Assembly: GCF_004145405.1 (NCBI RefSeq)
Contig: NZ_SELQ01000002.1
Coordinates: 62,001 to 126,000, forward strand
DNA length: 64,000 nucleotides
Source of the DNA: Salipiger sp. IMCC34102
GTDB lineage: Bacteria > Pseudomonadota > Alphaproteobacteria > Rhodobacterales > Rhodobacteraceae
Direction: 5' to 3'
In this document: in pieces, positions 1 through 64,000 of the stretch
How the letters are laid out: each line of letters begins with the position of its first letter
Position numbering within the stretch: position 1 is the stretch's first letter
Position numbers and translations under genes: made by a program
The notes under the pieces: generated by a model
What the model was told of the DNA's origin: nothing
The model's input: the letters and a program-made list of their open reading frames with translations, nothing else
Databases searched by the model: none

Positions 1-950
1 AGAGCTGCGGTTCCCAACCCCAGGAACGCCCGCAGCACCGGCCGCAGGAAGACATGACCGCAGACCATGGCCGAAACGGGGTTGCCAGGCAGACCGATCA
101 TCGCGGCGCGGCCCAGGCGCCCGGCCATCAGCGGTTTGCCCGGCCGCATCGCGACCTTGTAGAAGACGCGCTCCATCCCGGCGGTTTGGGCCGCCTGCGC
201 CACGAGGTCGTGATCCCCCACCGACGCCCCGCCGATCGTGACGATCAGGTCCGCGTCGCGTGCAAGGTCGAGGCACAGGGCCAGGCTTTCGACCCGGTCG
301 CGCGCGATGGGAAGCATCCGCACCTCGGCCCCCTGGGCCCGCAGGAGCGCGTCGAGCCCGTAGGAGTTGCTCGCGATGATCTGGTCGGGACCGGGATCCT
401 CGCCGGGCTGCACCAGCTCGTCACCGGTGGCGATGAGGGCCACGACGGGACGGCGCACGACCGGCACGCGGGCCACGTTCATCGCCGCCAGAAGGGCAAT
501 GTCGGAGGGGGTGAGCTGGCGGGGGCCGGACAGCGTGTCGCCTGCGCGAAAATCGGTTCCTGCGGGGCGGATGTAGGGGCCGGGATCGAGATCGTCATGC
601 AGGGTGATCGTATCGCCAGCGCGCGTCGTGTCCTCCTGGATCACGACCCGGTCGCAGCCTTCCGGAACGGGCGCGCCGGTGAAGATCCGCACGGCCTCCC
701 CCGCGGCGACGGGCCCGGTGAAGCGGTGGCCCGCGGCGGATTCCCCGATCACGCGAAAGCGGGCCCGGGGCCGCGCGCCTGTCAGCGCGTAGCCATCCAT
801 CGCAGACGCCGGAAAGGGCGGCTGCGTGCGCGCGGCGGCGACGTCGCGGCTGAGCACCCGGCCCGCGGCCTCGCGCAAGGGCACGTCCTCGGACCCAAGC
901 GGCGTCACCAGCGCGAAGAGCGCGTCCAGCGCCTGCGCGACAGGGATCAT
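1..950 (-). CDS. moeA: Molybdopterin molybdenumtransferase MoeA (partial, 3' end outside window)
   Basis: MoeA inserts molybdate into adenylylated molybdopterin, the last step of cytoplasmic molybdenum cofactor synthesis. Translating the minus strand from the ATG at 950 gives about 316 residues with no stop before the left edge. The N-terminal [12 protein letters not shown] motif, the ATGDELV segment, [11 protein letters not shown] and the LPGNPVSA motif near the end are all MoeA hallmarks. The ATG overlaps the moaC stop (ATGA), so the two are translationally coupled at the end of the trpGDC-moaC run. What lies beyond cannot be seen; lexA follows moeA in many Rhodobacterales. Confidence 0.95.
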
Positions 951-1420
951 TCGGTCTCGAACCGGCCGGACTTGCCGCCGTACTTCAGCGTGACGCGGAT
1001 GCCGTCGATGACCATGTCCTTCTGCACCGCCTTGAGCATGTCATGCACGGTAAGCGCCGCGACGGAGACCGCCGTCAACGCCTCCATCTCGACGCCGGTC
1101 TGGCCGGTGGTCTTGACGGTCGCCGCGATCCGCACGCCGGGCAGGGCGGGGTCCGGGGTCAGATCGACGGACACCTTGGTGATCGGCAGCGGGTGGCACA
1201 GCGGAATGAGGTCCGCGCAGCGCTTGGCGCCCATGATGCCCGCAAGCCTGGCGGTCCCCAGCACGTCGCCCTTCTTCGCGGTCCCTTCCATCACGAGGGT
1301 CAGCACGTCGGGCCGCATGGTGATCCGGCCTTCCGCCACCGCGATGCGGTCGGTCACCTGCTTGTCGGAGACGTCGACCATATGCGCGTGGCCCTGCGCG
1401 TCGAAATGCGACAGCGCCAC
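947..1420 (-). CDS. moaC: Cyclic pyranopterin monophosphate synthase MoaC
   Basis: MoaC converts the MoaA product (3',8-cyclo-7,8-dihydro-GTP) to cyclic pyranopterin monophosphate in molybdenum cofactor synthesis. The 157-residue protein is of normal family length and carries the MVDVSDK start region, the LCHPLPIT segment and the [11 protein letters not shown] helix typical of MoaC. I chose the GTG at 1420 because it gives the usual ALSHFD N-terminus and lies 2 bases after the trpC stop; a longer open frame upstream runs antiparallel into trpC sequence and is not needed. It overlaps moeA by four bases. Confidence 0.95.
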
Positions 1421-1422
1421 CG

Positions 1423-2235
1423 CTAGAGGCCCGGCGTCGTCAGCGGGCTGGCGAGCAGCGCGCGGGTCGCGGCCTCGATGTCGGGCTGGCGCATCAGCGT
1501 CTCTCCGATCAGGAAGCTGCGCGCGCCCCAGCGGGCGAGGTCGGCCAGATCCTCCGGCGAGGCAAGCCCGCTTTCCGACACGATCGTGCGCCCGGCGGGC
1601 ACGTGCTTGGACAGCTTGCGCGTCACGTCGAGCGATGTCTCGAAGGTGCGCAAGTCGCGGTTGTTGATCCCCAGAAGCTTCGCGTCCATCCGGGCCGCGC
1701 GATCGAGTTCCTCGCGGTCGTGCACCTCGACCAGAACGTCCATGCCCCACTCGAGAGCCGTTGCTTCCAATTCGGCAGCCTGGGTGTCGTCGACGCTGGC
1801 CAGGATGATCAGGATGCAGTCGGCCCCCCAGGCGCGGGCCTCGATCACCTGGTAGGGGTCGTAGAGGAAATCCTTGCGCAGCACCGGCAGGTCGCAGGCC
1901 TCGCGGGCCTGACCCAGGAATTCCGGGGCGCCCTGGAACGACGGGGTGTCGGTCAGGACCGACAGGCAGGCCGCGCCACCGGCCTCGTAGGCGCGGGCGA
2001 TCTCCGCGGGGTCGAAGTCCTCGCGGATCAATCCCTTGGACGGGCTGGCCTTCTTGATTTCGGCGATGAGTGCGTAGCCTTCGGTCGAGGCGCGATGCAG
2101 GCTCTTGGCGAACCCGCGCGGGGCCGAGGCGTCGCGGGCGCGGCGCTCGATCTCGGCCAGCGGGACCTCCTCTTTCTGGGCGGCGACTTCCTCCAGCTTG
2201 TAGGCCTTGATGTCGTCAAGGATGTTCTGGCTCAT
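1423..2235 (-). CDS. trpC: Indole-3-glycerol phosphate synthase
   Basis: TrpC closes the indole ring, converting carboxyphenylamino-deoxyribulose phosphate to indole-3-glycerol phosphate. The 270-residue protein is a single TIM barrel of normal length. KKASPSKG near residue 60, the VLRKDFLYD strand, LGINNRDL and VSESG near the C-terminus are the family's catalytic and phosphate-binding motifs. I chose the ATG at 2235 (MSQNILDDI) over the in-frame start six codons upstream, because [12 protein letters not shown] is the conserved N-terminus. It overlaps the end of ung by 20 bases and is followed after 2 bases by moaC. Confidence 0.96.
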
Positions 2236-2884
2236 CGGGGTCCGTCCAATCAATCGGGAGAATGCCTCGCGTTGTAAGCCAGCGGTTCACGGTTGAAAAT
2301 GGGCGGCTGCCGAAAAACCCGCGGTGTGCCGAGAGGGGTGAGGGGTGGGCCGCCGTCAGCACGAGGTGATGCGCGGCCTGCGGCGCGAACTTCTGCGCGG
2401 GTCCACCCCACAGAAGAAAGGCGCGGGGCCGATCCTCCAGCCGTGCGATGACTTGCCGCACGAGCGCGTCCCATCCCAGCCGCGCGTGCGCCTTGGCGGC
2501 CCCTTGCGGCACGGAGAGCGCCGTGTTGAGCAACAACACCCCCTGGTCGGCCCAGTCGTCGAGGGACGTCACTTCACGCGTCACCTCAAGATCCGCGCGC
2601 AACTCCTTGAAGATGTTACCCAAGGAGTCCAGCCTTCCGCCGAAGCCCCGCGGGATCGAGAAGGCAAGCCCATCCGCCTTGCCCGGCGTGTGGTAGGGAT
2701 CCTGCCCGAGGATCACGACGCGGACCGCCTCCGGAGGGCAGCGGCGCAGGGCCTCGAACATGCGCGCGGGCGGCGGGAAGACGGGCCGTGTCTCGGCGGC
2801 GAGGGCGGCCTTGATGCGGGGCCAATCCTCCTGCCAGAACGGCAGGTCTGCCCAGCCGTCCAGACCTTCAGGCGTTGGTGACAC
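2216..2884 (-). CDS. ung: Uracil-DNA glycosylase, family 1
   Basis: Ung excises uracil from DNA to start base-excision repair. The 222-residue protein has the catalytic water-activating motif GQDPYH (Asp about 62), the LLLNTALSV strand, and the minor-groove loop [11 protein letters not shown] with its catalytic His about 180. These define family 1 rather than families 4 or 5. It sits inside the tryptophan gene run, overlapping trpD by 17 bases at its start and trpC by 20 at its end, so it must be co-transcribed and probably translationally coupled with trp genes. No functional link to tryptophan synthesis is implied. Confidence 0.96.
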
Positions 2885-3881
2885 GGGCGAGCGCCTTGAC
2901 GCAGGCGCGCGCGGCCCCGCTGTCGATGCTCAAGGCCGCCATGGCGGCCCCGTCACGCAGATCCTCTGCCTTGCCGGCGACCAGCAGGGCCGCCGCGGCG
3001 TTCAGCAGCACTGCATCGCGATAGGCGGAGGGCGTACCGCTCAGCAAGAGGCGGAAGGCCTCCGCGTTTTCTTCTGGCGTACCGCCGACGATGTCCTCGA
3101 AAGGATGCGCGGGCAGGCCCGCGTCTTGCGGCGTGACCTCGAACTCGGTGATCTCGCCGTCCTTGAGCGCCGCGACCCAGCTCTTGCCGGTGATCGTCAA
3201 TTCGTCGGTCCCGTCGGAGCCGTGGCAGAGCCAGGCGGCCTCCGACCCCAGGGCCTTCAGGATCTCGGCCATTGGCCGGATCAGATCGCGGTCGAACGTG
3301 CCCGTCAGCTGGCGTTTCACGCCCGCGGGATTGGTCAGGGGACCGAGGATGTTGAAGATCGTCCGGGTCCCAAGCTCGGTGCGGACCGGGCCCACGTGGG
3401 CCATGGCCGGGTGATGCATCGGGGCCATCATGAAGCCGATCCCGACCTCACGCAGGGCGCGTTCCACCACCTCCGGCCCCACCATGACGTTGATCCCCAT
3501 CGCGCCCTGCACGTCCGCCGTGCCGGACTTCGACGACAGGTTGCGGTTGCCGTGCTTTGCGACCGGCACGCCGGCCCCCGCCACGACGAAGGCCGTCGCG
3601 GTCGAGATGTTGAGCGTGTGCTTGCCGTCGCCTCCGGTGCCGACGATGTCCATCGCCCCTTCGGGCGCCCGCACGGGCAGGCATTTCGCGCGCATGACGG
3701 TGGCCGCGGCGGCGTATTCGTCGACCGTCTCGCCACGCGTGCGCAGCGCCATGAGCAGACCGCCGATCTGGCCGGGGGTCGCATCGCCTGCAAAGAGGAT
3801 GCCGAAGGCCTGCTCGGCCTGAGCGCGGCTCAGGGGGCCTTGCGCCGCGGCGTGGATCAGCGGCTTGAGCGTGTCGCTCAT
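2868..3881 (-). CDS. trpD: Anthranilate phosphoribosyltransferase
   Basis: TrpD transfers phosphoribose from PRPP to anthranilate, the second step of the tryptophan branch. The 337-residue protein has the usual size, the [18 protein letters not shown]-binding loop, the [12 protein letters not shown] segment, and the conserved [10 protein letters not shown] and [14 protein letters not shown] stretches. Its ATG overlaps the trpG stop by four bases (ATGA), so TrpG and TrpD are made together. This is a separate TrpD, not the TrpGD fusion of enteric bacteria. Downstream it overlaps ung. Confidence 0.97.
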
Positions 3882-4471
3882 GCCGCGGCCCGCGTCGCGA
3901 CACCCGCGAGGTCGAGGAAATTGCGCAGCAGCGTGTGGCCGTGCTCAGAGCGGATCGATTCGGGGTGGAACTGCACCCCGTGGATCGGCAGGTCGCGATG
4001 CTGAAGCCCCATGATCGTGCCGTCCTCCAGCCGCGCCGTGACCTTCAGGCGGTCGGGCAGGGTGGCGGGATCGACCACCAGGCTGTGATAGCGGGTCGCC
4101 TGGAACGGGTTCGGCAGACCGGCGAAGATCCCGGTGCCGTCGTGATGCATGACGCCCATCTTGCCGTGCACGATGTCGCCCGCCCGCACGATCCGCCCGC
4201 CGAAGGCCTGGCCGATGCTCTGGTGTCCCAAACAGACCCCCAGCAAGGGCAGGCGCGCCTCGGCGGCGGCACGCGTCATGTCGAGGCAGATCCCGGCCCG
4301 ATCGGGATCGCAGGGACCCGGCGACAGGACGATCGCCTGTGCCCCCATGGCCAGAGCCTCGGGCACGGTGACCTGGTCGTTGCGCCGCACCACGACCTCG
4401 GCGCCGAGATCGCCCAGGTAGTGCACGAGATTGTAGGTGAAACTGTCGTAATTATCGATCAGCAGGATCAT
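3878..4471 (-). CDS. trpG: Anthranilate synthase component II (glutamine amidotransferase)
   Basis: TrpG releases ammonia from glutamine for TrpE; many alphaproteobacteria also use this subunit as PabA for folate synthesis. The 197-residue class I amidotransferase has the nucleophile Cys80 in LGVCLGHQ and the His169/Glu171 pair in FHPES, so the triad is complete. The N-terminus [11 protein letters not shown] is typical of TrpG/PabA. It is the first gene of the trpG-trpD-ung-trpC-moaC-moeA run; trpE is separate, about 2.4 kb upstream beyond an oppositely oriented gene. I see no leader peptide with repeated Trp codons in the 145 bases upstream. Confidence 0.95.
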
Positions 4472-4616
4472 CGCGGCTCCGGGCGGCAGGCAATTAGGGG
4501 CTACCGTCCGGGCTGCGCCGCGCGGTATAGTCGCTACCGATATGCGGTGGGACCCGGGCAGCCGTCAAGTGCTGCGCCCGGCGCACGACGGGCAAGCGGG
4601 CAAAGGATCGAGTGGT

Positions 4617-6719
4617 ATGGCATTCCTCAAAGGGGCAGGCTGGGGATTGGTGGTCGGCGGGCTGACGGCGGCGATCACGTCGCTGATCGCGCCGCAGCCT
4701 GCCGGTCGGACACCCCCCGCGGCTCCACAGGTCGACGCGCCCGGCACAGCATCTGCGCCCCGGGTCGAGGCGGAAGGTGCGCCGGTCGCCCCGGCGACCG
4801 ACAGCGCGGGCGGCGGTATGGCGCAAGGTCCCGACATGCCGGCCCCCGCCGCCGCGGGGGATGCGCCCGTTGCGGTGACCGAGACCGCCGATGCGCCGCC
4901 GGTCACGGTGCTGGACGACGGTCTCGACGCGCCTGCGCCCGACACCGGTACGCAGGTCGCCCCGGGGCCAGAGGCGCCGGTGCTGCCCAACCCGCAAAGC
5001 ATGGCGCCCCGGGTGCCCACCGACGAAAGCGACGTCGAGATCCAGACCGACCCGCCCGCGCCTGTCGTGGTCGAAACCCCCGACACCGCCGAGATCGTCG
5101 TGATAGAGACCGTGCCCGTGGTCCCCTCCGACGAGAGTCCCGACGTGGTCGCATCAGGGGCGCCCGAACTTGATGCGGGGACCGCGTCCGAAACGGACCC
5201 GACCGCGGAACGCCCCGCACCCTCCGGCGCAGCCGTGAGCGGCCCGCAGACGTCCGACGCGCCGCGGGTCCCGTCGGACGCGCGTGATATCGCCGCGGGG
5301 CCGAACGCCGAGGCCTCGACACGGGTCCGGATCGATACGCCCGTGCGGGGATCGGCCGCGCGGACCGCCGATGCGCGCGTCGCCCCCCCCGACGCCGCCG
5401 CACCGTCAGAGCGCGCGGACGAGAGCACCACCACCGATACGCCCGATGGCATGTCCTCTTCCGCCAGTCGCAGCGATCTCGCCAATCCATCACCGGTCCG
5501 CCAAGAGGCCGAAGGCGAAGGCGAAGTCGAAGAGAACCCGGACGCCCCCATGTCCTTCGACGCCCCGGACGTCGCCGCAGGCGATACCCCGGACCCGATG
5601 ACCGCTCCGGTCGAAGGCGGCGCCGATGCCGACCGGCCGGCGGACACGGCTTCCGATGAGGCCCCGTCCAGCGTCGTGGTGGACCAGCCGGAACCGATGC
5701 CTGCGCCGCGTTCCAGCACCGCCAACGAGGATGAGGGGCCGCGGTTCGACAGCTCCTCTGACGCGGCGTCCGACACGACGCCGGCCGACATGTCGGAAAG
5801 GGATACCGCGCCCGACTCCGAAACACCGAGGCCGCCCCGCGCCGCCGCGCCGGAGCAGACCGTCGTCATCGTCCCGCCGGAGACGCCGACGGTCGTGACA
5901 CGGCCCGCCGAACGATCCGCACCTCAGACGTCCGGCACGCAGGCCGATCCACAGACCGGTGTCATCGTTCGTCGCCCCGCGCTGGACTCCACGAGGGAGG
6001 ACGAAGCGGCTTCGCAGGTCACCACAGTCGAGCCCGAGGATCCGCCCGCCATCGAGGCCTACGCCGCCTTCCATGACGGCGCGATGGGCCTGCCGCTGAT
6101 GTCGGTGGTTCTGATCGACGACGGATCGCTGCCCGACGGCCCGCGCGCCCTGGCAGATATCCCCTTCGCGGTGACCGTGGCGCTCGACCCCGCGGCACCC
6201 GACGCGGGCGCCCGGATGCAGGCCTACCGCGACGAGGGCTTCGAGGTCGCGGCGCTGGCCAAGCTGCCGGAGGGCGGCACCGCACAGGACGTGGCCGTGG
6301 CGCTGGAGGGGACCTTTACCGCCTTGCCCGAAACCGTGGCGCTCGTCGCAGCCCAAGGTGCGCGACTGGGCCGATCCGATCCCGCGACCGAACGGGTGGC
6401 ACGGGTCCTGGCCGAAGAGGGGCGCGGGTTGCTGGCGCTCGAAGACGGATTGAACGGCGCGCTCGGGGTTGCGCGCGGGACCGGCGTGCCTGCCTTGCCG
6501 ATCTACCGTGACCTGCGCGAGGTGGAGCAGAACGCGCGCACCCTGCGCCGTTTCGTGGATCAGGCCGCGTTCCGGGCCGGACAGCAAGACGGGGTGGTGG
6601 TGATCGCGGACCTGACCCCCGACGTGCTGTCCGCCCTGATCCTGTGGGGGACGGCGAACCGGGCGGAGCAGGTGTCGCTGGCGCCGCTCTCGGCCACGTT
6701 GCAGGCCGAAGGGCACTGA
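4617..6719 (+). CDS. Divergent polysaccharide deacetylase family protein (YibQ-like) with very long disordered linker
   Basis: The protein is predicted to be inner-membrane anchored: residues about 8-28 are a hydrophobic segment (signal anchor). Residues about 35-475 are an Ala/Pro/Asp/Thr-rich stretch of low complexity with no recognisable domain. The last roughly 220 residues, from about 480, look like the divergent polysaccharide deacetylase fold (VVLIDDG, then the ALADIPFAVTVALDP and LVAAQGARLG regions). This family resembles NodB-type hydrolases but its substrate is unknown. I chose the ATG at 4617, which starts just before the hydrophobic segment. It lies opposite to and between trpG and trpE, as often in Rhodobacterales. 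Enzyme activity is not assured. Confidence 0.82.
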   Translation: MAFLKGAGWGLVVGGLTAAITSLIAPQPAGRTPPAAPQVDAPGTASAPRVEAEGAPVAPATDSAGGGMAQGPDMPAPAAAGDAPVAVTETADAPPVTVLDDGLDAPAPDTGTQVAPGPEAPVLPNPQSMAPRVPTDESDVEIQTDPPAPVVVETPDTAEIVVIETVPVVPSDESPDVVASGAPELDAGTASETDPTAERPAPSGAAVSGPQTSDAPRVPSDARDIAAGPNAEASTRVRIDTPVRGSAARTADARVAPPDAAAPSERADESTTTDTPDGMSSSASRSDLANPSPVRQEAEGEGEVEENPDAPMSFDAPDVAAGDTPDPMTAPVEGGADADRPADTASDEAPSSVVVDQPEPMPAPRSSTANEDEGPRFDSSSDAASDTTPADMSERDTAPDSETPRPPRAAAPEQTVVIVPPETPTVVTRPAERSAPQTSGTQADPQTGVIVRRPALDSTREDEAASQVTTVEPEDPPAIEAYAAFHDGAMGLPLMSVVLIDDGSLPDGPRALADIPFAVTVALDPAAPDAGARMQAYRDEGFEVAALAKLPEGGTAQDVAVALEGTFTALPETVALVAAQGARLGRSDPATERVARVLAEEGRGLLALEDGLNGALGVARGTGVPALPIYRDLREVEQNARTLRRFVDQAAFRAGQQDGVVVIADLTPDVLSALILWGTANRAEQVSLAPLSATLQAEGH

Positions 6720-6720
6720 G

Positions 6721-6750
6721 CGCCGGGTGACCGGCGTCCGTTTCGTCTAA
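6721..6750 (+). terminator. Weak candidate terminator after the deacetylase gene
   Basis: A six-base-pair perfect stem (CGCCGG, loop GTGA, CCGGCG at 6721-6736) directly follows the stop codon. It is followed by TCCGTTTCGTCT rather than a clean T run. It lies in the 121-base convergent gap before the trpE stop, so it may serve as a weak terminator. Confidence 0.3.
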
Positions 6751-6840
6751 ACGGCTGCCTTGTCGTCGGACCTCAAACCTGAACCCTCGCCAGCGGGGCC
6801 ATCCGTTCGATGCCCGCTCCGTCGCCATGGCTGCGTCGGA

Positions 6841-8351
<1,511 letters not shown>

Positions 8352-8352
<1 letters not shown>

Positions 8353-10199
8353 CAGTTCATCTGCGCGTTGACCGCGTTCACCGCAGCCTGGTCGATCACC
8401 ACGTCGGTCCGCGCGCGCACGCGGTCGGCGTAGGCGGCATAGAGATCCTGCGCGAGGCCCGCGTTCACCTGCTCGGTGATGGACTGCGCCTGCGCGGACA
8501 TGCGCTCGCTGTCGGTGTCGGCCTCCGTCACCTGGTCCAGCCGCACGATCACCGCCCCGTCGGAGGTCGGCAGGGCGCGTACCTCGTCGGGCTGCATCTC
8601 GAAGACGGTCTGCATGAAGTCCTGCGGCGTGCCTTCGACGAAACTGCCGCGCGTCAGGCCGGTCTGCGTGAGTGGCTCCAGCCCCAGCGTGGCGAGGTCG
8701 GTCTCTGCGGTAATTTCTCCGGCCAGCTCCTCGGCGCGGTCGATGATCGCCTGCCGCTCGGCCTCGGCGCGCCAGGCCTGGCCCAGCTCTTCGCGGACCT
8801 GCGGGATGGGGCGCAGTTCGGGCGGGGTGACCGCGTCGAGGCGCAGGGCGAAGATGCCGCCGTCCTCAAGCTCCATCAGCTCGGGGTAGGCGCCCTGTTC
8901 GGCCTCCTGGATGGCGGTGCGGAAGTTTTCGTAGGCGGCGGGCCCTTCGGTGCTGTCGACGCTGAAGCTGGCGGAATCAAGCGTCAGCTCCGTGCGGTCG
9001 GCCAGGTCCTCCAGCGCGGCCCCGCCGGCGATGAGGTCGTTGATCTGCTCGGCGCTTTGGTTGATGACCCGGCGCGCCTGATCGGTCGCCAACTCCTGGC
9101 GCAACGCAGGGGCGGCTTCCTCGAGCGGGGTCTCCTCGGCGGCCAGAACGGCGTTCACGCGGAAGAGCGCGGGGCCCAGCGAGGTTTCGACCGGGCCCGC
9201 CACGTCGCCGGGTTCGGCGGCGAAGACGGTCTCTCCGGCGGGGCCCAGATCGTCGATCGCCACGTCGCCCAGGTCGACCTGCGACAGGGTCAAGCCACGC
9301 TCCTCGACGAGCGCGTCGAAGGTCGTCTCGCCCGCGTCGAGGGCGGTGCGCGCGGCCTCCGCCGCCTCCGCGTCGGACAGGACCAGCCGTTCGACCAGGC
9401 GCCGCTCGGGTTGCTGGAACTCCTCGATCCGCTGCTCGTAGAGCGCTTCGACCTGCGCGTCGTCGATCTCGACCTCGTCGGCAAGCATGGCGGGCGTCAG
9501 CATGACGTAGGTGATCTGGCGCATCTCGGGGGCGGTGAAGAGATCGGGGTTCTCTTCGTAGAAGCTGCGCAGATCGTTCGCGGACGGGCCGCGCACGGGG
9601 GCCGTCAAGTCGTCGGCGGTGACGGGGGCCAGCACCAGGTCGCGGGTCTCGCCCAGGAAGGACACCAGCGTGTCGGTATAGACGGACGGCATGTCGACTC
9701 CGCCGATCACGGCCCCCTGCAGCAGGGTCCGGGCGATGTCGGCGCGCAAGGTGTCCTCGTAGTCGGCTTCGGTGAAACCCGCGTTGGACAGCGCCCGGCG
9801 ATAGGTCTCGCGGTCGAAGCTGCCGGAGAGGTTCTGGAAGGTGGGGGTGGCCACGACCTCGTCGGCCACGCGCGCATCGCCAATGGACAGCCCGAGGCGT
9901 GCGGCTTCGTTGTCGAGCGTGGCCTGCGTGACCACCTGGCCCAGCACCTGCCGATCAAGACCGGCCTGCTGCGCCTGCTGGAACGGCACCCGCGATCCGG
10001 TCTGCGCCTCGAGGCTGCGCAACTGGTCGTTGAGTGCCGCGGTATAGGCGTTCAGCCGGATCTCGGTGTCGCCCGCCATGCCGAGGCGCTGGACCGACCC
10101 GGAGAAGCCCCCGGTGCCGAAGCCCAGGAGACCCACGAACAGCAGGATCAGGATGACCCAGACGGAAAACCGGGTGCTCTTCTTCTTCGTCTCGGCCAT
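8352..10199 (-). CDS. ppiD: PpiD-like peptidylprolyl isomerase / SurA N-terminal domain chaperone
   Basis: The protein is a predicted periplasmic folding chaperone anchored in the inner membrane. After a lysine-rich cytoplasmic start, residues about 13-30 form one membrane segment. The rest (615 residues in all) matches the PpiD layout: SurA-like N-terminal helices from about residue 45 to 215, a parvulin-type central domain about 230-370, and a C-terminal helical region. The parvulin part is divergent, and active isomerase residues are not evident by eye. The gene overlaps trpE by four bases and is probably the first gene of a ppiD-trpE unit. Confidence 0.85.
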
Positions 10200-10261
10200 G
10201 CTCGGATCCCCCGCAAAACGCTTCGCGCTTCAATATGAGGCCGGGGGCGAGGGTGCAAGGG

Positions 10262-11434
10262 TCAGGGGGAGATCCGCGCCAGCCGGTCGAACAATTCCCC
10301 GATGGCCGCCCGGTCCACGTTGGCGAAGGCGATGCGCAACTCGGAGGCACCCGCGGGATCGCCCGCGGGACGGAACATGGTGCCCGGCAGACACAGGATC
10401 GAGGCATGGCGCACCAGCCAGGGCGCAAGCTCGTCCGAGGGCATGTCGTGGGGATGACGCAGATAGGCGAAATAGGCGCCGCAACCCAGCAGCTTCCAGC
10501 CCTTGGCGGCAAGCTTCGGGAAATGCGCCTCGATGGCCGCGCGGCGGTCGAGGATCTCGCACCGTTCGCCGGCCAGCCAGTCCGACAGGTTCCGCATGCC
10601 CCAAAGCGCGGCGCGCTGGCCCAGCTGGTTGGGACAGATCGCTACGGTGTCGAGGAATTTCTCGACCTCCGTCAGCCGCGCGGGAGAGGCGAGGATCGCC
10701 CCCACGCGGTGCCCCGTCAGGCGGTAGGCTTTGGAGAAGGAGTAGAGCTGGATCAGCGTGTCGTCCCAGGCGTCCTCGAAAAGACGATGCGGCGCGCCGT
10801 CGCGCGCGTCGAAGTCGCGGTAGGTCTCATCCACGATCAATGCGATACCCCGCGCGCGGCAGAGGTCGCGGAAAGCGGTCAGCGTGGGGGCGGGATATTC
10901 GACACCGCCGGGATTGTTGGGGCTGACGAGTGCGATCGCACGGGTGCGGTCGGTGATCAACGCGGCGGCGTCCTCCGCCCGCGGGATCAGCCCGGGCCCG
11001 GCTGGAAGCGGCACGGTACGCACGCCGGAGATGTCGAGCCACATGGCGTGGTTGAAGTAATAGGGCACCGGCAGGATCACCTCGTCCCCGTCGGCGCAGA
11101 GCGTGGCGATCGCGGCCGTGAAGGCCTGGTTGCAGCCGGAGGTGATGGCCACCTGGGCGGCCTCCACCGACCCGCCGTAGGCCTGCGACCACTGCGCCGC
11201 GATTTCCGCGCGCAACTCGGGCAGGCCCAGGACCGGCCCGTAGAGATGCGCGCCCGCATCCTCCATCACGATGCGCGCCATCTCGGCGCGCAAGGGCTCG
11301 GGCGGTGGGTCGACGGGGGCGGCCTGGCTTACGTTCAAAAGCGGGCGATCGGCGGGATGGCTTATCCCGTCGAGCCAGCGGCGGGCCTCCATCACCGGTG
11401 GCGAGAAGGTCTGCATCGTGCGCGGCTGTGACAT
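10262..11434 (-). CDS. Pyridoxal-phosphate aminotransferase, class I/II
   Basis: The product is a PLP-dependent fold-type I aminotransferase, about 390 residues from the ATG at 11434. The Schiff-base lysine lies in the YSFSKAYRLTGHR segment, the Asp and Tyr cofactor contacts are in VDETYRDF, and the SPNNPGG loop is the classical class I motif. The substrate cannot be inferred; SCNQAF-type motifs and length resemble general aspartate- or arginine:pyruvate-type enzymes. An earlier in-frame ATG (11476) exists, but MSQPRTMQTF with GGGAAAG upstream is preferred. A large palindromic repeat separates it from the gene upstream, so it may be independently transcribed. Confidence 0.85.
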   Translation of the reverse strand: MSQPRTMQTFSPPVMEARRWLDGISHPADRPLLNVSQAAPVDPPPEPLRAEMARIVMEDAGAHLYGPVLGLPELRAEIAAQWSQAYGGSVEAAQVAITSGCNQAFTAAIATLCADGDEVILPVPYYFNHAMWLDISGVRTVPLPAGPGLIPRAEDAAALITDRTRAIALVSPNNPGGVEYPAPTLTAFRDLCRARGIALIVDETYRDFDARDGAPHRLFEDAWDDTLIQLYSFSKAYRLTGHRVGAILASPARLTEVEKFLDTVAICPNQLGQRAALWGMRNLSDWLAGERCEILDRRAAIEAHFPKLAAKGWKLLGCGAYFAYLRHPHDMPSDELAPWLVRHASILCLPGTMFRPAGDPAGASELRIAFANVDRAAIGELFDRLARISP

Positions 11435-11478
11435 GAAGCTTTCCCAAAGGAGCGGCTGCGCCGCATTCGATTCCATTT

Positions 11479-11534
11479 CCGGGGGGCTGTCTGCCCCCCG
11501 AAGACCCCCTGAGAGTTTGTCCAGCCAGATGAAG
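11479..11534 (+). repeat. Intergenic repeat family, copy R1 (plus orientation)
   Basis: This copy has the order GGGGGGC-hairpin-GCCCCCC, then CCCCCTGAGAGTTT, then GCCAGATGAAG. The same architecture recurs at 42,023, 42,208 and 44,891. Its 3' half (11513-11534) pairs with the inverted copy starting at 11544: 22 base positions with two mismatches that are both G-U compatible. It lies between the aminotransferase start and the xanthine phosphoribosyltransferase stop. Confidence 0.75.
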
Positions 11535-11543
11535 AGGGGCGGG

Positions 11544-11582
11544 CTTCATCTGGCCGGATAAACTCCCGCCGGAGGCTCCCGT
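11544..11582 (-). repeat. Intergenic repeat family, copy R1' (inverted)
   Basis: Read on the minus strand, this is GGAGCCTCCGGCGGGAGTTT then ATCCGGCCAGATGAAG. It is the opposite-facing partner of the copy at 11479-11534, with a 9-base loop between them. Together they form a 22-base-pair foldback directly 3' of the phosphoribosyltransferase gene, where it could end or stabilise that transcript. No T run follows, so a classical terminator is doubtful. Confidence 0.7.
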
Positions 11583-11586
11583 CCTC

Positions 11587-12108
11587 TCAATCGCGTCCGC
11601 GGTAGGGTTCGACGTATTGCAGCGCCATGTCCCAGGGGAAGAAGATCCAGGTGTCCTGGCTTACTTCGGTGATGAAGGTGTCCACCTGGGCACGCCCCTT
11701 GGGCTTGGCGTAGACGGTGGCGAAATGCGCCTTGGGATACATCTCGCGCACGAGCTCCAGGGTCCGACCCGAATCCACAAGGTCGTCGACGATCAGGATG
11801 CCGGTGCCGTCGCCCATCATCTGCGCATCTGGCGTCTTCAGGACGGTGGCTTCGGATTGCGCCTGGTTGTCGTAGGATTTCACGCTGATGGTGTCGACGG
11901 TGCGGATGTCGAGCTCTCGCGCCACGATCATCGCGGGGGCCATGCCGCCGCGGGTGATGGCGACGATGGCCGACCAGCCGCCGCCCTTGTCGCCTTGCTC
12001 TCCATCCGGGCCGAGCCCGTCCAGTCTCCAGGCCAGCGCACGGCTGTCGCGGTGGATCTGGTCCCAGCTGATGTGGAATCCCTTTTCGTGGGGAAGGCGG
12101 TCGGCCAT
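11587..12108 (-). CDS. gpt: Xanthine (guanine) phosphoribosyltransferase
   Basis: The enzyme salvages xanthine and guanine by transferring phosphoribose from PRPP. The 173-residue protein has the PRTase fold, with the PRPP-binding loop [13 protein letters not shown], the SDNQ-like [10 protein letters not shown] flexible loop, and the C-terminal WIFFPWDM segment typical of Gpt. I chose the ATG at 12108 ([11 protein letters not shown]) because AAAGGA lies seven bases upstream; the open frame extends a further 12 codons without support. It follows fabI by 97 bases on the same strand. Confidence 0.92.
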
Positions 12109-12205
12109 GAAGCGTCCTTTCAGGTCAGGGCGGGGGGCTGGCAAAGAGCGGCGGGATCGCGGCGCGAGAGGTGGATCGTCCGGGCCGGGACAAGCGCCGC
12201 GCGTG

Positions 12206-13012
12206 TCATTCCTTGCTGATATCGGGGGCGTCGACCGCCTTCATTCCGACGACGTGGTACCCCGCGTCGACGTGCAGCACCTCCCCGGTCACCGCCGAGC
12301 CGAGGTCGGAGAGCAGGTAGAGCGCGGATTTGCCGACTTCCTCCTGGGTGACGGTGCGGCGCAGGGGCGAATTGTACTCGTTCCATTTCATGATCAGTCG
12401 GAAGTCGCCGATGCCGGAGGCAGCCAGCGTCTTGATCGTGCCCGCGCTGATGGCGTTGACGCGGATGCCGTCCTTGCCCAGATCCTCGGCGAGGTAACGC
12501 ACGGAGGCCTCCAGCGCCGCCTTGGCCACGCCCATGACGTTGTAATGCGGCATGACCTTCTCGGCCCCGTAATAGGTCAGCGTCAGGGCCGAGCCGCCGT
12601 TCGTCATCATCTTCTCCGCGCGCTGGACCACGGCGGTGAACGAGTAGACCGAGATATCCATCGAGGTCAGGAAGTTCTGGCGGCTGGTGTCGACGTAACG
12701 GCCGCGCAGCTCGGTCTTGTCGGAAAAGCCGATGGCGTGGACGATGAAGTCCATGCTGTCCCAGCGGTCCTGCAATGCGCCGAACATCGCGTCCACGCTG
12801 TCCATGTCGCCCACGTCGCAGGGCAGCACGATGTCGGAGCCCAATTGCTCTGCCAGCGGGCCCACGCGCTTCTTCAGCGCCTCGCCCTGGTAGGAAAAGG
12901 CGAGTTCGGCCCCGGCGTCCGACAGCGCCTTCGCGATGCCCCAGGCGATCGACTTGTCGTTGGCCAACCCCATGATCAGCCCGCGTTTTCCGGCCATCAA
13001 CTGCGCTGTCAT
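12206..13012 (-). CDS. fabI: Enoyl-[acyl-carrier-protein] reductase (NADH)
   Basis: FabI performs the last reduction of each cycle of type II fatty-acid elongation. The 268-residue short-chain dehydrogenase has the [16 protein letters not shown] nucleotide-binding region that is diagnostic of FabI. The Tyr-(6)-Lys active site lies in the [11 protein letters not shown] segment, and the RTVTQEEVG substrate-loop neighbourhood follows. I used the ATG at 13012 ([11 protein letters not shown]) with GAGGT upstream. It diverges from pdxH across a 134-base promoter region. Its stop overlaps the ATG of a possible 29-codon frame leading to gpt. Confidence 0.96.
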
Positions 13013-13048
13013 GGTAGGACCTCTCGTATGCCTCATTCCGCTCAGAAC

Positions 13049-13077
13049 CGTCTAAGCGATCCGGCGGGGCTGGACAA
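13049..13077 (-). promoter_or_regulatory. Candidate sigma-70-type promoter for fabI
   Basis: On the minus strand, TTGTCC (13077-13072) is followed by a 17-base spacer and TAGACG (13054-13049), about 37 bases before the fabI ATG. The -35 fits well and the -10 moderately. The call is by eye only. Confidence 0.3.
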
Positions 13078-13146
13078 GCGTGGCGAAAGCAGGCTTTGAA
13101 TACCCCGCGACCGCGCGTGTTCATACGTGCGAGGAAAGGACGGACC

Positions 13147-13752
13147 GTGCCCGACCGAGGCGACATCTTTGCTGGCGACGACCCCTTCGACATCGCCCGG
13201 CGGTGGCTGGAAGAGGCCTCGGCGACGGAACCCAACGACCCCAACGCGATCGCCTTGGCCAGCGTGGACGCGGACGGTCTGCCGAACGTGCGGATCGTGC
13301 TGCTCAAGGAGATCGAGCCCGCGGCCTTCGTGTTCTATACCAACTACGAGAGCGCAAAGGGCACCGAGTTGCAGGCCAGCGGCAAGGCCGCATTCGTCCT
13401 GCACTGGAAGACCCTGCGCCGGCAGATCCGCGTGCGCGGGACCGTGTCCCGCGAGGATGGCCCGCAGGCGGATGCCTACTATCGCAGCCGTGCGCTCGAC
13501 AGCCGGATCGGGGCCTGGGCCTCGGCCCAGTCGCGCCCGCTGGGGTCGCGCGCGGACCTGATGGAACAAGTCGAAGCCGCACGCCGCGCGCAGGGCGACG
13601 ATCCCCGGCGTCCGCCGTTCTGGGGCGGATTTCGCATCGTGCCCACGGAAGTGGAATTCTGGGCCGATGGGGCCCATCGCCTGCACGATCGCTTCCGTTG
13701 GACCCGCGCCGACGCGGGGGCAGGGTGGACCATCACCCGTCTTTCGCCATAA
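13147..13752 (+). CDS. pdxH: Pyridoxamine/pyridoxine 5'-phosphate oxidase
   Basis: PdxH oxidises pyridoxine or pyridoxamine phosphate to pyridoxal phosphate using FMN. From the GTG at 13147 the protein has 201 residues, the usual size. It contains [19 protein letters not shown], the [13 protein letters not shown]-binding stretch, [11 protein letters not shown] and the C-terminal [13 protein letters not shown](R) that binds the substrate phosphate. The GTG is preferred over the TTG at 13096 because AGGAAAGGA lies just upstream. It is divergent from fabI and followed after 46 bases by the cold-shock gene. Confidence 0.95.
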
Positions 13753-13798
13753 GAGGGATGATCGGTCAACTAGAGGCTGCTGACAGGAACACTTTACA

Positions 13799-14332
13799 AT
13801 GAGTCAAAGGACGACATCCGAAACCGGTGAACGGGTCGAAGGCGTCGTTAAATGGTTCGACACATCCAAGGGCTACGGCTTCGTGCTGCGCGAAGACGGC
13901 GGTCCGGATGTTCTTTTACATGGCAACGTGCTGCGAAACTTCGGCCAGACCTCGGTCGCAGACGGAAGCCGCATCATTCTTCATGCGATCGAAACACCGC
14001 GCGGCCGCCAGGCTGGCCGGATCGAGGCGATCTATCCCCCCGAGAGCACCCATGCCGTGCCGCTCGAGGACCAGACGGAACTGACGCCCGGGGACCTCGA
14101 GCGGCTCGAACCTCTGCCTGCGCGAATCAAGTGGTTCGATCGCGCAAAGGGCTTCGGCTTCGCCAATGCCTACGGGGCGCGCGACGATATCTTCCTTCAT
14201 GCCGAAGTGTTGCGCGCCGCGGGTCTTGCGGAAATGACCACCGGTGAGGCATTGGTGATCCGCGTCGTCGAAGGCGCCAGAGGCCGCGTCGCGGTCCAGA
14301 TCCTGCCATGGGACCATGAGGGCATATCATGA
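13799..14332 (+). CDS. Protein with two cold-shock domains
   Basis: The 177-residue protein has two CspA-type OB folds. The first, at about residues 12-75, has VKWFDTSKGYGFV and DVLLHGNVLR. The second, at about 106-172, has IKWFDRAKGFGFA and DIFLHAEVLR. Each carries the RNP1-like K-G-F/Y-G-F and RNP2-like D-V/I-F/L-L-H motifs that bind single-stranded RNA or DNA. A roughly 30-residue acidic linker joins them. Such double-domain proteins are common in alphaproteobacteria and probably act as RNA chaperones. The ATG has AGGAA 11 bases upstream. The stop overlaps the next gene (ATGA). Confidence 0.9.
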   Translation: MSQRTTSETGERVEGVVKWFDTSKGYGFVLREDGGPDVLLHGNVLRNFGQTSVADGSRIILHAIETPRGRQAGRIEAIYPPESTHAVPLEDQTELTPGDLERLEPLPARIKWFDRAKGFGFANAYGARDDIFLHAEVLRAAGLAEMTTGEALVIRVVEGARGRVAVQILPWDHEGIS

Positions 14333-14793
14333 AATTCGCGCTGACCGTCACCCTGACATCGTCTTTGCTGGCGACCACGGCTCAGGCCGCCTGCGCGCCG
14401 GACGTGGTTACGGTGCAGGGCGACTTCGGACGGGCGCGCTTCAGCGTCGACGTGGCCGACACAGAGGCGGCCCGCGCCAAGGGTCTGATGTACGTCGAGG
14501 AGATGGGCACCTTCGAAGGCATGCTCTTCGTCTACGACGCGCCGCGTCCGGCCAGCTTCTGGATGCGCAATACGCTGATCCCGCTCGACATGATCTTCGC
14601 CGAGGCGGACGGCACCATCGCGAACATCCACGCGGAGGCGATTCCCCTCGACGAGACACCGATCTTCGGCGGCGAGGCGATCGCCTACGTGCTGGAAGTC
14701 AACGGCGGCCTGGCGGAGCGTCTGGGCATCGCACCCGGCGACGTGCTCCAACATCCCGCCATCGGACCCGATCCCGCCGCCCCCTGCGAGTGA
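14329..14793 (+). CDS. Secreted DUF192 family protein
   Basis: The 154-residue protein has an N-terminal signal peptide ([20 protein letters not shown], predicted cut after Ala20). It then has a DUF192 fold with [15 protein letters not shown], the conserved [15 protein letters not shown] core and [15 protein letters not shown]. The function of DUF192 proteins is not established; they are small periplasmic or extracellular beta-barrel proteins. The start overlaps the stop of the double cold-shock gene by four bases, so the two are coupled. Confidence 0.88.
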
Positions 14794-14841
14794 ATTCGGG
14801 CTTTCCAAGCGCGCGCGCTTTGCCTAAACGGGGCCATGGTC

Positions 14842-14918
14842 CGGGGCGTAGCGCAGCCTGGTAGCGCATCTGTTTTGGGAACAGAGGGTCGGGAGTTCGA
14901 ATCTCTCCGCCCCGACCA
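14842..14918 (+). tRNA. tRNA-Pro (anticodon TGG)
   Basis: The 77-base gene folds as a full cloverleaf: CGGGGCG pairs with CGCCCCG, the anticodon loop is TTTGGGA with anticodon TGG, the T-arm is GGGAGTTCGAATCTCTC, and the CCA end is encoded. It lies between the DUF192 gene and the nrdJ leader. Confidence 0.97.
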
Positions 14919-15471
14919 TCCACCTCATCGCTCTCTTCTCGTGTCGTGCCGGGCAGTGTCTTGCCGCGATCGGCAGCGGGCTGCCTATGGTTTGGGCACC
15001 ACCACAGGTGGTGTGTTGCAGGTAAGCACTCCACCATTTCTGGTGAGCTTAGACGCCGCTCACCCGTTCGAAGCGACGCGATCCCGGTGGATGTCTTGAC
15101 GTTCCGTTTACAGGCTCTTGATGCGCAAGGGACTTTTCCGATCGCTCCCGGTGGACTTGTCTGGGGATAACCCGGGCGGGAATCGTGGAAGGTTGCGCGC
15201 GCGAAATCGAGTTCCCGACTGCAACGTAAATATTGCGTGGAGAGACCAAATAATCTCGTTGACCCGGAGCCTGCGCCTACGGCAGGTAGTGGGGACCGGC
15301 GCGGAACGACACAATATGTAGTTGCCGGTGGGCGCGAGCAGACCAAGGTGTATCGGACCTTGGCGGCGTGGTCCGAACCGACCACGAGCCGTTTCCCAGT
15401 TCCAATCTTCGTCGTCGCTCGGGCAGGGCGTCGCATCATTCATAGGACCACGGGTCCGACAGGAGAGCATC
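14919..15471. other. Gene-free 550-base region upstream of nrdJ
   Basis: No convincing coding frame is seen. The left part has two small hairpins with CACCA/TGGTG stems (about 15000-15055). The middle holds two AT-rich NrdR-like sites. The last 20 bases carry the nrdJ ribosome-binding site (AGGAGAG before the ATG at 15472). I looked for the conserved boxes of a cobalamin riboswitch, which might be expected before a B12-dependent enzyme, and did not find them. Confidence 0.6.
15223..15324 (+). promoter_or_regulatory. Candidate NrdR box pair upstream of nrdJ
   Basis: NrdR represses ribonucleotide reductase genes through paired 16-base boxes resembling ACACWATATATWGTGT. ACACAATATGTAGTTG at 15309-15324 matches 13 of 16 positions by my count. 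AACGTAAATATTGCGT at 15223-15238 matches about 11. Their centres are 86 bases apart, close to eight helical turns. The downstream box is the stronger call. Confidence 0.45.
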
Positions 15472-18400
15472 ATGAAGATCGACCGCAACTTCACCGCCAA
15501 CGGTCAGGACGCCTACGCCGAGATCGCTTTCAGAAGCGCGACCTCCGAGATTCGCAATCCCGACGGCACGGTCGTCTTCAAGCTCGAAGGCTGTGAGATT
15601 CCCAAGGACTGGAGCCAAGTCGCCTCCGACGTGATCGCGCAGAAATACTTCCGCAAGGCGGGCGTGCCCTCCGCCGTGAAGAAGGTGAAGGAGAAGGGCG
15701 TGCCCTCTTTCCTGTGGCGCTCGGAGCCCGCGGACGGCGCCACCTTCGGTGGCGAGACCTCCGCCAAGCAGGTCTTTGACCGGCTGGCCGGGGCCTGGAC
15801 CTACTGGGGCTGGAAAGGCGGCTACTTCAGCACCGAGGAAGACGCCCGCACCTACTTCGACGAGATGCGCTACATGCTGGCGACCCAGCGCGCGGCCCCC
15901 AACAGCCCGCAATGGTTCAACACCGGCCTGCACTGGGCCTACGGCATCGACGGTCCGGCGCAGGGCCACTACTACGTCGATTTCGAAAGCAAGGAACTGG
16001 TCAAGTCGACCTCTTCCTACGAGCATCCGCAACCGCACGCCTGCTTCATCCAGTCCGTCGGCGACGATCTGGTGAACGACGGTGGGATCATGGACCTCTG
16101 GGTCCGCGAGGCGCGCCTGTTCAAGTACGGTTCGGGCACCGGCACCAACTTCAGCAGCCTGCGCGGCGAGGGCGAGCCCCTGTCCGGCGGCGGCAAGTCC
16201 TCGGGCCTGATGGGCTTTCTCAAGATCGGCGACCGTGCGGCGGGCGCCATCAAGTCGGGCGGCACCACGCGGCGCGCGGCCAAGATGGTCATCGTCGATG
16301 CAGACCACCCCGACATCGAGCAATTCATCAACTGGAAGGTCCTCGAAGAGCAGAAGGTCGCCAGCATCGTCGCGGGATCGAAGATGCACGAAGAGAAGCT
16401 CAACGCGATCTTCGCCGCCATCAAGGCCTGGGACGGGGCCGAGGCCGACGCCTATGACCCCAAGGTGAACCCGGCGCTGCAGACGGCCGTGAAGGCGGCG
16501 AAGAAAGTTGCGATCCCGGAAACCTACATCAAGCGCGTGCTGGATTACGCCCGTCAGGGGCATACCAGCATTCACTTCCCCACCTATGACACCGACTGGG
16601 ATTCGGAAGCCTATTCCAGCGTGTCGGGTCAGAACTCGAACAATTCGATCCGGGTGACCGACGCCTTCCTGAAGGCCGTCCAGGACGACGCCGACTGGAA
16701 GCTGATCAACCGCCGCAACGGTGAGGTGGCCAAGATCGTGCGCGCCCGCGACCTTTGGGAACAGGTGGGCCACGCCGCCTGGGCCTGCGCCGATCCCGGC
16801 ATCCAGTACCACGACACCGTCAACGCCTGGCACACCTGCCCCGAGGACGGCGAGATCCGCGGCTCGAACCCCTGTTCCGAGTACATGTTCCTCGACGACA
16901 CCGCCTGCAACCTCGCCTCGATGAACCTGCTGAAGTTCTACGAGAACGGCGAATTTCAGGCCGACGACTACATCCACGCGACCCGGCTCTGGACCGTGAC
17001 GCTGGAGATCAGCGTTCTGATGGCGCAGTTCCCCTCCAAGGAGATCGCGCAACGCTCCTTTGATTTCCGCACGCTGGGCCTGGGCTATGCCAACATCGGC
17101 GGTCTGCTGATGAACATGGGTCTGGGCTACGACAGCGACGAGGGACGCGCACTGGCGGGCTCGCTCACCGCGATCCTGACGGGCGTATCCTATGCCACCT
17201 CGGCCGAGATGGCCGGCGAGCTGGGGGCCTTCCCGGGCTACGAGCGGAATGCCCAGCACATGCTGCGCGTCATCCGCAACCACCGCAACGCCGCCAAGGG
17301 CAAGCTGGTGGGCTACGAGGGGCTGGAGATCAAGCCGGTCCCGCTCGACCGCAAATCCTGCCCCGACGACCGCCTGCCCAAGCTCGCGATGGAGGCCTGG
17401 GACAACGCTTTGGCGCTGGGTGAAAAACACGGCTACCGCAACGCGCAGGTCAGCGTGATCGCCCCCACCGGCACCATCGGCCTGGTGATGGACTGCGACA
17501 CGACGGGGATCGAGCCGGACTTCGCGCTGGTGAAGTTCAAGAAGCTCGCCGGCGGCGGCTACTTCAAGATCATCAACCAGTCGGTGCCCGCGGCCCTCGA
17601 AAAGCTGGGCTACCGCTCCAGCGAGATCGAGGAGATCATCGCCCATGCCGTCGGCCACGGCTCTCTGGGCCAGGCGCCGGGGATCAACCATTCCTCGCTC
17701 GTCGGACATGGCTTCGGCCAGGAAGAGATCGACAAGGTGGAAGGCGCACTGAAGGCCGCCTTCGACATCCGCTTCGTCTTCAACCAGTGGACCCTTGGAG
17801 AGGACTTCTGCACCGGCACGCTGGGCATCCCCGACGCCAAGCTGAACGATCCGACCTTCGACCTGCTCAAGCACCTGGGCTTCTCGAAGCGGGACGTGGA
17901 CGCGGCCAACGCCCATGTCTGCGGGACCATGACGCTGGAAGGCGCACCGCACCTCAAGGAGGCGCACTACCACGTCTTCGATTGCGCCAACCCCTGCGGC
18001 AAGACCGGCAAGCGTTACCTCTCGGTCGACAGCCACATCCACATGATGGCAGCGGCGCAGTCGTTCATCTCGGGCGCGATCTCGAAGACGATCAACATGC
18101 CCAACGACGCCACGATCGAGGACTGCCAGAGCGCCTACGAGCTGTCCTGGTCGCTCGGCATCAAGGCCAACGCGCTCTACCGCGACGGCTCCAAGCTGAG
18201 CCAGCCGCTCGCGGCCTCCCTGGTGGAGGACGACGACGACGCGGCGGAAGTGCTGGAGACCGGCTCCAACCAGGAGAAAGCCTCGGTCCTGGCCGAGAAG
18301 ATCGTCGAGAAGATCATCATCAAGGAGGTGATCAAGTCCCACCGCGAGAAGATGCCCCAGCGCCGCAAGGGCTACACCCAGAAGGCGAACGTCGGCGGTC

Positions 18401-19125
18401 ACAAGGTCTACCTGCGCACCGGCGAATACGAGGACGGCCAGCTGGGCGAGATCTTCATCGACATGCACAAGGAAGGCGCGGGCTTCCGGGCGATGATGAA
18501 CAACTTCGCCATCGCCGTGTCGGTCGGTCTGCAATACGGCGTGCCGCTGGAGGAGTTCGTCGACGCCTTTACCTTCACCAAGTTCGAGCCCGCGGGCATG
18601 GTGCAAGGCAACGACAGCATCAAGAACGCCACCTCGATCCTGGATTACGTCTTCCGGGAACTGGCGGTCAGCTACCTCGACCGCACGGACTTGGCCCACG
18701 TCAAACCCGAAGGCGCCTCCTTCGACGACATCGGGCGTGGCGAGGAAGAGGGCGTGAGCAACGTGCGCACGCCGACCGAGACGGCCGCCAACCGCAGCCT
18801 CGCGGTGCTCAAGCAGATCTCCTCCACCGGGTATCTGCGCAAGCGGATGCCGCAGGACCTCGTCGTGCTGCAGGGCGGCGCCGAGGCGGTCGAGGAAACC
18901 GTGGCCGCGCTCCAGACCCTGGTGCCGGAAGTGGAGGCCAAGGTCGCCAAGGCCGCGGGCCAGACCAGCCCCGCCGCGGCGAGCACCGGGATCACCGCGC
19001 GCGACAAGGCCAAGATGCAGGGCTACGAGGGCGATCCTTGCGGCGAGTGCGGCAACTACACGCTGGTGCGCAACGGCACCTGCATGAAGTGCAACACCTG
19101 CGGCGGCACCTCCGGGTGTAGCTAA
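15472..19125 (+). CDS. nrdJ: Class II (adenosylcobalamin-dependent) ribonucleoside-diphosphate reductase
   Basis: NrdJ reduces ribonucleotides to deoxyribonucleotides with a B12-generated thiyl radical, with or without oxygen. The 1217-residue protein has [11 protein letters not shown] and the PHACFIQ cysteine near the start. The NPCSE active-site motif has its cysteine at about 468, and there are GSGTGTNFS and [12 protein letters not shown] segments. The C-terminal zinc-like tail [12 protein letters not shown]...CMKCNTCGG may relay reducing equivalents. The ATG at 15472 has AGGAGAG upstream; the open frame extends further but into non-coding-looking sequence. It stands alone as a single-gene unit. 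Confidence 0.97.
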
Positions 19126-19131
19126 GATACA

Positions 19132-19164
19132 GGTGCCGCGCTCCGGATCCCGGGGCGCGGCATC
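19132..19164 (+). terminator. Stable hairpin directly after nrdJ
   Basis: The core is a ten-base stem GCCGCGCTCC/GGGGCGCGGC with one G-U pair and loop GGATCCC (19135-19161). Three more pairs, one of them G-U, extend it to 19132-19164. It starts seven bases after the stop codon. No T run follows, so it may protect the 3' end or act as a weak terminator. Confidence 0.45.
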
Positions 19165-19176
19165 CTTGCCATTCGC

Positions 19177-19286
19177 GCCGGTTTCGACCGGCAGCGCGGC
19201 CGGACAGCGGCAACGAGACATGGCAAGCGGTCGATGAACAGAGCTTGCCAAGTCGTTTTGCGGGCGCCCTTCGGGGCGTCCTTTTT
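19177..19286 (+). ncRNA. Candidate structured small RNA A, ending in intrinsic terminator
   Basis: The element starts with a six-base stem closed by a UUCG tetraloop (GCCGGT-TTCG-ACCGGC, 19177-19192). It continues with a perfect eight-base inverted repeat TGGCAAGC/GCTTGCCA (19221-19250). It ends with the terminator GGGCGCCC-TTCG-GGGCGTCC followed by five T (19262-19286). A second element at 21830-21945 has the same start and nearly the same terminator but a different middle. It could be a small RNA or the processed 3' end of the nrdJ transcript. It is not a recognised tmRNA, 6S or SRP RNA by eye. Confidence 0.4.
19262..19286 (+). terminator. Rho-independent terminator
   Basis: GGGCGCCC-TTCG-GGGCGTCC forms eight pairs, one of them G-U, followed by TTTTT on the plus strand. 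It is one of the clearest intrinsic terminators in the window, and is repeated almost exactly at 21920-21945. Confidence 0.8.
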
Positions 19287-19504
19287 CGTGTCATCAGGTC
19301 AGCGGCTGCCGGTGTTCCAAGGATACGCGGTCAGTCGCAAATGTCGTGGTTTCGGGCGGAGGCAAGGGGAAACGGCACAAGGAAACCCGCAAGCGGGCGA
19401 CCGACGAGGGCAACCCGATCGCGCATCTGCCAGTGGCGTCGCATCAAGCCCGGGCTGGGACTGCGGTGACACAGTTCCCCGCCCGGGTCTGTCCGAAGAC
19501 CTTC

Positions 19505-21454
19505 TCAGAGGTACAGCCGGAACTCGGCGAAGCCGTCTTCCGTTTCGCCGATGGGTTCGACCTCGACGCTTTCGATCGACTCGGCGTATTGCGCGCCGTT
19601 GGGCCCGGTCTGGAAGACGGCGGTGGTGCCGTCCATCGGGGCGAAGGTCCAGTTGGCATCCGCCGACGGGCTGATCGTGCCCTGATCCACGATGTAGCGC
19701 ACGATGACGTCGCGGTTGGTGTCCGGCCCCTCGAAGACGACGGTGTCGCCCGTGCCGGGGAAACTTCCGCCGCCCGAGGCACGGTAGTTGTTGGTGGCCA
19801 CGATGAACTCCTGCGCGGGGTCGATCGGCTCGCCCTGGTAGCGCAGGTCCACGATGCGGATGGCTTCGGGGTTCGCGAGCCCGCCGTCGCTGTCGAACTT
19901 CGACGGCTGGCTCAGGTCGATGGCGTAGGTGACACCGTCCATGACGTCGAAATTGTAGGACGGGAAGTCGGGGTTCAGAAGCGGCGCGTCCTGCGCCCCG
20001 GCCTCGATCTGGTTGAAGGCCCCGGCAGAGCGTTCCAGCCAGTCCTTCACCTGCGCGCCGGTGACCCGCACCGCCCGTACCGTGTTGGGATAGAGGTAGA
20101 GGTCGGCCACGTTCTTGATCGCCACGTCGCCCGCGGCCACGTCGGTGTAATAGTCCGGGCCGCCACGGCCACCGGCCTTGAACGGCGCCGCCGCCGACAG
20201 GATCGGCAGACCTTCGTGGGGCGTGCCCTGCATCATCTGCTCGATGTACCAGGTCTGTGCGTTCGAGACGATCTGCACCGACGGGTCGTCGGCCACGAGG
20301 GCGAAGTAGGAATAGAGCGGCGCATCGGTCTTGCCGACCGCGCGGCGGATGTAATCCAGCGTCTCCTCGTGCTCCTGTTCGACGCTTTGCAGGATCTCCT
20401 CGTCGCTCTCGACCAGCGCGCTGACCGTTCCCTCCGCGTCGCGGGCGGAGATCGGTCGCGCCTCCACGTCGTGCGAGGCCACGCGCCAGCCCGACCCGTC
20501 GCGTTCCAGCAGCAGGTCGATCAGCCCCATGTGGCTGCCCCAGAAGCCCGCCATGACCCCCGGCTTGCCGCCGATGGTGCCCGCGTCCACGTCGACGCCC
20601 GGCCAGTCGGCGTAGTCGGGGCCGGGGAAGACCTGGTGGGAGTGACCCGTCAGCACCGCGTCGATGCCCTCGACCCGGGCAAGCGGGATCGCGGCATCCT
20701 CCATCATGTCCTGGTGCTCCTCCGCCCCGATGCCGGAGTGGCTGAGCGCAATGACGAGGTCCGCGCCCTCGGCCCGGATCTGCGGCACGTAGGCCTGCGC
20801 CGCCTCGACGATGTCGCGCACCTCCACGTTGCCTTCCAGGTGCTTGCGGTCCCAGTTCATGATCTGCGGCGGCACGAAGCCGATGATGCCGATGCGGATG
20901 GGATGCGTCTCTCCGCTGCCGTCGGTGATCTGGCGGTCGAGGATGACGTAAGGCGGCACTAGCGTCTCGTCCTCCGTGGGCGTGGCACCGCGTTTCTTGA
21001 GGACATTGGCGCTGACCACCGGGTAGCCCGAACCGGCGAGCGATTTCATCAGGAAGTCGAGCCCGTAGTTGAACTCGTGATTGCCCAGGGTGGAGGCGTC
21101 GATGCCCAGCGTGTTCAGCGCCTCGATCACCGGGTGCATGTCGCCGTCCTTCATCCCGCGCTCGTAGGCGATGTAATCGCCCATGGGATTGCCCTGCAGG
21201 AAGTCGCCGTTGTCCAGCACGATGGAGTTCGTGGCCTCCGCCCGGATGCCGTCGATCAGGCTGGCGGTGCGCGCCAGCCCCACCGTGTCGATCTGGCGGT
21301 CGCTGTAGTAGTCGTAAGGATAGACGTGGACGTGGATATCCGTGGTCTCCATGATCCGCAGGTGTGCCTGGTTGGCCTGCGCGCGGGCGGAGAAGGGATG
21401 CAGTGCAATCAGTCCGGCGCTGCCTGCAAGAAACGATCTGCGCGAGAGGATCAT
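19505..21454 (-). CDS. cpdB: Periplasmic 2',3'-cyclic-nucleotide 2'-phosphodiesterase/3'-nucleotidase
   Basis: The enzyme hydrolyses 2',3'-cyclic nucleotides and 3'-nucleotides to nucleosides and phosphate in the periplasm. The 649-residue protein starts with a twin-arginine signal (SRRSFLAGSAG). The metallophosphatase domain follows at about residues 30-330, with TTDIHVHVYPYDYY, LDNGDFLQGNP, TLGNHEFNYG and LTGHSHQVFPG. The 5'-nucleotidase C-terminal domain lies at about 370-600 and contains FKAGGRGG and LYLYPNTVRAVRVTG. The YPYDYY form of the first motif points to CpdB rather than UshA. AAGGAAA precedes the ATG. The gene is isolated and flanked by two plus-strand structured elements. Confidence 0.92.
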   Translation of the reverse strand: MILSRRSFLAGSAGLIALHPFSARAQANQAHLRIMETTDIHVHVYPYDYYSDRQIDTVGLARTASLIDGIRAEATNSIVLDNGDFLQGNPMGDYIAYERGMKDGDMHPVIEALNTLGIDASTLGNHEFNYGLDFLMKSLAGSGYPVVSANVLKKRGATPTEDETLVPPYVILDRQITDGSGETHPIRIGIIGFVPPQIMNWDRKHLEGNVEVRDIVEAAQAYVPQIRAEGADLVIALSHSGIGAEEHQDMMEDAAIPLARVEGIDAVLTGHSHQVFPGPDYADWPGVDVDAGTIGGKPGVMAGFWGSHMGLIDLLLERDGSGWRVASHDVEARPISARDAEGTVSALVESDEEILQSVEQEHEETLDYIRRAVGKTDAPLYSYFALVADDPSVQIVSNAQTWYIEQMMQGTPHEGLPILSAAAPFKAGGRGGPDYYTDVAAGDVAIKNVADLYLYPNTVRAVRVTGAQVKDWLERSAGAFNQIEAGAQDAPLLNPDFPSYNFDVMDGVTYAIDLSQPSKFDSDGGLANPEAIRIVDLRYQGEPIDPAQEFIVATNNYRASGGGSFPGTGDTVVFEGPDTNRDVIVRYIVDQGTISPSADANWTFAPMDGTTAVFQTGPNGAQYAESIESVEVEPIGETEDGFAEFRLYL

Positions 21455-21829
21455 GGGGGATTTCCTTATGTATGCATGGTTCCGAGGTTAAGCCCCTAGG
21501 GTCTCATTGCAACAGTTTTGCGATGCTTGCGGATCCCGCTGTGCCTTTGCCGCTGATGCGGATGGGCCAGTGTCAGGCCCGTGATCCCGCGCACGCGCGG
21601 CGATGCCAGATGTTCAGCGTCTCGTGCCGGATTGAAACATGCGGATGTGAATCGCGCGGACGTCGACCGGGCTAGAGGGCGCCGGACGCCGCGCTCCATC
21701 CTGCGCGGATCCCCGGTCGGGGCAAGATCTTCCCCTTGAACCCGCAGGACTTCTCTGTGAGTCTGATACCTGAGTTTTTGCGTCGGTTCCGCACCCCCTC
21801 ATTTTGGGCGCGGTGCCGCAGGGATCCGC
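21455..21829. other. Gene-free region upstream of cpdB
   Basis: No coding frame is supported. Next to cpdB, on the minus strand, TTGCAA is followed 16 bases later by TAACCT, a possible weak promoter about 45 bases from the ATG. The rest is GC-rich with small hairpins (CCCCGGTCGGGG near 21715). The plus-strand structured element B begins at 21830. Confidence 0.4.
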
Positions 21830-21945
21830 TTCGGTTTCGACCGGACGCGGACGTAGGTCGGGCCGCAGGCATAAAACATTCCGAGCGGTAAACCAATCGA
21901 GCCCGACCGACGAACCTGAGGGCGCCCTGCGGGGCGTCCTTTTTT
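21830..21945 (+). ncRNA. Candidate structured small RNA B, ending in intrinsic terminator
   Basis: It begins with a UUCG-tetraloop hairpin (TTCGGT-TTCG-ACCGGA, 21830-21845). A perfect eight-base long-range stem GGTCGGGC/GCCCGACC (21856-21863 with 21901-21908) encloses a short CCGC/GCGG stem and an A-rich loop. The element ends in the terminator at 21920-21945. The start and terminator match element A (19177-19286), while the middle differs. No gene lies directly upstream on the plus strand, which makes an independent transcript more likely here than for A. The transcription start is unknown. Confidence 0.45.
21920..21945 (+). terminator. Rho-independent terminator
   Basis: GGGCGCCC-TGCG-GGGCGTCC is followed by six T on the plus strand. 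It is the twin of the terminator at 19262-19286, differing only in the loop. Confidence 0.82.
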
Positions 21946-21978
21946 ATGCCCGTGGTGGCGATGGAGCAGCCCGTCCTT

Positions 21979-23406
21979 CTAACGGTGACCGACCCAGCCC
22001 CGGTCGTCCGTGAAGGCCCGTCCCGATGCGATCCGCGCAGCGGTGTAGCGGTCGGGCAGGTCGCCCGGGGCGGCCAGCGGCCTGTCCGAGGCCGCGAGAA
22101 CCACGTTGGCATAACCCCGCCCGCTCAAGGGGCCTTGAACCGCGCTGACGTGCGGGTAAAGCTGGGCGAGGATCGCGTGCACACCCGTGACCAGCGGACC
22201 GTCCGGCGGTCCGATGAGGTTGACGTAGACCGGACCGTCCACGATCTCGCGCAGCCGGGCGTAGGTTTCGACCGTGACGAGATGCGCCGGCACCGAGCTC
22301 GACGAAAAGGCGTCCATGACGGCGGCGTCGAAGCCTTCCTTCGTCTCGTTCAGGTAGACCCGGCCGTCGGCGTGCACGAGATCAAGCCGGGCCTCCCCGT
22401 CGGCACCGTCCGCATCCGCGCTTTCCCGCGCGATCATGGCGCCGGCGCGGGGCAGGCGGCGGCGCACGACCTGCGTGACCAGCGGATCGATCTCGACCGT
22501 GACGGCGGTGGCCCGGGGGCGGTCGGCCATGAGTTTCGTGGGCAGCGTATAGCCGCCGCCGCCGATGAACAGCACATGCGGGGCGGGGCCCAGGTCACGT
22601 TCCATCCGGGACCAGATGACCTGCGTATAGGGCAGGGTCAGGCCGTCGTTGCTGCCCAGGGGTTCCGCCGCCTGGACCGTGCGATCGGAATAGAGGCTGA
22701 TGCGGTCCCCGGACCGCACGACGTGCAGGCAGGACTGGCCCGATTCGAAGTCGCAGACCGCGCTGCCCGCCAGGCCCGCGAACCCGATGAAGCCCAGTGC
22801 GGCGACGATGACCGGTGCGCCGATGCGTCCGTCGCCGCCCTTGACGAAGGGCAGGCAGGCCAGAGTGACCAGCCCGCAGCCCGCGAAGGTGGCGACCGAT
22901 CCGATCAGCGGCAAGGCGATGAAACCCGCCAGGATCGCGCCGAGGATCGCACCCACCGACCCCGCGGCGAGCACGATTCCCAGCGAGGACCCCGCGCGGC
23001 CCGGACGCGCCTCGATCGCGCATTTCGCAAGGTAGGGGGTCGGCAAGGTCACGAAGACGGAGGCCGGAAAGAAGGTCAGCACGACGCTGAGCATCATGCC
23101 CGCGGTCCCGCGCGCGCCGCCAGCGTGCAGGAACCCCAGAAGCGTGGGGGAGACCGCCATCAGGATCGCCGTCGCGAGCAGGGCGGCCCGGACGCGCGCG
23201 GCGGCCTGCGGGGCGGGGCGTTCCGCCACGAAACCGCCCAGCGCGCTGCCCAGCGAGAAGCCCGCGAGCACCGTCGCGATGACGGCCGTCCATGTCAGAA
23301 GCGATGTGCCGAAGTAGGGCGCCAGCACGCGGCCCGCGGCAATCTCGTAGGTCAGCCCGACCGCGGAGAGAACCAGGGTCAGGCCGATGATGATCCAGAA
23401 GCGCAT
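21979..23406 (-). CDS. Membrane-embedded spermidine-synthase-like protein
   Basis: The 475-residue protein has about seven hydrophobic helices in residues 1-240. A cytosolic domain of spermidine-synthase (SpeE) fold follows, with the nucleotide-binding motif VLFIGGGGYTLP, the acidic VEIDP strand end and DAFSSSSVPAHL. This fused layout is a known family of membrane aminopropyltransferase-like proteins whose substrate is not established; classical polyamine synthesis should not be assumed. I chose the ATG at 23406 (MRFWIIIGLTL), which starts at the first membrane helix; the longer frame upstream has no such character. It follows katG by 100 bases on the same strand. Confidence 0.8.
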   Translation of the reverse strand: MRFWIIIGLTLVLSAVGLTYEIAAGRVLAPYFGTSLLTWTAVIATVLAGFSLGSALGGFVAERPAPQAAARVRAALLATAILMAVSPTLLGFLHAGGARGTAGMMLSVVLTFFPASVFVTLPTPYLAKCAIEARPGRAGSSLGIVLAAGSVGAILGAILAGFIALPLIGSVATFAGCGLVTLACLPFVKGGDGRIGAPVIVAALGFIGFAGLAGSAVCDFESGQSCLHVVRSGDRISLYSDRTVQAAEPLGSNDGLTLPYTQVIWSRMERDLGPAPHVLFIGGGGYTLPTKLMADRPRATAVTVEIDPLVTQVVRRRLPRAGAMIARESADADGADGEARLDLVHADGRVYLNETKEGFDAAVMDAFSSSSVPAHLVTVETYARLREIVDGPVYVNLIGPPDGPLVTGVHAILAQLYPHVSAVQGPLSGRGYANVVLAASDRPLAAPGDLPDRYTAARIASGRAFTDDRGWVGHR

Positions 23407-23506
23407 GGGGTCTCTCGAAGGGCCAGGTTCCGGCCCTGCATCGGGGCGATTCCGGCCCGATGCAAGAGAAAAGCCCCGCGCGGATCTTTCCGCGCGGGGC
23501 TGCAAG

Positions 23507-25741
23507 TCAGACGTTGTAGCTGTTCTTCTTCACGTCGAAGCGGCCCGACATCATCACCTTGTCCCAGGCGGCGACGAAATCCTCGACCATCTTGGCGTGG
23601 CCGTCGTCCGAGGCATAGACCTCGCAGACAGAGCGCAGCTGCGTGTTGTGGCCAAAGACCAGGTCCACCCGCGTCGCGGTGTAGCGCTTCTGGCCGGTCT
23701 TGCGGTCGGACCCCTCGAAGTGCGTCCGCGCCTCCGAAACAGGCGTCCACTTCGTCCCCATGTCCAGCAGGTTGACGAAGAAGTCGTTGCTCAGCACGCC
23801 GGGCCGGTCGGTGAAGACACCGTGTTCGGAATCGTCCCAGTTGGTGCCCAGAACGCGCATCCCGCCCAGCAGGACAGTCAGCTCGGGCGCGGTCAGACCC
23901 AGCTGGTCGGCCTTGTCGAGCATCAGCGATTCCGACTTCGCCTTCACGTCCATCACGTAGTTGCGGAACGGGTCGGAGACCGGTTCCAGCCACTTGAAGC
24001 TTTCGTGGTCGGTCATCTCGTCGGTGGCGTCGGTGCGGCCGGGGGTGAAGGGCACCGTCACCTCGACACCGGCATCACGGGCAGCCTTCTCGATGCCGGC
24101 GGCACCGGCCAGCACGATCAGGTCGGCCATCGAGACCGTCTTCTCGCCCTTGCCGTCGAACTCCGCCTTCACGCTCTCCAGCGTCGAGAGGACGCGCGCC
24201 AGTTGATCGGGCTTGTTCACCTCCCACTCGGTCTGCGGGAAAAGACGCAGACGCGCACCGTTGGCACCACCACGCAGGTCGCCCCGGCGGAAGGTCGAGG
24301 CCGAGGCCCAGGCCGCGCCGACCAGCTCGCTCACCGACAGGCCGGTGGCCAGGATCGCGGACTTCAGGTCAGCGGCCTCCGCTGCGTCGATCTGCGGACC
24401 GGTGGCCTTGGGCGTGGGATCCATCCACAGGAAGTCCTGCTCGGGCACGTCCTTGCCGACGTAACGGTCCTTCGGGCCCATGTCGCGGTGCAGCAGCTTG
24501 AACCACGCTTTCGAGAAGGCTTCCGTGAAGTAGTCGAAATCGTTCAGGAACTTCTCGGAGATCTTGCGATACTCGGGGTCGGTGATGAGCGCGATGTCGG
24601 AGGTCATCATCATCAGCGGGTTCATCTTGCCTTCGATATGCGCATCCGGCGTCTTGCGCGCGTCGGGGTCCTTGGGCGTCCACTGCTGCGATCCCGCGGG
24701 GGAGGTCGTCTGCTCCCACTCGAACCGGAAGAGGTTCTCGAAGTAGTCGTTGTCCCATTGCAGCGGGTTGGAGGTCCAGGCGCCTTCGATCCCGTTGGAG
24801 ATCGTGTATTCGGCGTTGCCGGTGCCAGCGTCGTTGATCCAGCCCAGGCCCTGGTGCTCGATGTCCGCACCGTCGGGGCCGGGGCCCATGTGATCGGGGC
24901 TGACCGCGCCGTGGGACTTGCCGAAGGCGTGCCCGCCGGCGATCAGGGCCACGGTTTCCTCGTCGTTCATCGCCATGCGGGTGAAGGTCTCGCGGATCTC
25001 GCGGGCCGAACCCATGGGATCCATGTTGCCCGCGGGGCCTTCGGGGTTCACGTAGATGAGCGCCATGTGGGACGCGGCGACCGGCGCTTCGAGGTCGGCG
25101 TCGTCACCGTCCGTCGACGGGTTGCCTTCCCAGCGACCACGGGCCAGCATCTCGTGCTCGGGGCCCCAGTAGGTGCCAAGGTCGTCTTCCCAGACGTCGA
25201 TGCGACCGCCGCCGAAACCGACCATCGGCAGGCCCATCTCTTCCATCGAGACGTTACCCGTCAGCGCGATCAGATCGCCCCAGGACAGCGATTTGCCGTA
25301 CTTTTGCTTGATCGGCCACAGCAGGCGGCGCGACTTGTCGACGTTGGCGTTGTCGATCCAGGACCCGATCGGGAAGAAGCGCTGGTAGGCGCCGCCGTTG
25401 CCGCCGCGCCCGTCGGAGATCCGGTAGGTCCCGGCGGAGTGCCAGGACATCCGCACCATCTGCGGGCCGTAATGGCCGTAGTCGGCGGGCCACCAATCCT
25501 GGCTGGTGCGCAGGGTGGTCCGGATCTCTTCCTTCAGCGCGTCGAGGTCGATCTTCGAGAACGCCTCGGCGTAGTCGAATTCGGCCCCCAGGGGGTTGGC
25601 CTCGGGGCTGTTGTTGTGCAGCAGTTCCACCGGCAGGCGCTCGGGCCACCATTCGGAGGCCGGTTTGCCATCGCCGAAGGCACCTTCGACGCGGTTTCCG
25701 CCGAACGGGCAGCGGCCGGGAGGGGTGACGGTATCTTTCAT
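23507..25741 (-). CDS. katG: Catalase-peroxidase
   Basis: KatG breaks down hydrogen peroxide and organic peroxides with a heme. The 744-residue protein has both halves of the duplicated peroxidase fold. The distal site is Arg97, Trp100 and His101 in [12 protein letters not shown]. The Trp-Tyr-Met adduct needed for catalase activity can form from Trp100, Tyr230 (LIYVNPEG) and Met256. The proximal heme ligand is His271 in [12 protein letters not shown] chose the ATG at 25741 (MKDTV) with AAAGG upstream over an earlier in-frame start. The 139 bases upstream hold TATAAC with a poorly spaced GTGACC; I saw no clear OxyR site and no oxyR gene nearby. Confidence 0.97.
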
Positions 25742-25880
25742 GACGTTGGCCTTTCTTGCGACTCTCGAACAGATGGGCGCGGTCACCGACCGCTGCCTTG
25801 TGGTATCGCATCGAACCTAGTGGCCTTCCCCCGTTATACCAGTGCGGAAAGGTCGCAGGTCACGCTTTTTTTGAATCGTT

Positions 25881-26756
25881 CTAAAGACCGATGAACCGCA
25901 CGCCCGGCATTTCCGCGATCCGGGCCAGGTCCGCGTCGTAGGCGGCGGACATCTGTGCGATGTCGGAGGCGTCGAAACCGGGCAGTTCCACCGTCTCGAC
26001 CAGTTCCTCTTCAAGTGCGTACTTGTCGAGGAAGGCCGCGATGACCCGGCGCTTCTGGGTGATGGTCCGCGGCGGGTGGGCGTTGGTATAGGCCAGGAAG
26101 CGGTGCATGCCCTCGGCCGTCATGATGGTAGAGAGCAGGTCGTGGCCGCCATTGATCTCCGTCCCGATGTTCAGACCCGAGAGCGCCCAGATCAGCTCGT
26201 CCCAGATCATCGGCGTATCCTCGTTGCACCAGACCGTCAGCGCGGCCTCCGGCACCGTGGCCCGGATCCGCGCCACGAGGTCCGACCAGCGCAGATCGAG
26301 CGGATCGACGCCTTGCAGGAAGTCGGCCACGCTCTCGGCGTTGGCCTTCGCGTAGCAATCGGGCAGGAATGTCGCGGGATCGCGAACCGCAAGATAGAGG
26401 TCCAGCTCGTCCTCGCGGAAGATGTCGCGCAGGGCCGCCAGCTTGATTTCCGCCTGCTCGTAAAAGACGCCGTTCTCGAAGATCCGGTTGGGCACACAGA
26501 TGAAGTTCGAATTGCTCATCACCAGACGGTCGCAGGCATCGCCCTCGGCCATGGCCGCGATCAGGTTGTCCCGGGCCATGGGATTGGGGGCGCCTTCGCC
26601 CATCGACTGGATCGTCTGGCGCAGCATCTTGCGGTACTTGGCGGGGCCGGGCGCCTTCAGCCCCTCGGCCTCCATGATGCTGCCGTTCTTGAGAAGTGTG
26701 CGGATCAGCCGGTCGTCATCGGTGCAGTTTGCGCCGAAATGAAGCGCGATTTCCAT
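25881..26756 (-). CDS. Conserved hypothetical protein, function unknown
   Basis: I cannot assign a function to this 291-residue protein. It has no signal peptide or membrane segment. The start MEIALHFGANCTDDDRL and the segments LVMSNSNFICVPNRIF, LYLAVRDPATFLP and ALTVWCNEDTPMIW suggest a compact alpha/beta protein. I recall relatives only in Rhodobacteraceae, as uncharacterised proteins. The opening strand and the RDPATF stretch loosely recall sulfotransferase-like folds, but a P-loop-like PAPS site is not visible. It is read toward katG, 139 bases away, and diverges from the iron permease. Confidence 0.6.
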   Translation of the reverse strand: MEIALHFGANCTDDDRLIRTLLKNGSIMEAEGLKAPGPAKYRKMLRQTIQSMGEGAPNPMARDNLIAAMAEGDACDRLVMSNSNFICVPNRIFENGVFYEQAEIKLAALRDIFREDELDLYLAVRDPATFLPDCYAKANAESVADFLQGVDPLDLRWSDLVARIRATVPEAALTVWCNEDTPMIWDELIWALSGLNIGTEINGGHDLLSTIMTAEGMHRFLAYTNAHPPRTITQKRRVIAAFLDKYALEEELVETVELPGFDASDIAQMSAAYDADLARIAEMPGVRFIGL

Positions 26757-26838
26757 GAACTGTGCTCCGGTCTGCGGTCTTGGGGGTCTTATACCGCAGT
26801 TTCTGGACAGGGGAACCGCTATCGGCTAGCGCGGGGGC

Positions 26839-28476
26839 ATGACCGACGCGCCCCTGTCCCGCCCGCGTTCGCGGCCCGTCGACCCCTGGTCGCTGGGGGC
26901 GATCGCGATCGCCTGCATCGTGCTGGCCCCGCTGGTGGCCGTGGTCTGGTTCGCCTTCAACCCGACGGAGAACATCTGGCCGCATCTTCTGTCGACCACC
27001 CTGCCGCGCTACATGGCCAACACGGGCTGGCTGATGCTGGGAACGGGGGTCGTGACGGGACTCGTCGGCACCGCCTGTGCCTGGCTGGTGGTCATGTACC
27101 GCTTCCCCGGTCGGCGCTGGCTGCAATGGGCGCTGCTGATGCCGCTCGCCGTGCCGGCCTACGTGGGGGCCTATGCGCTGGTGGATTTCCTGGATTACGC
27201 GGGCCCCGTGCAGACCGCATTGCGCGAAACCTTCGGCTGGGCCGACGCCCGGTCCTACTGGTTTCCCCAGATCCGGAGCCGCTGGGCGGCGGTGCTGGTG
27301 ATCTCGGCCGCGCTTTATCCTTACGTCTATCTGCTGGCCCGCGCCGCCTTCCGCGAGCAATCGGGCGCCGGCTACGAGGTGGCCCGCGCGCTCGGCGTAG
27401 GGCCTTGGGGCCGGTTCTGGCGGGTCGGACTTCCGCTCGCCCGTCCCGCGATCGCGGCGGGCGTGGCCGTGGTGATGATGGAGACGGTGAACGACTTCGG
27501 CACGGTGGACTACTTCGCGGTGCAGACGCTGACGACGGGCATCTTCTCGGTCTGGCGGCAGGGCGGCAACCTGGGCGGGGCCGCGCAGATCGCCTGCGTG
27601 ATCCTGACGGTCATCGTGCTGCTGGTCACGCTGGAAAAGCGCAGCCGGGCACGGGTCAGGTTCGCCTCCGGCGCGCGCAACCTCCGCCCCGTCCAACCGC
27701 AGGCCCTTCGCGGATGGCGGGCAGGGGCGGCCTGCGCCGTCTGCCTCCTGCCGCTCGGGCTGGGGTTCGTGCTGCCGGTAAGCGTGATCGCCAGCCACGC
27801 CGTCAACGCGGCCGAGTGGTCCGCCCCGGGTCTCGGCGCCGCGATGGGGCGTACGCTGACGATCTGTGCCGCCGCCGCGATCCTGGCCGTGATGGGCGGC
27901 GTCTTCATGGTCTACGGCACACGCCTGTCGGGCCGCCGTCTGCCGCAACTGGCCCTGCCGGTCACCGCCCTGGGCTATGCCGCGCCCGGTGCGGTGCTGG
28001 CGCTGGGGATCCTCGTGCCGCTGGCCGCCTTCGACAACCGCCTTGCGGATCTGGTGCTGGCGGTGACCGGTACCGACCCGGGCCTCATGCTGACCGGTAG
28101 CGCGGGCGTCGTCGTGCTGGCCTACGTCGTGCGGTTCTTCGCGATCGCGCAAGGCACCGCGGACGCGGCCCTGGGGCGCATCCCGCCCAGCCTGCCGATG
28201 GCCGCGCGCTCTCTCGGGCAATCGGCGGGCGGCACGCTGGCGCGTGTCCACGTGCCGCTTATCCGCGCCAGCATCGGCTCGGCCCTGCTTCTGACCTTCG
28301 TCGACGCGGTCAAGGAATTGCCCGCCACCCTGATGCTCTACCGCCACGACACGCTGTCGACGCGGGTCTACGCCAAGGCCTCGCTGGAGGATCTGTCCGG
28401 CGCCGCCCCCGCGGCGCTGATCATCTGTGCCGTGGGTCTCTGCGCCGTGCTGCTCCTGGCGCGGGCGAACCGCTAA
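26839..28476 (+). CDS. Ferric iron ABC transporter permease (FbpB-like)
   Basis: This is an inner-membrane permease of a binding-protein-dependent ferric iron importer. The 545-residue protein is a tandem of two permease domains, with about twelve hydrophobic helices. Each half carries an EAA-type loop: EVARALGVGPWGRFWRVGLPLARPAIAAG in the first, broken here for length as EVARALGVG then PLARPAIA, and AARSLGQSAGG then VPLIRAS in the second. The MMETVNDFGTVDYF and TFVDAVKELPATLML stretches are typical of the FbpB/SfuB family. No gene for the binding protein (FbpA) or ATPase (FbpC) is in this window, so they must be elsewhere. The stop overlaps the end of the convergent small gene. Confidence 0.88.
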   Translation: MTDAPLSRPRSRPVDPWSLGAIAIACIVLAPLVAVVWFAFNPTENIWPHLLSTTLPRYMANTGWLMLGTGVVTGLVGTACAWLVVMYRFPGRRWLQWALLMPLAVPAYVGAYALVDFLDYAGPVQTALRETFGWADARSYWFPQIRSRWAAVLVISAALYPYVYLLARAAFREQSGAGYEVARALGVGPWGRFWRVGLPLARPAIAAGVAVVMMETVNDFGTVDYFAVQTLTTGIFSVWRQGGNLGGAAQIACVILTVIVLLVTLEKRSRARVRFASGARNLRPVQPQALRGWRAGAACAVCLLPLGLGFVLPVSVIASHAVNAAEWSAPGLGAAMGRTLTICAAAAILAVMGGVFMVYGTRLSGRRLPQLALPVTALGYAAPGAVLALGILVPLAAFDNRLADLVLAVTGTDPGLMLTGSAGVVVLAYVVRFFAIAQGTADAALGRIPPSLPMAARSLGQSAGGTLARVHVPLIRASIGSALLLTFVDAVKELPATLMLYRHDTLSTRVYAKASLEDLSGAAPAALIICAVGLCAVLLLARANR

Positions 28477-28937
28477 GGCCGTGCCCGCGCGGCTTCGATC
28501 CGGTCGAAAAGCGCCAGCAGATCGTCCTGAACCGATCCGTCGTCGCACTCCAGGTGCGCCACGATCGCCTCTTCTTTCATCACGGTGATCCCGCCTTGAA
28601 GCCTGGCGGCCTCGTCCAGGCGATCCACGCTCGACCAGACCTCGTAGGTATAGCCGGCGTTGAGGAACGAGACCGTCTGATAGTAATACCGCCCGATTCC
28701 CGGCCAGGGCCGCGTCACCAGCCCCGCCAGATCGACCGTGAGCGCCAGCTCCGGCTCCGACATCCGCGCCCCGTACCGGTAGGTCACCGTATCGTTGTCC
28801 GGGGGCGTGCAGACCTCGACCCGCGTCGCGCCATCCTTGAAGGTGCAGAAGAAGGCCGCATCGCGGGGCGCACACGCGCCCTCCGCCCAGGCGGAAGTCG
28901 TGGCGAGGCCCATCAGGATCGCGCAGGTCACTCTCAT
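28473..28937 (-). CDS. Small secreted hypothetical protein
   Basis: The 154-residue protein from the ATG at 28937 begins with a signal peptide (MRVTCAILMGLATTSAWAEG, probable cut after Ala18). Two cysteines in ACAPRDAAFFCTF and further ones at VEVCTPP and HLECDDG could form disulfides. The rest reads as mixed beta strands with FKDGATRVEVC and YRYGARMSEPELAL. I know no function; similar small periplasmic proteins are scattered in Rhodobacteraceae. GAGGGT precedes the ATG. Its end overlaps the convergent iron permease by four bases. Confidence 0.7.
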   Translation of the reverse strand: MRVTCAILMGLATTSAWAEGACAPRDAAFFCTFKDGATRVEVCTPPDNDTVTYRYGARMSEPELALTVDLAGLVTRPWPGIGRYYYQTVSFLNAGYTYEVWSSVDRLDEAARLQGGITVMKEEAIVAHLECDDGSVQDDLLALFDRIEAARARP

Positions 28938-29018
28938 CACACCCTCGCCGGTCACGACCGCTTGCGTTTCGGATGCGCTCTTTCTATAGCGAACCCGAAC
29001 GCCTCGCCAAGGGCGTCG

Positions 29019-29094
29019 GCCCCTATAGCTCAGCTGGTAGAGCAACTGATTTGTAATCAGTAGGTCCGCGGTTCGAGTCCGTGTGGGGGCACCA
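29019..29094 (+). tRNA. tRNA-Thr (anticodon TGT)
   Basis: The 76-base cloverleaf has acceptor stem GCCCCTA/TGGGGGC with one T-G pair, anticodon loop TTTGTAA with anticodon TGT, T-arm GCGGTTCGAGTCCGT and encoded CCA. It lies upstream of the leucine catabolic operon. Confidence 0.97.
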
Positions 29095-29313
29095 TCACCA
29101 GTTTCTCAGCACTTTGAAAACCGCAGGCCTCCCCCGGAATCGCGGGCGGACCGGGACAAGACGACCTTGTTCCGAATGCCCCGATCCTTGCGGTCGCGTT
29201 CGACAATTTCCATGCCCGACCGTCACGCAGGCCCTGACAAGGCATCCGCGGTGTGGCAACCTTTGCCTCAAGCGTCCGGCGCAGGTCCGGATGCCGGCTT
29301 TGGGAGGAGTCGC

Positions 29314-30477
29314 ATGTTTACCGCATCCATGACCTTCGATCTGGGAGAGGACGTGAACGCCCTGCGCGACATGGTCCACCGCTGGGCGCAGGAGCGGGTC
29401 AAACCCATCGCCGCAGAGATCGACAGCTCGAACGCCTTCCCGCCCGACCTCTGGACCGAGATGGGCGAGCTGGGACTTCTGGGCATCACCGTGCCGGAAG
29501 AGGACGGCGGCGCGGGCATGGGCTATCTTGCCCACGTCGTAGCGGTGGAGGAGATCGCGCGCGCCTCGGCCTCCGTCTCGCTGTCCTACGGGGCGCATTC
29601 GAACCTTTGCGTGAACCAGATCAACCTCAACGGCACGCCCGCGCAGAAGGCGAAGTTCCTGCCGGACCTCATCTCGGGTGCGCACGTCGGCGCGCTCGCC
29701 ATGTCGGAAGCGGCGGCGGGCTCTGACGTGGTGTCGATGAAACTCTCGGCAGAGAAGCGCAACGACCACTACCGCCTGAACGGCACGAAGTACTGGATCA
29801 CCAACGGTCCCGACGCGCAGACGCTTGTGGTCTATGCCAAGACCGACGCGGACGCCGGATCGAAGGGGATCACCGCCTTCCTGATCGAGAGGTCGATGAA
29901 AGGGTTTTCCACCAGCCCGCATTTCGACAAGCTCGGCATGCGCGGGTCGAACACCGCCGAGCTGGTCTTCGAGGATGTCGAAGTGCCTTTCGAGAACGTG
30001 CTGGGTGAAGAAGGCCGCGGCGTGCGGGTCCTGATGTCGGGACTGGATTACGAGCGGGTGGTACTGTCCGGCATCGGCACCGGCATCATGGCGGCCTGCC
30101 TGGACGAGATCATGCCCTACATGGCCGAGCGCCGCCAATTCGGCCAGCGGATCGGGGATTTCCAGCTGATGCAGGGCAAGATCGCGGACATGTATACCAA
30201 GATGAACTCCGCCCGGGCCTACGTCTACGAAGTGGCAAAGGCCTGCGACGCGGGCCGGGTCACGCGGCAGGACGCGGCGGCCTGCGTGCTCTACGCCAGC
30301 GAGGAGGCGATGACCGTCGCGCATCAGGCGGTGCAGGCGATGGGCGGGGCGGGGTTCCTGAACAACAGCCCCGTGGCCCGCATCTTCCGCGACGCCAAGC
30401 TGATGGAGATCGGGGCCGGCACCTCGGAAATTCGCCGCATGCTGATCGGGCGAGAGATGATGGGGGCCATGGGCTGA
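29314..30477 (+). CDS. ivd: Isovaleryl-CoA dehydrogenase
   Basis: The enzyme oxidises isovaleryl-CoA to 3-methylcrotonyl-CoA with FAD, the first committed step of leucine degradation. The 387-residue acyl-CoA dehydrogenase has the [13 protein letters not shown] and YWITNG flavin-binding segments. The catalytic base is placed as Glu247 in GLDYERVVL, the position used by isovaleryl-CoA rather than short-chain acyl-CoA dehydrogenases. The C-terminus has [17 protein letters not shown] chose the ATG at 29314 because GGGAGGAG lies just upstream. It heads a tight five-gene operon; the 219 bases between the tRNA and this start should hold the promoter, but I see no clear one. Confidence 0.94.
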
Positions 30478-32081
30478 TGGCGACCTTACGCAGCCAGATC
30501 TCGCCCCGATCCGAAAGTTTCGCCGCCAACCGCGCCGCCCACGAGGCCGCCATGGCGCCGGTGCAGGAGGCGGCGGAAGCGGCCCAGCAAGGCGGCGGCG
30601 CGCGGTCGCGCGAGCGCCACCTCGGCCGCGGCAAGCTGCTGCCGCGCGACCGGGTGAACCAGCTTCTGGACCCCGGCAGCGCGTTCCTGGAGGTGGGCCT
30701 GTTCGCGGCCCACGGGCTCTACGACGGCGACAGCCCCTGCGCGGGCGTCGTGGCCGGGGTGGGGCGCGTCTCTGGCCGCGATTGCATGATCGTCTGCAAT
30801 GACGCCACCGTGAAGGGCGGAACCTACTACCCGATGACGGTCAAGAAGCACCTGCGCGCGCAGGAGATCGCGCAGGAAAACCGTCTGCCGTGCCTCTACC
30901 TCGTCGACTCAGGCGGGGCGAACCTGCCGAACCAGGACGAGGTCTTTCCAGACCGCGATCACTTCGGGCGGATCTTCTTCAACCAGGCGCGGATGAGCGC
31001 GCAGGGCATCCCCCAGATCGCCGTGGTCATGGGCTCCTGCACCGCAGGTGGCGCCTACGTGCCCGCCATGTCGGACGTCACGATCATCGTGAAAGCGCAG
31101 GGGACGATCTTCCTCGCCGGCCCGCCCTTGGTGAAGGCCGCCACGGGCGAGGTCGTCAGTGCGGAGGATCTGGGCGGCGGTGACGTGCACACCCGGCTTT
31201 CGGGCGTCGCGGATTACCTGGCGGAGGACGACGCCCACGCGCTGGCCCTCGCGCGGGAAGCTGTGGCGAACCTCAATATTGCGCCGCCACCGGTCGCGCG
31301 CGCGCCGATAGAGGCGCCGCTCTACGACCCCGAGGAGATCCTCGGCGTCGTCCCCGCCGACCTGCGCACGCCCTACGACATCCGCGAGGTCATCGCGCGG
31401 GTCGTCGACGGCTCCCGCTTCGACGAGTTCAAGGCGCGCTACGGCACCACGCTGGTCTGCGGCTTCGCCCATGTCATGGGCATGCCGGTGGGGATCATCG
31501 CCAACAACGGCGTTCTGTTTTCCGAAAGTGCCGTGAAGGGGTCGCACTTCGTGCAGCTCTGCTCGCAGCGCAAGGTGCCCCTGGTCTTCCTGCAGAACGT
31601 CACAGGCTTCATGGTCGGCCAGGCCTACGAGGCGGGCGGCATCGCCAAGGCGGGGGCCAAGCTGGTGACGGCGGTGGCGACGACCTCCGTGCCCAAGATC
31701 ACCATGCTGGTGGGCGGCTCCTTCGGGGCGGGCAACTACGGCATGTGCGGTCGCGCCTACGGCCCGCGGTTCTTGTGGACATGGCCCAACAGCCGCATCG
31801 CCGTGATGGGCGGCGAACAGGCGGCGGGCGTTCTGGCCACCGTCAGGCGCGATGCGATGGAACGGCGCGGCGAGCCCTGGACGGAGGAAGAGGAAACCGC
31901 CTTCAAGCGACCCACCATCGAGATGTTCGACCGCCAGTCGCACCCGCTCTACGCCAGCGCGCGGCTGTGGGACGACGGCATCATCGACCCCCGGGCGACG
32001 CGGCAGACGCTGGCCCTGTCGCTGGCCGCAGCTTTCAACGCCCCGATCGAGGAGACACGCTTCGGCGTGTTCCGGATGTGA
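30477..32081 (+). CDS. mccB: Methylcrotonyl-CoA carboxylase, carboxyltransferase (beta) subunit
   Basis: The subunit transfers the carboxyl group from carboxybiotin to 3-methylcrotonyl-CoA. The 534-residue protein is a tandem crotonase-type carboxyltransferase, with the [16 protein letters not shown] segment, [18 protein letters not shown], the first oxyanion site [16 protein letters not shown] and the second [26 protein letters not shown] region (given in part). These features are typical of methylcrotonyl- rather than propionyl-CoA carboxylase. Its ATG overlaps the ivd stop (TGATG), so the two genes are coupled, and mccA follows after two bases. Confidence 0.95.
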
Positions 32082-32083
32082 CG

Positions 32084-34079
<1,996 letters not shown>

Positions 34080-34087
<8 letters not shown>

Positions 34088-34937
34088 CCGCGTCACCCTG
34101 TTCGAGATGGGTCCGCGGGACGGTCTGCAGAACGAGACCGTGCAGATCGCCACCGCCGACAAGATCGCGCTGGTGGACCTCCTCTCGGCCTGCGGTTTCA
34201 CGAAGATCGAGGTGACCAGCTTCGTGAGCCCCCGCTGGGTGCCCCAGATGGCCAACGCGACCGAGGTGCTGGCCGGCATCACCCGCGCGCCGGGCGTGTC
34301 CTACGCCGCGCTGACGCCGAACCTGCGCGGGTTCGATGGGGCGCTGGCCGCGAAGGCGGACGAGGTGGCGATCTTCGCCTCCGCCTCCGAAGGGTTCAGC
34401 CGGGCCAACATCAACTGCTCGATCGACGAGAGCCTCGCGCGGTTCGCGCCGGTCGCGCAGGCGGCACGGGACGCAGACCTGCCCCTTCGCGGCTACGTCT
34501 CCTGCGTGACCGACTGCCCTTACGACGGCCCGACCGACCCGGCGCAGGTGCTGCGCGTGGCGCAAGCGCTGATCGACCTCGGCGCCTACGAGGTGAGCCT
34601 GGGCGACACCATCGGGGCCGCCACGCCGGAGACGACCAAGCGCTTGCTGGACAGGCTTTTGGACCACATCCCCGCGACCCGGTTGGCGGGCCATTTCCAC
34701 GACACCGGGGGCCGGGCACTGGACAACATCGCCGCCAGCCTCGACCGCGGCCTGCGCACCTTCGACGCCGCCATCGGCGGGTTGGGCGGCTGTCCCTACG
34801 CCCCCGGCGCGAAAGGCAACGTGGCGACAGAGGCCGTCACCGCGATGCTGGCCGATCGCGGTTTCGACACCGGCCTTGACCCGCAGGCCCTCGACCGGGC
34901 CCGCGCCTTCGCCCAAAACCTGCGGAGCCCGCGATGA
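34080..34937 (+). CDS. mvaB: Hydroxymethylglutaryl-CoA lyase
   Basis: The lyase cleaves HMG-CoA to acetyl-CoA and acetoacetate, the final step of leucine degradation. The 285-residue TIM-barrel protein has the metal- and substrate-binding start FEMGPRDGLQNE and the IEVTSFVSPRWVPQMA segment. The metal-binding HFHDTGG comes later. The GGLGGCPYAPGAKGNVATE signature contains the catalytic cysteine of the HMG-CoA lyase family. It overlaps mccA by eight bases and the next gene by four, so it is firmly within the operon. Confidence 0.95.
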
Positions 34938-35716
34938 GCTACGACACGCTTGCCATCCAGACCGACCCCCGCGGCGTCGCAACCGTCACCCTGGGCCTGC
35001 CCGAGACGCGCAACGCGCTCTCTGGCCAGATGCTGGCGGACCTTACGGACATGGCGCAGACCCTGGGCCAGGACCGCGCGACGCGCGCCATCGTCCTGCA
35101 AGGGGCGGGCAAGACCTTCTGCGCGGGCGGCGACCTGCGCTGGATGAAGGCCCAGATCGAGGCGGACCGCCAGACCCGGATGAGGGAAGCCCGCAAGCTG
35201 GCGGAGATGCTGCAGGCGCTGAACACGATGCCCACTCCGCTGATCGGGCGGCTGCACGGCGGGGCCTTCGGCGGCGGCGTGGGGCTGGCCTGCGTCTGCG
35301 ACGTGGCCATCGCAGCGGCGGGCACGCGTTTCGGGTTGACCGAAACCCGTCTCGGCCTGATCCCCGCCACCATCGGCCCTTACGTGATCGCCCGCATGGG
35401 CGAGGCGCGCGCCCGGCGGGTCTTCATGTCCGCGCGCCTTTTCGACGCGGCGGAGGCGGTGGACCTTAGCCTGATCGCCCGGGCCGTCCCGCCGGAGGAT
35501 CTGGACGCCGCAATCGAGGCCGAAGTCGCGCCTTACCTGTCCGTCGCCCCCGGCGCGGTGGGGGCTGCGAAGCGGCTGGCGCGCCGTCTCGGACCGCGGA
35601 TCGACGACGCCGTCATCGACGACACGATCCGTCGCCTGGCCGAGACCTGGGAAGGCGAGGAGGCGCGACAGGGCATCGCGGCCTTCCTTGACAAGACATC
35701 GCCGCCCTGGGCCTGA
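34934..35716 (+). CDS. Enoyl-CoA hydratase, probably 3-methylglutaconyl-CoA hydratase
   Basis: This 260-residue crotonase-family protein contains KTFCAGGDLRWM (oxyanion hole), the HGGAFGGGVGLACVCDVAIA helix, and FGLTETRLGLIPATIGPYVI with the catalytic acidic residue. The family includes many substrates. The operon context, with isovaleryl-CoA dehydrogenase, both methylcrotonyl-CoA carboxylase subunits and HMG-CoA lyase, leaves exactly the hydration of 3-methylglutaconyl-CoA to HMG-CoA unfilled, so that is the inferred role. The start overlaps mvaB (ATGA). It is the last gene of the leucine operon; a 186-base gap without genes follows. Confidence 0.88.
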   Translation: MSYDTLAIQTDPRGVATVTLGLPETRNALSGQMLADLTDMAQTLGQDRATRAIVLQGAGKTFCAGGDLRWMKAQIEADRQTRMREARKLAEMLQALNTMPTPLIGRLHGGAFGGGVGLACVCDVAIAAAGTRFGLTETRLGLIPATIGPYVIARMGEARARRVFMSARLFDAAEAVDLSLIARAVPPEDLDAAIEAEVAPYLSVAPGAVGAAKRLARRLGPRIDDAVIDDTIRRLAETWEGEEARQGIAAFLDKTSPPWA

Positions 35717-35902
35717 CCGCAAGCCGGTCATATCCCTCGGCATCCCCGAAAGGCATGGACCGCGCATGCCATTCCAAACCGATGAAAGCCGCGATAGCTT
35801 GCGCCCAAATCGCGCGACACAAGGCCAGGACATGCACCGATCCAACGTCAGGCACAGCATGGATTGGTCCTCGGATCCTCGAGATTTTGGAGGTCTTGGC
35901 AC

Positions 35903-37159
35903 ATGAATGACGCCATCGATCCACGCACCTTACTGCGCCGGCTCTTCGACACCGCCGTCGCCCGCGCCGACCCGATGCGCGTTGTGGCCGAGGCGCTGCC
36001 GCTCGCACCGCGCGGTCGTCTGGTCGTCATCGGTGCCGGCAAGGCCAGCGCCCGCATGGCCGAAGCGGTGGAGGCCGCCCAGGGCCCTTCCGAGGGTCTC
36101 GTGCTGACGCGCTACGGCTACGCGCGGCCCACCCGCGGGATCGAGATCGTGGAAGCCGCGCACCCGGTCCCCGATGCCGCGGGCGAGGCCGCGACGGCGC
36201 GCCTTCTGGACCGCGTCTCGGACCTCGGGCCGGACGATCTGGTGCTGGCGCTGATCTCGGGCGGGGGCTCATCGCTCTTGTGCGCGCCGCAGGAGGGCCT
36301 GGACCTGGCGGGCAAGCAGGCGCTCAACGCGGCGCTGCTGGCCTCCGGTGCGCCGATCCGCGTGATGAACGCGATCCGCACGCGCGCCAGCCGGGTGAAG
36401 GGCGGACGGCTGGCCGCGGCCTGCGCCCCGGCGCGGGTGCTGTCTTTGGTGATCTCGGACGTGCCGGGCGACGACCCGGCGGAGGTCGCTTCGGGCCCGA
36501 CCGTCGGAGCCAGGACGGTTGAGGACGTGGACGCGCTGATCGAGCGCCACGGGATCGATTTGCCCGACCCCATTCGCACAGCCTTGCGGCACGCTCCGCC
36601 ACCGCTGCGCGTAGGAGACGACCGGCTCGCGCATACCACGGCGCGGGTGATCGCGGCACCGCGCCAGTCTCTCGACGCGGCGGCGGCCTTGCTGGACGGC
36701 TGGGACGTGCGCCTGCTCGGCGACGCGCTGGAAGGCGAGGCGCGCGATCTGGCCGCGGCGCAGGCGGCGCAGGCGGTCGAGATCGCAGCCGGGCTCGCGC
36801 CCGGCGACGCCCCGGTGGCCCTGCTTTCGGGTGGAGAGGTCACGGTCACCCGGCGCGGCGACGGGACCGGTGGGCCGAATGCGGAATTCGCACTGGCCGC
36901 GGCGCTTGCGCTGGACGGCCATCCCCGGATCCACCTCGCGGCGGGCGACACCGACGGCGTCGATGGCGCGGCAGAGATCGCGGGCGCCCTCGTCGGTCCC
37001 GACACCCTTGCGCGGGGAGGGCGGGCGGCGGCGGAAGAGGCGCTGGCGCGCAACGACGCGCACAGTTTCTTCGCTGCCCTCGGCGACGGGATCGTCACAG
37101 GTCCGACGCTGACGAACGTCAACGATTTCAGGGCGATCCTGATCTATCCGCCGGATTGA
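35903..37159 (+). CDS. ttuD: Glycerate 2-kinase (MOFRL family)
   Basis: The enzyme phosphorylates glycerate, usually at the 2 position, feeding glycolysis from glyoxylate, tartrate or serine-cycle routes. The 418-residue protein has an N-terminal Rossmann-like domain with LVVIGAGKASARMAEA and ISGGGSSLLCAP. A C-terminal MOFRL domain follows with LSGGEVTVTRRGDGTGGPNAEF and AAGDTDGVDG. I chose the ATG at 35903 (MNDAIDP) because TGGAGGT lies upstream. The symbol ttuD is used by homology; hydroxypyruvate reductase is an older name for members of the same family. Confidence 0.9.
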   Translation: MNDAIDPRTLLRRLFDTAVARADPMRVVAEALPLAPRGRLVVIGAGKASARMAEAVEAAQGPSEGLVLTRYGYARPTRGIEIVEAAHPVPDAAGEAATARLLDRVSDLGPDDLVLALISGGGSSLLCAPQEGLDLAGKQALNAALLASGAPIRVMNAIRTRASRVKGGRLAAACAPARVLSLVISDVPGDDPAEVASGPTVGARTVEDVDALIERHGIDLPDPIRTALRHAPPPLRVGDDRLAHTTARVIAAPRQSLDAAAALLDGWDVRLLGDALEGEARDLAAAQAAQAVEIAAGLAPGDAPVALLSGGEVTVTRRGDGTGGPNAEFALAAALALDGHPRIHLAAGDTDGVDGAAEIAGALVGPDTLARGGRAAAEEALARNDAHSFFAALGDGIVTGPTLTNVNDFRAILIYPPD

Positions 37160-37217
37160 GACCGGGGGGCTTCAGCCTCGGCACGGCGTCCGGTGGGGGT
37201 CGACAGGGCTCTTCGGT

Positions 37218-38462
37218 TCAATCCGGCGTCATCTCACCGAACAGGCGTCCGCCCTCGGCCCACCAAGCGGCGGTGAGCGACATCAGCGCCAGCGTCACGC
37301 CACCGCCCAGGAGCGGGATCAACGTCCCGTCGTAGAGGAAGCCCACGACGCCGCCCAGCACGCCGCCCAGCACCGTCTGCGCGGCGCCCAGCACGGCGGA
37401 GCCCACGCCCGCGACGCGGCCCAGCGGCTCCATCGCCAGCGCGTTGAAGTTCGCGGGCACGATGCCCACGCAGCACATCATCACGGTGAAAAGGGCCAAG
37501 AACAGCCAGAACGGGGTATGGCCGCCCATCGCGATCGCCAGCACCAGGTGGACCGTGGCCACGGTCAGGAAGACCGTCAGGCCGCCGTGCGACAAGCGCC
37601 GCGCGCCGAAGCGCGCCACCAGTCGGCTGTTGAGGAACGCGGCCACCGCCATGAACCCCGCCACCACCGAGAACCACAGCGTGAATTCCGCACCCATGCC
37701 GTAGATCTGGGTGTAGATCTGCTCGGCCTGGGCGATGAAGGCGAAGATGAAGGCAAAGAAGGTGCCCATCGCGAAGAGATATCCCACCGACGTGCGGTTC
37801 GTCAGCACGATGCGGAACGCCTCGGCCACGGGCTTGAGGCGCAGCTCGCGGCGGTCCTCGGGGTGCAGGGTCTCGGCCAGGCGGAAGTAGGACCAGACCA
37901 GCGCCACGCCGCCGAAGACGACCATGAAGCCCGAGACCTCGCGCCAGTTGCCGAAGAGCATGATCAGGCTGCCCAGGTTGGGGGCCAGCACCGGCATGAT
38001 CATGAAGACCATCATCACCAGCGACATCACGCTCGCCATCCGCGCGCCAGAGAACCGGTCGCGCACCGCCGCCGTCACGATCACCCGGGTGGAGGCGGCG
38101 CCGACGCCTTGCACGAAGCGCGTGACCAGAAGCGCCTCGAAGCTGGGCACGACGACCGCGGCCAGGGCGCCCGCCAGGTAGATCCCCAGCCCCGCGAAGA
38201 GCACCGGGCGCCGCCCGAAGCGGTCCGACAGCGGCCCGTAGAGCACCTGCGCCCCGCCGAAGCCCATCACGTAGGACGTGATGACCAGTTGGCGCGCGTT
38301 GCCGTCCGCGATGCCGAAGGCCGATCCGATCTGTTGCAGGGCGGGAATGTAGACGTCGATGGCCGCCGAGTTCAGCGCCATCAGAAGGGCCATCAGACCG
38401 ACGAATTCGAGATAGGGGATCTGTGTCCCCCGGGTCAGTCGAGGGTCGGTCACGGCGGTCAT
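37218..38462 (-). CDS. MFS drug-resistance transporter, Bcr/CflA type
   Basis: This predicted inner-membrane proton-driven exporter has 414 residues and twelve hydrophobic helices. The motif-A loop GPLSDRFGRRPVLF lies between helices 2 and 3, and the YIPALQQIGSAFG start is typical of the Bcr/CflA drug efflux group (bicyclomycin, sulfonamides, chloramphenicol in other species). The true substrate is unknown. I chose the ATG at 38462 with AAAGGA eight bases upstream. It is convergent with glycerate kinase and lies just downstream of dnaE2 on the same strand, 98 bases away, so read-through from the SOS operon is possible. Confidence 0.86.
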   Translation of the reverse strand: MTAVTDPRLTRGTQIPYLEFVGLMALLMALNSAAIDVYIPALQQIGSAFGIADGNARQLVITSYVMGFGGAQVLYGPLSDRFGRRPVLFAGLGIYLAGALAAVVVPSFEALLVTRFVQGVGAASTRVIVTAAVRDRFSGARMASVMSLVMMVFMIMPVLAPNLGSLIMLFGNWREVSGFMVVFGGVALVWSYFRLAETLHPEDRRELRLKPVAEAFRIVLTNRTSVGYLFAMGTFFAFIFAFIAQAEQIYTQIYGMGAEFTLWFSVVAGFMAVAAFLNSRLVARFGARRLSHGGLTVFLTVATVHLVLAIAMGGHTPFWLFLALFTVMMCCVGIVPANFNALAMEPLGRVAGVGSAVLGAAQTVLGGVLGGVVGFLYDGTLIPLLGGGVTLALMSLTAAWWAEGGRLFGEMTPD

Positions 38463-38560
38463 AAGGGATCCTTTCAGTCCGCGCATGCTCTGCCTCTTGG
38501 TCGCGGCGTGCAACCCGGCAGCTGCGCATAGCGGCCCTGCGGGAACAGAGTAGGTCGGGA

Positions 38561-41500
38561 TCAGTGGAAATCCCGGCTTTTCGGCACGATCCGCGCATCA
38601 CGCGGGTGGCTCTGGCCCGAGGCGGGCAGGGGCTTTCGCACGTGATCGGCGCGCGCCAGCGTGGTGGGCATGGCATCGGGCGCCAGCCGCAGCAGCGCGT
38701 CCGACCGGTCGGTCAGCGTCATCGCGACCACGTGCACGACATCCGCGTCGCGCTGGATATAACCTTCGACCGCCAGCAGGCGCGAGGTCATGACCGCCTT
38801 GCGGAAGGTCTCCATCACCGCGGGCCAGACCACCAGGTTGGCCACGCCGAACTCGTCTTCCAGCGTGATGAAGCAGACCCCCTTGGCGCTGCCGGGACGC
38901 TGACGGATCAGCACGATGCCCGCGATCTTGATGCGTTGGCGGTGGTGCATGCGCGCCAGATCGGCGGTGCTGCGGTAGCCCTGCCGCGTCATGGACTTGC
39001 GCAGGAACGAGATCGGGTGCGCCTTCAGCGACAGCCGCAGGGTCTGGTAATCGGCCACCACCTGCTCGCAGACCGGCATGACGGGAAGCGGCACGGTCAC
39101 CTCGGTGCCTTCGTCGGTGCCGTCCCGGAACAGCGGCAGGTCGGGGGCGTCGCGCAGGCCCTTGGCCTCCCACAGGGCCTGCCTGCGGTCGATCCAGAGC
39201 GAGCGGACCGCATCCGCCTCGGCCAGCCGCCGCACGATGGGCGCGGTCAGGCGCGCACGGACGTGCAGGTCCTTGACGTCCCGGTAAGGGGTGTCGCGGG
39301 CCGCCACCAGCCGATCCGCGGCGTCCCGGCGCAGCCCGCCGATCTGGCGCATGCCCAGCCGGATCGCGAAGCGGGGCGGGGGCGGGGCATCCTGGTCCCA
39401 GACCACATCGGAGGAGGCGTTTTCGCGCGCCCCCTGCGCCTCCGGGGGCGCTGGCGGACCCGACAGCGCGCGGTCGCGCGCGCGCGCCGGCGACAGCCCC
39501 GATCCGTAGAGGCTCGTCGCCACGGGCTCCAGCGTGTTGTCCCAGTCGGAGTAGTTCACGTCCACGCCCCGCACCTCGACCCCGTGGGCCTGGGCGTCGC
39601 GCACGAGCTGTGCCGGCGCGTAGAAACCCATGGGCTGGGAATTGAGCAAGGCCGCGGTGAAGGCCGCCGGAAAATGATGCTTGAGCCAGCAGGAGACATA
39701 GACCAGCTGCGCGAAACTGGCCGCGTGGCTTTCGGGGAATCCGTATTCGCCGAAGCCCTTGATCTGGTCGAAACAACGCTGCGCGAACTCCGGATCGTAG
39801 CCGCGGCGGGCCATCCGGCCGACCATCTTTTCCTGCAACAGCTCGATCTGGCCGCGGCTGCGGAAGGTGGCCATGGCCTTGCGCAACTCGTTGGCTTCGG
39901 CGGGGCTGAACTCGGCGGCGTCGATGGCGATCTTCATCGCCTGTTCCTGGAAGATCGGAACCCCCAGCGTGCGCCCGAGGATGTTCTTGAGCTCCGACGG
40001 GTCATGGGGCGCGCCGGGCGAGGGGTAGCTGACCGGTTCCTGCCCCGAGCGGCGGCGCAGGTAGGGGTGGACCATGTCGCCCTGAATGGGGCCGGGGCGG
40101 ACGATGGCGACCTCGATCACCAGGTCGTAGAACGTGCGCGGCTGCAGGCGTGGCAGCATGTTCATCTGCGCACGGCTCTCGATCTGGAAGACGCCCACCG
40201 TGTCGCCGCGGCAGACCATGTCATAGACGCGCGGGTCCTCCTGCGGGATCGTGGCGAGCGACCAGTCCTGCCCGTAATGCGCCCGCACGAGGTCAAAGCA
40301 CTTGCGGATGCAGGTCAGCATCCCCAGCGCCAGGATATCGACCTTGAGGATCCCCAGCGCGTCGATGTCGTCCTTGTCCCATTCGATGAAGGTGCGGTCG
40401 GGCATGGCGCCGTTGCCGATGGGCACCGTCTCGGTCAGTTTCTTCTGGGTCAGGATGAAGCCGCCCACGTGCTGGCCCAAGTGGCGCGGCATCCCGATCA
40501 TCTGCCCCGCCACGATCAGCGCGCGCCGCACGGTCGGGTCGGTCAGATCGACGCCCGCCTCGTCGGCGTTCTTCTGCGCCATCTCGCGCCCGAAACTGCC
40601 CCAGACGGTCTTGGCGAGCGCCCCGGTCACGTCCTCGGAGAGGCCCATCACCTTGCCCACCTCGCGAATGGCCGAGCGCGGGCGGTAGTGGATTACGGTG
40701 GCACAAAGCCCCGCGCGGTCGCGGCCGTATTTGTTGTAGATATGCTGGATCACCTCCTCGCGCCGTTCGTGTTCGAAGTCGACGTCGATGTCGGGCGGCT
40801 CGCGGCGCTCCTCGCTGATGAACCGCTCGAACAAAAGCGCGTGCTGCGCGGGGTCCACGGCGGTGATCCCCAGCACGTAGCACACGGCCGAATTCGCCGC
40901 CGATCCGCGTCCCTGGCACAGGATCGGCGGGTCCGCCTCTTCGCGGGCGAAGCGGATGATGTCGTGGATCGTCAGGAAATACTGCGCGATATCGAGCTTC
41001 TCGATCATCGCGAGTTCCTTGGCGAGCGTGGCGCGGGTGGCCTTTGGCACGCCGTCCGGATAGCGCTCCGCAGCCCCGTCCCAGGTCAGTTGTTCGAGGT
41101 AGGCCTGGGCGGACATCTCCTGCGGGATCACCTCGGAGGGGTATTCGTAGGCCAGTTCCGTCAGCGTGAACCGGCAGGCGTCGGCCACGGTACGCGTGGC
41201 CGAGATGGCATGCGGCCATTCGGCAAAGAGACGCTGCATCTCGGCGGGTGACTTGAGGTGCCGTTCGGCGTTGGCCTCCAGCAGGTAGCCCGCCCGCGCA
41301 AGCGTGGTCTTGTGGCGGATGCAGGTCATCACGTCCTGCAGGGGGCGACGGTCGGGCGCGTGGTAGAGCACCTCGTTCGTGGCCAGAAGCCCCATCCCGT
41401 GCTGCCCGGCCAGGGCATCCAGCCGGTTGATTCGCGCCCGGTCGTCCCCGCGGTAGAGATAGCTCGCAGCGATATGGGACAGCGTCGGCAGCCGGCGGAC

Positions 41501-42001
41501 GAGGCGCGGCAGATCGCGGGCGAAGCCGTCGAGGTCGGGGGGCGGCACGACGATCAGCTGCACCCCCGCGGCATGCGCCGCCAGATCCCCCAGCGTCAGA
41601 TCGCAGACCCCCTTGGCCTGCCAGCGGCCTTGCGCATCGTGCATCCGCCCCTTGGAAATCAGCGCACTCAGCCGGCCGTAGGCCGCCCGGTCGCGCGGGT
41701 AGGCCAGAAAGGTCTCGCCGGTGCGAAGCGCGATCCGCGCGCCGATGACGGGTCTCAACTTCGCCGTATTCGCCTCGGTATGGAGGCGCACCACGCCGGC
41801 GAGCGAATTCAGATCCGCGCAGCCCAGCGCATCGTAGCCCAGCGCCCAGGCCTCCATCGCCAGATCGACCGCGTCGGAGGCGCCCCGGAGGAACGAAAAG
41901 CAGGTGAAGACTCCCAGCTCGACGAAGGGACTGCGCGGATTGGGCGTGAAATCGCCGTCTTCCGGCAGGCTCCGACGGGGGATCTGGTCATTTTGGGGCA
42001 T
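38561..42001 (-). CDS. dnaE2: Error-prone DNA polymerase DnaE2
   Basis: DnaE2 is the C-family polymerase that, with ImuA and ImuB, carries out SOS mutagenic translesion synthesis. The roughly 1146-residue protein has the PHP domain at about 25-290, with FVELGVFTCFSFLRGAS. The polymerase palm and fingers follow with CQGRGSAANSAVCYVLGIT, RREPPDIDVDFEHERREE and FGEYGFPESHAASFA, and a C-terminal OB fold (IAGIVLIRQRPGSAKG). It is shorter than replicative DnaE1, as expected for DnaE2. I chose the ATG at 42001 (MPQNDQ) over a TTG seven codons earlier. It is the distal gene of the imuA-imuB-dnaE2 operon, separated from imuB by 273 bases of inverted repeats. Confidence 0.95.
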   Translation of the reverse strand: MPQNDQIPRRSLPEDGDFTPNPRSPFVELGVFTCFSFLRGASDAVDLAMEAWALGYDALGCADLNSLAGVVRLHTEANTAKLRPVIGARIALRTGETFLAYPRDRAAYGRLSALISKGRMHDAQGRWQAKGVCDLTLGDLAAHAAGVQLIVVPPPDLDGFARDLPRLVRRLPTLSHIAASYLYRGDDRARINRLDALAGQHGMGLLATNEVLYHAPDRRPLQDVMTCIRHKTTLARAGYLLEANAERHLKSPAEMQRLFAEWPHAISATRTVADACRFTLTELAYEYPSEVIPQEMSAQAYLEQLTWDGAAERYPDGVPKATRATLAKELAMIEKLDIAQYFLTIHDIIRFAREEADPPILCQGRGSAANSAVCYVLGITAVDPAQHALLFERFISEERREPPDIDVDFEHERREEVIQHIYNKYGRDRAGLCATVIHYRPRSAIREVGKVMGLSEDVTGALAKTVWGSFGREMAQKNADEAGVDLTDPTVRRALIVAGQMIGMPRHLGQHVGGFILTQKKLTETVPIGNGAMPDRTFIEWDKDDIDALGILKVDILALGMLTCIRKCFDLVRAHYGQDWSLATIPQEDPRVYDMVCRGDTVGVFQIESRAQMNMLPRLQPRTFYDLVIEVAIVRPGPIQGDMVHPYLRRRSGQEPVSYPSPGAPHDPSELKNILGRTLGVPIFQEQAMKIAIDAAEFSPAEANELRKAMATFRSRGQIELLQEKMVGRMARRGYDPEFAQRCFDQIKGFGEYGFPESHAASFAQLVYVSCWLKHHFPAAFTAALLNSQPMGFYAPAQLVRDAQAHGVEVRGVDVNYSDWDNTLEPVATSLYGSGLSPARARDRALSGPPAPPEAQGARENASSDVVWDQDAPPPPRFAIRLGMRQIGGLRRDAADRLVAARDTPYRDVKDLHVRARLTAPIVRRLAEADAVRSLWIDRRQALWEAKGLRDAPDLPLFRDGTDEGTEVTVPLPVMPVCEQVVADYQTLRLSLKAHPISFLRKSMTRQGYRSTADLARMHHRQRIKIAGIVLIRQRPGSAKGVCFITLEDEFGVANLVVWPAVMETFRKAVMTSRLLAVEGYIQRDADVVHVVAMTLTDRSDALLRLAPDAMPTTLARADHVRKPLPASGQSHPRDARIVPKSRDFH

Positions 42002-42022
42002 CGCGGGTGATCCCCGACGCAA

Positions 42023-42083
42023 GGGGGGCCAGCCCCCCCGGACCTGCGGTCCGTCCCCCCGGGATATTTTTGGCCAGAAGAAG
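42023..42083 (+). repeat. Intergenic repeat family, copy R2 (plus orientation)
   Basis: The copy runs GGGGGGCCAGCCCCCCC, then CCCCCCGGGATATTTTT, then GGCCAGAAGAAG. Its last 28 or so bases are perfectly inverted at 42,208-42,262. It starts 21 bases upstream of the dnaE2 ATG on the opposite strand sense and is present in the untranslated part of the imuB-dnaE2 transcript. Confidence 0.8.
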
Positions 42084-42098
42084 CCCCCCGCGGATCCA

Positions 42099-42130
42099 GC
42101 GTCCCGCCTTCGGGTGGAAGGACGGGACGC
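42099..42130. repeat. Perfect eight-base hairpin inside the imuB-dnaE2 spacer
   Basis: GCGTCCCG (42099-42106) and CGGGACGC (42123-42130) form a perfect stem around a 16-base loop. It lies between the two facing repeat copies R2 and R2', forming the inner part of a nested foldback. Confidence 0.6.
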
Positions 42131-42207
42131 CTTCTCCTGGCGCGGTCATCGGCGTCCCCGCCTGTACCGCCTGCAAAGCGTCGCACCGAGTGGTTAACGA
42201 ACCCTTA

Positions 42208-42262
42208 CTTCTTCTGGCCAAAAATATCCCGGGGGAGCCCGAAGGGCGGGGGCAGAGCCCCC
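42208..42262 (-). repeat. Intergenic repeat family, copy R2' (inverted)
   Basis: Read on the minus strand, it is GGGGCTCTGCCCCCGCCC, TTCGGGCTCCCCCGGGATATT and TTTGGCCAGAAGAAG. This matches the copy at 44,891-44,946 over its full length and the 3' half of the copy at 42,023. It begins just after the imuB stop codon, reading in the transcript direction. Confidence 0.8.
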
Positions 42263-42274
42263 TGTCGACGCAGG

Positions 42275-44101
42275 TCACGCAAAACACCCGTGGACGAACC
42301 AGCGCGGGGTCTCACCGCGGTCGTCGCCAAGCACGCCGTCACGGTAGATCCACAGGCGGTGGCCGGATTGCGCCTCGATCCGGTAGTAGTCGCGCAGGCG
42401 GGTGCCGGGGCAGTCCGTCCACCATTCCGGCGCGATCCGCTCGGGCCCCGCGAAACGGGTGATGCGCTGGGTCTGGCGGCGCCAGACGAATTGTGCAGGC
42501 GGGCCTTCGGGAACGGCGTAGAGGACACGGATCTCCTCGGGGCTGTCGAAAAGGGTCACGGGGCGGGCAGGCGCGGGCAGAGTGCCGGTGTCCGGGGCGA
42601 GGCCGGACATGGCGGGCAGCCAGTGTTCGGCCCGGTCGGGCATGTGTCGTGGCCGCGGGGCGGGGATCTGGACGGCCGCGTGGCCCAGCCGGGCCACCAG
42701 CCGGTCGATCAGCTTGGCACGGGCGGCGCTCTCGTCCGCGCGCCCGTCGAGACGGGTCTGCACCCGGGCCAGATCCTCGGCCTCGTTCGCTTCCAGCGTG
42801 ATCAGATCGAAGCCGAAGCCGGGGTCGATCCGCTCCAGCCGGTCGCCCCACAGCCGCATGAGGTGCGCGGGATCGCGGGTCGGGCGGGCGGTGGCGGCGG
42901 TTATGCGCGAGACTTCCCCATCGGTGCGGTAGACGGCGATGGTCAGGCGCCGTGCCCCGAAGCCCGCCTGTTCGAGGGCCGCACAGAGATCCGTGCAGAG
43001 ATCCGGCAAATGCGGCGCCGGGTCCTGCACCGGTTCGGCCAGCCGGGCCTGGACCGCGAAGGACGGCGGTTCGGTCTCGGCGCTGACGGGTTCGGGCAGG
43101 CGGCCCTGCAACTGGTCGAGCCGGGCGAGCGGGTTCTGCGGCAGGGCCGTGGTGGCGAAACGCCGGGCCAGGCTGGCGCGGGGCACGGCGCAGAGGTCCC
43201 CCACGGTCTTGAGGCCCAGGCGCTGCAGCAGCAGTACCGTTTCGGCATCGAGCCGCAAGGCGCGGGTCGGCAGCGGGGCCGTGGCCTGTGCCAGCGTGTC
43301 CGGTGTCGCCACGGTGCGGACGGGACCGTAGCGGGCCAGCGCCCAGGCGGCTCCATGGGTCGGCGCCATCGCCAGCCGGGTGGACAGGCCCAGCAGGCTG
43401 AACCGGCCTTCGATCTCGCGCAGCATGGCGGCCTCACCGCCCCAGAGATGGGCGGATCCGGTGGTGTCCAGCACCAGGCCGTCCTCGCCGTCGGGCGCCG
43501 TCCAGGGACACCAGCGGCGTGCCCAGAAGCTCAGGCGGCGCAGGGTGGCGCGGTCGCCCTCGGGATCCGCCGGCTCGACCCGGATCTGCGGGCAGAGCGC
43601 ACGGATATCGACGACCCGTGCTCCGGGAATGATCCCCTGGAGGGCGCCGGCACGATTGGTGGCATGGACGACGGGGCCATGCGGTCCTTCGGTGGCCAGG
43701 ACCACGGGCAGATCCTCGGGCGGGGCATCCTGGCGGCCTTCGGCCCAGCGCAGCCAGCGGGCCATGGGCAGATCCTCGAAGACGAGGCTGACGATGCGCC
43801 GCGACAGCGGATCGCGCGCCGTCTTGGTGCGGCTCGGCACATCCTGCCCGTCCTTGCGCTGATCGGGATCCGCCGTGGCGCCCTGGATGTGGTCCGCGTG
43901 CTGGATCGGGGCGGCGGGGAACAGCGGCGTGGAGTCCTGCCGGGACCCGGGCGTCTCGCAAGGCGCGCGGTGGGCCCAGGTGCTTTCGACCTGTTGCAGG
44001 GCCGTCAGCGCCCGGGACAGACCTGTCCGGGGCGACGGACCCTGATCCCCCGAGGAGGCCTGCGCAGATCGAAGGGCGCGGGATTCGTCCACCACGTCCA
44101 T
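42275..44101 (-). CDS. imuB: ImuB, Y-family polymerase-like mutasome protein with DUF6504 tail
   Basis: ImuB is the catalytically inactive Y-family homologue that links DnaE2 to the beta clamp. The 608-residue protein has a roughly 100-residue N-terminal stretch without recognisable domain. The Y-family body follows from about 103 (RRIVSLVFEDLPMARWL), with LPTRALRLDAETVLLLQRLG and TVGDLCAVPRASLARRF helix-hairpin-helix regions. The C-terminal DUF6504-like module has ITRFAGPERIAPEWW and RDYYRIEAQSGHRLWIYRDG. The expected catalytic acidic residues of the first palm motif are absent (FEDLPMARW in place of DMDAFF). The ATG lies one base after the imuA stop. Confidence 0.9.
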   Translation of the reverse strand: MDVVDESRALRSAQASSGDQGPSPRTGLSRALTALQQVESTWAHRAPCETPGSRQDSTPLFPAAPIQHADHIQGATADPDQRKDGQDVPSRTKTARDPLSRRIVSLVFEDLPMARWLRWAEGRQDAPPEDLPVVLATEGPHGPVVHATNRAGALQGIIPGARVVDIRALCPQIRVEPADPEGDRATLRRLSFWARRWCPWTAPDGEDGLVLDTTGSAHLWGGEAAMLREIEGRFSLLGLSTRLAMAPTHGAAWALARYGPVRTVATPDTLAQATAPLPTRALRLDAETVLLLQRLGLKTVGDLCAVPRASLARRFATTALPQNPLARLDQLQGRLPEPVSAETEPPSFAVQARLAEPVQDPAPHLPDLCTDLCAALEQAGFGARRLTIAVYRTDGEVSRITAATARPTRDPAHLMRLWGDRLERIDPGFGFDLITLEANEAEDLARVQTRLDGRADESAARAKLIDRLVARLGHAAVQIPAPRPRHMPDRAEHWLPAMSGLAPDTGTLPAPARPVTLFDSPEEIRVLYAVPEGPPAQFVWRRQTQRITRFAGPERIAPEWWTDCPGTRLRDYYRIEAQSGHRLWIYRDGVLGDDRGETPRWFVHGCFA

Positions 44102-44102
44102 C

Positions 44103-44753
44103 TCAGGCGGTGGCGCGCTGTGGCGCCTGTGCGGCGACGGGGTGCGTCAGGCTCAGCGCGCCGTCCGCCGGCTGGGCGACCCAGGTGCCGGGCGCGCGGC
44201 TGCGGGCGCGAAAGAGCTCCGCCTGCCATTGCGGAACGCCAGGCGCGCGCGCGTCGTAGGGGTCGGGCAGGGCCGGCAGCGCGCCGATACGCCAGCGCAG
44301 GCGTGCGGCACTCAGGTTCGCGGTCGCGGCCCGGCGCAGCAGCAGGGCGGGGGTGGCCCGGGCTTCCGCCCGCAGGGCGATGCGCTTGGTGGCGGTGAAG
44401 TCGAGCACGGCCGGATCGCCCCAGACCTCCGCGATGACGGCGCAGATGCCGTCGCTGTAGAGCGATTCCTCCATCGACCAGAGCACGTCCACGGGGCGGT
44501 TGGCGCGCACGTAAAGCAGCTTCAGACCGCGCGGCAGGCCCGCGATGCAAGGGCGCCCCGCCTCGCGCCGGGACAGGCGGTCCTGGATCCAGACCACGGG
44601 GCGGGGATCTTCCGCGAACCGGGCCAGCTGGGCGCAGGCAAAGCCCGTGACGGCACCGTCCAGCGTGCTGGTGGCGAAGAGTTCCGACAAGGTGGGCTCC
44701 GCCCCCGAGGGGGCGTCGGTCGCGTCGGGAAGAGGGTCAGACAGGCGTGTCAC
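44103..44753 (-). CDS. imuA: ImuA, RecA-like SOS mutasome protein
   Basis: ImuA is the RecA/SulA-like accessory factor of the ImuA-ImuB-DnaE2 translesion system. The 216-residue protein has the short P-loop-less RecA-like core: TLDGAVTGFACAQLARF, VVWIQDRLSRREAGRP, the LLYVRANRPVDVLWSMEESLYSDG segment (given in part) and TKRIALRAEARATPALLLRR, which match the ImuA family in alphaproteobacteria. The start is a GTG at 44753 with only a weak ribosome-binding site. It is the first gene of the operon and lies 22 bases downstream of the LexA box. Confidence 0.88.
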   Translation of the reverse strand: MTRLSDPLPDATDAPSGAEPTLSELFATSTLDGAVTGFACAQLARFAEDPRPVVWIQDRLSRREAGRPCIAGLPRGLKLLYVRANRPVDVLWSMEESLYSDGICAVIAEVWGDPAVLDFTATKRIALRAEARATPALLLRRAATANLSAARLRWRIGALPALPDPYDARAPGVPQWQAELFRARSRAPGTWVAQPADGALSLTHPVAAQAPQRATA

Positions 44754-44774
44754 GGGGCAGATCCGATTCCGTTT

Positions 44775-44814
44775 GTTCCTGTTATGTTCTAATCCGATTC
44801 CCGGTTTCGGTCAA
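44775..44814 (-). promoter_or_regulatory. SOS promoter with LexA box for imuA-imuB-dnaE2
   Basis: On the plus strand, GTTC-CTGTTAT-GTTC occupies 44775-44789. This is an exact match to the alphaproteobacterial LexA box GTTC-N7-GTTC (GAAC-N7-GAAC in the gene direction). On the minus strand, TTGACC (44814-44809), a 17-base spacer and TAGAAC (44791-44786) form a good promoter. The first GAAC of the box is inside the -10 hexamer, so bound LexA should block RNA polymerase directly. Confidence 0.88.
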
Positions 44815-44890
44815 TTTGAGTCGCGCCTGCTGCCCGGATAAACCGGTGTAAGGTACTGGCAAAGGATTGAAAATTTCGACACGAAAAAAC

Positions 44891-44946
44891 GGGGCTCTGC
44901 CCCCGCCCGTGCCGGGCTCCCCCGGGATATTTCGGGCCAGAAGAAG
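44891..44946 (+). repeat. Intergenic repeat family, copy R3 (plus orientation)
   Basis: The copy is GGGGCTCTGCCCCCGCCC, GTGCCGGGCTCCCCCGGG and ATATTTCGGGCCAGAAGAAG. It is nearly identical to the inverted copy at 42,208-42,262 and lies between the imuA promoter and the end of the flavin reductase gene. It marks the boundary between the SOS operon and the sulfonate-type cluster. Confidence 0.8.
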
Positions 44947-44969
44947 CCCCAAGCCCGATCTTGCCGCGG

Positions 44970-45488
44970 TTACGCGTCGTCCTGGGGCTGGAACGCGCCG
45001 TAGCGTCCGCCGTGGAAGACGAGGGGGGCGCCGCCGGTATGGTGGGCCTTCGTGACCTCGCCCACGACGATGACGTGATCGCCCGCATCGTGGGTTGCGG
45101 ACAGGGTGCATTCGAAGGTCGCGAGCGCGCCTTCGATGATCGGCATCCCGCAATGGGACAGGTGCATCGGCACCTTCGAGATCGCGGTCTTGGAGCCGAT
45201 GATCGCGGCACAGACGTCGCGCTGGTCGGCGGCGAGGACATGGACCGCAAAGCGGCGCGCGCCCGCGAAATGTTCGAACCGCCGGCTGGACTTGGCAGGC
45301 GACCACAGCACCAGCGGCGGATCGAGGCTGACGGACGCGAAGCTGTTGGCCACGATCCCCACGGGCCCTTCGGCACTGTCGGTGGTCACCACGGTCACGC
45401 CGGTCACGAAGGACCCCAGCGCGCCGCGAAAGCTGTCGGGATCGCTGGCCGGATCGAAGGTCGCGATGGTGCCGCTGTCCCTGCTCAT
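44970..45488 (-). CDS. Flavin reductase (FMN reductase of two-component monooxygenase; SmoA-like)
   Basis: This 172-residue protein of the flavin-reductase-like split-barrel family reduces FMN with NAD(P)H. FRGALGSFVTGVTVVTT, the GIVANSFASVSLDPPLVLWSPAKSS flavin-binding region (given in part), FAVHVLAADQ and a C-terminal HGGRYGAF are family hallmarks. It overlaps the aldo/keto reductase gene by four bases and is third in a unit headed by an SsuD-like monooxygenase. It should therefore supply reduced FMN to that enzyme. In sulfoquinovose monooxygenase clusters the equivalent gene is called smoA; equivalence here is inferred from context. Confidence 0.88.
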   Translation of the reverse strand: MSRDSGTIATFDPASDPDSFRGALGSFVTGVTVVTTDSAEGPVGIVANSFASVSLDPPLVLWSPAKSSRRFEHFAGARRFAVHVLAADQRDVCAAIIGSKTAISKVPMHLSHCGMPIIEGALATFECTLSATHDAGDHVIVVGEVTKAHHTGGAPLVFHGGRYGAFQPQDDA

Positions 45489-46378
45489 GCCACCTCTTCC
45501 CCGCGCGCGGCGGTGTAGAGCGTGAACCAGTCGGTCCGGCTGAGATCAACCTCAAGAGCGTCGCCCAAGGCCTTGATGCGGCTCAGATTGTTCGTGCCCA
45601 TCACCGGCAGGATACGGGCCGGATGCGCCAGCAGGAAGGCCGTCGCCACGGCGGCGCGGTCGGTGCCGGTGTCCTGCGCGATGCGGTCCAGCTCTGCCGC
45701 GAGGGCGGCATTCGATCCGTCCATCAGCGCACCACCCCCCAGCGGGGACCAGGCCATGACCGGTTTGTCCAGCCGCTGCAGATGGGCCAGGTCGCCGTTC
45801 ACGAAAGCCTCCCGCGCGGCGAGCGACAGTTCGATCTGGTTGGTGGCGAGCGTGGTCTCCATCGCCGATTGGAGCAGGTTCCAGTCCCAGGGGCGGAAGT
45901 TCGACACGCCCACCGCGCGCACCTTGCCTGCGGCCACGAGGTCGTCGAGCGTGCGGCCCGTCTCGTAATGATCCATCAGCGGATCGGGACGGTGGATGAG
46001 CAGAAGATCGATCCGATCCAGCCCCATCAGCGACAGCGAGGCGTCGACGGAGGCCTCGATATGCGCGCGGCTGGTGTCGTAATGTTTCACCGGTGCCCCC
46101 GCATGGCGGCCCGCGTCGATGACGATGTCGCACTTGGTGACGATCTCGATTCGGTCGCGCAGCCCGGGGGATTGCTTCAGCGCCTGCCCCAGGATCTCCT
46201 CGGCCATGTAGCCGCCGTAGATGTCGGCCTGGTCCATGGTGGTGATGCCCTGATCGAGGCAGGCCTCGATCTTGGACTGCACATGGGCGGGCGAGGTGTC
46301 GGCGTCATCGCCCAGGCGCCACATGCCGTAGACGATGCGGCTGAAATCCAGCTCGTCGGTGATCGATACGCGGTCCAT
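45485..46378 (-). CDS. Aldo/keto reductase (SmoB-like, possible 6-oxo-glucose reductase)
   Basis: The product is a 297-residue NADPH-dependent TIM-barrel oxidoreductase. The catalytic Asp/Tyr lie in TTMDQADIYGGYMAEE, the Lys in EIVTKCDI, and the His in DLLLIHRPDPLMD, so the tetrad is complete. The C-terminal LPVMGTNNLSRIKAL binds cofactor. It starts immediately after the monooxygenase stop, with no gap, and overlaps the flavin reductase. A sugar-aldehyde reductase between these two enzymes is the arrangement of smoC-smoB-smoA, where SmoB reduces 6-oxo-glucose to glucose; that role is inferred. The sequence alone also fits general YdhF-type reductases. Confidence 0.85.
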   Translation of the reverse strand: MDRVSITDELDFSRIVYGMWRLGDDADTSPAHVQSKIEACLDQGITTMDQADIYGGYMAEEILGQALKQSPGLRDRIEIVTKCDIVIDAGRHAGAPVKHYDTSRAHIEASVDASLSLMGLDRIDLLLIHRPDPLMDHYETGRTLDDLVAAGKVRAVGVSNFRPWDWNLLQSAMETTLATNQIELSLAAREAFVNGDLAHLQRLDKPVMAWSPLGGGALMDGSNAALAAELDRIAQDTGTDRAAVATAFLLAHPARILPVMGTNNLSRIKALGDALEVDLSRTDWFTLYTAARGEEVA

Positions 46379-47539
46379 CTAGCGGCGCTCTCCTGTGCCC
46401 AAGGGGGTGGCGGGTGGCTCGGACGGCACCCGTCCGTAGACATGGGGCAGCGAGCAGGTTTTCAACTCCGGCAGGACCCGCGATCCGAAATGCCGGGCCT
46501 CCTCGATATGCGGGTAGCCCGAGAAGATGAAGGCACGGATCCCCATCTTGCGATAGGCCTCGATCTTGCTCAGCACCTGATCGGTGGATCCGACCAGCGC
46601 CGCACCGCAGCCCGAACGGGCGCGCCCGATGCCGGTCCACAAACCCGGCTCCACATAGCCGAACTTGTCGGCCAACTCGCGGGCGCGGGCCTGGTGGGCC
46701 ACGCCGAGAGAGGTGGAATCATGCGCCCGGTCGCGGATCAGCGTGCCGTATTCGTCGTCGAGCTGGCTGGCCAGATGCTCGGCATATTCCTTGGCCTCGG
46801 CCTCGGTGTCGCGGACGATCATGTGCACCCGCAGCCCGTACTCGAGCGTGCGGCCGTGCTCTTCGGCGCGGGCATGGACGTCGCGCATCCGCTGCGCGAG
46901 CTGGTCCATCGGTTCGGGCCACATCAGGTAGACGTCGCAATGCGCGCCGCAGAGTTCCAGCGCGGCGGGCGAGTAGCCGCCGAAGTACAACAGCGGCCCG
47001 CCGGTCTGGTAGGGCTTGGCGGGATCGGTGGATACGCCTTTGAAGTCATAGACTTCGCCGGTGAAGTTGATCTCGTCCCGCGTCCAGGCCTGCTTGAGGA
47101 TCTGCACGACCTCGTGGCTGCGCCGGTAGCGGAAGGCGCTCTCGGCCACCTCACCGGGGAAATCGGAGGAGATCACGTTCAGCGTCAGCCGCCCTTCGAG
47201 CATGTGATCGAGCGTGGCGACGGTGCGCGCCAGCATGATCGGCTGCATCTCGCCGCAGCGGATCGCGGCGAGGAAGTTCATGCGGGAGGTCAGCGGGGCC
47301 ATGCCGGCCACGTAGCTCAGCGTGTCCTGGCCCACCTGGAAGGACGAGGGGCACAGGATGTTGTTGAAGCCTTGGCGCTCCGCCTCCAGGCCGATGTCGC
47401 GGCAATGCGCCCAGGACGAGCGCAGATCGCCCTCCGGCACGCCGAGCAGGCGGTAATCGTCGGAGCAGAGCGCGGAGAACCAAGACACTTCGGAAGCGTC
47501 GAGGTCGGGGCTGGTGATGGGCACGATTGTATCTGTCAT
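46379..47539 (-). CDS. SsuD-like FMNH2-dependent sulfonate monooxygenase (SmoC-like)
   Basis: This 386-residue luciferase-type (LLM) monooxygenase is predicted to split a C-S bond, releasing sulfite and an aldehyde. It aligns by eye along its length with alkanesulfonate monooxygenase SsuD: LYFGGYSP, YLMWPEP (Trp207), YGLRVHMIVRD (Arg237, His239), GIGRARSGCGAALVG and FIFSGYPHIEEA (His344). These residues are shared by SsuD and sulfoquinovose monooxygenase, so they do not separate the two. The neighbours, a sugar-type reductase, a flavin reductase and a Gfo/Idh/MocA enzyme, favour a sugar sulfonate. It is the first gene of its unit, divergent from the GntR gene. Confidence 0.86.
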   Translation of the reverse strand: MTDTIVPITSPDLDASEVSWFSALCSDDYRLLGVPEGDLRSSWAHCRDIGLEAERQGFNNILCPSSFQVGQDTLSYVAGMAPLTSRMNFLAAIRCGEMQPIMLARTVATLDHMLEGRLTLNVISSDFPGEVAESAFRYRRSHEVVQILKQAWTRDEINFTGEVYDFKGVSTDPAKPYQTGGPLLYFGGYSPAALELCGAHCDVYLMWPEPMDQLAQRMRDVHARAEEHGRTLEYGLRVHMIVRDTEAEAKEYAEHLASQLDDEYGTLIRDRAHDSTSLGVAHQARARELADKFGYVEPGLWTGIGRARSGCGAALVGSTDQVLSKIEAYRKMGIRAFIFSGYPHIEEARHFGSRVLPELKTCSLPHVYGRVPSEPPATPLGTGERR

Positions 47540-47566
47540 GGGTCTTGCGTAGCACGGGGGCAGGGG

Positions 47567-47588
47567 TGTAGCAATCCTGTATCAATTC
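47567..47588. promoter_or_regulatory. Candidate operator: tandem 11-base direct repeat in the divergent promoter
   Basis: TGTAGCAATCC is followed directly by TGTATCAATTC, identical at 9 of 11 positions, in the 59-base gap between the monooxygenase and GntR genes. The 11-base period places both copies on one face of the helix. It is a plausible site for the adjacent GntR-family repressor to control both directions. Confidence 0.35.
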
Positions 47589-47598
47589 GAGGCGACCC

Positions 47599-48291
47599 GT
47601 GGCGCAAACCCTTCCCAGATACCTGTCGATCAGCGAGCGGCTGGTGCGCGAGATCGCGGCCGGTCTCTGGGCCGACGGCACCCGCCTGCCGCCAGAGCGC
47701 GAGATGGCGGCGGATCTGGGCGCCTCGGTCGGCACCCTGCGCAAGGCCTTGGCGGACCTGACCGAAAAGGGTCTGCTGGAACGGCGCCAGGGATCGGGAA
47801 ACTACGTGCGGCACCGCACCGACGTGACCTCGATCTACGGGTTCTTCCGGCTGGAACTGCCGCGCGGCGGGGGGCTGCCATCCGCGCGGATCCTGTCGAC
47901 CGGGCTTCACGCAGCACCCCCTCTCGCACCGGCGGGTTGGGGCGGCGAAGGATTTCGCCTGCGCCGTGCCCGCGCGCTCGACGACACCCCCGTCGCGGCG
48001 GAGGAGATCTGGCTGAGCCCGACGCATGCGATCCCCGACCGTGCGCTGGGGCCCTCGCTCTACCGTGTCTACCGCGAGCTTTTCGGGATCATCGTGGCCC
48101 GGGTCGAGGACCGCATCGACCTCGGCCGTGCCCCCGGCTGGATGCCCGAGGGGACCACCCTGTCGCCGGGCGATCCGTGCTGTCACGTCGCGCGCACCGC
48201 CTTCGATTCGACCGGGCAGATCGTCGAGATCTCGTCCACATGGGTGGATACCACCCGTGCCAAATATGTATCCCGCGTAGGAGCCGGCTGA
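47599..48291 (+). CDS. GntR-family regulator, HutC/UTRA subfamily
   Basis: The 230-residue protein has an N-terminal winged helix at residues 6-75: RLVREIAAGLWADGTRLPPEREMAADLG (given in part), SVGTLRKALADLTEKGLLERRQGSGNYV. A UTRA-type effector domain follows from about 90 with RRARALDDTPVAAEEIWLS and a C-terminal IVEISSTWVDTTRAKYV. Such regulators usually repress adjacent catabolic operons until a sugar or related metabolite binds. The GTG at 47599 has GAGG upstream. It directly adjoins the oxidoreductase gene and diverges from the monooxygenase unit, so it is the likely local regulator. Confidence 0.9.
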   Translation: MAQTLPRYLSISERLVREIAAGLWADGTRLPPEREMAADLGASVGTLRKALADLTEKGLLERRQGSGNYVRHRTDVTSIYGFFRLELPRGGGLPSARILSTGLHAAPPLAPAGWGGEGFRLRRARALDDTPVAAEEIWLSPTHAIPDRALGPSLYRVYRELFGIIVARVEDRIDLGRAPGWMPEGTTLSPGDPCCHVARTAFDSTGQIVEISSTWVDTTRAKYVSRVGAG

Positions 48292-49380
48292 ATGCCTCGT
48301 CCCCTGAAATACGGCCTGATCGGCTGCGGCATGATGGGCCGCGAGCACATCCAGAACATCGCCCTGCTGGACGACGCCCGCGTCGCGGCCGTCTACGATC
48401 CGGTAGAGGCGCTGGCCGCGTCCGCCGCCGAACTGGCAGGCGGGGCGCGGGTGGCTGCTTCGATCGACGATCTTCTGGCCGAGGAAGCGCTCGACGCGGT
48501 CGTGCTGGTCAGCCCCAACGATTGCCACGCCGACCAGTTGCGGCAGGTGACGGCGCTGCCCGTCGCGGTGCTGTGCGAAAAGCCGCTCTACATCGATCCC
48601 GCCGACGCGGACGAGCTCGCGACCCTGGCCGCGCGGCATCCCGCGCCGATCTGGGTCGCGATGGAATACCGCTACATGCCGCCCATCGCAGCCTTCCTCG
48701 CACAGGCGCAGGAGGCCACGGGCGGGATCAGGATGCTCACGATCCGGGAGCATCGTTTCCCCTTCCTGCCCAAGATCGGCAACTGGAACCGCTTCAACGC
48801 GCGCTCCGGCGGGACGCTGGTCGAGAAGTGCTGCCATTTCTTCGATCTCATGCGCCTCGCACTGGGGTCCGATCCGGTGCGGGTGATGGCCTCGGGATCG
48901 GCGGACGTGAACCACCTCGACGAACGCTACGACGGCGCCGCCCCCGACATCTGGGACAACGCCTACGTCATCGTCGATTTCGCCTCCGGTCAGCGGGCGA
49001 TGCTGGAATTGTGCATGTTCGCCGAAGGCGCGCGCTTCCAGGAGGAGATCACCGCCACGGGTCCCAATGGCCGGATCGAGGCGCAGGTGCCAGGGCCCGG
49101 CCGGTTCTGGCCCAAGGACCTCGGCCCCGCGCCGACGCCGCTGCTGACCATCAGCCCGCGCAACCCCCGGGGGCCCTACACGGCCGAGATCCCAGTCGAC
49201 CCGCACCTGCTGGAGGCGGGCGATCACAACGGATCGACCTTCTACCAGCACCAGCGCTTCGCCGCCGCCGTGCGCGGCGAAGGGCCGGTCGAGGTTTCGG
49301 TCACCGACGGAAGCTGGGCGGTGCGCATAGGTCAGGCGGCGCAGACCTCGGCCCTGACGGGGCAGTCGGTCACGTTCTGA
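48292..49380 (+). CDS. Gfo/Idh/MocA family NAD-dependent oxidoreductase
   Basis: The 362-residue protein has an N-terminal Rossmann fold with the dinucleotide motif LIGCGMMGREH, the EKP loop in AVLCEKPLYI, and a C-terminal alpha/beta sugar-binding domain including GGTLVEKCCHFFDLMRLALG and RFQEEITATGPNGRIEAQ. The family includes sugar dehydrogenases and NAD-dependent glycosidases (GH109, GH179, GH188). Members of GH188 are NAD-dependent sulfoquinovosidases, so here it may release sulfoquinovose from glycosides or oxidise a sugar. This is inference from the neighbouring sulfonate-type monooxygenase. The ATG follows the GntR stop with no gap. Confidence 0.85.
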   Translation: MPRPLKYGLIGCGMMGREHIQNIALLDDARVAAVYDPVEALAASAAELAGGARVAASIDDLLAEEALDAVVLVSPNDCHADQLRQVTALPVAVLCEKPLYIDPADADELATLAARHPAPIWVAMEYRYMPPIAAFLAQAQEATGGIRMLTIREHRFPFLPKIGNWNRFNARSGGTLVEKCCHFFDLMRLALGSDPVRVMASGSADVNHLDERYDGAAPDIWDNAYVIVDFASGQRAMLELCMFAEGARFQEEITATGPNGRIEAQVPGPGRFWPKDLGPAPTPLLTISPRNPRGPYTAEIPVDPHLLEAGDHNGSTFYQHQRFAAAVRGEGPVEVSVTDGSWAVRIGQAAQTSALTGQSVTF

Positions 49381-49431
49381 GGCGCGGGTGCAGGGCCCTG
49401 CGGCGCGCCACGCCGCAGGCGCGATCCGCGC

Positions 49432-49998
49432 TCAGCTTGCCAGGCTGCGGGAAATTTCCTCGGCCAGCCGCGTGATGGCAAGCCCCTGGGCCGCCACGGC
49501 GCCGGGGATGTCGGGGGTCGCCATCGGGATCGTGTAGCTGAAGCTCTCCGCGCTGTTGGGATAGTCGATCCCGTCACCGCCGATGAAATACTGCCCCGAC
49601 ATCACGAAGTTGCCGGTCACGGCGCTGCCCAGCATCTGCGAGACGCGCACGTCGACCACCACGTCCGCAAGCCCCGGGAAGGGCCAGGGATCGGGGCTGA
49701 CGATGGCGCTGAGGATCCCGTCCATCTGGCGCGACAGCGACAGGGTGACCGCCCGGGACGGCTCGTCCGCGGCCAGAAGATCCCCGTCGGAGCTGATCAC
49801 CCCCGGCGCGGTCTCGATCCCCAGCTCCTCGGTCGCGGCGTAGGTGGGCAGCGTCACGTCGCGCACCACGACGGAGCCTACGTTCGCGCGCAGGTTCAGC
49901 GCGGGTTCCGGCGTCGGCATGTCCAGGCGGGTGATCGTGCTGCCGCAGGCGGCAAGCGCGGTCAGGCCGAGGGCCGCGAGAAGGATCGTTCTGGTCAT
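49432..49998 (-). CDS. pqiC: PqiC-family outer-membrane lipoprotein (ABC-type transport auxiliary)
   Basis: The 188-residue protein begins with a lipoprotein signal (MTRTILLAALGLTALAACGS, lipidated Cys18). The mature part has LNLRANVGSVVVRDVTLPTYA and a central VVVDVRVSQMLGSAV, as in the PqiC/YmbA family. In E. coli PqiC docks on PqiB at the outer membrane. Its ATG lies just 3 bases after the pqiB stop. It is the last gene of the pqi-type operon and is convergent with the oxidoreductase gene. Confidence 0.85.
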   Translation of the reverse strand: MTRTILLAALGLTALAACGSTITRLDMPTPEPALNLRANVGSVVVRDVTLPTYAATEELGIETAPGVISSDGDLLAADEPSRAVTLSLSRQMDGILSAIVSPDPWPFPGLADVVVDVRVSQMLGSAVTGNFVMSGQYFIGGDGIDYPNSAESFSYTIPMATPDIPGAVAAQGLAITRLAEEISRSLAS

Positions 49999-50001
49999 GG
50001 G

Positions 50002-52791
50002 TTATCGCCCCGTCAGCAAGGAGTTGGGATTGCGCTGGATCTGGCGGGCCAGCGTGGTGATGGCATCCGCCGCGGTCTGAAGGTCGCGCAGGGTCTGCTG
50101 CAGTTCCGCATCGACGCGCGATCCGGTGCCGTAGCTGCCGATGGTGGTATTGGCGGTGCCGATCAGCCCGCGCGCCTCGGACGTGAAGGCGGGCAGGGTG
50201 GCGGCGGCCACCTCGATCGCGTCCGCCGCGTCCGACGCCGATTGCAGGGCCGCGTTCACGTTCTCGATCGCGCCGCCTTCGCGCACGTCCGCAAGGATCA
50301 GCTGCAGCTCGTCCAGGGCCGAGGACAACGACGCGGGCAGGGCCTGCGCCGAAGGCGTCCCGGTGATCGCCGAGATGTCGTCGAGCACACCCGTCGCCGC
50401 CGCCGAAAGCGCGTCGAGGTCCATCCGCGCGGCCTCCGCCGAAAGCTGGTTCAATTGCTCGGTGATCGCGGGCAGCTGGGCCGAAGCGGTCTCGATGTTC
50501 TCCGCCGCGGTGGCCGCCGCCGCGATGGCGTTGGTCAACTGGCCGCTGATGTTCTGCGCGGTCAAATCCGACAGGATCTGGCCCGCTTCCCCCGTCACGC
50601 TGCGCAACTCGCCCGGCAGGGCCTGCACGTCACCCGATTCGACCAGCAACCGGACCTCTTCCAGCAGCTGGTTCACGAAGACCGGCACCTCCGCCAGGTC
50701 GTCGTTGGAGGCCACGGCCTCCACGCTGGCGAGGGCCTGGTCGGCCTGGGTCAGCAGCGCCTCGAGCTCCAGCGCGTTGAGCTTCGCCAGCGTCGCCTCG
50801 AGCTGGTCGGAGATCTGCGGCAGGTTCGCCGTGCCGTCCTCGACATTGGTGAGGATCGCACCGGCCTGGCCCACGACGTTGTTGTCCTCGATGCTCTGCA
50901 CGATGCCCAGCAGGCCGCCCGCGGTGTCCTGGACCTGCGCCAGCAGCGCGCTGACCTGCCCCGGAACCGCCTGCACCCCTTCGGAGGCGACGAGCGCCTG
51001 CGCCTCGGCCAGAAGCTGGTTCAGGAAGACCGGCACTTCCGCAAGGTCGTCGTTCGAGGCGACCCCCTCCACCGCGACCAGCGCGGCATTGGCCTGCGCC
51101 ACCAGCGCCTGCAGTTCCAGCTCGTTGACCTTGGCCAGCGTCGCTTCGAGTTCCGTGGTGATCTGCGACAGGTTCTGCGTGCCGCCTTCGACGTTGCTCA
51201 GGATGGTGCCGGTCTGGCCCACGATGTCCGCATCCTCGACGCTCTGGACGACGCCCAGAAGGCCCGCGGCGGTGTCCTGCAGCTGCGCCAGCAGATCGGC
51301 GATCTGCGTGGGCACCTGCTGCACGGGCTCGGAGTCGACGAAATCGCGCACGTCCGCAAGCAGGCCCGCGACCTGTTCGGGGGTGTCCAGCACACCGTCC
51401 GACCGAAGGATCGCGTTGGCGCTGTCCATCACGTCGATCGCCGAGGCCAGCAGATCCTCGATCGGCAGATCGTTGATCCGGGCGAGCACGCCCTGCGCCT
51501 CGTCGGCGACGTCGGTGATCTGTGACGCGGTGCTGGGGATGATCGGGTAGGGCTCCGCCTCGGTGTCGAGCACCACGGGCAGCGCATCCGCGACCTCCAC
51601 CAGTTCGACGATCAGCCCGCCGGACAGGATGTTTCCGGTCGCCAGCCGCGCCCGCAGGCCCTGGTCGACGAAACTGGCAAGCAGGTCGAGCGCGTTCTCC
51701 GGCGTGGCCTCGTCGCCCAGGCCAAGCCGGGCGGGTTCGATCGACAGGATGGTGCGCAGGTCGATCCGGGTGTCCTCGGGCGCCTCGCCCGAGACGACCG
51801 TGGCACCGAGGTCGGTGACCTGGCCGATGCGGATGCCCTGGTAGCGCACGTCCGAGCCCACCGTCAGGCCGCTGACCGACCCGTCGAACAGCACCGCCAC
51901 CTGCAGCTTGGGCGCGCCCGCGTCGTTGAAGAGGCTCGACCGGGCGCTTTCCTCGTCGGTGAACAGATCGAAGATCTGCCCGTCCTCGATCGGCTCCCCG
52001 CCCGAGACGACGGTGTCGAAGGCCACACCGCCCTCGATCAGAGAGGCCAGGGACGAGACGTTCAACGACACGCCGCTTGCGCCAAGGCTCACGCTGAAGC
52101 CCGCGGTGTCCCAGAACCGGGTGGAGGAGGTGATGAGCGCGTCGTAGGGTTCGCGCACGAAGGCGGCCACGGTCACCGATTGCCCGTCATCGGACAGGAC
52201 CGGATCGGACAGGACGCCCACCTCGATCCCCTGGTGCAGGATCGGCGCCCCTGCCGACAGGGCGGTGCCTTCGTCGGTGCGCAGCACCAGCTCGGTGCCG
52301 CGCTGTCCGGGCGGGACCACCGGCGGCGTCTCGAGCCCCTGGAACCGGTCCTGCGGATCGCCCGAAACCTCGTTCCAGTTGCCCTGGATGTAGACCCCCG
52401 ACAGCACCGTATCGAGACCAGAGATCCCGCGCACGCTCACGTCGGGGCGCACCACCCAGAACCGCGCATCCTCGTCCATGTAGGCATGGACCGGCTGATC
52501 GACGCGGGCGTAGACCAGCACGTCCTGCAGGTCGCGCGTGAATTCGACCCGCTCGACCCGGCCCACGACCACGTCGCGGTAGCGGATCTCGGTCTCTCCC
52601 GCGACGATGCCGGAGGCGTTCTCGAAGGTGATCTCGATCTCGACGCCCAGGTCCTGAAAGGACTGCCACGCCACGCCGAGCGAGACCACGAGCGCCAGGA
52701 TCGGCACGAGCCAGACGAAGGACAGCCGCCGCCAGATGCTGGGTTTCGATTGGCGCACGTCCAGGTCCGAGGCTTGGTTCGTCTCACTCAT
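50002..52791 (-). CDS. pqiB: PqiB-like MCE protein with extended repeat-built helical needle
   Basis: PqiB is thought to form a tunnel across the periplasm for lipid movement between membranes. The 929-residue protein has one N-terminal membrane helix (about 22-43). Three MCE (MlaD) domains follow at about 45-145, 155-250 and 290-400, with FENASGIVAGETEIRYRD and VGSDVRYQGIRIGQV. A long alpha-helical C-terminal part follows. Residues 493-608 and 609-724 are tandem 116-residue repeats, 67% identical by count, with weaker copies on both sides. E. coli PqiB is about 546 residues, so the needle here is far longer. The ATG at 52791 overlaps the pqiA2 stop. Confidence 0.9.
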   Translation of the reverse strand: MSETNQASDLDVRQSKPSIWRRLSFVWLVPILALVVSLGVAWQSFQDLGVEIEITFENASGIVAGETEIRYRDVVVGRVERVEFTRDLQDVLVYARVDQPVHAYMDEDARFWVVRPDVSVRGISGLDTVLSGVYIQGNWNEVSGDPQDRFQGLETPPVVPPGQRGTELVLRTDEGTALSAGAPILHQGIEVGVLSDPVLSDDGQSVTVAAFVREPYDALITSSTRFWDTAGFSVSLGASGVSLNVSSLASLIEGGVAFDTVVSGGEPIEDGQIFDLFTDEESARSSLFNDAGAPKLQVAVLFDGSVSGLTVGSDVRYQGIRIGQVTDLGATVVSGEAPEDTRIDLRTILSIEPARLGLGDEATPENALDLLASFVDQGLRARLATGNILSGGLIVELVEVADALPVVLDTEAEPYPIIPSTASQITDVADEAQGVLARINDLPIEDLLASAIDVMDSANAILRSDGVLDTPEQVAGLLADVRDFVDSEPVQQVPTQIADLLAQLQDTAAGLLGVVQSVEDADIVGQTGTILSNVEGGTQNLSQITTELEATLAKVNELELQALVAQANAALVAVEGVASNDDLAEVPVFLNQLLAEAQALVASEGVQAVPGQVSALLAQVQDTAGGLLGIVQSIEDNNVVGQAGAILTNVEDGTANLPQISDQLEATLAKLNALELEALLTQADQALASVEAVASNDDLAEVPVFVNQLLEEVRLLVESGDVQALPGELRSVTGEAGQILSDLTAQNISGQLTNAIAAAATAAENIETASAQLPAITEQLNQLSAEAARMDLDALSAAATGVLDDISAITGTPSAQALPASLSSALDELQLILADVREGGAIENVNAALQSASDAADAIEVAAATLPAFTSEARGLIGTANTTIGSYGTGSRVDAELQQTLRDLQTAADAITTLARQIQRNPNSLLTGR
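50620..51315 (-). repeat. Tandem 348-base repeat inside pqiB
   Basis: Two in-frame 348-base units (51315-50968 and 50967-50620) encode 116-residue modules starting VPTQIADLLAQ and VPGQVSALLAQ. They share LLAQxQDTAxGLLG, LEATLAK and ASNDDLAEVPVF; 78 of 116 residues agree by hand count. They extend the helical needle. Confidence 0.85.
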
Positions 52792-53461
52792 GCGCGGTCG
52801 GTCCTTCTGCATCCCAGATCAGCCGCGGATCGAACGCCATGGCCGAAAGCATCGTGAAAATGACCGACAGCGCGAAGCTCAGCGCCGCGATGCCGGGATT
52901 GATGGTGGCAACGGCCTTCAACTGCACCAGGGCCGAGAGTATGGCAACGACGAAGACGTCGATCATCGACCAGCGGCCGATGAATTCGACCACGTCGTAT
53001 AGCTTGTGACGCCGGTGCGCGTTCGCCGGGCGACCGCGCTGCACGCTGATCGCGAGGTAGGCGATGGCGATGAACTTGCCGACCGGGATCATGACGGAGG
53101 CCGCGAAGACGATCCCCGCGATCCCGTAGTTGCCGTAGTGGATCAGTTCGATCACGCCGCCGACGATGGTCTGCTCGTCGTATTGGAACAGGCTTGCGGT
53201 GATCAGCATCGGGTAGACGTTGGCGGGTATGTAGGCGATCAGCCCCGCGATCAGCCAGGCCCAGACCTTCTGCAGGCTCTGCGTATCGCGCGATCGGATC
53301 GGGCCGTGGCAGCGTTGGCAGCGCACCGCGCGTCCCGCGTTGACCCGCCCGCAGCGACGGCAGGCGACGAGCCCCGCCGCCCGCGCGGTGGTCACCCCCG
53401 GTGGGATGCCGACGGGATCCGCGATCGGGGCGGTGACGGGCGTGTCGGGGGTGGTGCTCAC
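52784..53461 (-). CDS. PqiA-like membrane protein, second half (PqiA2)
   Basis: The 225-residue protein has an N-terminal zinc-ribbon-like pair (CRRCG at about 34 and CQRCHG at about 48). About four membrane helices follow, including LIAGLIAYIPANVYPML and YGIAGIVFAASVMIPVGKF, which is the repeat unit of PqiA. In E. coli two such units are fused in one protein of about 417 residues. Here the first half is the upstream gene. The GTG start at 53461 overlaps its stop (GTGA), so the halves are made together and probably assemble as a heterodimer. It overlaps pqiB by eight bases. Confidence 0.87.
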   Translation of the reverse strand: MSTTPDTPVTAPIADPVGIPPGVTTARAAGLVACRRCGRVNAGRAVRCQRCHGPIRSRDTQSLQKVWAWLIAGLIAYIPANVYPMLITASLFQYDEQTIVGGVIELIHYGNYGIAGIVFAASVMIPVGKFIAIAYLAISVQRGRPANAHRRHKLYDVVEFIGRWSMIDVFVVAILSALVQLKAVATINPGIAALSFALSVIFTMLSAMAFDPRLIWDAEGPTAHE

Positions 53462-54084
53462 ACCGCGCCCTCCCGCTCCAGCGCCTTCCAGATGCTCAAG
53501 CGGCTCATGACGCGGTCGTTGAAGAGCGTAATGATCACCAGCACCACGAAGGCCCAGAACGCCGGACCGATGGTGACCGTGGCCAGACCCACGATCTTGA
53601 CCAGCGCGACCGAGACGCCGACCATGAAGATCTCCGCCATGGCCCAGGGACGCAGCTGCTCGGTCATCGCGAAGGCCACGTGGGCGCCGCGCCGGGGGCG
53701 GTGACCCGTGACCAGCGGACCGATGGCGTAGATCAGCGCCAGCAGGCGGACCATGGGCAGCACGATGATGAAAAGCGCGACCGCCACGGCCAGCGGCACC
53801 CCGCGCCCTTCTGAGAAGGCCGTCACCGCGTTCAGCACCGAGGTCTGGTTCTCGAACCCCATCGCGTCGATGTCGATGAACGGAAAGCTGATCGCCGCCA
53901 CCAGCAGGATCACCCCCGCGATCGACAGGCTGAGAAGCTGCGTCAGCGCCTGCTTGCGCGGGGCGAACAGGACGACGCCGCAGCGCTTGCACCGCGCGAT
54001 GCTGCCGGGCGGCACCGGGGCGTCGATGTGCAGCGTGTCGCAGTGCGGACAGGCGATGAGATCTTCCAGGGGCGGCAGCGGCAT
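53458..54084 (-). CDS. PqiA-like membrane protein, first half (PqiA1)
   Basis: The 208-residue protein starts with a zinc-ribbon-like region, LIACPHCDTLH and ARCKRCG, then about four membrane helices containing LSLSIAGVILLVAAISFPF, VAVALFIIVLPMVRLLALIYA and the PqiA-type PWAMAEIFMVGVSVALVK (a known family signature). I chose the ATG at 54084 because it sits shortly before the first CxxC; an ATG at 54144 would add 20 residues. It is the first gene of the pqiA1-pqiA2-pqiB-pqiC operon and diverges from the fumarylacetoacetate-hydrolase gene across 99 bases. Confidence 0.87.
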   Translation of the reverse strand: MPLPPLEDLIACPHCDTLHIDAPVPPGSIARCKRCGVVLFAPRKQALTQLLSLSIAGVILLVAAISFPFIDIDAMGFENQTSVLNAVTAFSEGRGVPLAVAVALFIIVLPMVRLLALIYAIGPLVTGHRPRRGAHVAFAMTEQLRPWAMAEIFMVGVSVALVKIVGLATVTIGPAFWAFVVLVIITLFNDRVMSRLSIWKALEREGAV

Positions 54085-54183
54085 GATCCCGATGAGTGGA
54101 CGTCTGTCGACGAAAAAGGTGGCACTGGCGGGGCGGTGCTTCATATCCCGAAGCGACACCGACCCTAAACACGAACGATATCC

Positions 54184-54870
54184 ATGCCAAATTATACCTT
54201 TGACGCCCCGACGCAACCGTTCCTGCCCGTGGCGGGGTCAGAGCTCCGTTACCCGGTGCGGCGGATCTTCTGCGTGGGCCGCAACTACGCCGACCACGTG
54301 GCCGAGATGGGCGGCTCGACCGAGCGCGACGCCCCGATCTATTTCACCAAGTCTCCGCACGGGCTGCTGCAATCGGGCGAGGACATGCCCTATCCGCCGG
54401 GCACGCAGGACCTGCACCACGAGATCGAGCTCGTCGTGGCCATCGGGGCCGAGGCCCGCGCCATCGACCGGACCGCCGCACTGCAGGCGGTCTGGGGCTA
54501 CGGGGTCGGCCTCGACATGACGCGGCGCGATCTGCAAGGCGTGGCCAAGAAAGGCGGCCAGCCATGGGATACGGCCAAGGATTTCGACGGCTCCGCCATC
54601 ATCGGCGCGCTCACCCCGGCCGAGCGGTTCCAGCTGACGGAGGAGAAGATCCACCTTTCGGTCAACGACGAGACGCGACAGGACAGCCCGCTCGCCGCCA
54701 TGATCTGGTCGGTCCCCGAGATCGTGGCGAACCTTTCGACCCTCTACACGCTGCGGCCGGGCGATCTGATCATGACCGGCACCCCCGCGGGCGTGGGACC
54801 GGTGAACGTGGGCGACCGGCTCGTGGGCAAGGTCGACCGGCTGGAGCCCGTGACGACGCGCATTGTTTGA
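54184..54870 (+). CDS. Fumarylacetoacetate hydrolase family protein (fumarylpyruvate hydrolase/acylpyruvase type)
   Basis: This 228-residue single-domain member of the FAH fold has the metal-binding HHEIELVVAIG (E-x-E) motif, an upstream VGRNYADHVAEMG and FTKSPHGLLQSGE. The C-terminal RPGDLIMTGTPAGVGPV signature is also present. Short family members such as YcgM/FAHD1 hydrolyse acylpyruvates or decarboxylate oxaloacetate. No adjoining aromatic-degradation gene fixes the substrate. It is a single-gene unit, divergent from the pqi operon. Confidence 0.88.
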   Translation: MPNYTFDAPTQPFLPVAGSELRYPVRRIFCVGRNYADHVAEMGGSTERDAPIYFTKSPHGLLQSGEDMPYPPGTQDLHHEIELVVAIGAEARAIDRTAALQAVWGYGVGLDMTRRDLQGVAKKGGQPWDTAKDFDGSAIIGALTPAERFQLTEEKIHLSVNDETRQDSPLAAMIWSVPEIVANLSTLYTLRPGDLIMTGTPAGVGPVNVGDRLVGKVDRLEPVTTRIV

Positions 54871-54984
54871 GCACTTCTGCGCGGCGCTTCGATTTCCTGA
54901 CGCGCGACCTCGACCTTTCGCGGGGCAGGGCAAGGCGCCTGGGTGCGGGCCCCGCGGCAAGGACACGCGCGCGACGGGCGCCGC

Positions 54985-55623
54985 TCAGGTCTCGGGTGAC
55001 GACAACGTGATCTCGCAGGGCAGGGCGTGGTCGATCACGCGCTGCGCGTTCAGGATGTCGTTGCTCTCGGCCCGTCGGGTCGCGGCGGCGCGGCTGTGGT
55101 TGAGGGCCAGCCACCGATGAATGAGCCGCGCGCGCAACTGGGGCATCGGCACCTCGATCCGGACGGTGAGGTCCCACAGCGGGGCCAGGTACTCCCAGGG
55201 CGGTTCCTCGAACATCAGGTAATTGCCCTCGACGATGACGATGGGGCAGCTCGCCGGCACCGCGATGGCCCCCGCGACGGACAGGTCCCGGGTACGGTCG
55301 AACATAGGGGCGATCACCTCCGCCGGGTCGGACAGGCGCCGCACGAGGTGCAGGAACCCGTCCGCGTCGAAGGTCTCCGGCGCGCCCTTGCGGTGCTGCA
55401 GGTCGCGCGCTTCCAGAACCGCGTTGTCCAGGTGAAACCCGTCCATCGGCACGACGAGGGCGGGGATCTTGCGCAGGTTCAGGCGGCGGCACAACTCCCT
55501 GGCGAGCGTGGTCTTTCCCGACGCCGGCGCCCCGCAGACCGCGACCAGCATTCTGTCCTTGTCCGCCCGCCTGGCGTCGATCTGGTCAAGCAGAAGGTTG
55601 ACCTGGTCGTTCACGTCGATCAC
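54985..55623 (-). CDS. P-loop nucleoside/sugar kinase-like protein (uridine kinase/FrcK type)
   Basis: The 212-residue protein has Walker A VCGAPASGKTTLARELC near residue 25 and the PMDGFHLDN motif that follows it in phosphoribulokinase/uridine-kinase relatives. It also has HRKGAPETFDADGF and the IVIVEGNYLMFEEPPW strand. This pattern matches the nucleoside kinase group that includes fructokinase FrcK and YggC-like proteins; the substrate is not certain. I chose the GTG at 55623 (VIDVNDQ) with AAAAGGCA upstream; the open frame extends 29 codons further without support. It is convergent with the FAH gene and divergent from yihY. Confidence 0.82.
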   Translation of the reverse strand: MIDVNDQVNLLLDQIDARRADKDRMLVAVCGAPASGKTTLARELCRRLNLRKIPALVVPMDGFHLDNAVLEARDLQHRKGAPETFDADGFLHLVRRLSDPAEVIAPMFDRTRDLSVAGAIAVPASCPIVIVEGNYLMFEEPPWEYLAPLWDLTVRIEVPMPQLRARLIHRWLALNHSRAAATRRAESNDILNAQRVIDHALPCEITLSSPET

Positions 55624-55771
55624 GGGCAGTGCCTTTTCGCAGGGAGGGTCAGGGCCGATTAGCGACAAACGGCAGTCACGCGCAAGCGCGTGGGATGACG
55701 GGCAGGCCACATCGCCCGGAATTTACGCATCTTTGCTTGGGCTGCGCCCGCAAACGCCCTACGACTAGTCT

Positions 55772-56641
55772 ATGGCCGATGTCTCGCGCACCTCTGACGA
55801 CACTCCCGGATTGCTGCAGCGTGGCTGGCGGCTGGCGATGGACGTCTGGACCACGGCCGCCGAACGGCACATCACCCTGATCGCGGGCGGCGTCGCCTTC
55901 TTCGGGATCTTCGCGATCTTTCCCGGCATCGCCGCGGTCATCTCGCTCTTCGGACTGATGGCCGACCCCGCGGTGGTGGTCCAGCAACTCGACCTGATGG
56001 AAGAGATCATCCCGCGGGAGACCTATCTTCTGCTCGTGGGCCAGATGGGCCGCCTGCTCGCCGCCCAGACCGAGACGCTGGGCTGGACCTCGATCGTGTC
56101 GCTGGCGCTGGCCGTCTGGGCGGCGCGCCTGGGGGTGGCGGGGCTGATGGATGGTCTCAACGCCATTGCGGGGCGGCGCGCGCGCAACGGCTTCAAGCAG
56201 ATCGTCGTGGCGCTCACGCTGACTGTGCTTCTGGTGGCCCTGTCGCTTGTCGCGCTGATCGCGGTCGTGGTGGCGCCCATCGTCATCGCCTTCGCGCAGC
56301 TGCCCGACGACACCGCCTGGGTGCTCGAGGGGATTCGCTGGGCGGTGGCGCTCTTCGTGCTCTATGCCGCCCTCAGCCTGCTTTACCGATTCGGACCGAA
56401 CCAGCGCGACGCGCGTCTGCGCTGGATGACGGTGGGGGCGGCCACCGCCGTGGTGCTGTGGATCGGCGCCTCGGCCGGGCTGTCCTACTACCTGGGGAAC
56501 TTCACCCGCTACAACGAGGTCTACGGCTCGATCGGGGCCGTCATCGGCATGCTGCTATGGCTGTACCTGACCGCGTTCCTGATTTTGCTGGGCGCCGCCC
56601 TTAATTTGCATGTGCACGGATCCGTCGACGGCGAACACTAA
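55772..56641 (+). CDS. YihY/virulence factor BrkB family membrane protein
   Basis: The 289-residue inner-membrane protein has about six hydrophobic helices. LIAGGVAFFGIFAIFPGIAAVISLFGL (given in part) near residue 36, the WAARLGVAGLMDGLNAIAG segment and a C-terminal YNEVYGSIGAVIGMLLWLYL define the YihY/BrkB family. Its function is uncertain; it was once misannotated as ribonuclease BN. It is monocistronic, with 166 bases separating it from the adhesin gene on the same strand. Confidence 0.9.
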   Translation: MADVSRTSDDTPGLLQRGWRLAMDVWTTAAERHITLIAGGVAFFGIFAIFPGIAAVISLFGLMADPAVVVQQLDLMEEIIPRETYLLLVGQMGRLLAAQTETLGWTSIVSLALAVWAARLGVAGLMDGLNAIAGRRARNGFKQIVVALTLTVLLVALSLVALIAVVVAPIVIAFAQLPDDTAWVLEGIRWAVALFVLYAALSLLYRFGPNQRDARLRWMTVGAATAVVLWIGASAGLSYYLGNFTRYNEVYGSIGAVIGMLLWLYLTAFLILLGAALNLHVHGSVDGEH

Positions 56642-56765
56642 CGCGGAGCGCGCCGTTCGGTTGCGACAAATGTGTCACCCCTTGGGCGAAGATGGGGCGA
56701 CGCCCTGCGGAATGCCTCTGGATTCGGCCCTGGCGCCTCGATAGCTTCAGGGCAATCAAAACCGA

Positions 56766-56785
56766 CATGTCCCTTGATGGACATG
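56766..56785 (+). promoter_or_regulatory. Perfect 7-base palindrome upstream of the adhesin gene
   Basis: CATGTCC-CTTGAT-GGACATG lies 22 bases before the adhesin ATG, ending just before the ribosome-binding site GGCGGAG. It could be an operator or, in RNA, a hairpin near the translation start. No regulator gene is adjacent. Confidence 0.35.
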
Positions 56786-56807
56786 CACATGAGGCGGAGC
56801 AGTTATT

Positions 56808-59492
56808 ATGTCGACGATTGAATTCGTCGTCCGCAATAGTGCGGGCGGATTGCAGCGTGGCACGGTCGCACCGGGCGCCGGCGCGCAGAACATCGTGGTG
56901 GGGTCGGGCGACGACGTGTCGCTCAACCTGCAGCGCGGCCACGTCCTGAGCTACGCGCGCCAGGGCCAGGCGCTTCAGATCATGCTGGTGGATGGCGAGA
57001 CCATCACCATCGAGGGCTTCTTCGGCGCCGACGGCAGCGTTCAGAACGAGCTGTTCCTCTCCTCCGGCGGCCAGCTGAGCCAGGTCAACCTCTACCAGGG
57101 CGACGGCAACCTGATGGTCGCGGAATACGTCGACGAGGACGGCTTCGGCAAATGGTCCCCGGACGACGACCTCTACTTCATCCAGGTCGCATCGCTCGAC
57201 GCCAGCAGCGATTCCGAGGCCGGCATGCTGGCCGCTCCGCTGCTGGCGGGCTTCGGCGGCCTGGGCGGCGGCACTGCGGCACTGGGGGCTGCGGCGCTGG
57301 GCGGCGGTCTTCTGCTGACCGGCGGCGGTGATTCCGACGACGAGACGGACGAGGGCGCGGCACCGGGCGGTGGCGACGGCGACGATTCGTCGACCGACGA
57401 GGATGTCCCGACCGACGGCGGCGGCGATGGAAGCGGCGGCGGCGACGGCAGCGGTGGCGGCGACGGCGATGGCGAGGGCGGCGACGGCGACAACGGCGGC
57501 GGCGACAACGGTGATGGTGGCAACGGGGACGGCGGCGCCGATGACGGCGACGGCGGCGACGGCGGCGCCGATGACGACGACGGCGGCGACGGTGACACCG
57601 ATGACGGCGGCGACAACACTGGCGACGGCGACAACGAAGACGACGGGGACGGCGACGGCGACACCGGCGGTGGCGATGGCGGCGACGATGACGGCGGCGC
57701 CGGCGATACGGCCACGATCACCATCACCGACGGCGTGCGCAGCACCGGCGACAGCGTGAACAACGACACCTGGACCAACGGCGTGACGATCACCGGAACC
57801 GGAACCCCCGGTGCCGCCGCGACGCTCGTGATCAACGAGCAGACCATCGACTTCACCATCGGCGGCGACGGCACCTGGTCGGTCGACGTGCCCACGTCGA
57901 TTCTGCCCGAGGGCGAATACGAAAGTGCGGTCACCGCGACGGTCACGACCTCTACCGGGACGGCCACCGACAGTGATTTCATTGACGTCGACACGATCAA
58001 CGACATCACGATCGACACCTCGAAGTCCGGCGGCGACGGCACGCTCAACGCGGTCGAACGCACCGTGTCCGGCCTGACCGTGACCGGCACCGCCGAGGCA
58101 GGCATCGCGGTCGCCGTCACCATCGGCGAAGTCACCCGCACCACGACGGCGGATGCCAACGGCAATTGGTCCTACACCTTCGAATCCTCGTTGGTGAAGA
58201 CCGGCGAATACGATCTGACCGTCACCGCAAGTTCGACGGACGCCGCCGGCAACAGCGCCACGGCAAGCGGCACGGTGATCATCGACACCGAGCTCAACGT
58301 CACCTTCGACGGCTCCACGGTCGAGACTGACGGCACGATCAACATGGTCGAACGCGCCGACGGCGTGACGCTGGAAGGCACCGCCGACGCGGGCTCCGAG
58401 GTGCGGGTCCAGTTCCGGGGCGGCGCGCACACCGTGATCGCCGATGCCGACGGCATCTGGAGCGCCGATTTCTCGGCCGCCGAGATCGGCACCGGCAACA
58501 TCGAGGAGACCTCGCTCGTCACGGTGACCGCGACCGACACGGCCGGAAACGTGGCTACGACCTCCGACACCGTCCGGATCGACACCTTCGTCAACAAGCT
58601 GACCCAGAACCAGCCGGTCGAAGGCGACGACGTGGTCAACCGGGCCGAGGCCTCCGACGGCATCACGCTGAAGGGCCAGGTCGAGGCGGGCTCCACCGTG
58701 CGCGTGACCTTCGACACCACCGACAGCGGCGTGGGCGGCGGCACCGTGACCCGGACCGCCACCGTGACCGCCTCGGGCAACTGGTCGGTCGACTTCGCGG
58801 CGGGAGAGATCCCGGACGGCGAATACACGGCCAACGTCTCGATCCAGGCGACGGACCGGGCGGGCAACACCGCCACGATCACCGACACCTTCGAGGTGGA
58901 CACCCTGCCGCCCGAAGCCCCCGACGTGACGGGTCACTACGTCAAGTCGTTCGCCGGGACGACCGATATCACGGTCGCATCGACCGACGACGATATCGAC
59001 GTCTATTCCTTCGAAAGCGGCGGCGGCGATTTGATGGAGATCTCGTCCTCGGAATACGCGACCGCCAGTCCGAAAGGCGGCATGTGGTTCGGGTTCGCCA
59101 ACCCCGTCAGCGACGGGCGCCACATCATTGTCGCCAGCGAGGACGAGGCGGGCAACACCAACGCGACCTACCTCGTGCTGGACGAGAACGGCACCAATGT
59201 GGTCGATCCGACTGCCGCAGCGCTGAAGGGCTTCAACATCGGCACCATCGACATGTCGCTGGCCGACAAGTCGACGCTGACGCTCAGCAAGGCCTCGGTG
59301 GACGCACTGTCGCAGAACGACAACGTCCTGGTGGTGAAGGGGGCCTTCGACGACAAGGTCACCTTCGAAGGGCCCGCCCAGAACACCGGCACGCAAAACG
59401 TCGACGGAGAGACCTACGACGTCTGGGACCTCGACGGCTCCACGGTGCTGCTCGACCCCGAGATCGTCATCGGCAACAGCGGCGTCAGCTGA
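56808..59492 (+). CDS. Type I secreted adhesin with BapA/LapA-like N-terminal domain and Ig-like repeats
   Basis: This large predicted cell-surface or biofilm adhesin has 894 residues. Residues 1-125 resemble the BapA/LapA prefix domain (VSLNLQRGHVLSYARQGQ, IEGFFG). Next come a Gly/Ala-rich hydrophobic stretch (about 145-172) and a Gly/Asp low-complexity linker (about 172-302). Four Ig-like repeats of about 100 residues follow (about 303-707), with TADANGNWSYTF-type and DAAGNSAT-type motifs. The distinct C-terminal 187 residues end in DGSTVLLDPEIVI, likely holding the secretion signal. No classical N-terminal signal peptide or RTX nonapeptides are seen. The following genes encode its TolC, ABC and HlyD partners. 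Confidence 0.85.
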   Translation: MSTIEFVVRNSAGGLQRGTVAPGAGAQNIVVGSGDDVSLNLQRGHVLSYARQGQALQIMLVDGETITIEGFFGADGSVQNELFLSSGGQLSQVNLYQGDGNLMVAEYVDEDGFGKWSPDDDLYFIQVASLDASSDSEAGMLAAPLLAGFGGLGGGTAALGAAALGGGLLLTGGGDSDDETDEGAAPGGGDGDDSSTDEDVPTDGGGDGSGGGDGSGGGDGDGEGGDGDNGGGDNGDGGNGDGGADDGDGGDGGADDDDGGDGDTDDGGDNTGDGDNEDDGDGDGDTGGGDGGDDDGGAGDTATITITDGVRSTGDSVNNDTWTNGVTITGTGTPGAAATLVINEQTIDFTIGGDGTWSVDVPTSILPEGEYESAVTATVTTSTGTATDSDFIDVDTINDITIDTSKSGGDGTLNAVERTVSGLTVTGTAEAGIAVAVTIGEVTRTTTADANGNWSYTFESSLVKTGEYDLTVTASSTDAAGNSATASGTVIIDTELNVTFDGSTVETDGTINMVERADGVTLEGTADAGSEVRVQFRGGAHTVIADADGIWSADFSAAEIGTGNIEETSLVTVTATDTAGNVATTSDTVRIDTFVNKLTQNQPVEGDDVVNRAEASDGITLKGQVEAGSTVRVTFDTTDSGVGGGTVTRTATVTASGNWSVDFAAGEIPDGEYTANVSIQATDRAGNTATITDTFEVDTLPPEAPDVTGHYVKSFAGTTDITVASTDDDIDVYSFESGGGDLMEISSSEYATASPKGGMWFGFANPVSDGRHIIVASEDEAGNTNATYLVLDENGTNVVDPTAAALKGFNIGTIDMSLADKSTLTLSKASVDALSQNDNVLVVKGAFDDKVTFEGPAQNTGTQNVDGETYDVWDLDGSTVLLDPEIVIGNSGVS
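57360..57712 (+). repeat. GGCGAC-type low-complexity tract encoding the Gly/Asp linker
   Basis: About 350 bases are built from irregular GGCGGC, GGCGAC and GATGGC units, translating to runs of Gly and Asp. The tract separates the N-terminal domain of the adhesin from its Ig-like repeats. Such tracts can change in length in steps of three or six bases. Confidence 0.8.
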
Positions 59493-59519
59493 CCTGGCTA
59501 CGGGGCGCGTCCCCCGCAA

Positions 59520-59591
59520 GCGGCGCACCATAGGCGTCATCGGCAACGACCGATGCGCCGCGATTTCCCCGGGCTGTCCTAAGGCCCGGGG
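59520..59591 (+). other. Two stable hairpins between adhesin and TolC-like gene
   Basis: The first hairpin is GCGGCGCA/TGCGCCGC (59520-59561) with an inner TCGG/CCGA. The second is CCCCGGGC/GCCCGGGG (59567-59591) around TGTCCTAAG. Neither is followed by a T run. In the 118-base gap of a secretion operon they may end part of the adhesin transcripts or protect their 3' ends, giving more adhesin than transporter mRNA. Confidence 0.5.
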
Positions 59592-59610
59592 GGATCGCAC
59601 CCAAACGATA

Positions 59611-60939
59611 ATGAATACGGGCGGATATCGGGTGACGGGCAGGACCTTCACGAAGACGACGGGCGCAATGTGTCTTGCACTTGCCCTTTCCGCCTGCGCG
59701 GGGGGCGAGGAGGTCTCGCGCAGTGACGCCAACCCCGCCGACATCGCCCTGCAATCGTCCCCCGCGCTCGATCCCGGACTGCCCGGCGAGCAAACGTCTT
59801 CCCTGATCGCGGATCTGCGCGCCCGTCGCTCGGTCCTGCCGCAGGGACCTTACACGCAACTGGCCACCGACGTGCTCGCAAGCCGCACCCTGCCGGCCGA
59901 GCAGGAGTTGCGCGCGGCCCGGTTCCGCGCCCAGTCGGCGTCGAAGAACTGGCTGCCGTCGGCAGGTCCGCAGGTGAACCTGACCTCCGTGGGCAGCCTC
60001 GTGACGACGCTCTTTCTCGAGCAGACCGTGCTCGACAACGGCCGCAAGAAGGCCGAGCGCGCCTATGCCAACGCGGAAGTGGAGCAGGCTTCCGTCACGC
60101 TGGTGCAGGCCGCCAACGACCGGGTGGCCGAGGCGCTCGGGCTGACGCTGACCGCCCAGGCCGCGGAGGCGCGCGCCTCCATCAACGATGCGGCGCTGCC
60201 CAAGCTCGACCGCTATGCCTATATCATGGACGAACGGGTCCGGGGCGGCATCTCAAGCCCGGTCGACGCGCGCATCGTGCGCGACAAGCTGGCCGAGATG
60301 ACTTCCCAGCGTGATCTCGATCTCGAAGGAGCCGCCGCCGCCCGGGCCGAGCTTGCCACGATGACGGGCGGACAGGCGGTGGCGCTTCCCGACCTTGCGG
60401 ACCTGCCGGCGGACCCCGCCGTGGAACCGCTGCCGATCCTGCAGGCCCGCGCCAAGGCCGCGCTGGCCGACGCCGAGGCCGATGCGGGCAAGGCGGGCTT
60501 CTTCCCGGGCCTGTCCGCCGTGGCGAGCCTTGGCAGTGAATCGGACGCGGGGCTGACCGCCCAGATGAACCAGAACATCGGCTTCGGCACCCGCGACGCC
60601 ATGCGCGCGATCGAGGCGGAGGCCACAGCCGCGCGCGCCGCCGTCGCGCAGACACAGGAAGACACCGCCCGCCGGATCGCCGCGCTGGAGGTCGAGCGCG
60701 CCTCGAAGCTGCGCCAGCTCGAACAGGCCCGCAGCCTCGCCGCCAACGCGACAGAGACCTTCAACACCTACGTCACCGCCCACCGCGAAGGCCAGCGCAC
60801 CGTGCGCGAGGTCGTCACCCTTCTCGAAGCGCAGGTCGATGCGGCGCGCCGGGCGGCGGGCCTGCGGTTCGACGTGATCCGCACGGAAATTGACCTCGCC
60901 GCCCTGCGCGGCACCCTCGTCGATGGAGAAACGCTATGA
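59611..60939 (+). CDS. TolC-family outer-membrane efflux protein of the type I secretion system
   Basis: The 442-residue protein has the duplicated coiled-coil organisation of TolC: residues about 90-240 and 270-435 are long Ala/Glu/Arg-rich helices. The conserved strand-helix QTVLDNGRKKAERAYANAEVEQ (given in part) and the matching NQNIGFGTRDAMRAIEAEA mark the two halves. Its N-terminus reads as a lipoprotein signal (LALSACAGG, Cys29), which is unusual for type I secretion TolC proteins but common in RND-type partners. It follows the adhesin by 118 bases and overlaps the ABC exporter by four (ATGA). Confidence 0.85.
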   Translation: MNTGGYRVTGRTFTKTTGAMCLALALSACAGGEEVSRSDANPADIALQSSPALDPGLPGEQTSSLIADLRARRSVLPQGPYTQLATDVLASRTLPAEQELRAARFRAQSASKNWLPSAGPQVNLTSVGSLVTTLFLEQTVLDNGRKKAERAYANAEVEQASVTLVQAANDRVAEALGLTLTAQAAEARASINDAALPKLDRYAYIMDERVRGGISSPVDARIVRDKLAEMTSQRDLDLEGAAAARAELATMTGGQAVALPDLADLPADPAVEPLPILQARAKAALADAEADAGKAGFFPGLSAVASLGSESDAGLTAQMNQNIGFGTRDAMRAIEAEATAARAAVAQTQEDTARRIAALEVERASKLRQLEQARSLAANATETFNTYVTAHREGQRTVREVVTLLEAQVDAARRAAGLRFDVIRTEIDLAALRGTLVDGETL

Positions 60940-63152
60940 CCGGACCCGTGATCGCCTTCGACGCCGGTGCCACGCGCGGCGCGAAGCTCGCCCGTATCGA
61001 GCCCCGGAAGGTGCCCGCCAGCGAGGCGAAGCCAGCCCCGTCCGCGCCGCCCGCCTTCGACGCCGTGGCGCGCCAGCGGGCCGAGGTGGCGGCCTGTTTC
61101 GCGGGGCTGCTGGGGCAACCGCTCAAGGCCAGCGACATCCTCGAAACGCAAGGCCCCGACGAGACCGGCGCGCTCACGCCAGAGGCGATCGTGGCCGCGT
61201 TGAACGACGCGGGCCTGGCGGCCGAGGCTACGGTCGTCCTGCCACCCAAGCCCAAGACATGGCCCGCCATCGCGCGGCTGACCTCCGACAAGCTCGTGGT
61301 GGTGCTGGAGCAGACCCGCGACACCGTCGTCATCCACGACCCCACCGCCCGCGACAACCGCGAGGAGGTGCCGCTGCGCGAGTTCACCGAGCATTTCACC
61401 GGCCGCGTCATCCGCGCCACCGTGCCCGCCGCCGTGCTGACCGAGCGTCACGGCACCAAGGTGGGACAGGGCCACTGGTTCTGGTCCGAGATCCTGTCCT
61501 TCCGCCGCATCATCGGCGAGGTGGCACTCGGATCGCTGGTGGCGAACCTGCTGGCCGTGGCCGTGGCGCTCTTCTCGCTGCAGGTCTACGACCGGGTCAT
61601 CCCGAACCAGTCCACCGCGACGCTCTGGGTGCTGACGATCGGCGCGGGCCTCGCCCTGCTGCTGGAGGCCTCCTTGCGCATCGCCCGCGCACGCCTGATG
61701 GACAACGCGGGCCGCCGGGTGGAGCTGCGCCTGCAGGAGATGCTGATGGGCAAGCTTCTGGGCATGAAGTCGAAACCCGACGCCTCGCCCAGCCAGACCT
61801 TCGCCGCGATGCGCGAATTCTCCTCGATCCGCGAGTTCTTCACCGCCTCGACCATCGGCTCGCTCACGGACATTCCCTTCGTCTTCCTGTTCCTCGCCCT
61901 CGTCTGGTCCATCGGCGGCCCCGTCGTCTGGGTGCTGGTCGCGGGCGGCGTCCTCATGGTGCTGCCGTCACTCTTCCTGCAAAAGCGGATGATGGCGCTG
62001 ACGCTGGCCACGCAGGGCGCCTCCACCAAGTCGAGCCGCCTGCTGCAGGAAACCGTCTTCGAGGCCGACACCATCAAGTCGCAACGCGCCGAAGGCCGCT
62101 TCGCCCGGCAATGGGCGGAGCTGACTACGCTGTCCGCCTTCTCCAACTCCGAACAACGGCGCCTGTCGAGCACGCTGACCTCCTGGGCGCAGGGCGTGCA
62201 GCAGGCCACCTACGTCTCCGCCGTGGTCCTCGGCACCTTCCTCGTCTTCGCCGGGGAATTCACCGTCGGCACGATCATCGCCGTGGGCATCCTGACCTCG
62301 CGCACGCTGGGGCCGCTCACGGGCCTCGCCAGCCTGATCGCGCGCTGGTCCAACACCAAGGCCGCACTCGAGGCGCTGGACAAGATCGTCGAGGCCGAGC
62401 AGGACGACGACACCGCCCGCACCTACCTGCGCCGCGAGACCCTGCGCGGCCAGTTCGAGCTGCGCGACCTGTCCTACAGCTACGATCCCGACGGCGCGCG
62501 CGCGCTCGACATCGCGGGGCTGGAGATTCCGGCCGGCCAGACCATCGCCGTGCTGGGCGCCAACGGGTCCGGCAAGTCGACACTTCTGAAGCTGATGGCA
62601 GGGCTTGCGGATCCCACCACGGGCCGGGTGATGATCGACGGCGCGGACATGGCCCAGGTGGCGACCCGCGATTTGCGCCGGTCCATCGGCTACCTCGGTC
62701 AGGAAGTGAAGCTCTTCGCGGGCAGCCTGCGCGACAACCTCAACCTCACGCAGCTCGAACGCGACGACGACCGGATGCTGGACGCGCTCGACTTCGCGGG
62801 CCTGGGCCAGTTCGTGCGGGCCCATCCCAAGGGGCTGGATCTGGACATCCGCGACGGCGGGGCGGGCCTGTCGGTCGGCCAGCGCCAGTCCATCGGCTGG
62901 GCGCGGCTCTGGCTGCAGGACCCGTCGGTCTGCATCCTCGACGAGCCGACCTCGGCGCTCGACCAGACGCTGGAGAACACGCTCGTCAGCCGCCTGGGCG
63001 ACTGGCTCAAGGACCGCACCGCGGTCGTCGCCACGCATCGCATGGCGCTGCTGCAGCTCGCCGATCGCACCATGGTGCTGCACAACGGACGGCTCGCCGT
63101 CGACGGGCCGCGCGACCAGGTCCTGGCGCATCTCTCGAAGGAGGCCTCCTGA
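60936..63152 (+). CDS. Type I secretion ABC exporter (LapB/LssB type)
   Basis: The 738-residue protein has an N-terminal C39-peptidase-like domain (about 45-170) in which I find no catalytic cysteine-histidine pair. It is probably a substrate-docking domain only. Five to six membrane helices follow (about 190-460), with the LQVYDRVIPNQSTATLW motif found in type I exporters. The C-terminal ATPase has Walker A GANGSGKST (about 541-549), signature LSVGQRQ and Walker B VCILDEPT. It overlaps both neighbours. It should export the upstream adhesin. Confidence 0.93.
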   Translation: MTGPVIAFDAGATRGAKLARIEPRKVPASEAKPAPSAPPAFDAVARQRAEVAACFAGLLGQPLKASDILETQGPDETGALTPEAIVAALNDAGLAAEATVVLPPKPKTWPAIARLTSDKLVVVLEQTRDTVVIHDPTARDNREEVPLREFTEHFTGRVIRATVPAAVLTERHGTKVGQGHWFWSEILSFRRIIGEVALGSLVANLLAVAVALFSLQVYDRVIPNQSTATLWVLTIGAGLALLLEASLRIARARLMDNAGRRVELRLQEMLMGKLLGMKSKPDASPSQTFAAMREFSSIREFFTASTIGSLTDIPFVFLFLALVWSIGGPVVWVLVAGGVLMVLPSLFLQKRMMALTLATQGASTKSSRLLQETVFEADTIKSQRAEGRFARQWAELTTLSAFSNSEQRRLSSTLTSWAQGVQQATYVSAVVLGTFLVFAGEFTVGTIIAVGILTSRTLGPLTGLASLIARWSNTKAALEALDKIVEAEQDDDTARTYLRRETLRGQFELRDLSYSYDPDGARALDIAGLEIPAGQTIAVLGANGSGKSTLLKLMAGLADPTTGRVMIDGADMAQVATRDLRRSIGYLGQEVKLFAGSLRDNLNLTQLERDDDRMLDALDFAGLGQFVRAHPKGLDLDIRDGGAGLSVGQRQSIGWARLWLQDPSVCILDEPTSALDQTLENTLVSRLGDWLKDRTAVVATHRMALLQLADRTMVLHNGRLAVDGPRDQVLAHLSKEAS

Positions 63153-64000
63153 TGGCGCTTGCCGATACCGATTTCACCCGTGCGGCCCGCGGTCCCAGCC
63201 TCGTCGTCTGGCTGGTCGCGGCCACCGTGCTGATCTTCATCGTCTGGGCGAAGTTCGCCTGGGTGGACGAGCTGGTGCGTGCCCCCGGCGAGGTCGTCAG
63301 CGCCTCGCGCCCGCAGATCGTTCAGAACTTCGAGGGCGGCATCCTGGCCGAGGTGCTGGTCGCCGAAGGCGACACGGTGGAGGAAGGCGACGTCCTGATG
63401 CGGCTGGAAGGCACGCAGTTCGCCTCCCAGGTCCGCGACCTGACCGAACAGGTCAACGCTGCCACCATCCGTCGGCTGCGGCTGGAGGCCGAGATCGCGG
63501 GCCTCTTCGACTTCGAGGTCCCCGCCGAGATCGACGAGGCCGCCGCCGATACCGTGGCCTCCGAACGCGCGCTGCTGGCCGCGCGGCAGGCCGATTATGC
63601 GGCCAAGGTCGATGGGGCCGCCCGCGTGATGGAGGAGACCCGCATCGAGCTTGACCTGATGGAGGACATGTTCGCCCGAGAGATCGTCTCGCAGATCGAG
63701 GCCTCCGGCGCGCGCAAGGCCTTCGCCGACGCCGAGATCCGCTACAACGAGGTCGTCACCGGCGCCGAACTGACCCGCGCCACCGAATATTCCGAGGTCC
63801 TGCAGGTCCTCGCCACGCTGGAACAGAACCTCGCCATCGCGCGCGACCAGCTTGACCGGACGGTGATCCGCGCGCCGATGCGCGGCGTCGTCAACGACCT
63901 GGCCGTCACCACCATCGGCGGCGTCGTGCGCGCGGGCGAGCAGATCGTGCAGATCATCCCCTCCGACGACGCGCTCTGGGTCGAGGCACGGGTCAGCCCG
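63152..64000 (+). CDS. HlyD-family membrane fusion protein of the type I secretion system (partial)
   Basis: The first 283 residues are visible; the gene runs past the right edge. A single membrane helix lies at about 15-35 (LVVWLVAATVLIFIVWA). The lipoyl-type half FVWVDELVRAPGEVVSASRPQIVQ-like strand (read as VDELVRAPGEVV) and FEGGILAEVLVAEGDTVEEG follow. A long coiled coil at about 95-240 comes next, then DRTVIRAPMRGVVNDL, the second lipoyl half. This is the standard HlyD/LapC plan. Its ATG overlaps the exporter stop (TGATG), so it is the third gene of the secretion unit. Confidence 0.93.
   Translation, partial: MALADTDFTRAARGPSLVVWLVAATVLIFIVWAKFAWVDELVRAPGEVVSASRPQIVQNFEGGILAEVLVAEGDTVEEGDVLMRLEGTQFASQVRDLTEQVNAATIRRLRLEAEIAGLFDFEVPAEIDEAAADTVASERALLAARQADYAAKVDGAARVMEETRIELDLMEDMFAREIVSQIEASGARKAFADAEIRYNEVVTGAELTRATEYSEVLQVLATLEQNLAIARDQLDRTVIRAPMRGVVNDLAVTTIGGVVRAGEQIVQIIPSDDALWVEARVSP

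Follow-up and report, generated by a model that had tools for sequence, protein, structure and literature searches.

The locus at positions 44,970 to 49,380 of the window, i.e. the complete stretch of 64,000 nucleotides analysed, is, judged by homology, very probably a Roseobacter-type sulfo-SMO cluster for the sulfolytic catabolism of sulfoquinovose (SQ), carried by a Loktanella genome. SQ, the sugar unit of sulfolipids in plants and algae, ranks among the largest pools of organosulfur. Bacteria of the Roseobacter clade have been reported as its consumers. The cluster comprises five uninterrupted open reading frames in two divergent units, namely smoC-smoB-smoA on the minus strand and a GntR regulator followed by a Gfo/Idh/MocA gene on the plus strand. 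Within the units the genes are packed tightly: smoC and smoB abut, smoB and smoA share 4 bp, the two genes of the plus-strand unit abut as well, and 59 bp separate the units. The first-pass annotation had given exactly these five genes, coordinates and divergent arrangement, with which the intact reading frames and the Pfam domains concur; its reading of the locus as degrading a sugar sulfonate, probably SQ, is supported by the orthology of SmoC, the match of smoB and the GH188 match described below.

The gene smoC (46379..47539, minus strand; 386 aa, PF00296) encodes, by orthology, an FMNH2-dependent SQ monooxygenase. Its best matches in the PDB are 7olf from Agrobacterium tumefaciens (720 bits) and 7oh2 (717 bits), as compared to 203 bits for SsuD and 110 bits for SfnG; the title of entry 7oh2 ends with 'of sulfoquinovose' and that of 7olf includes 'oxidative desulfurization of sul'. 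We thus identify the product, on the basis of this similarity, as an ortholog of two structurally solved SQ enzymes, in agreement with the first-pass call of SmoC and not with a placement among the SsuD or dimethylsulfone enzymes. An alkanesulfonate (SsuD/MsuD-like) operon for sulfur scavenging would involve the same LLM superfamily, the 203 bits to SsuD marking a clear homology, and smoC is the only SsuD-like gene found in the genome, a search at an E-value of 0.001 having returned no second one. Nevertheless, such an operon is highly improbable given the 720 bits to the SQ enzymes, a score of 247.3 bits against the curated SsuD cut-off of 518.2 (TIGR03565), and neighbours that consist of a GH188-type gene and an aldo/keto reductase, without an adjoining sulfonate importer. 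Membership of the dimethylsulfone monooxygenases (SfnG) was likewise rejected (151.1 bits against the TIGR04021 curated cut-off of 382.95). A separate group of monooxygenases exists at about 50% identity, to which the window protein is far less close than to SmoC; no aldo/keto reductase is annotated in 21 kb of the one locus of this group that was inspected, and relatives of SmoC may therefore have other substrates.

The Gfo/Idh/MocA gene (sqgA, 48292..49380, plus strand; 362 aa, PF01408 and PF02894) is, as judged from full-length homology and from eight of the nine published active-site residues being mapped and kept, a predicted GH188 NAD+-dependent sulfoquinovosidase. Its product scores 506 bits with 8zn9, 378 with 8qc3 and 374 with 8qc2, whereas the next family reaches 87, and a fold search returned the same top entries. 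In the structural alignment it shares 62% identity with 8zn9 and 49% with the Flavobacterium and Arthrobacter enzymes. The published GH188 active site comprises a sulfonate site (Arg166-Leu170-Lys172) together with Lys107, Tyr136, Glu189, His193, His321 and Glu163, the last of these named in PMC10755693. The sulfonate site corresponds to R155, L159 and K161 of the window protein and the next five residues correspond to K97, Y126, E178, H182 and H312, all eight being invariant across the 17 aligned rows. With regard to Glu163, if residues are numbered so that the remaining eight agree, both PDB rows have Val at position 163, and the next residue is Glu, which equals E153 of the window protein. 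No match to GH31 was found anywhere in the genome (the same search was positive in 6 of 14 control genomes). The earlier guess of a Gfo/Idh/MocA enzyme in place of GH31 is right, as judged from the GH188 match and its fold. One could argue that the substrate is another sugar sulfonate, e.g. sulfofucose or a sulfonated glycoside, as the specificity of the enzymes is predicted from sequence and catabolism of sulfofucose has been reported for a Paracoccus, albeit by a different pathway (PMC12421959). We consider this very unlikely, because the sulfonate-site and sugar-contact residues of the GH188 protein agree with the SQ complexes and because SmoC is orthologous to SQ enzymes.

The remaining two enzymes fit the same scheme. 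The product of smoB (45485..46378, minus strand; 297 aa, PF00248), an aldo/keto reductase that would convert 6-oxo-glucose to glucose, scores 428 bits with 7bby and 7bbz, which we take to be SmoB, against 215 bits for the runner-up; the name given in the PDB itself is aryl-alcohol dehydrogenase. The product of smoA (44970..45488, minus strand; 172 aa) is a putative NAD(P)H-dependent flavin (FMN) reductase, an assignment at the family level (PF01613 at 131.6 bits), since it stays under every listed NCBIfam equivalog cut-off (the best being FerA, 191 versus 260). A PF01613 flavin reductase gene, overlapping smoB, is thus present at family level as the sulfo-SMO component. The genes at 45485-46378 and 46379-47539 abut (with the SmoB label depending on the assumed identity of 7bby), in line with the rule of PMC13372026, by which a genome counts as sulfo-SMO positive when SmoB and SmoC are encoded in close proximity.

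For the pathway as a whole we infer the following activities. Sulfoquinovosyl glycerol or SQ would enter the cell through some carrier, and the GH188 enzyme would release SQ by a transient NAD+-dependent oxidation at C3. SmoC, supplied with FMNH2 by SmoA, would then oxidise C6 and thereby split SQ into sulfite and 6-oxo-glucose, the latter being reduced to glucose by SmoB.

Both units are presumably controlled from the 59-bp gap (47540..47598), a putative promoter/operator region that holds TTGATACAGGATTGCTACA on the minus strand, by the HutC-type GntR/UTRA regulator (47599..48291, plus strand; 230 aa, PF00392 and PF07702). Of 81 such divergent gaps, 60 carry the motif AATTGATA on one or the other strand. 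A genome search for the longer motif that tolerated up to 2 mismatches located it a single time, namely at the site of the cluster itself (0 occurrences for the reversed-pattern control). No sigma-70 consensus promoter was found in the 59-bp gap. At the other end, a terminator-like hairpin with a T-run lies 3' of smoA (44887..44908, minus strand), identified by a consensus match only; such matching yielded 6 terminator-like sites in the 5-kb region versus 1.8 expected.

The same five genes were kept in order and orientation in 73 of 80 related loci, which are the best-scoring relatives and not a random sample, and given this recurrence the arrangement is not due to chance. The position and orientation of the GntR gene are identical in all 80, and smoA is the third gene of its unit in 73. 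Of the remaining 7, L012 and L043 are truncated where their contigs end, a match to SmoB or SmoA is missing in L021, and L048, L068, L072 and L077 lack a match to SmoA. The five-gene set is standard among the relatives; the locus studied here departs from them at a trimmed edge without transporter genes.

This edge concerns uptake. In 58 of the 77 assessable related loci, the genes that come after smoA are those of a TRAP importer (DctQ-DctM-DctP); these are absent from the other 19 and from the locus studied here. In two close Loktanella relatives the TRAP genes occupy the very site where, in the window, 216 bp (44754..44969) separate smoA from the next gene. No dedicated SQ importer adjoins the locus, a feature that is common in sulfo-SMO loci but does not belong to the published rule. 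The absence of an importer had been noticed in the first-pass annotation, correctly so, but in terms of an ABC system, while the usual neighbour in the relatives is a TRAP system; the sulfite exporter reported missing is indeed not linked to the locus. The genome has five unlinked TauE-family matches and one PF00174 gene, without a match to PF03601, and 15 matches to PF13416, 14 of them above the cut-off, as candidate ABC sugar-binding proteins. No ortholog of the importer was found elsewhere in the genome with the TRAP proteins of locus L002 as queries: for DctP the 6 best matches lie at 25-29% identity, and for DctM none exceeds 47%, over partial stretches. As a yardstick, L002 shares 69% and 81% identity in its own genes with relatives that are more distant, and a relocated importer was therefore rejected. 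Likewise, a co-regulated unlinked importer was rejected since the cluster's own site is the sole genome match of the divergent motif. Since no importer adjoins the cluster and the search for the TRAP ortholog came up empty, growth on SQ cannot be taken for granted.

A sulfo-SMO locus that decays in disuse after importer loss would explain the absent TRAP genes without an ortholog, as well as the terminal branch of smoC, the longest in the six-row Loktanella clade of the tree (0.14 versus 0.029 to 0.062 for the others). We regard decay as improbable, since none of the five reading frames is broken, since the overlaps between genes, the divergent motif and the eight residues of the active site are preserved, and since importer-less forms recur among the relatives in the tree (with their enzymes compared over the aligned rows only). 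We tentatively propose, with close to even confidence, that the TRAP system is the family's importer of SQ or sulfoquinovosyl glycerol and was lost repeatedly, in lineages like this one, while the enzymes were kept, an unlinked and differently regulated carrier having taken over uptake. That the divergent motif is present at a single site of the genome speaks for a replacement carrier beyond the reach of the cluster's regulator. As the TRAP importer is the usual neighbour and is repeatedly missing, the clade's importer question can be tested directly in Loktanella strains that carry it, paired with strains that lack it. The words 'transporter' and 'TRAP' are absent from the main text of PMC10755693. 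Literature matches that pair SQ with TRAP transporters appear to concern taurine-degrading gut bacteria; none were found that pair SQ with Loktanella, and the codes 7OLF, 7OH2, 7BBY, 7BBZ and 8ZN9 are not mentioned in the literature searched.

With the sulfo-SMO system of Agrobacterium tumefaciens (SmoA/SmoB/SmoC) the locus shares an orthologous SmoC, a matching aldo/keto reductase and a flavin reductase in the same unit. The Agrobacterium cluster, which we take to include a GH31 sulfoquinovosidase and an ABC importer, differs in these respects from the window, where GH188 is found instead of GH31 and an ABC importer does not adjoin. The likeness to GH188 SqgA (8qc2, 8qc3) and the marine sulfoquinovosidase 8zn9 encompasses full-length homology, fold and the eight active-site residues. 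By itself the locus adds one more genome, and the comparison with its relatives is the more useful part. Like the Roseobacter sulfo-SMO clusters of PMC10755693, it combines GH188 with SmoCBA and has no GH31; as GH188, known since 2023, is described there as near-universal in such clusters, the locus represents a known kind of cluster.

The five genes of the locus, smoA (44970-45488, minus strand), smoB (45485-46378, minus), smoC (46379-47539, minus), a GntR regulator gene (47599-48291, plus) and a Gfo/Idh/MocA-type gene (48292-49380, plus), are uninterrupted reading frames laid out as the first-pass annotation had described, and their protein families were upheld by NCBIfam and Pfam profile searches. 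The packing is tight: no spacer separates smoC from smoB or the GntR gene from the Gfo/Idh/MocA gene, and the smoB and smoA frames share 4 bp. A consensus match for a terminator-like hairpin with T-run lies 3' of smoA (44908-44887), whereas scanning the locus region for sigma-70 consensus promoters gave none.

By orthology, the monooxygenase is a predicted sulfoquinovose (SQ) monooxygenase. Among solved structures its scores are 720 bits to 7olf and 717 bits to 7oh2, versus 203 bits to SsuD (1nqk, 1m41), 201 to MsuD (7jv3) and 110 to SfnG. As listed in a fold search with an AlphaFold model of SmoC (mean pLDDT 74.7), the title of 7oh2 refers to sulfoquinovose and its oxidative desulfurization, and the title of 7olf, which names Agrobacterium tumefaciens, runs only as far as 'desulfurization of sul...'. 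Identity as an alkanesulfonate (SsuD) or dimethylsulfone (SfnG) monooxygenase was rejected at 247 bits against the 518 needed for the SsuD equivalog and at 151 bits against the 383 needed for that of SfnG. At E 0.001 the genome yielded no second SsuD-like gene beside smoC. The aldo/keto reductase scores 428 bits to 7bby and 7bbz, twice the score of the next protein; these entries, named aryl-alcohol dehydrogenase in the PDB, we take to be SmoB.

The Gfo/Idh/MocA enzyme is, by homology, a putative GH188 NAD+-dependent sulfoquinovosidase: it scores 506 bits to 8zn9 ('A vast marine sulfonate-based carbon cycle fueled by novel sulfoquinovosidases') and 378 and 374 bits to the SqgA enzymes 8qc3 and 8qc2, with the next family at 87 bits. 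Nine GH188 active-site residues are named in the available text of PMC10755693, and with chain numbering anchored at Arg166 of 8qc2_A and 8qc3_A, eight of the nine land on the correct letter in both chains. Their counterparts here (K97, Y126, R155, L159, K161, E178, H182 and H312) are invariant across 17 aligned rows; at the ninth, Glu163, both PDB rows have Val, and Glu follows one position later (E153 in our protein). The sulfonate site is the same in the account of GH188 subgroups available from PMC11465081. A profile search for GH31, positive in 6 of 14 control genomes, found no match in this genome. The GH188 match and the near-universal GH188 of Roseobacter sulfo-SMO clusters, as the available text of PMC10755693 has it, therefore bear out the initial guess that this enzyme replaces the GH31 glycosidase, and the replacement is already known rather than new.

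Related loci were taken as the best 80 of at least 577 relatives confirmed by contig scan, a sample skewed to Rhodobacterales, and the five nearest SmoC genes among them are Loktanella records. GH188 and GntR genes occur in all 80 (the GH188 gene of L072 ends at a contig edge), and 73 keep all five genes in this order. Loci of this type are common: SmoC was matched at E 1e-150 or better in 123 of the 295 genomes of the family, the present one included. Of 385 genomes drawn from across the class, 21 had a match at E 1e-90, 12 of them just 49-54% identical.

The edge without TRAP importer genes is the sole feature that sets this locus apart from most relatives. Among the same best 80 of at least 577, DctQ, DctM and DctP (identities checked by Pfam on the close relative L002) all lie 3' of smoA in 55 loci, three carry a partial set before the contig ends, 19 have no TRAP genes although the contig runs on for 4 kb or more, and three leave no room, so that TRAP genes adjoin smoA in 58 of 77 assessable loci. 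When five of 29 plasmid matches were opened, the same eight-gene order was annotated in four (Rhizobium, Ruegeria, Paracoccus, Roseivivax). The fifth holds a weaker, about 51%-identical SmoC type (L146:9992-11050, a Rhizobium plasmid); it may act on a different substrate, because it lies alongside genes for an ABC sugar importer and a LacI regulator, and the 21 kb of that locus carry no annotated aldo/keto reductase.

The closest relatives, L002 and L003, occupy the same chromosomal site, between a pqiC-like gene and an imuA-imuB-dnaE2 cassette, and carry there the TRAP genes together with GH3 glycosidase and FGGY carbohydrate kinase genes (by Pfam at L003:5701-8136 and L003:15975-17453, with similar ORFs in L002). 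The latter two are likewise missing from our site, where smoA and the GH188 gene lie 216 bp and 51 bp from their neighbours, and no ortholog of the L002-type TRAP was found elsewhere in the genome. Because TRAP genes occur across the SmoC tree, the simpler reading is that this line may have lost them by deletion; it is weakened by L019, at the same chromosomal site, and Loktanella atrilutea L004, which also have no TRAP genes. On a quick SmoC tree (SH-aLRT support only, 31 of 79 forks open) the TRAP state needs 15 changes, five of them forced by well-supported branches, against a mean of 18.0 for shuffled labels (15 to 29 of 500 shuffles were equally low), so it is only weakly clustered. TRAP loss or replacement thus looks recurrent among the relatives, and the importer-less form is not unique.

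The motif AATTGATA, on either strand, is present in 60 of 81 divergent gaps and kept in the 59-bp gap here; it may be a promoter, an operator or both. With up to 2 mismatches allowed, a longer version chosen by eye has a single genomic occurrence; should the motif be where GntR binds, no importer encoded at a distance has it too. Three intergenic copies of a repeat resembling CGGGATATTTTTGGCC lie at 42060, 42216 and 44923 (up to 3 mismatches; 0.25 copies expected; one of 100 shuffles reached as many). The weakest of them, the one with 3 mismatches, falls between smoA and imuA, at the place that the TRAP genes take up in relatives.

Downstream of smoA (38561-44753) lies an apparent SOS mutagenesis cassette with a dnaE2-like gene (PF07733, PF17657), an imuB-like gene (PF00817, weak) and, in the imuA position, a 216-aa ORF without Pfam match. 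On the other side (49432-54216) Pfam finds a pqi-like set of a PF03886 lipoprotein, a PF02470 MlaD-type protein and PF04403 PqiA. For sulfite exit, the genome has five TauE-family matches, all unlinked to the locus, one PF00174 gene and no PF03601 match. In Rhizobium sp. SL42 (L138:15923-16882) and Ruegeria sp. TM1040 (L139:18076-19101) the TRAP genes are followed by a gene annotated 'putative sulfate exporter family', a candidate sulfite exporter.

Enzyme activities, regulation and transport at this locus are all things that we infer, and the missing importer is the part worth remark and follow-up. As a whole, the locus is a well-supported, ordinary and additional case of the published sulfo-SMO pathway type.
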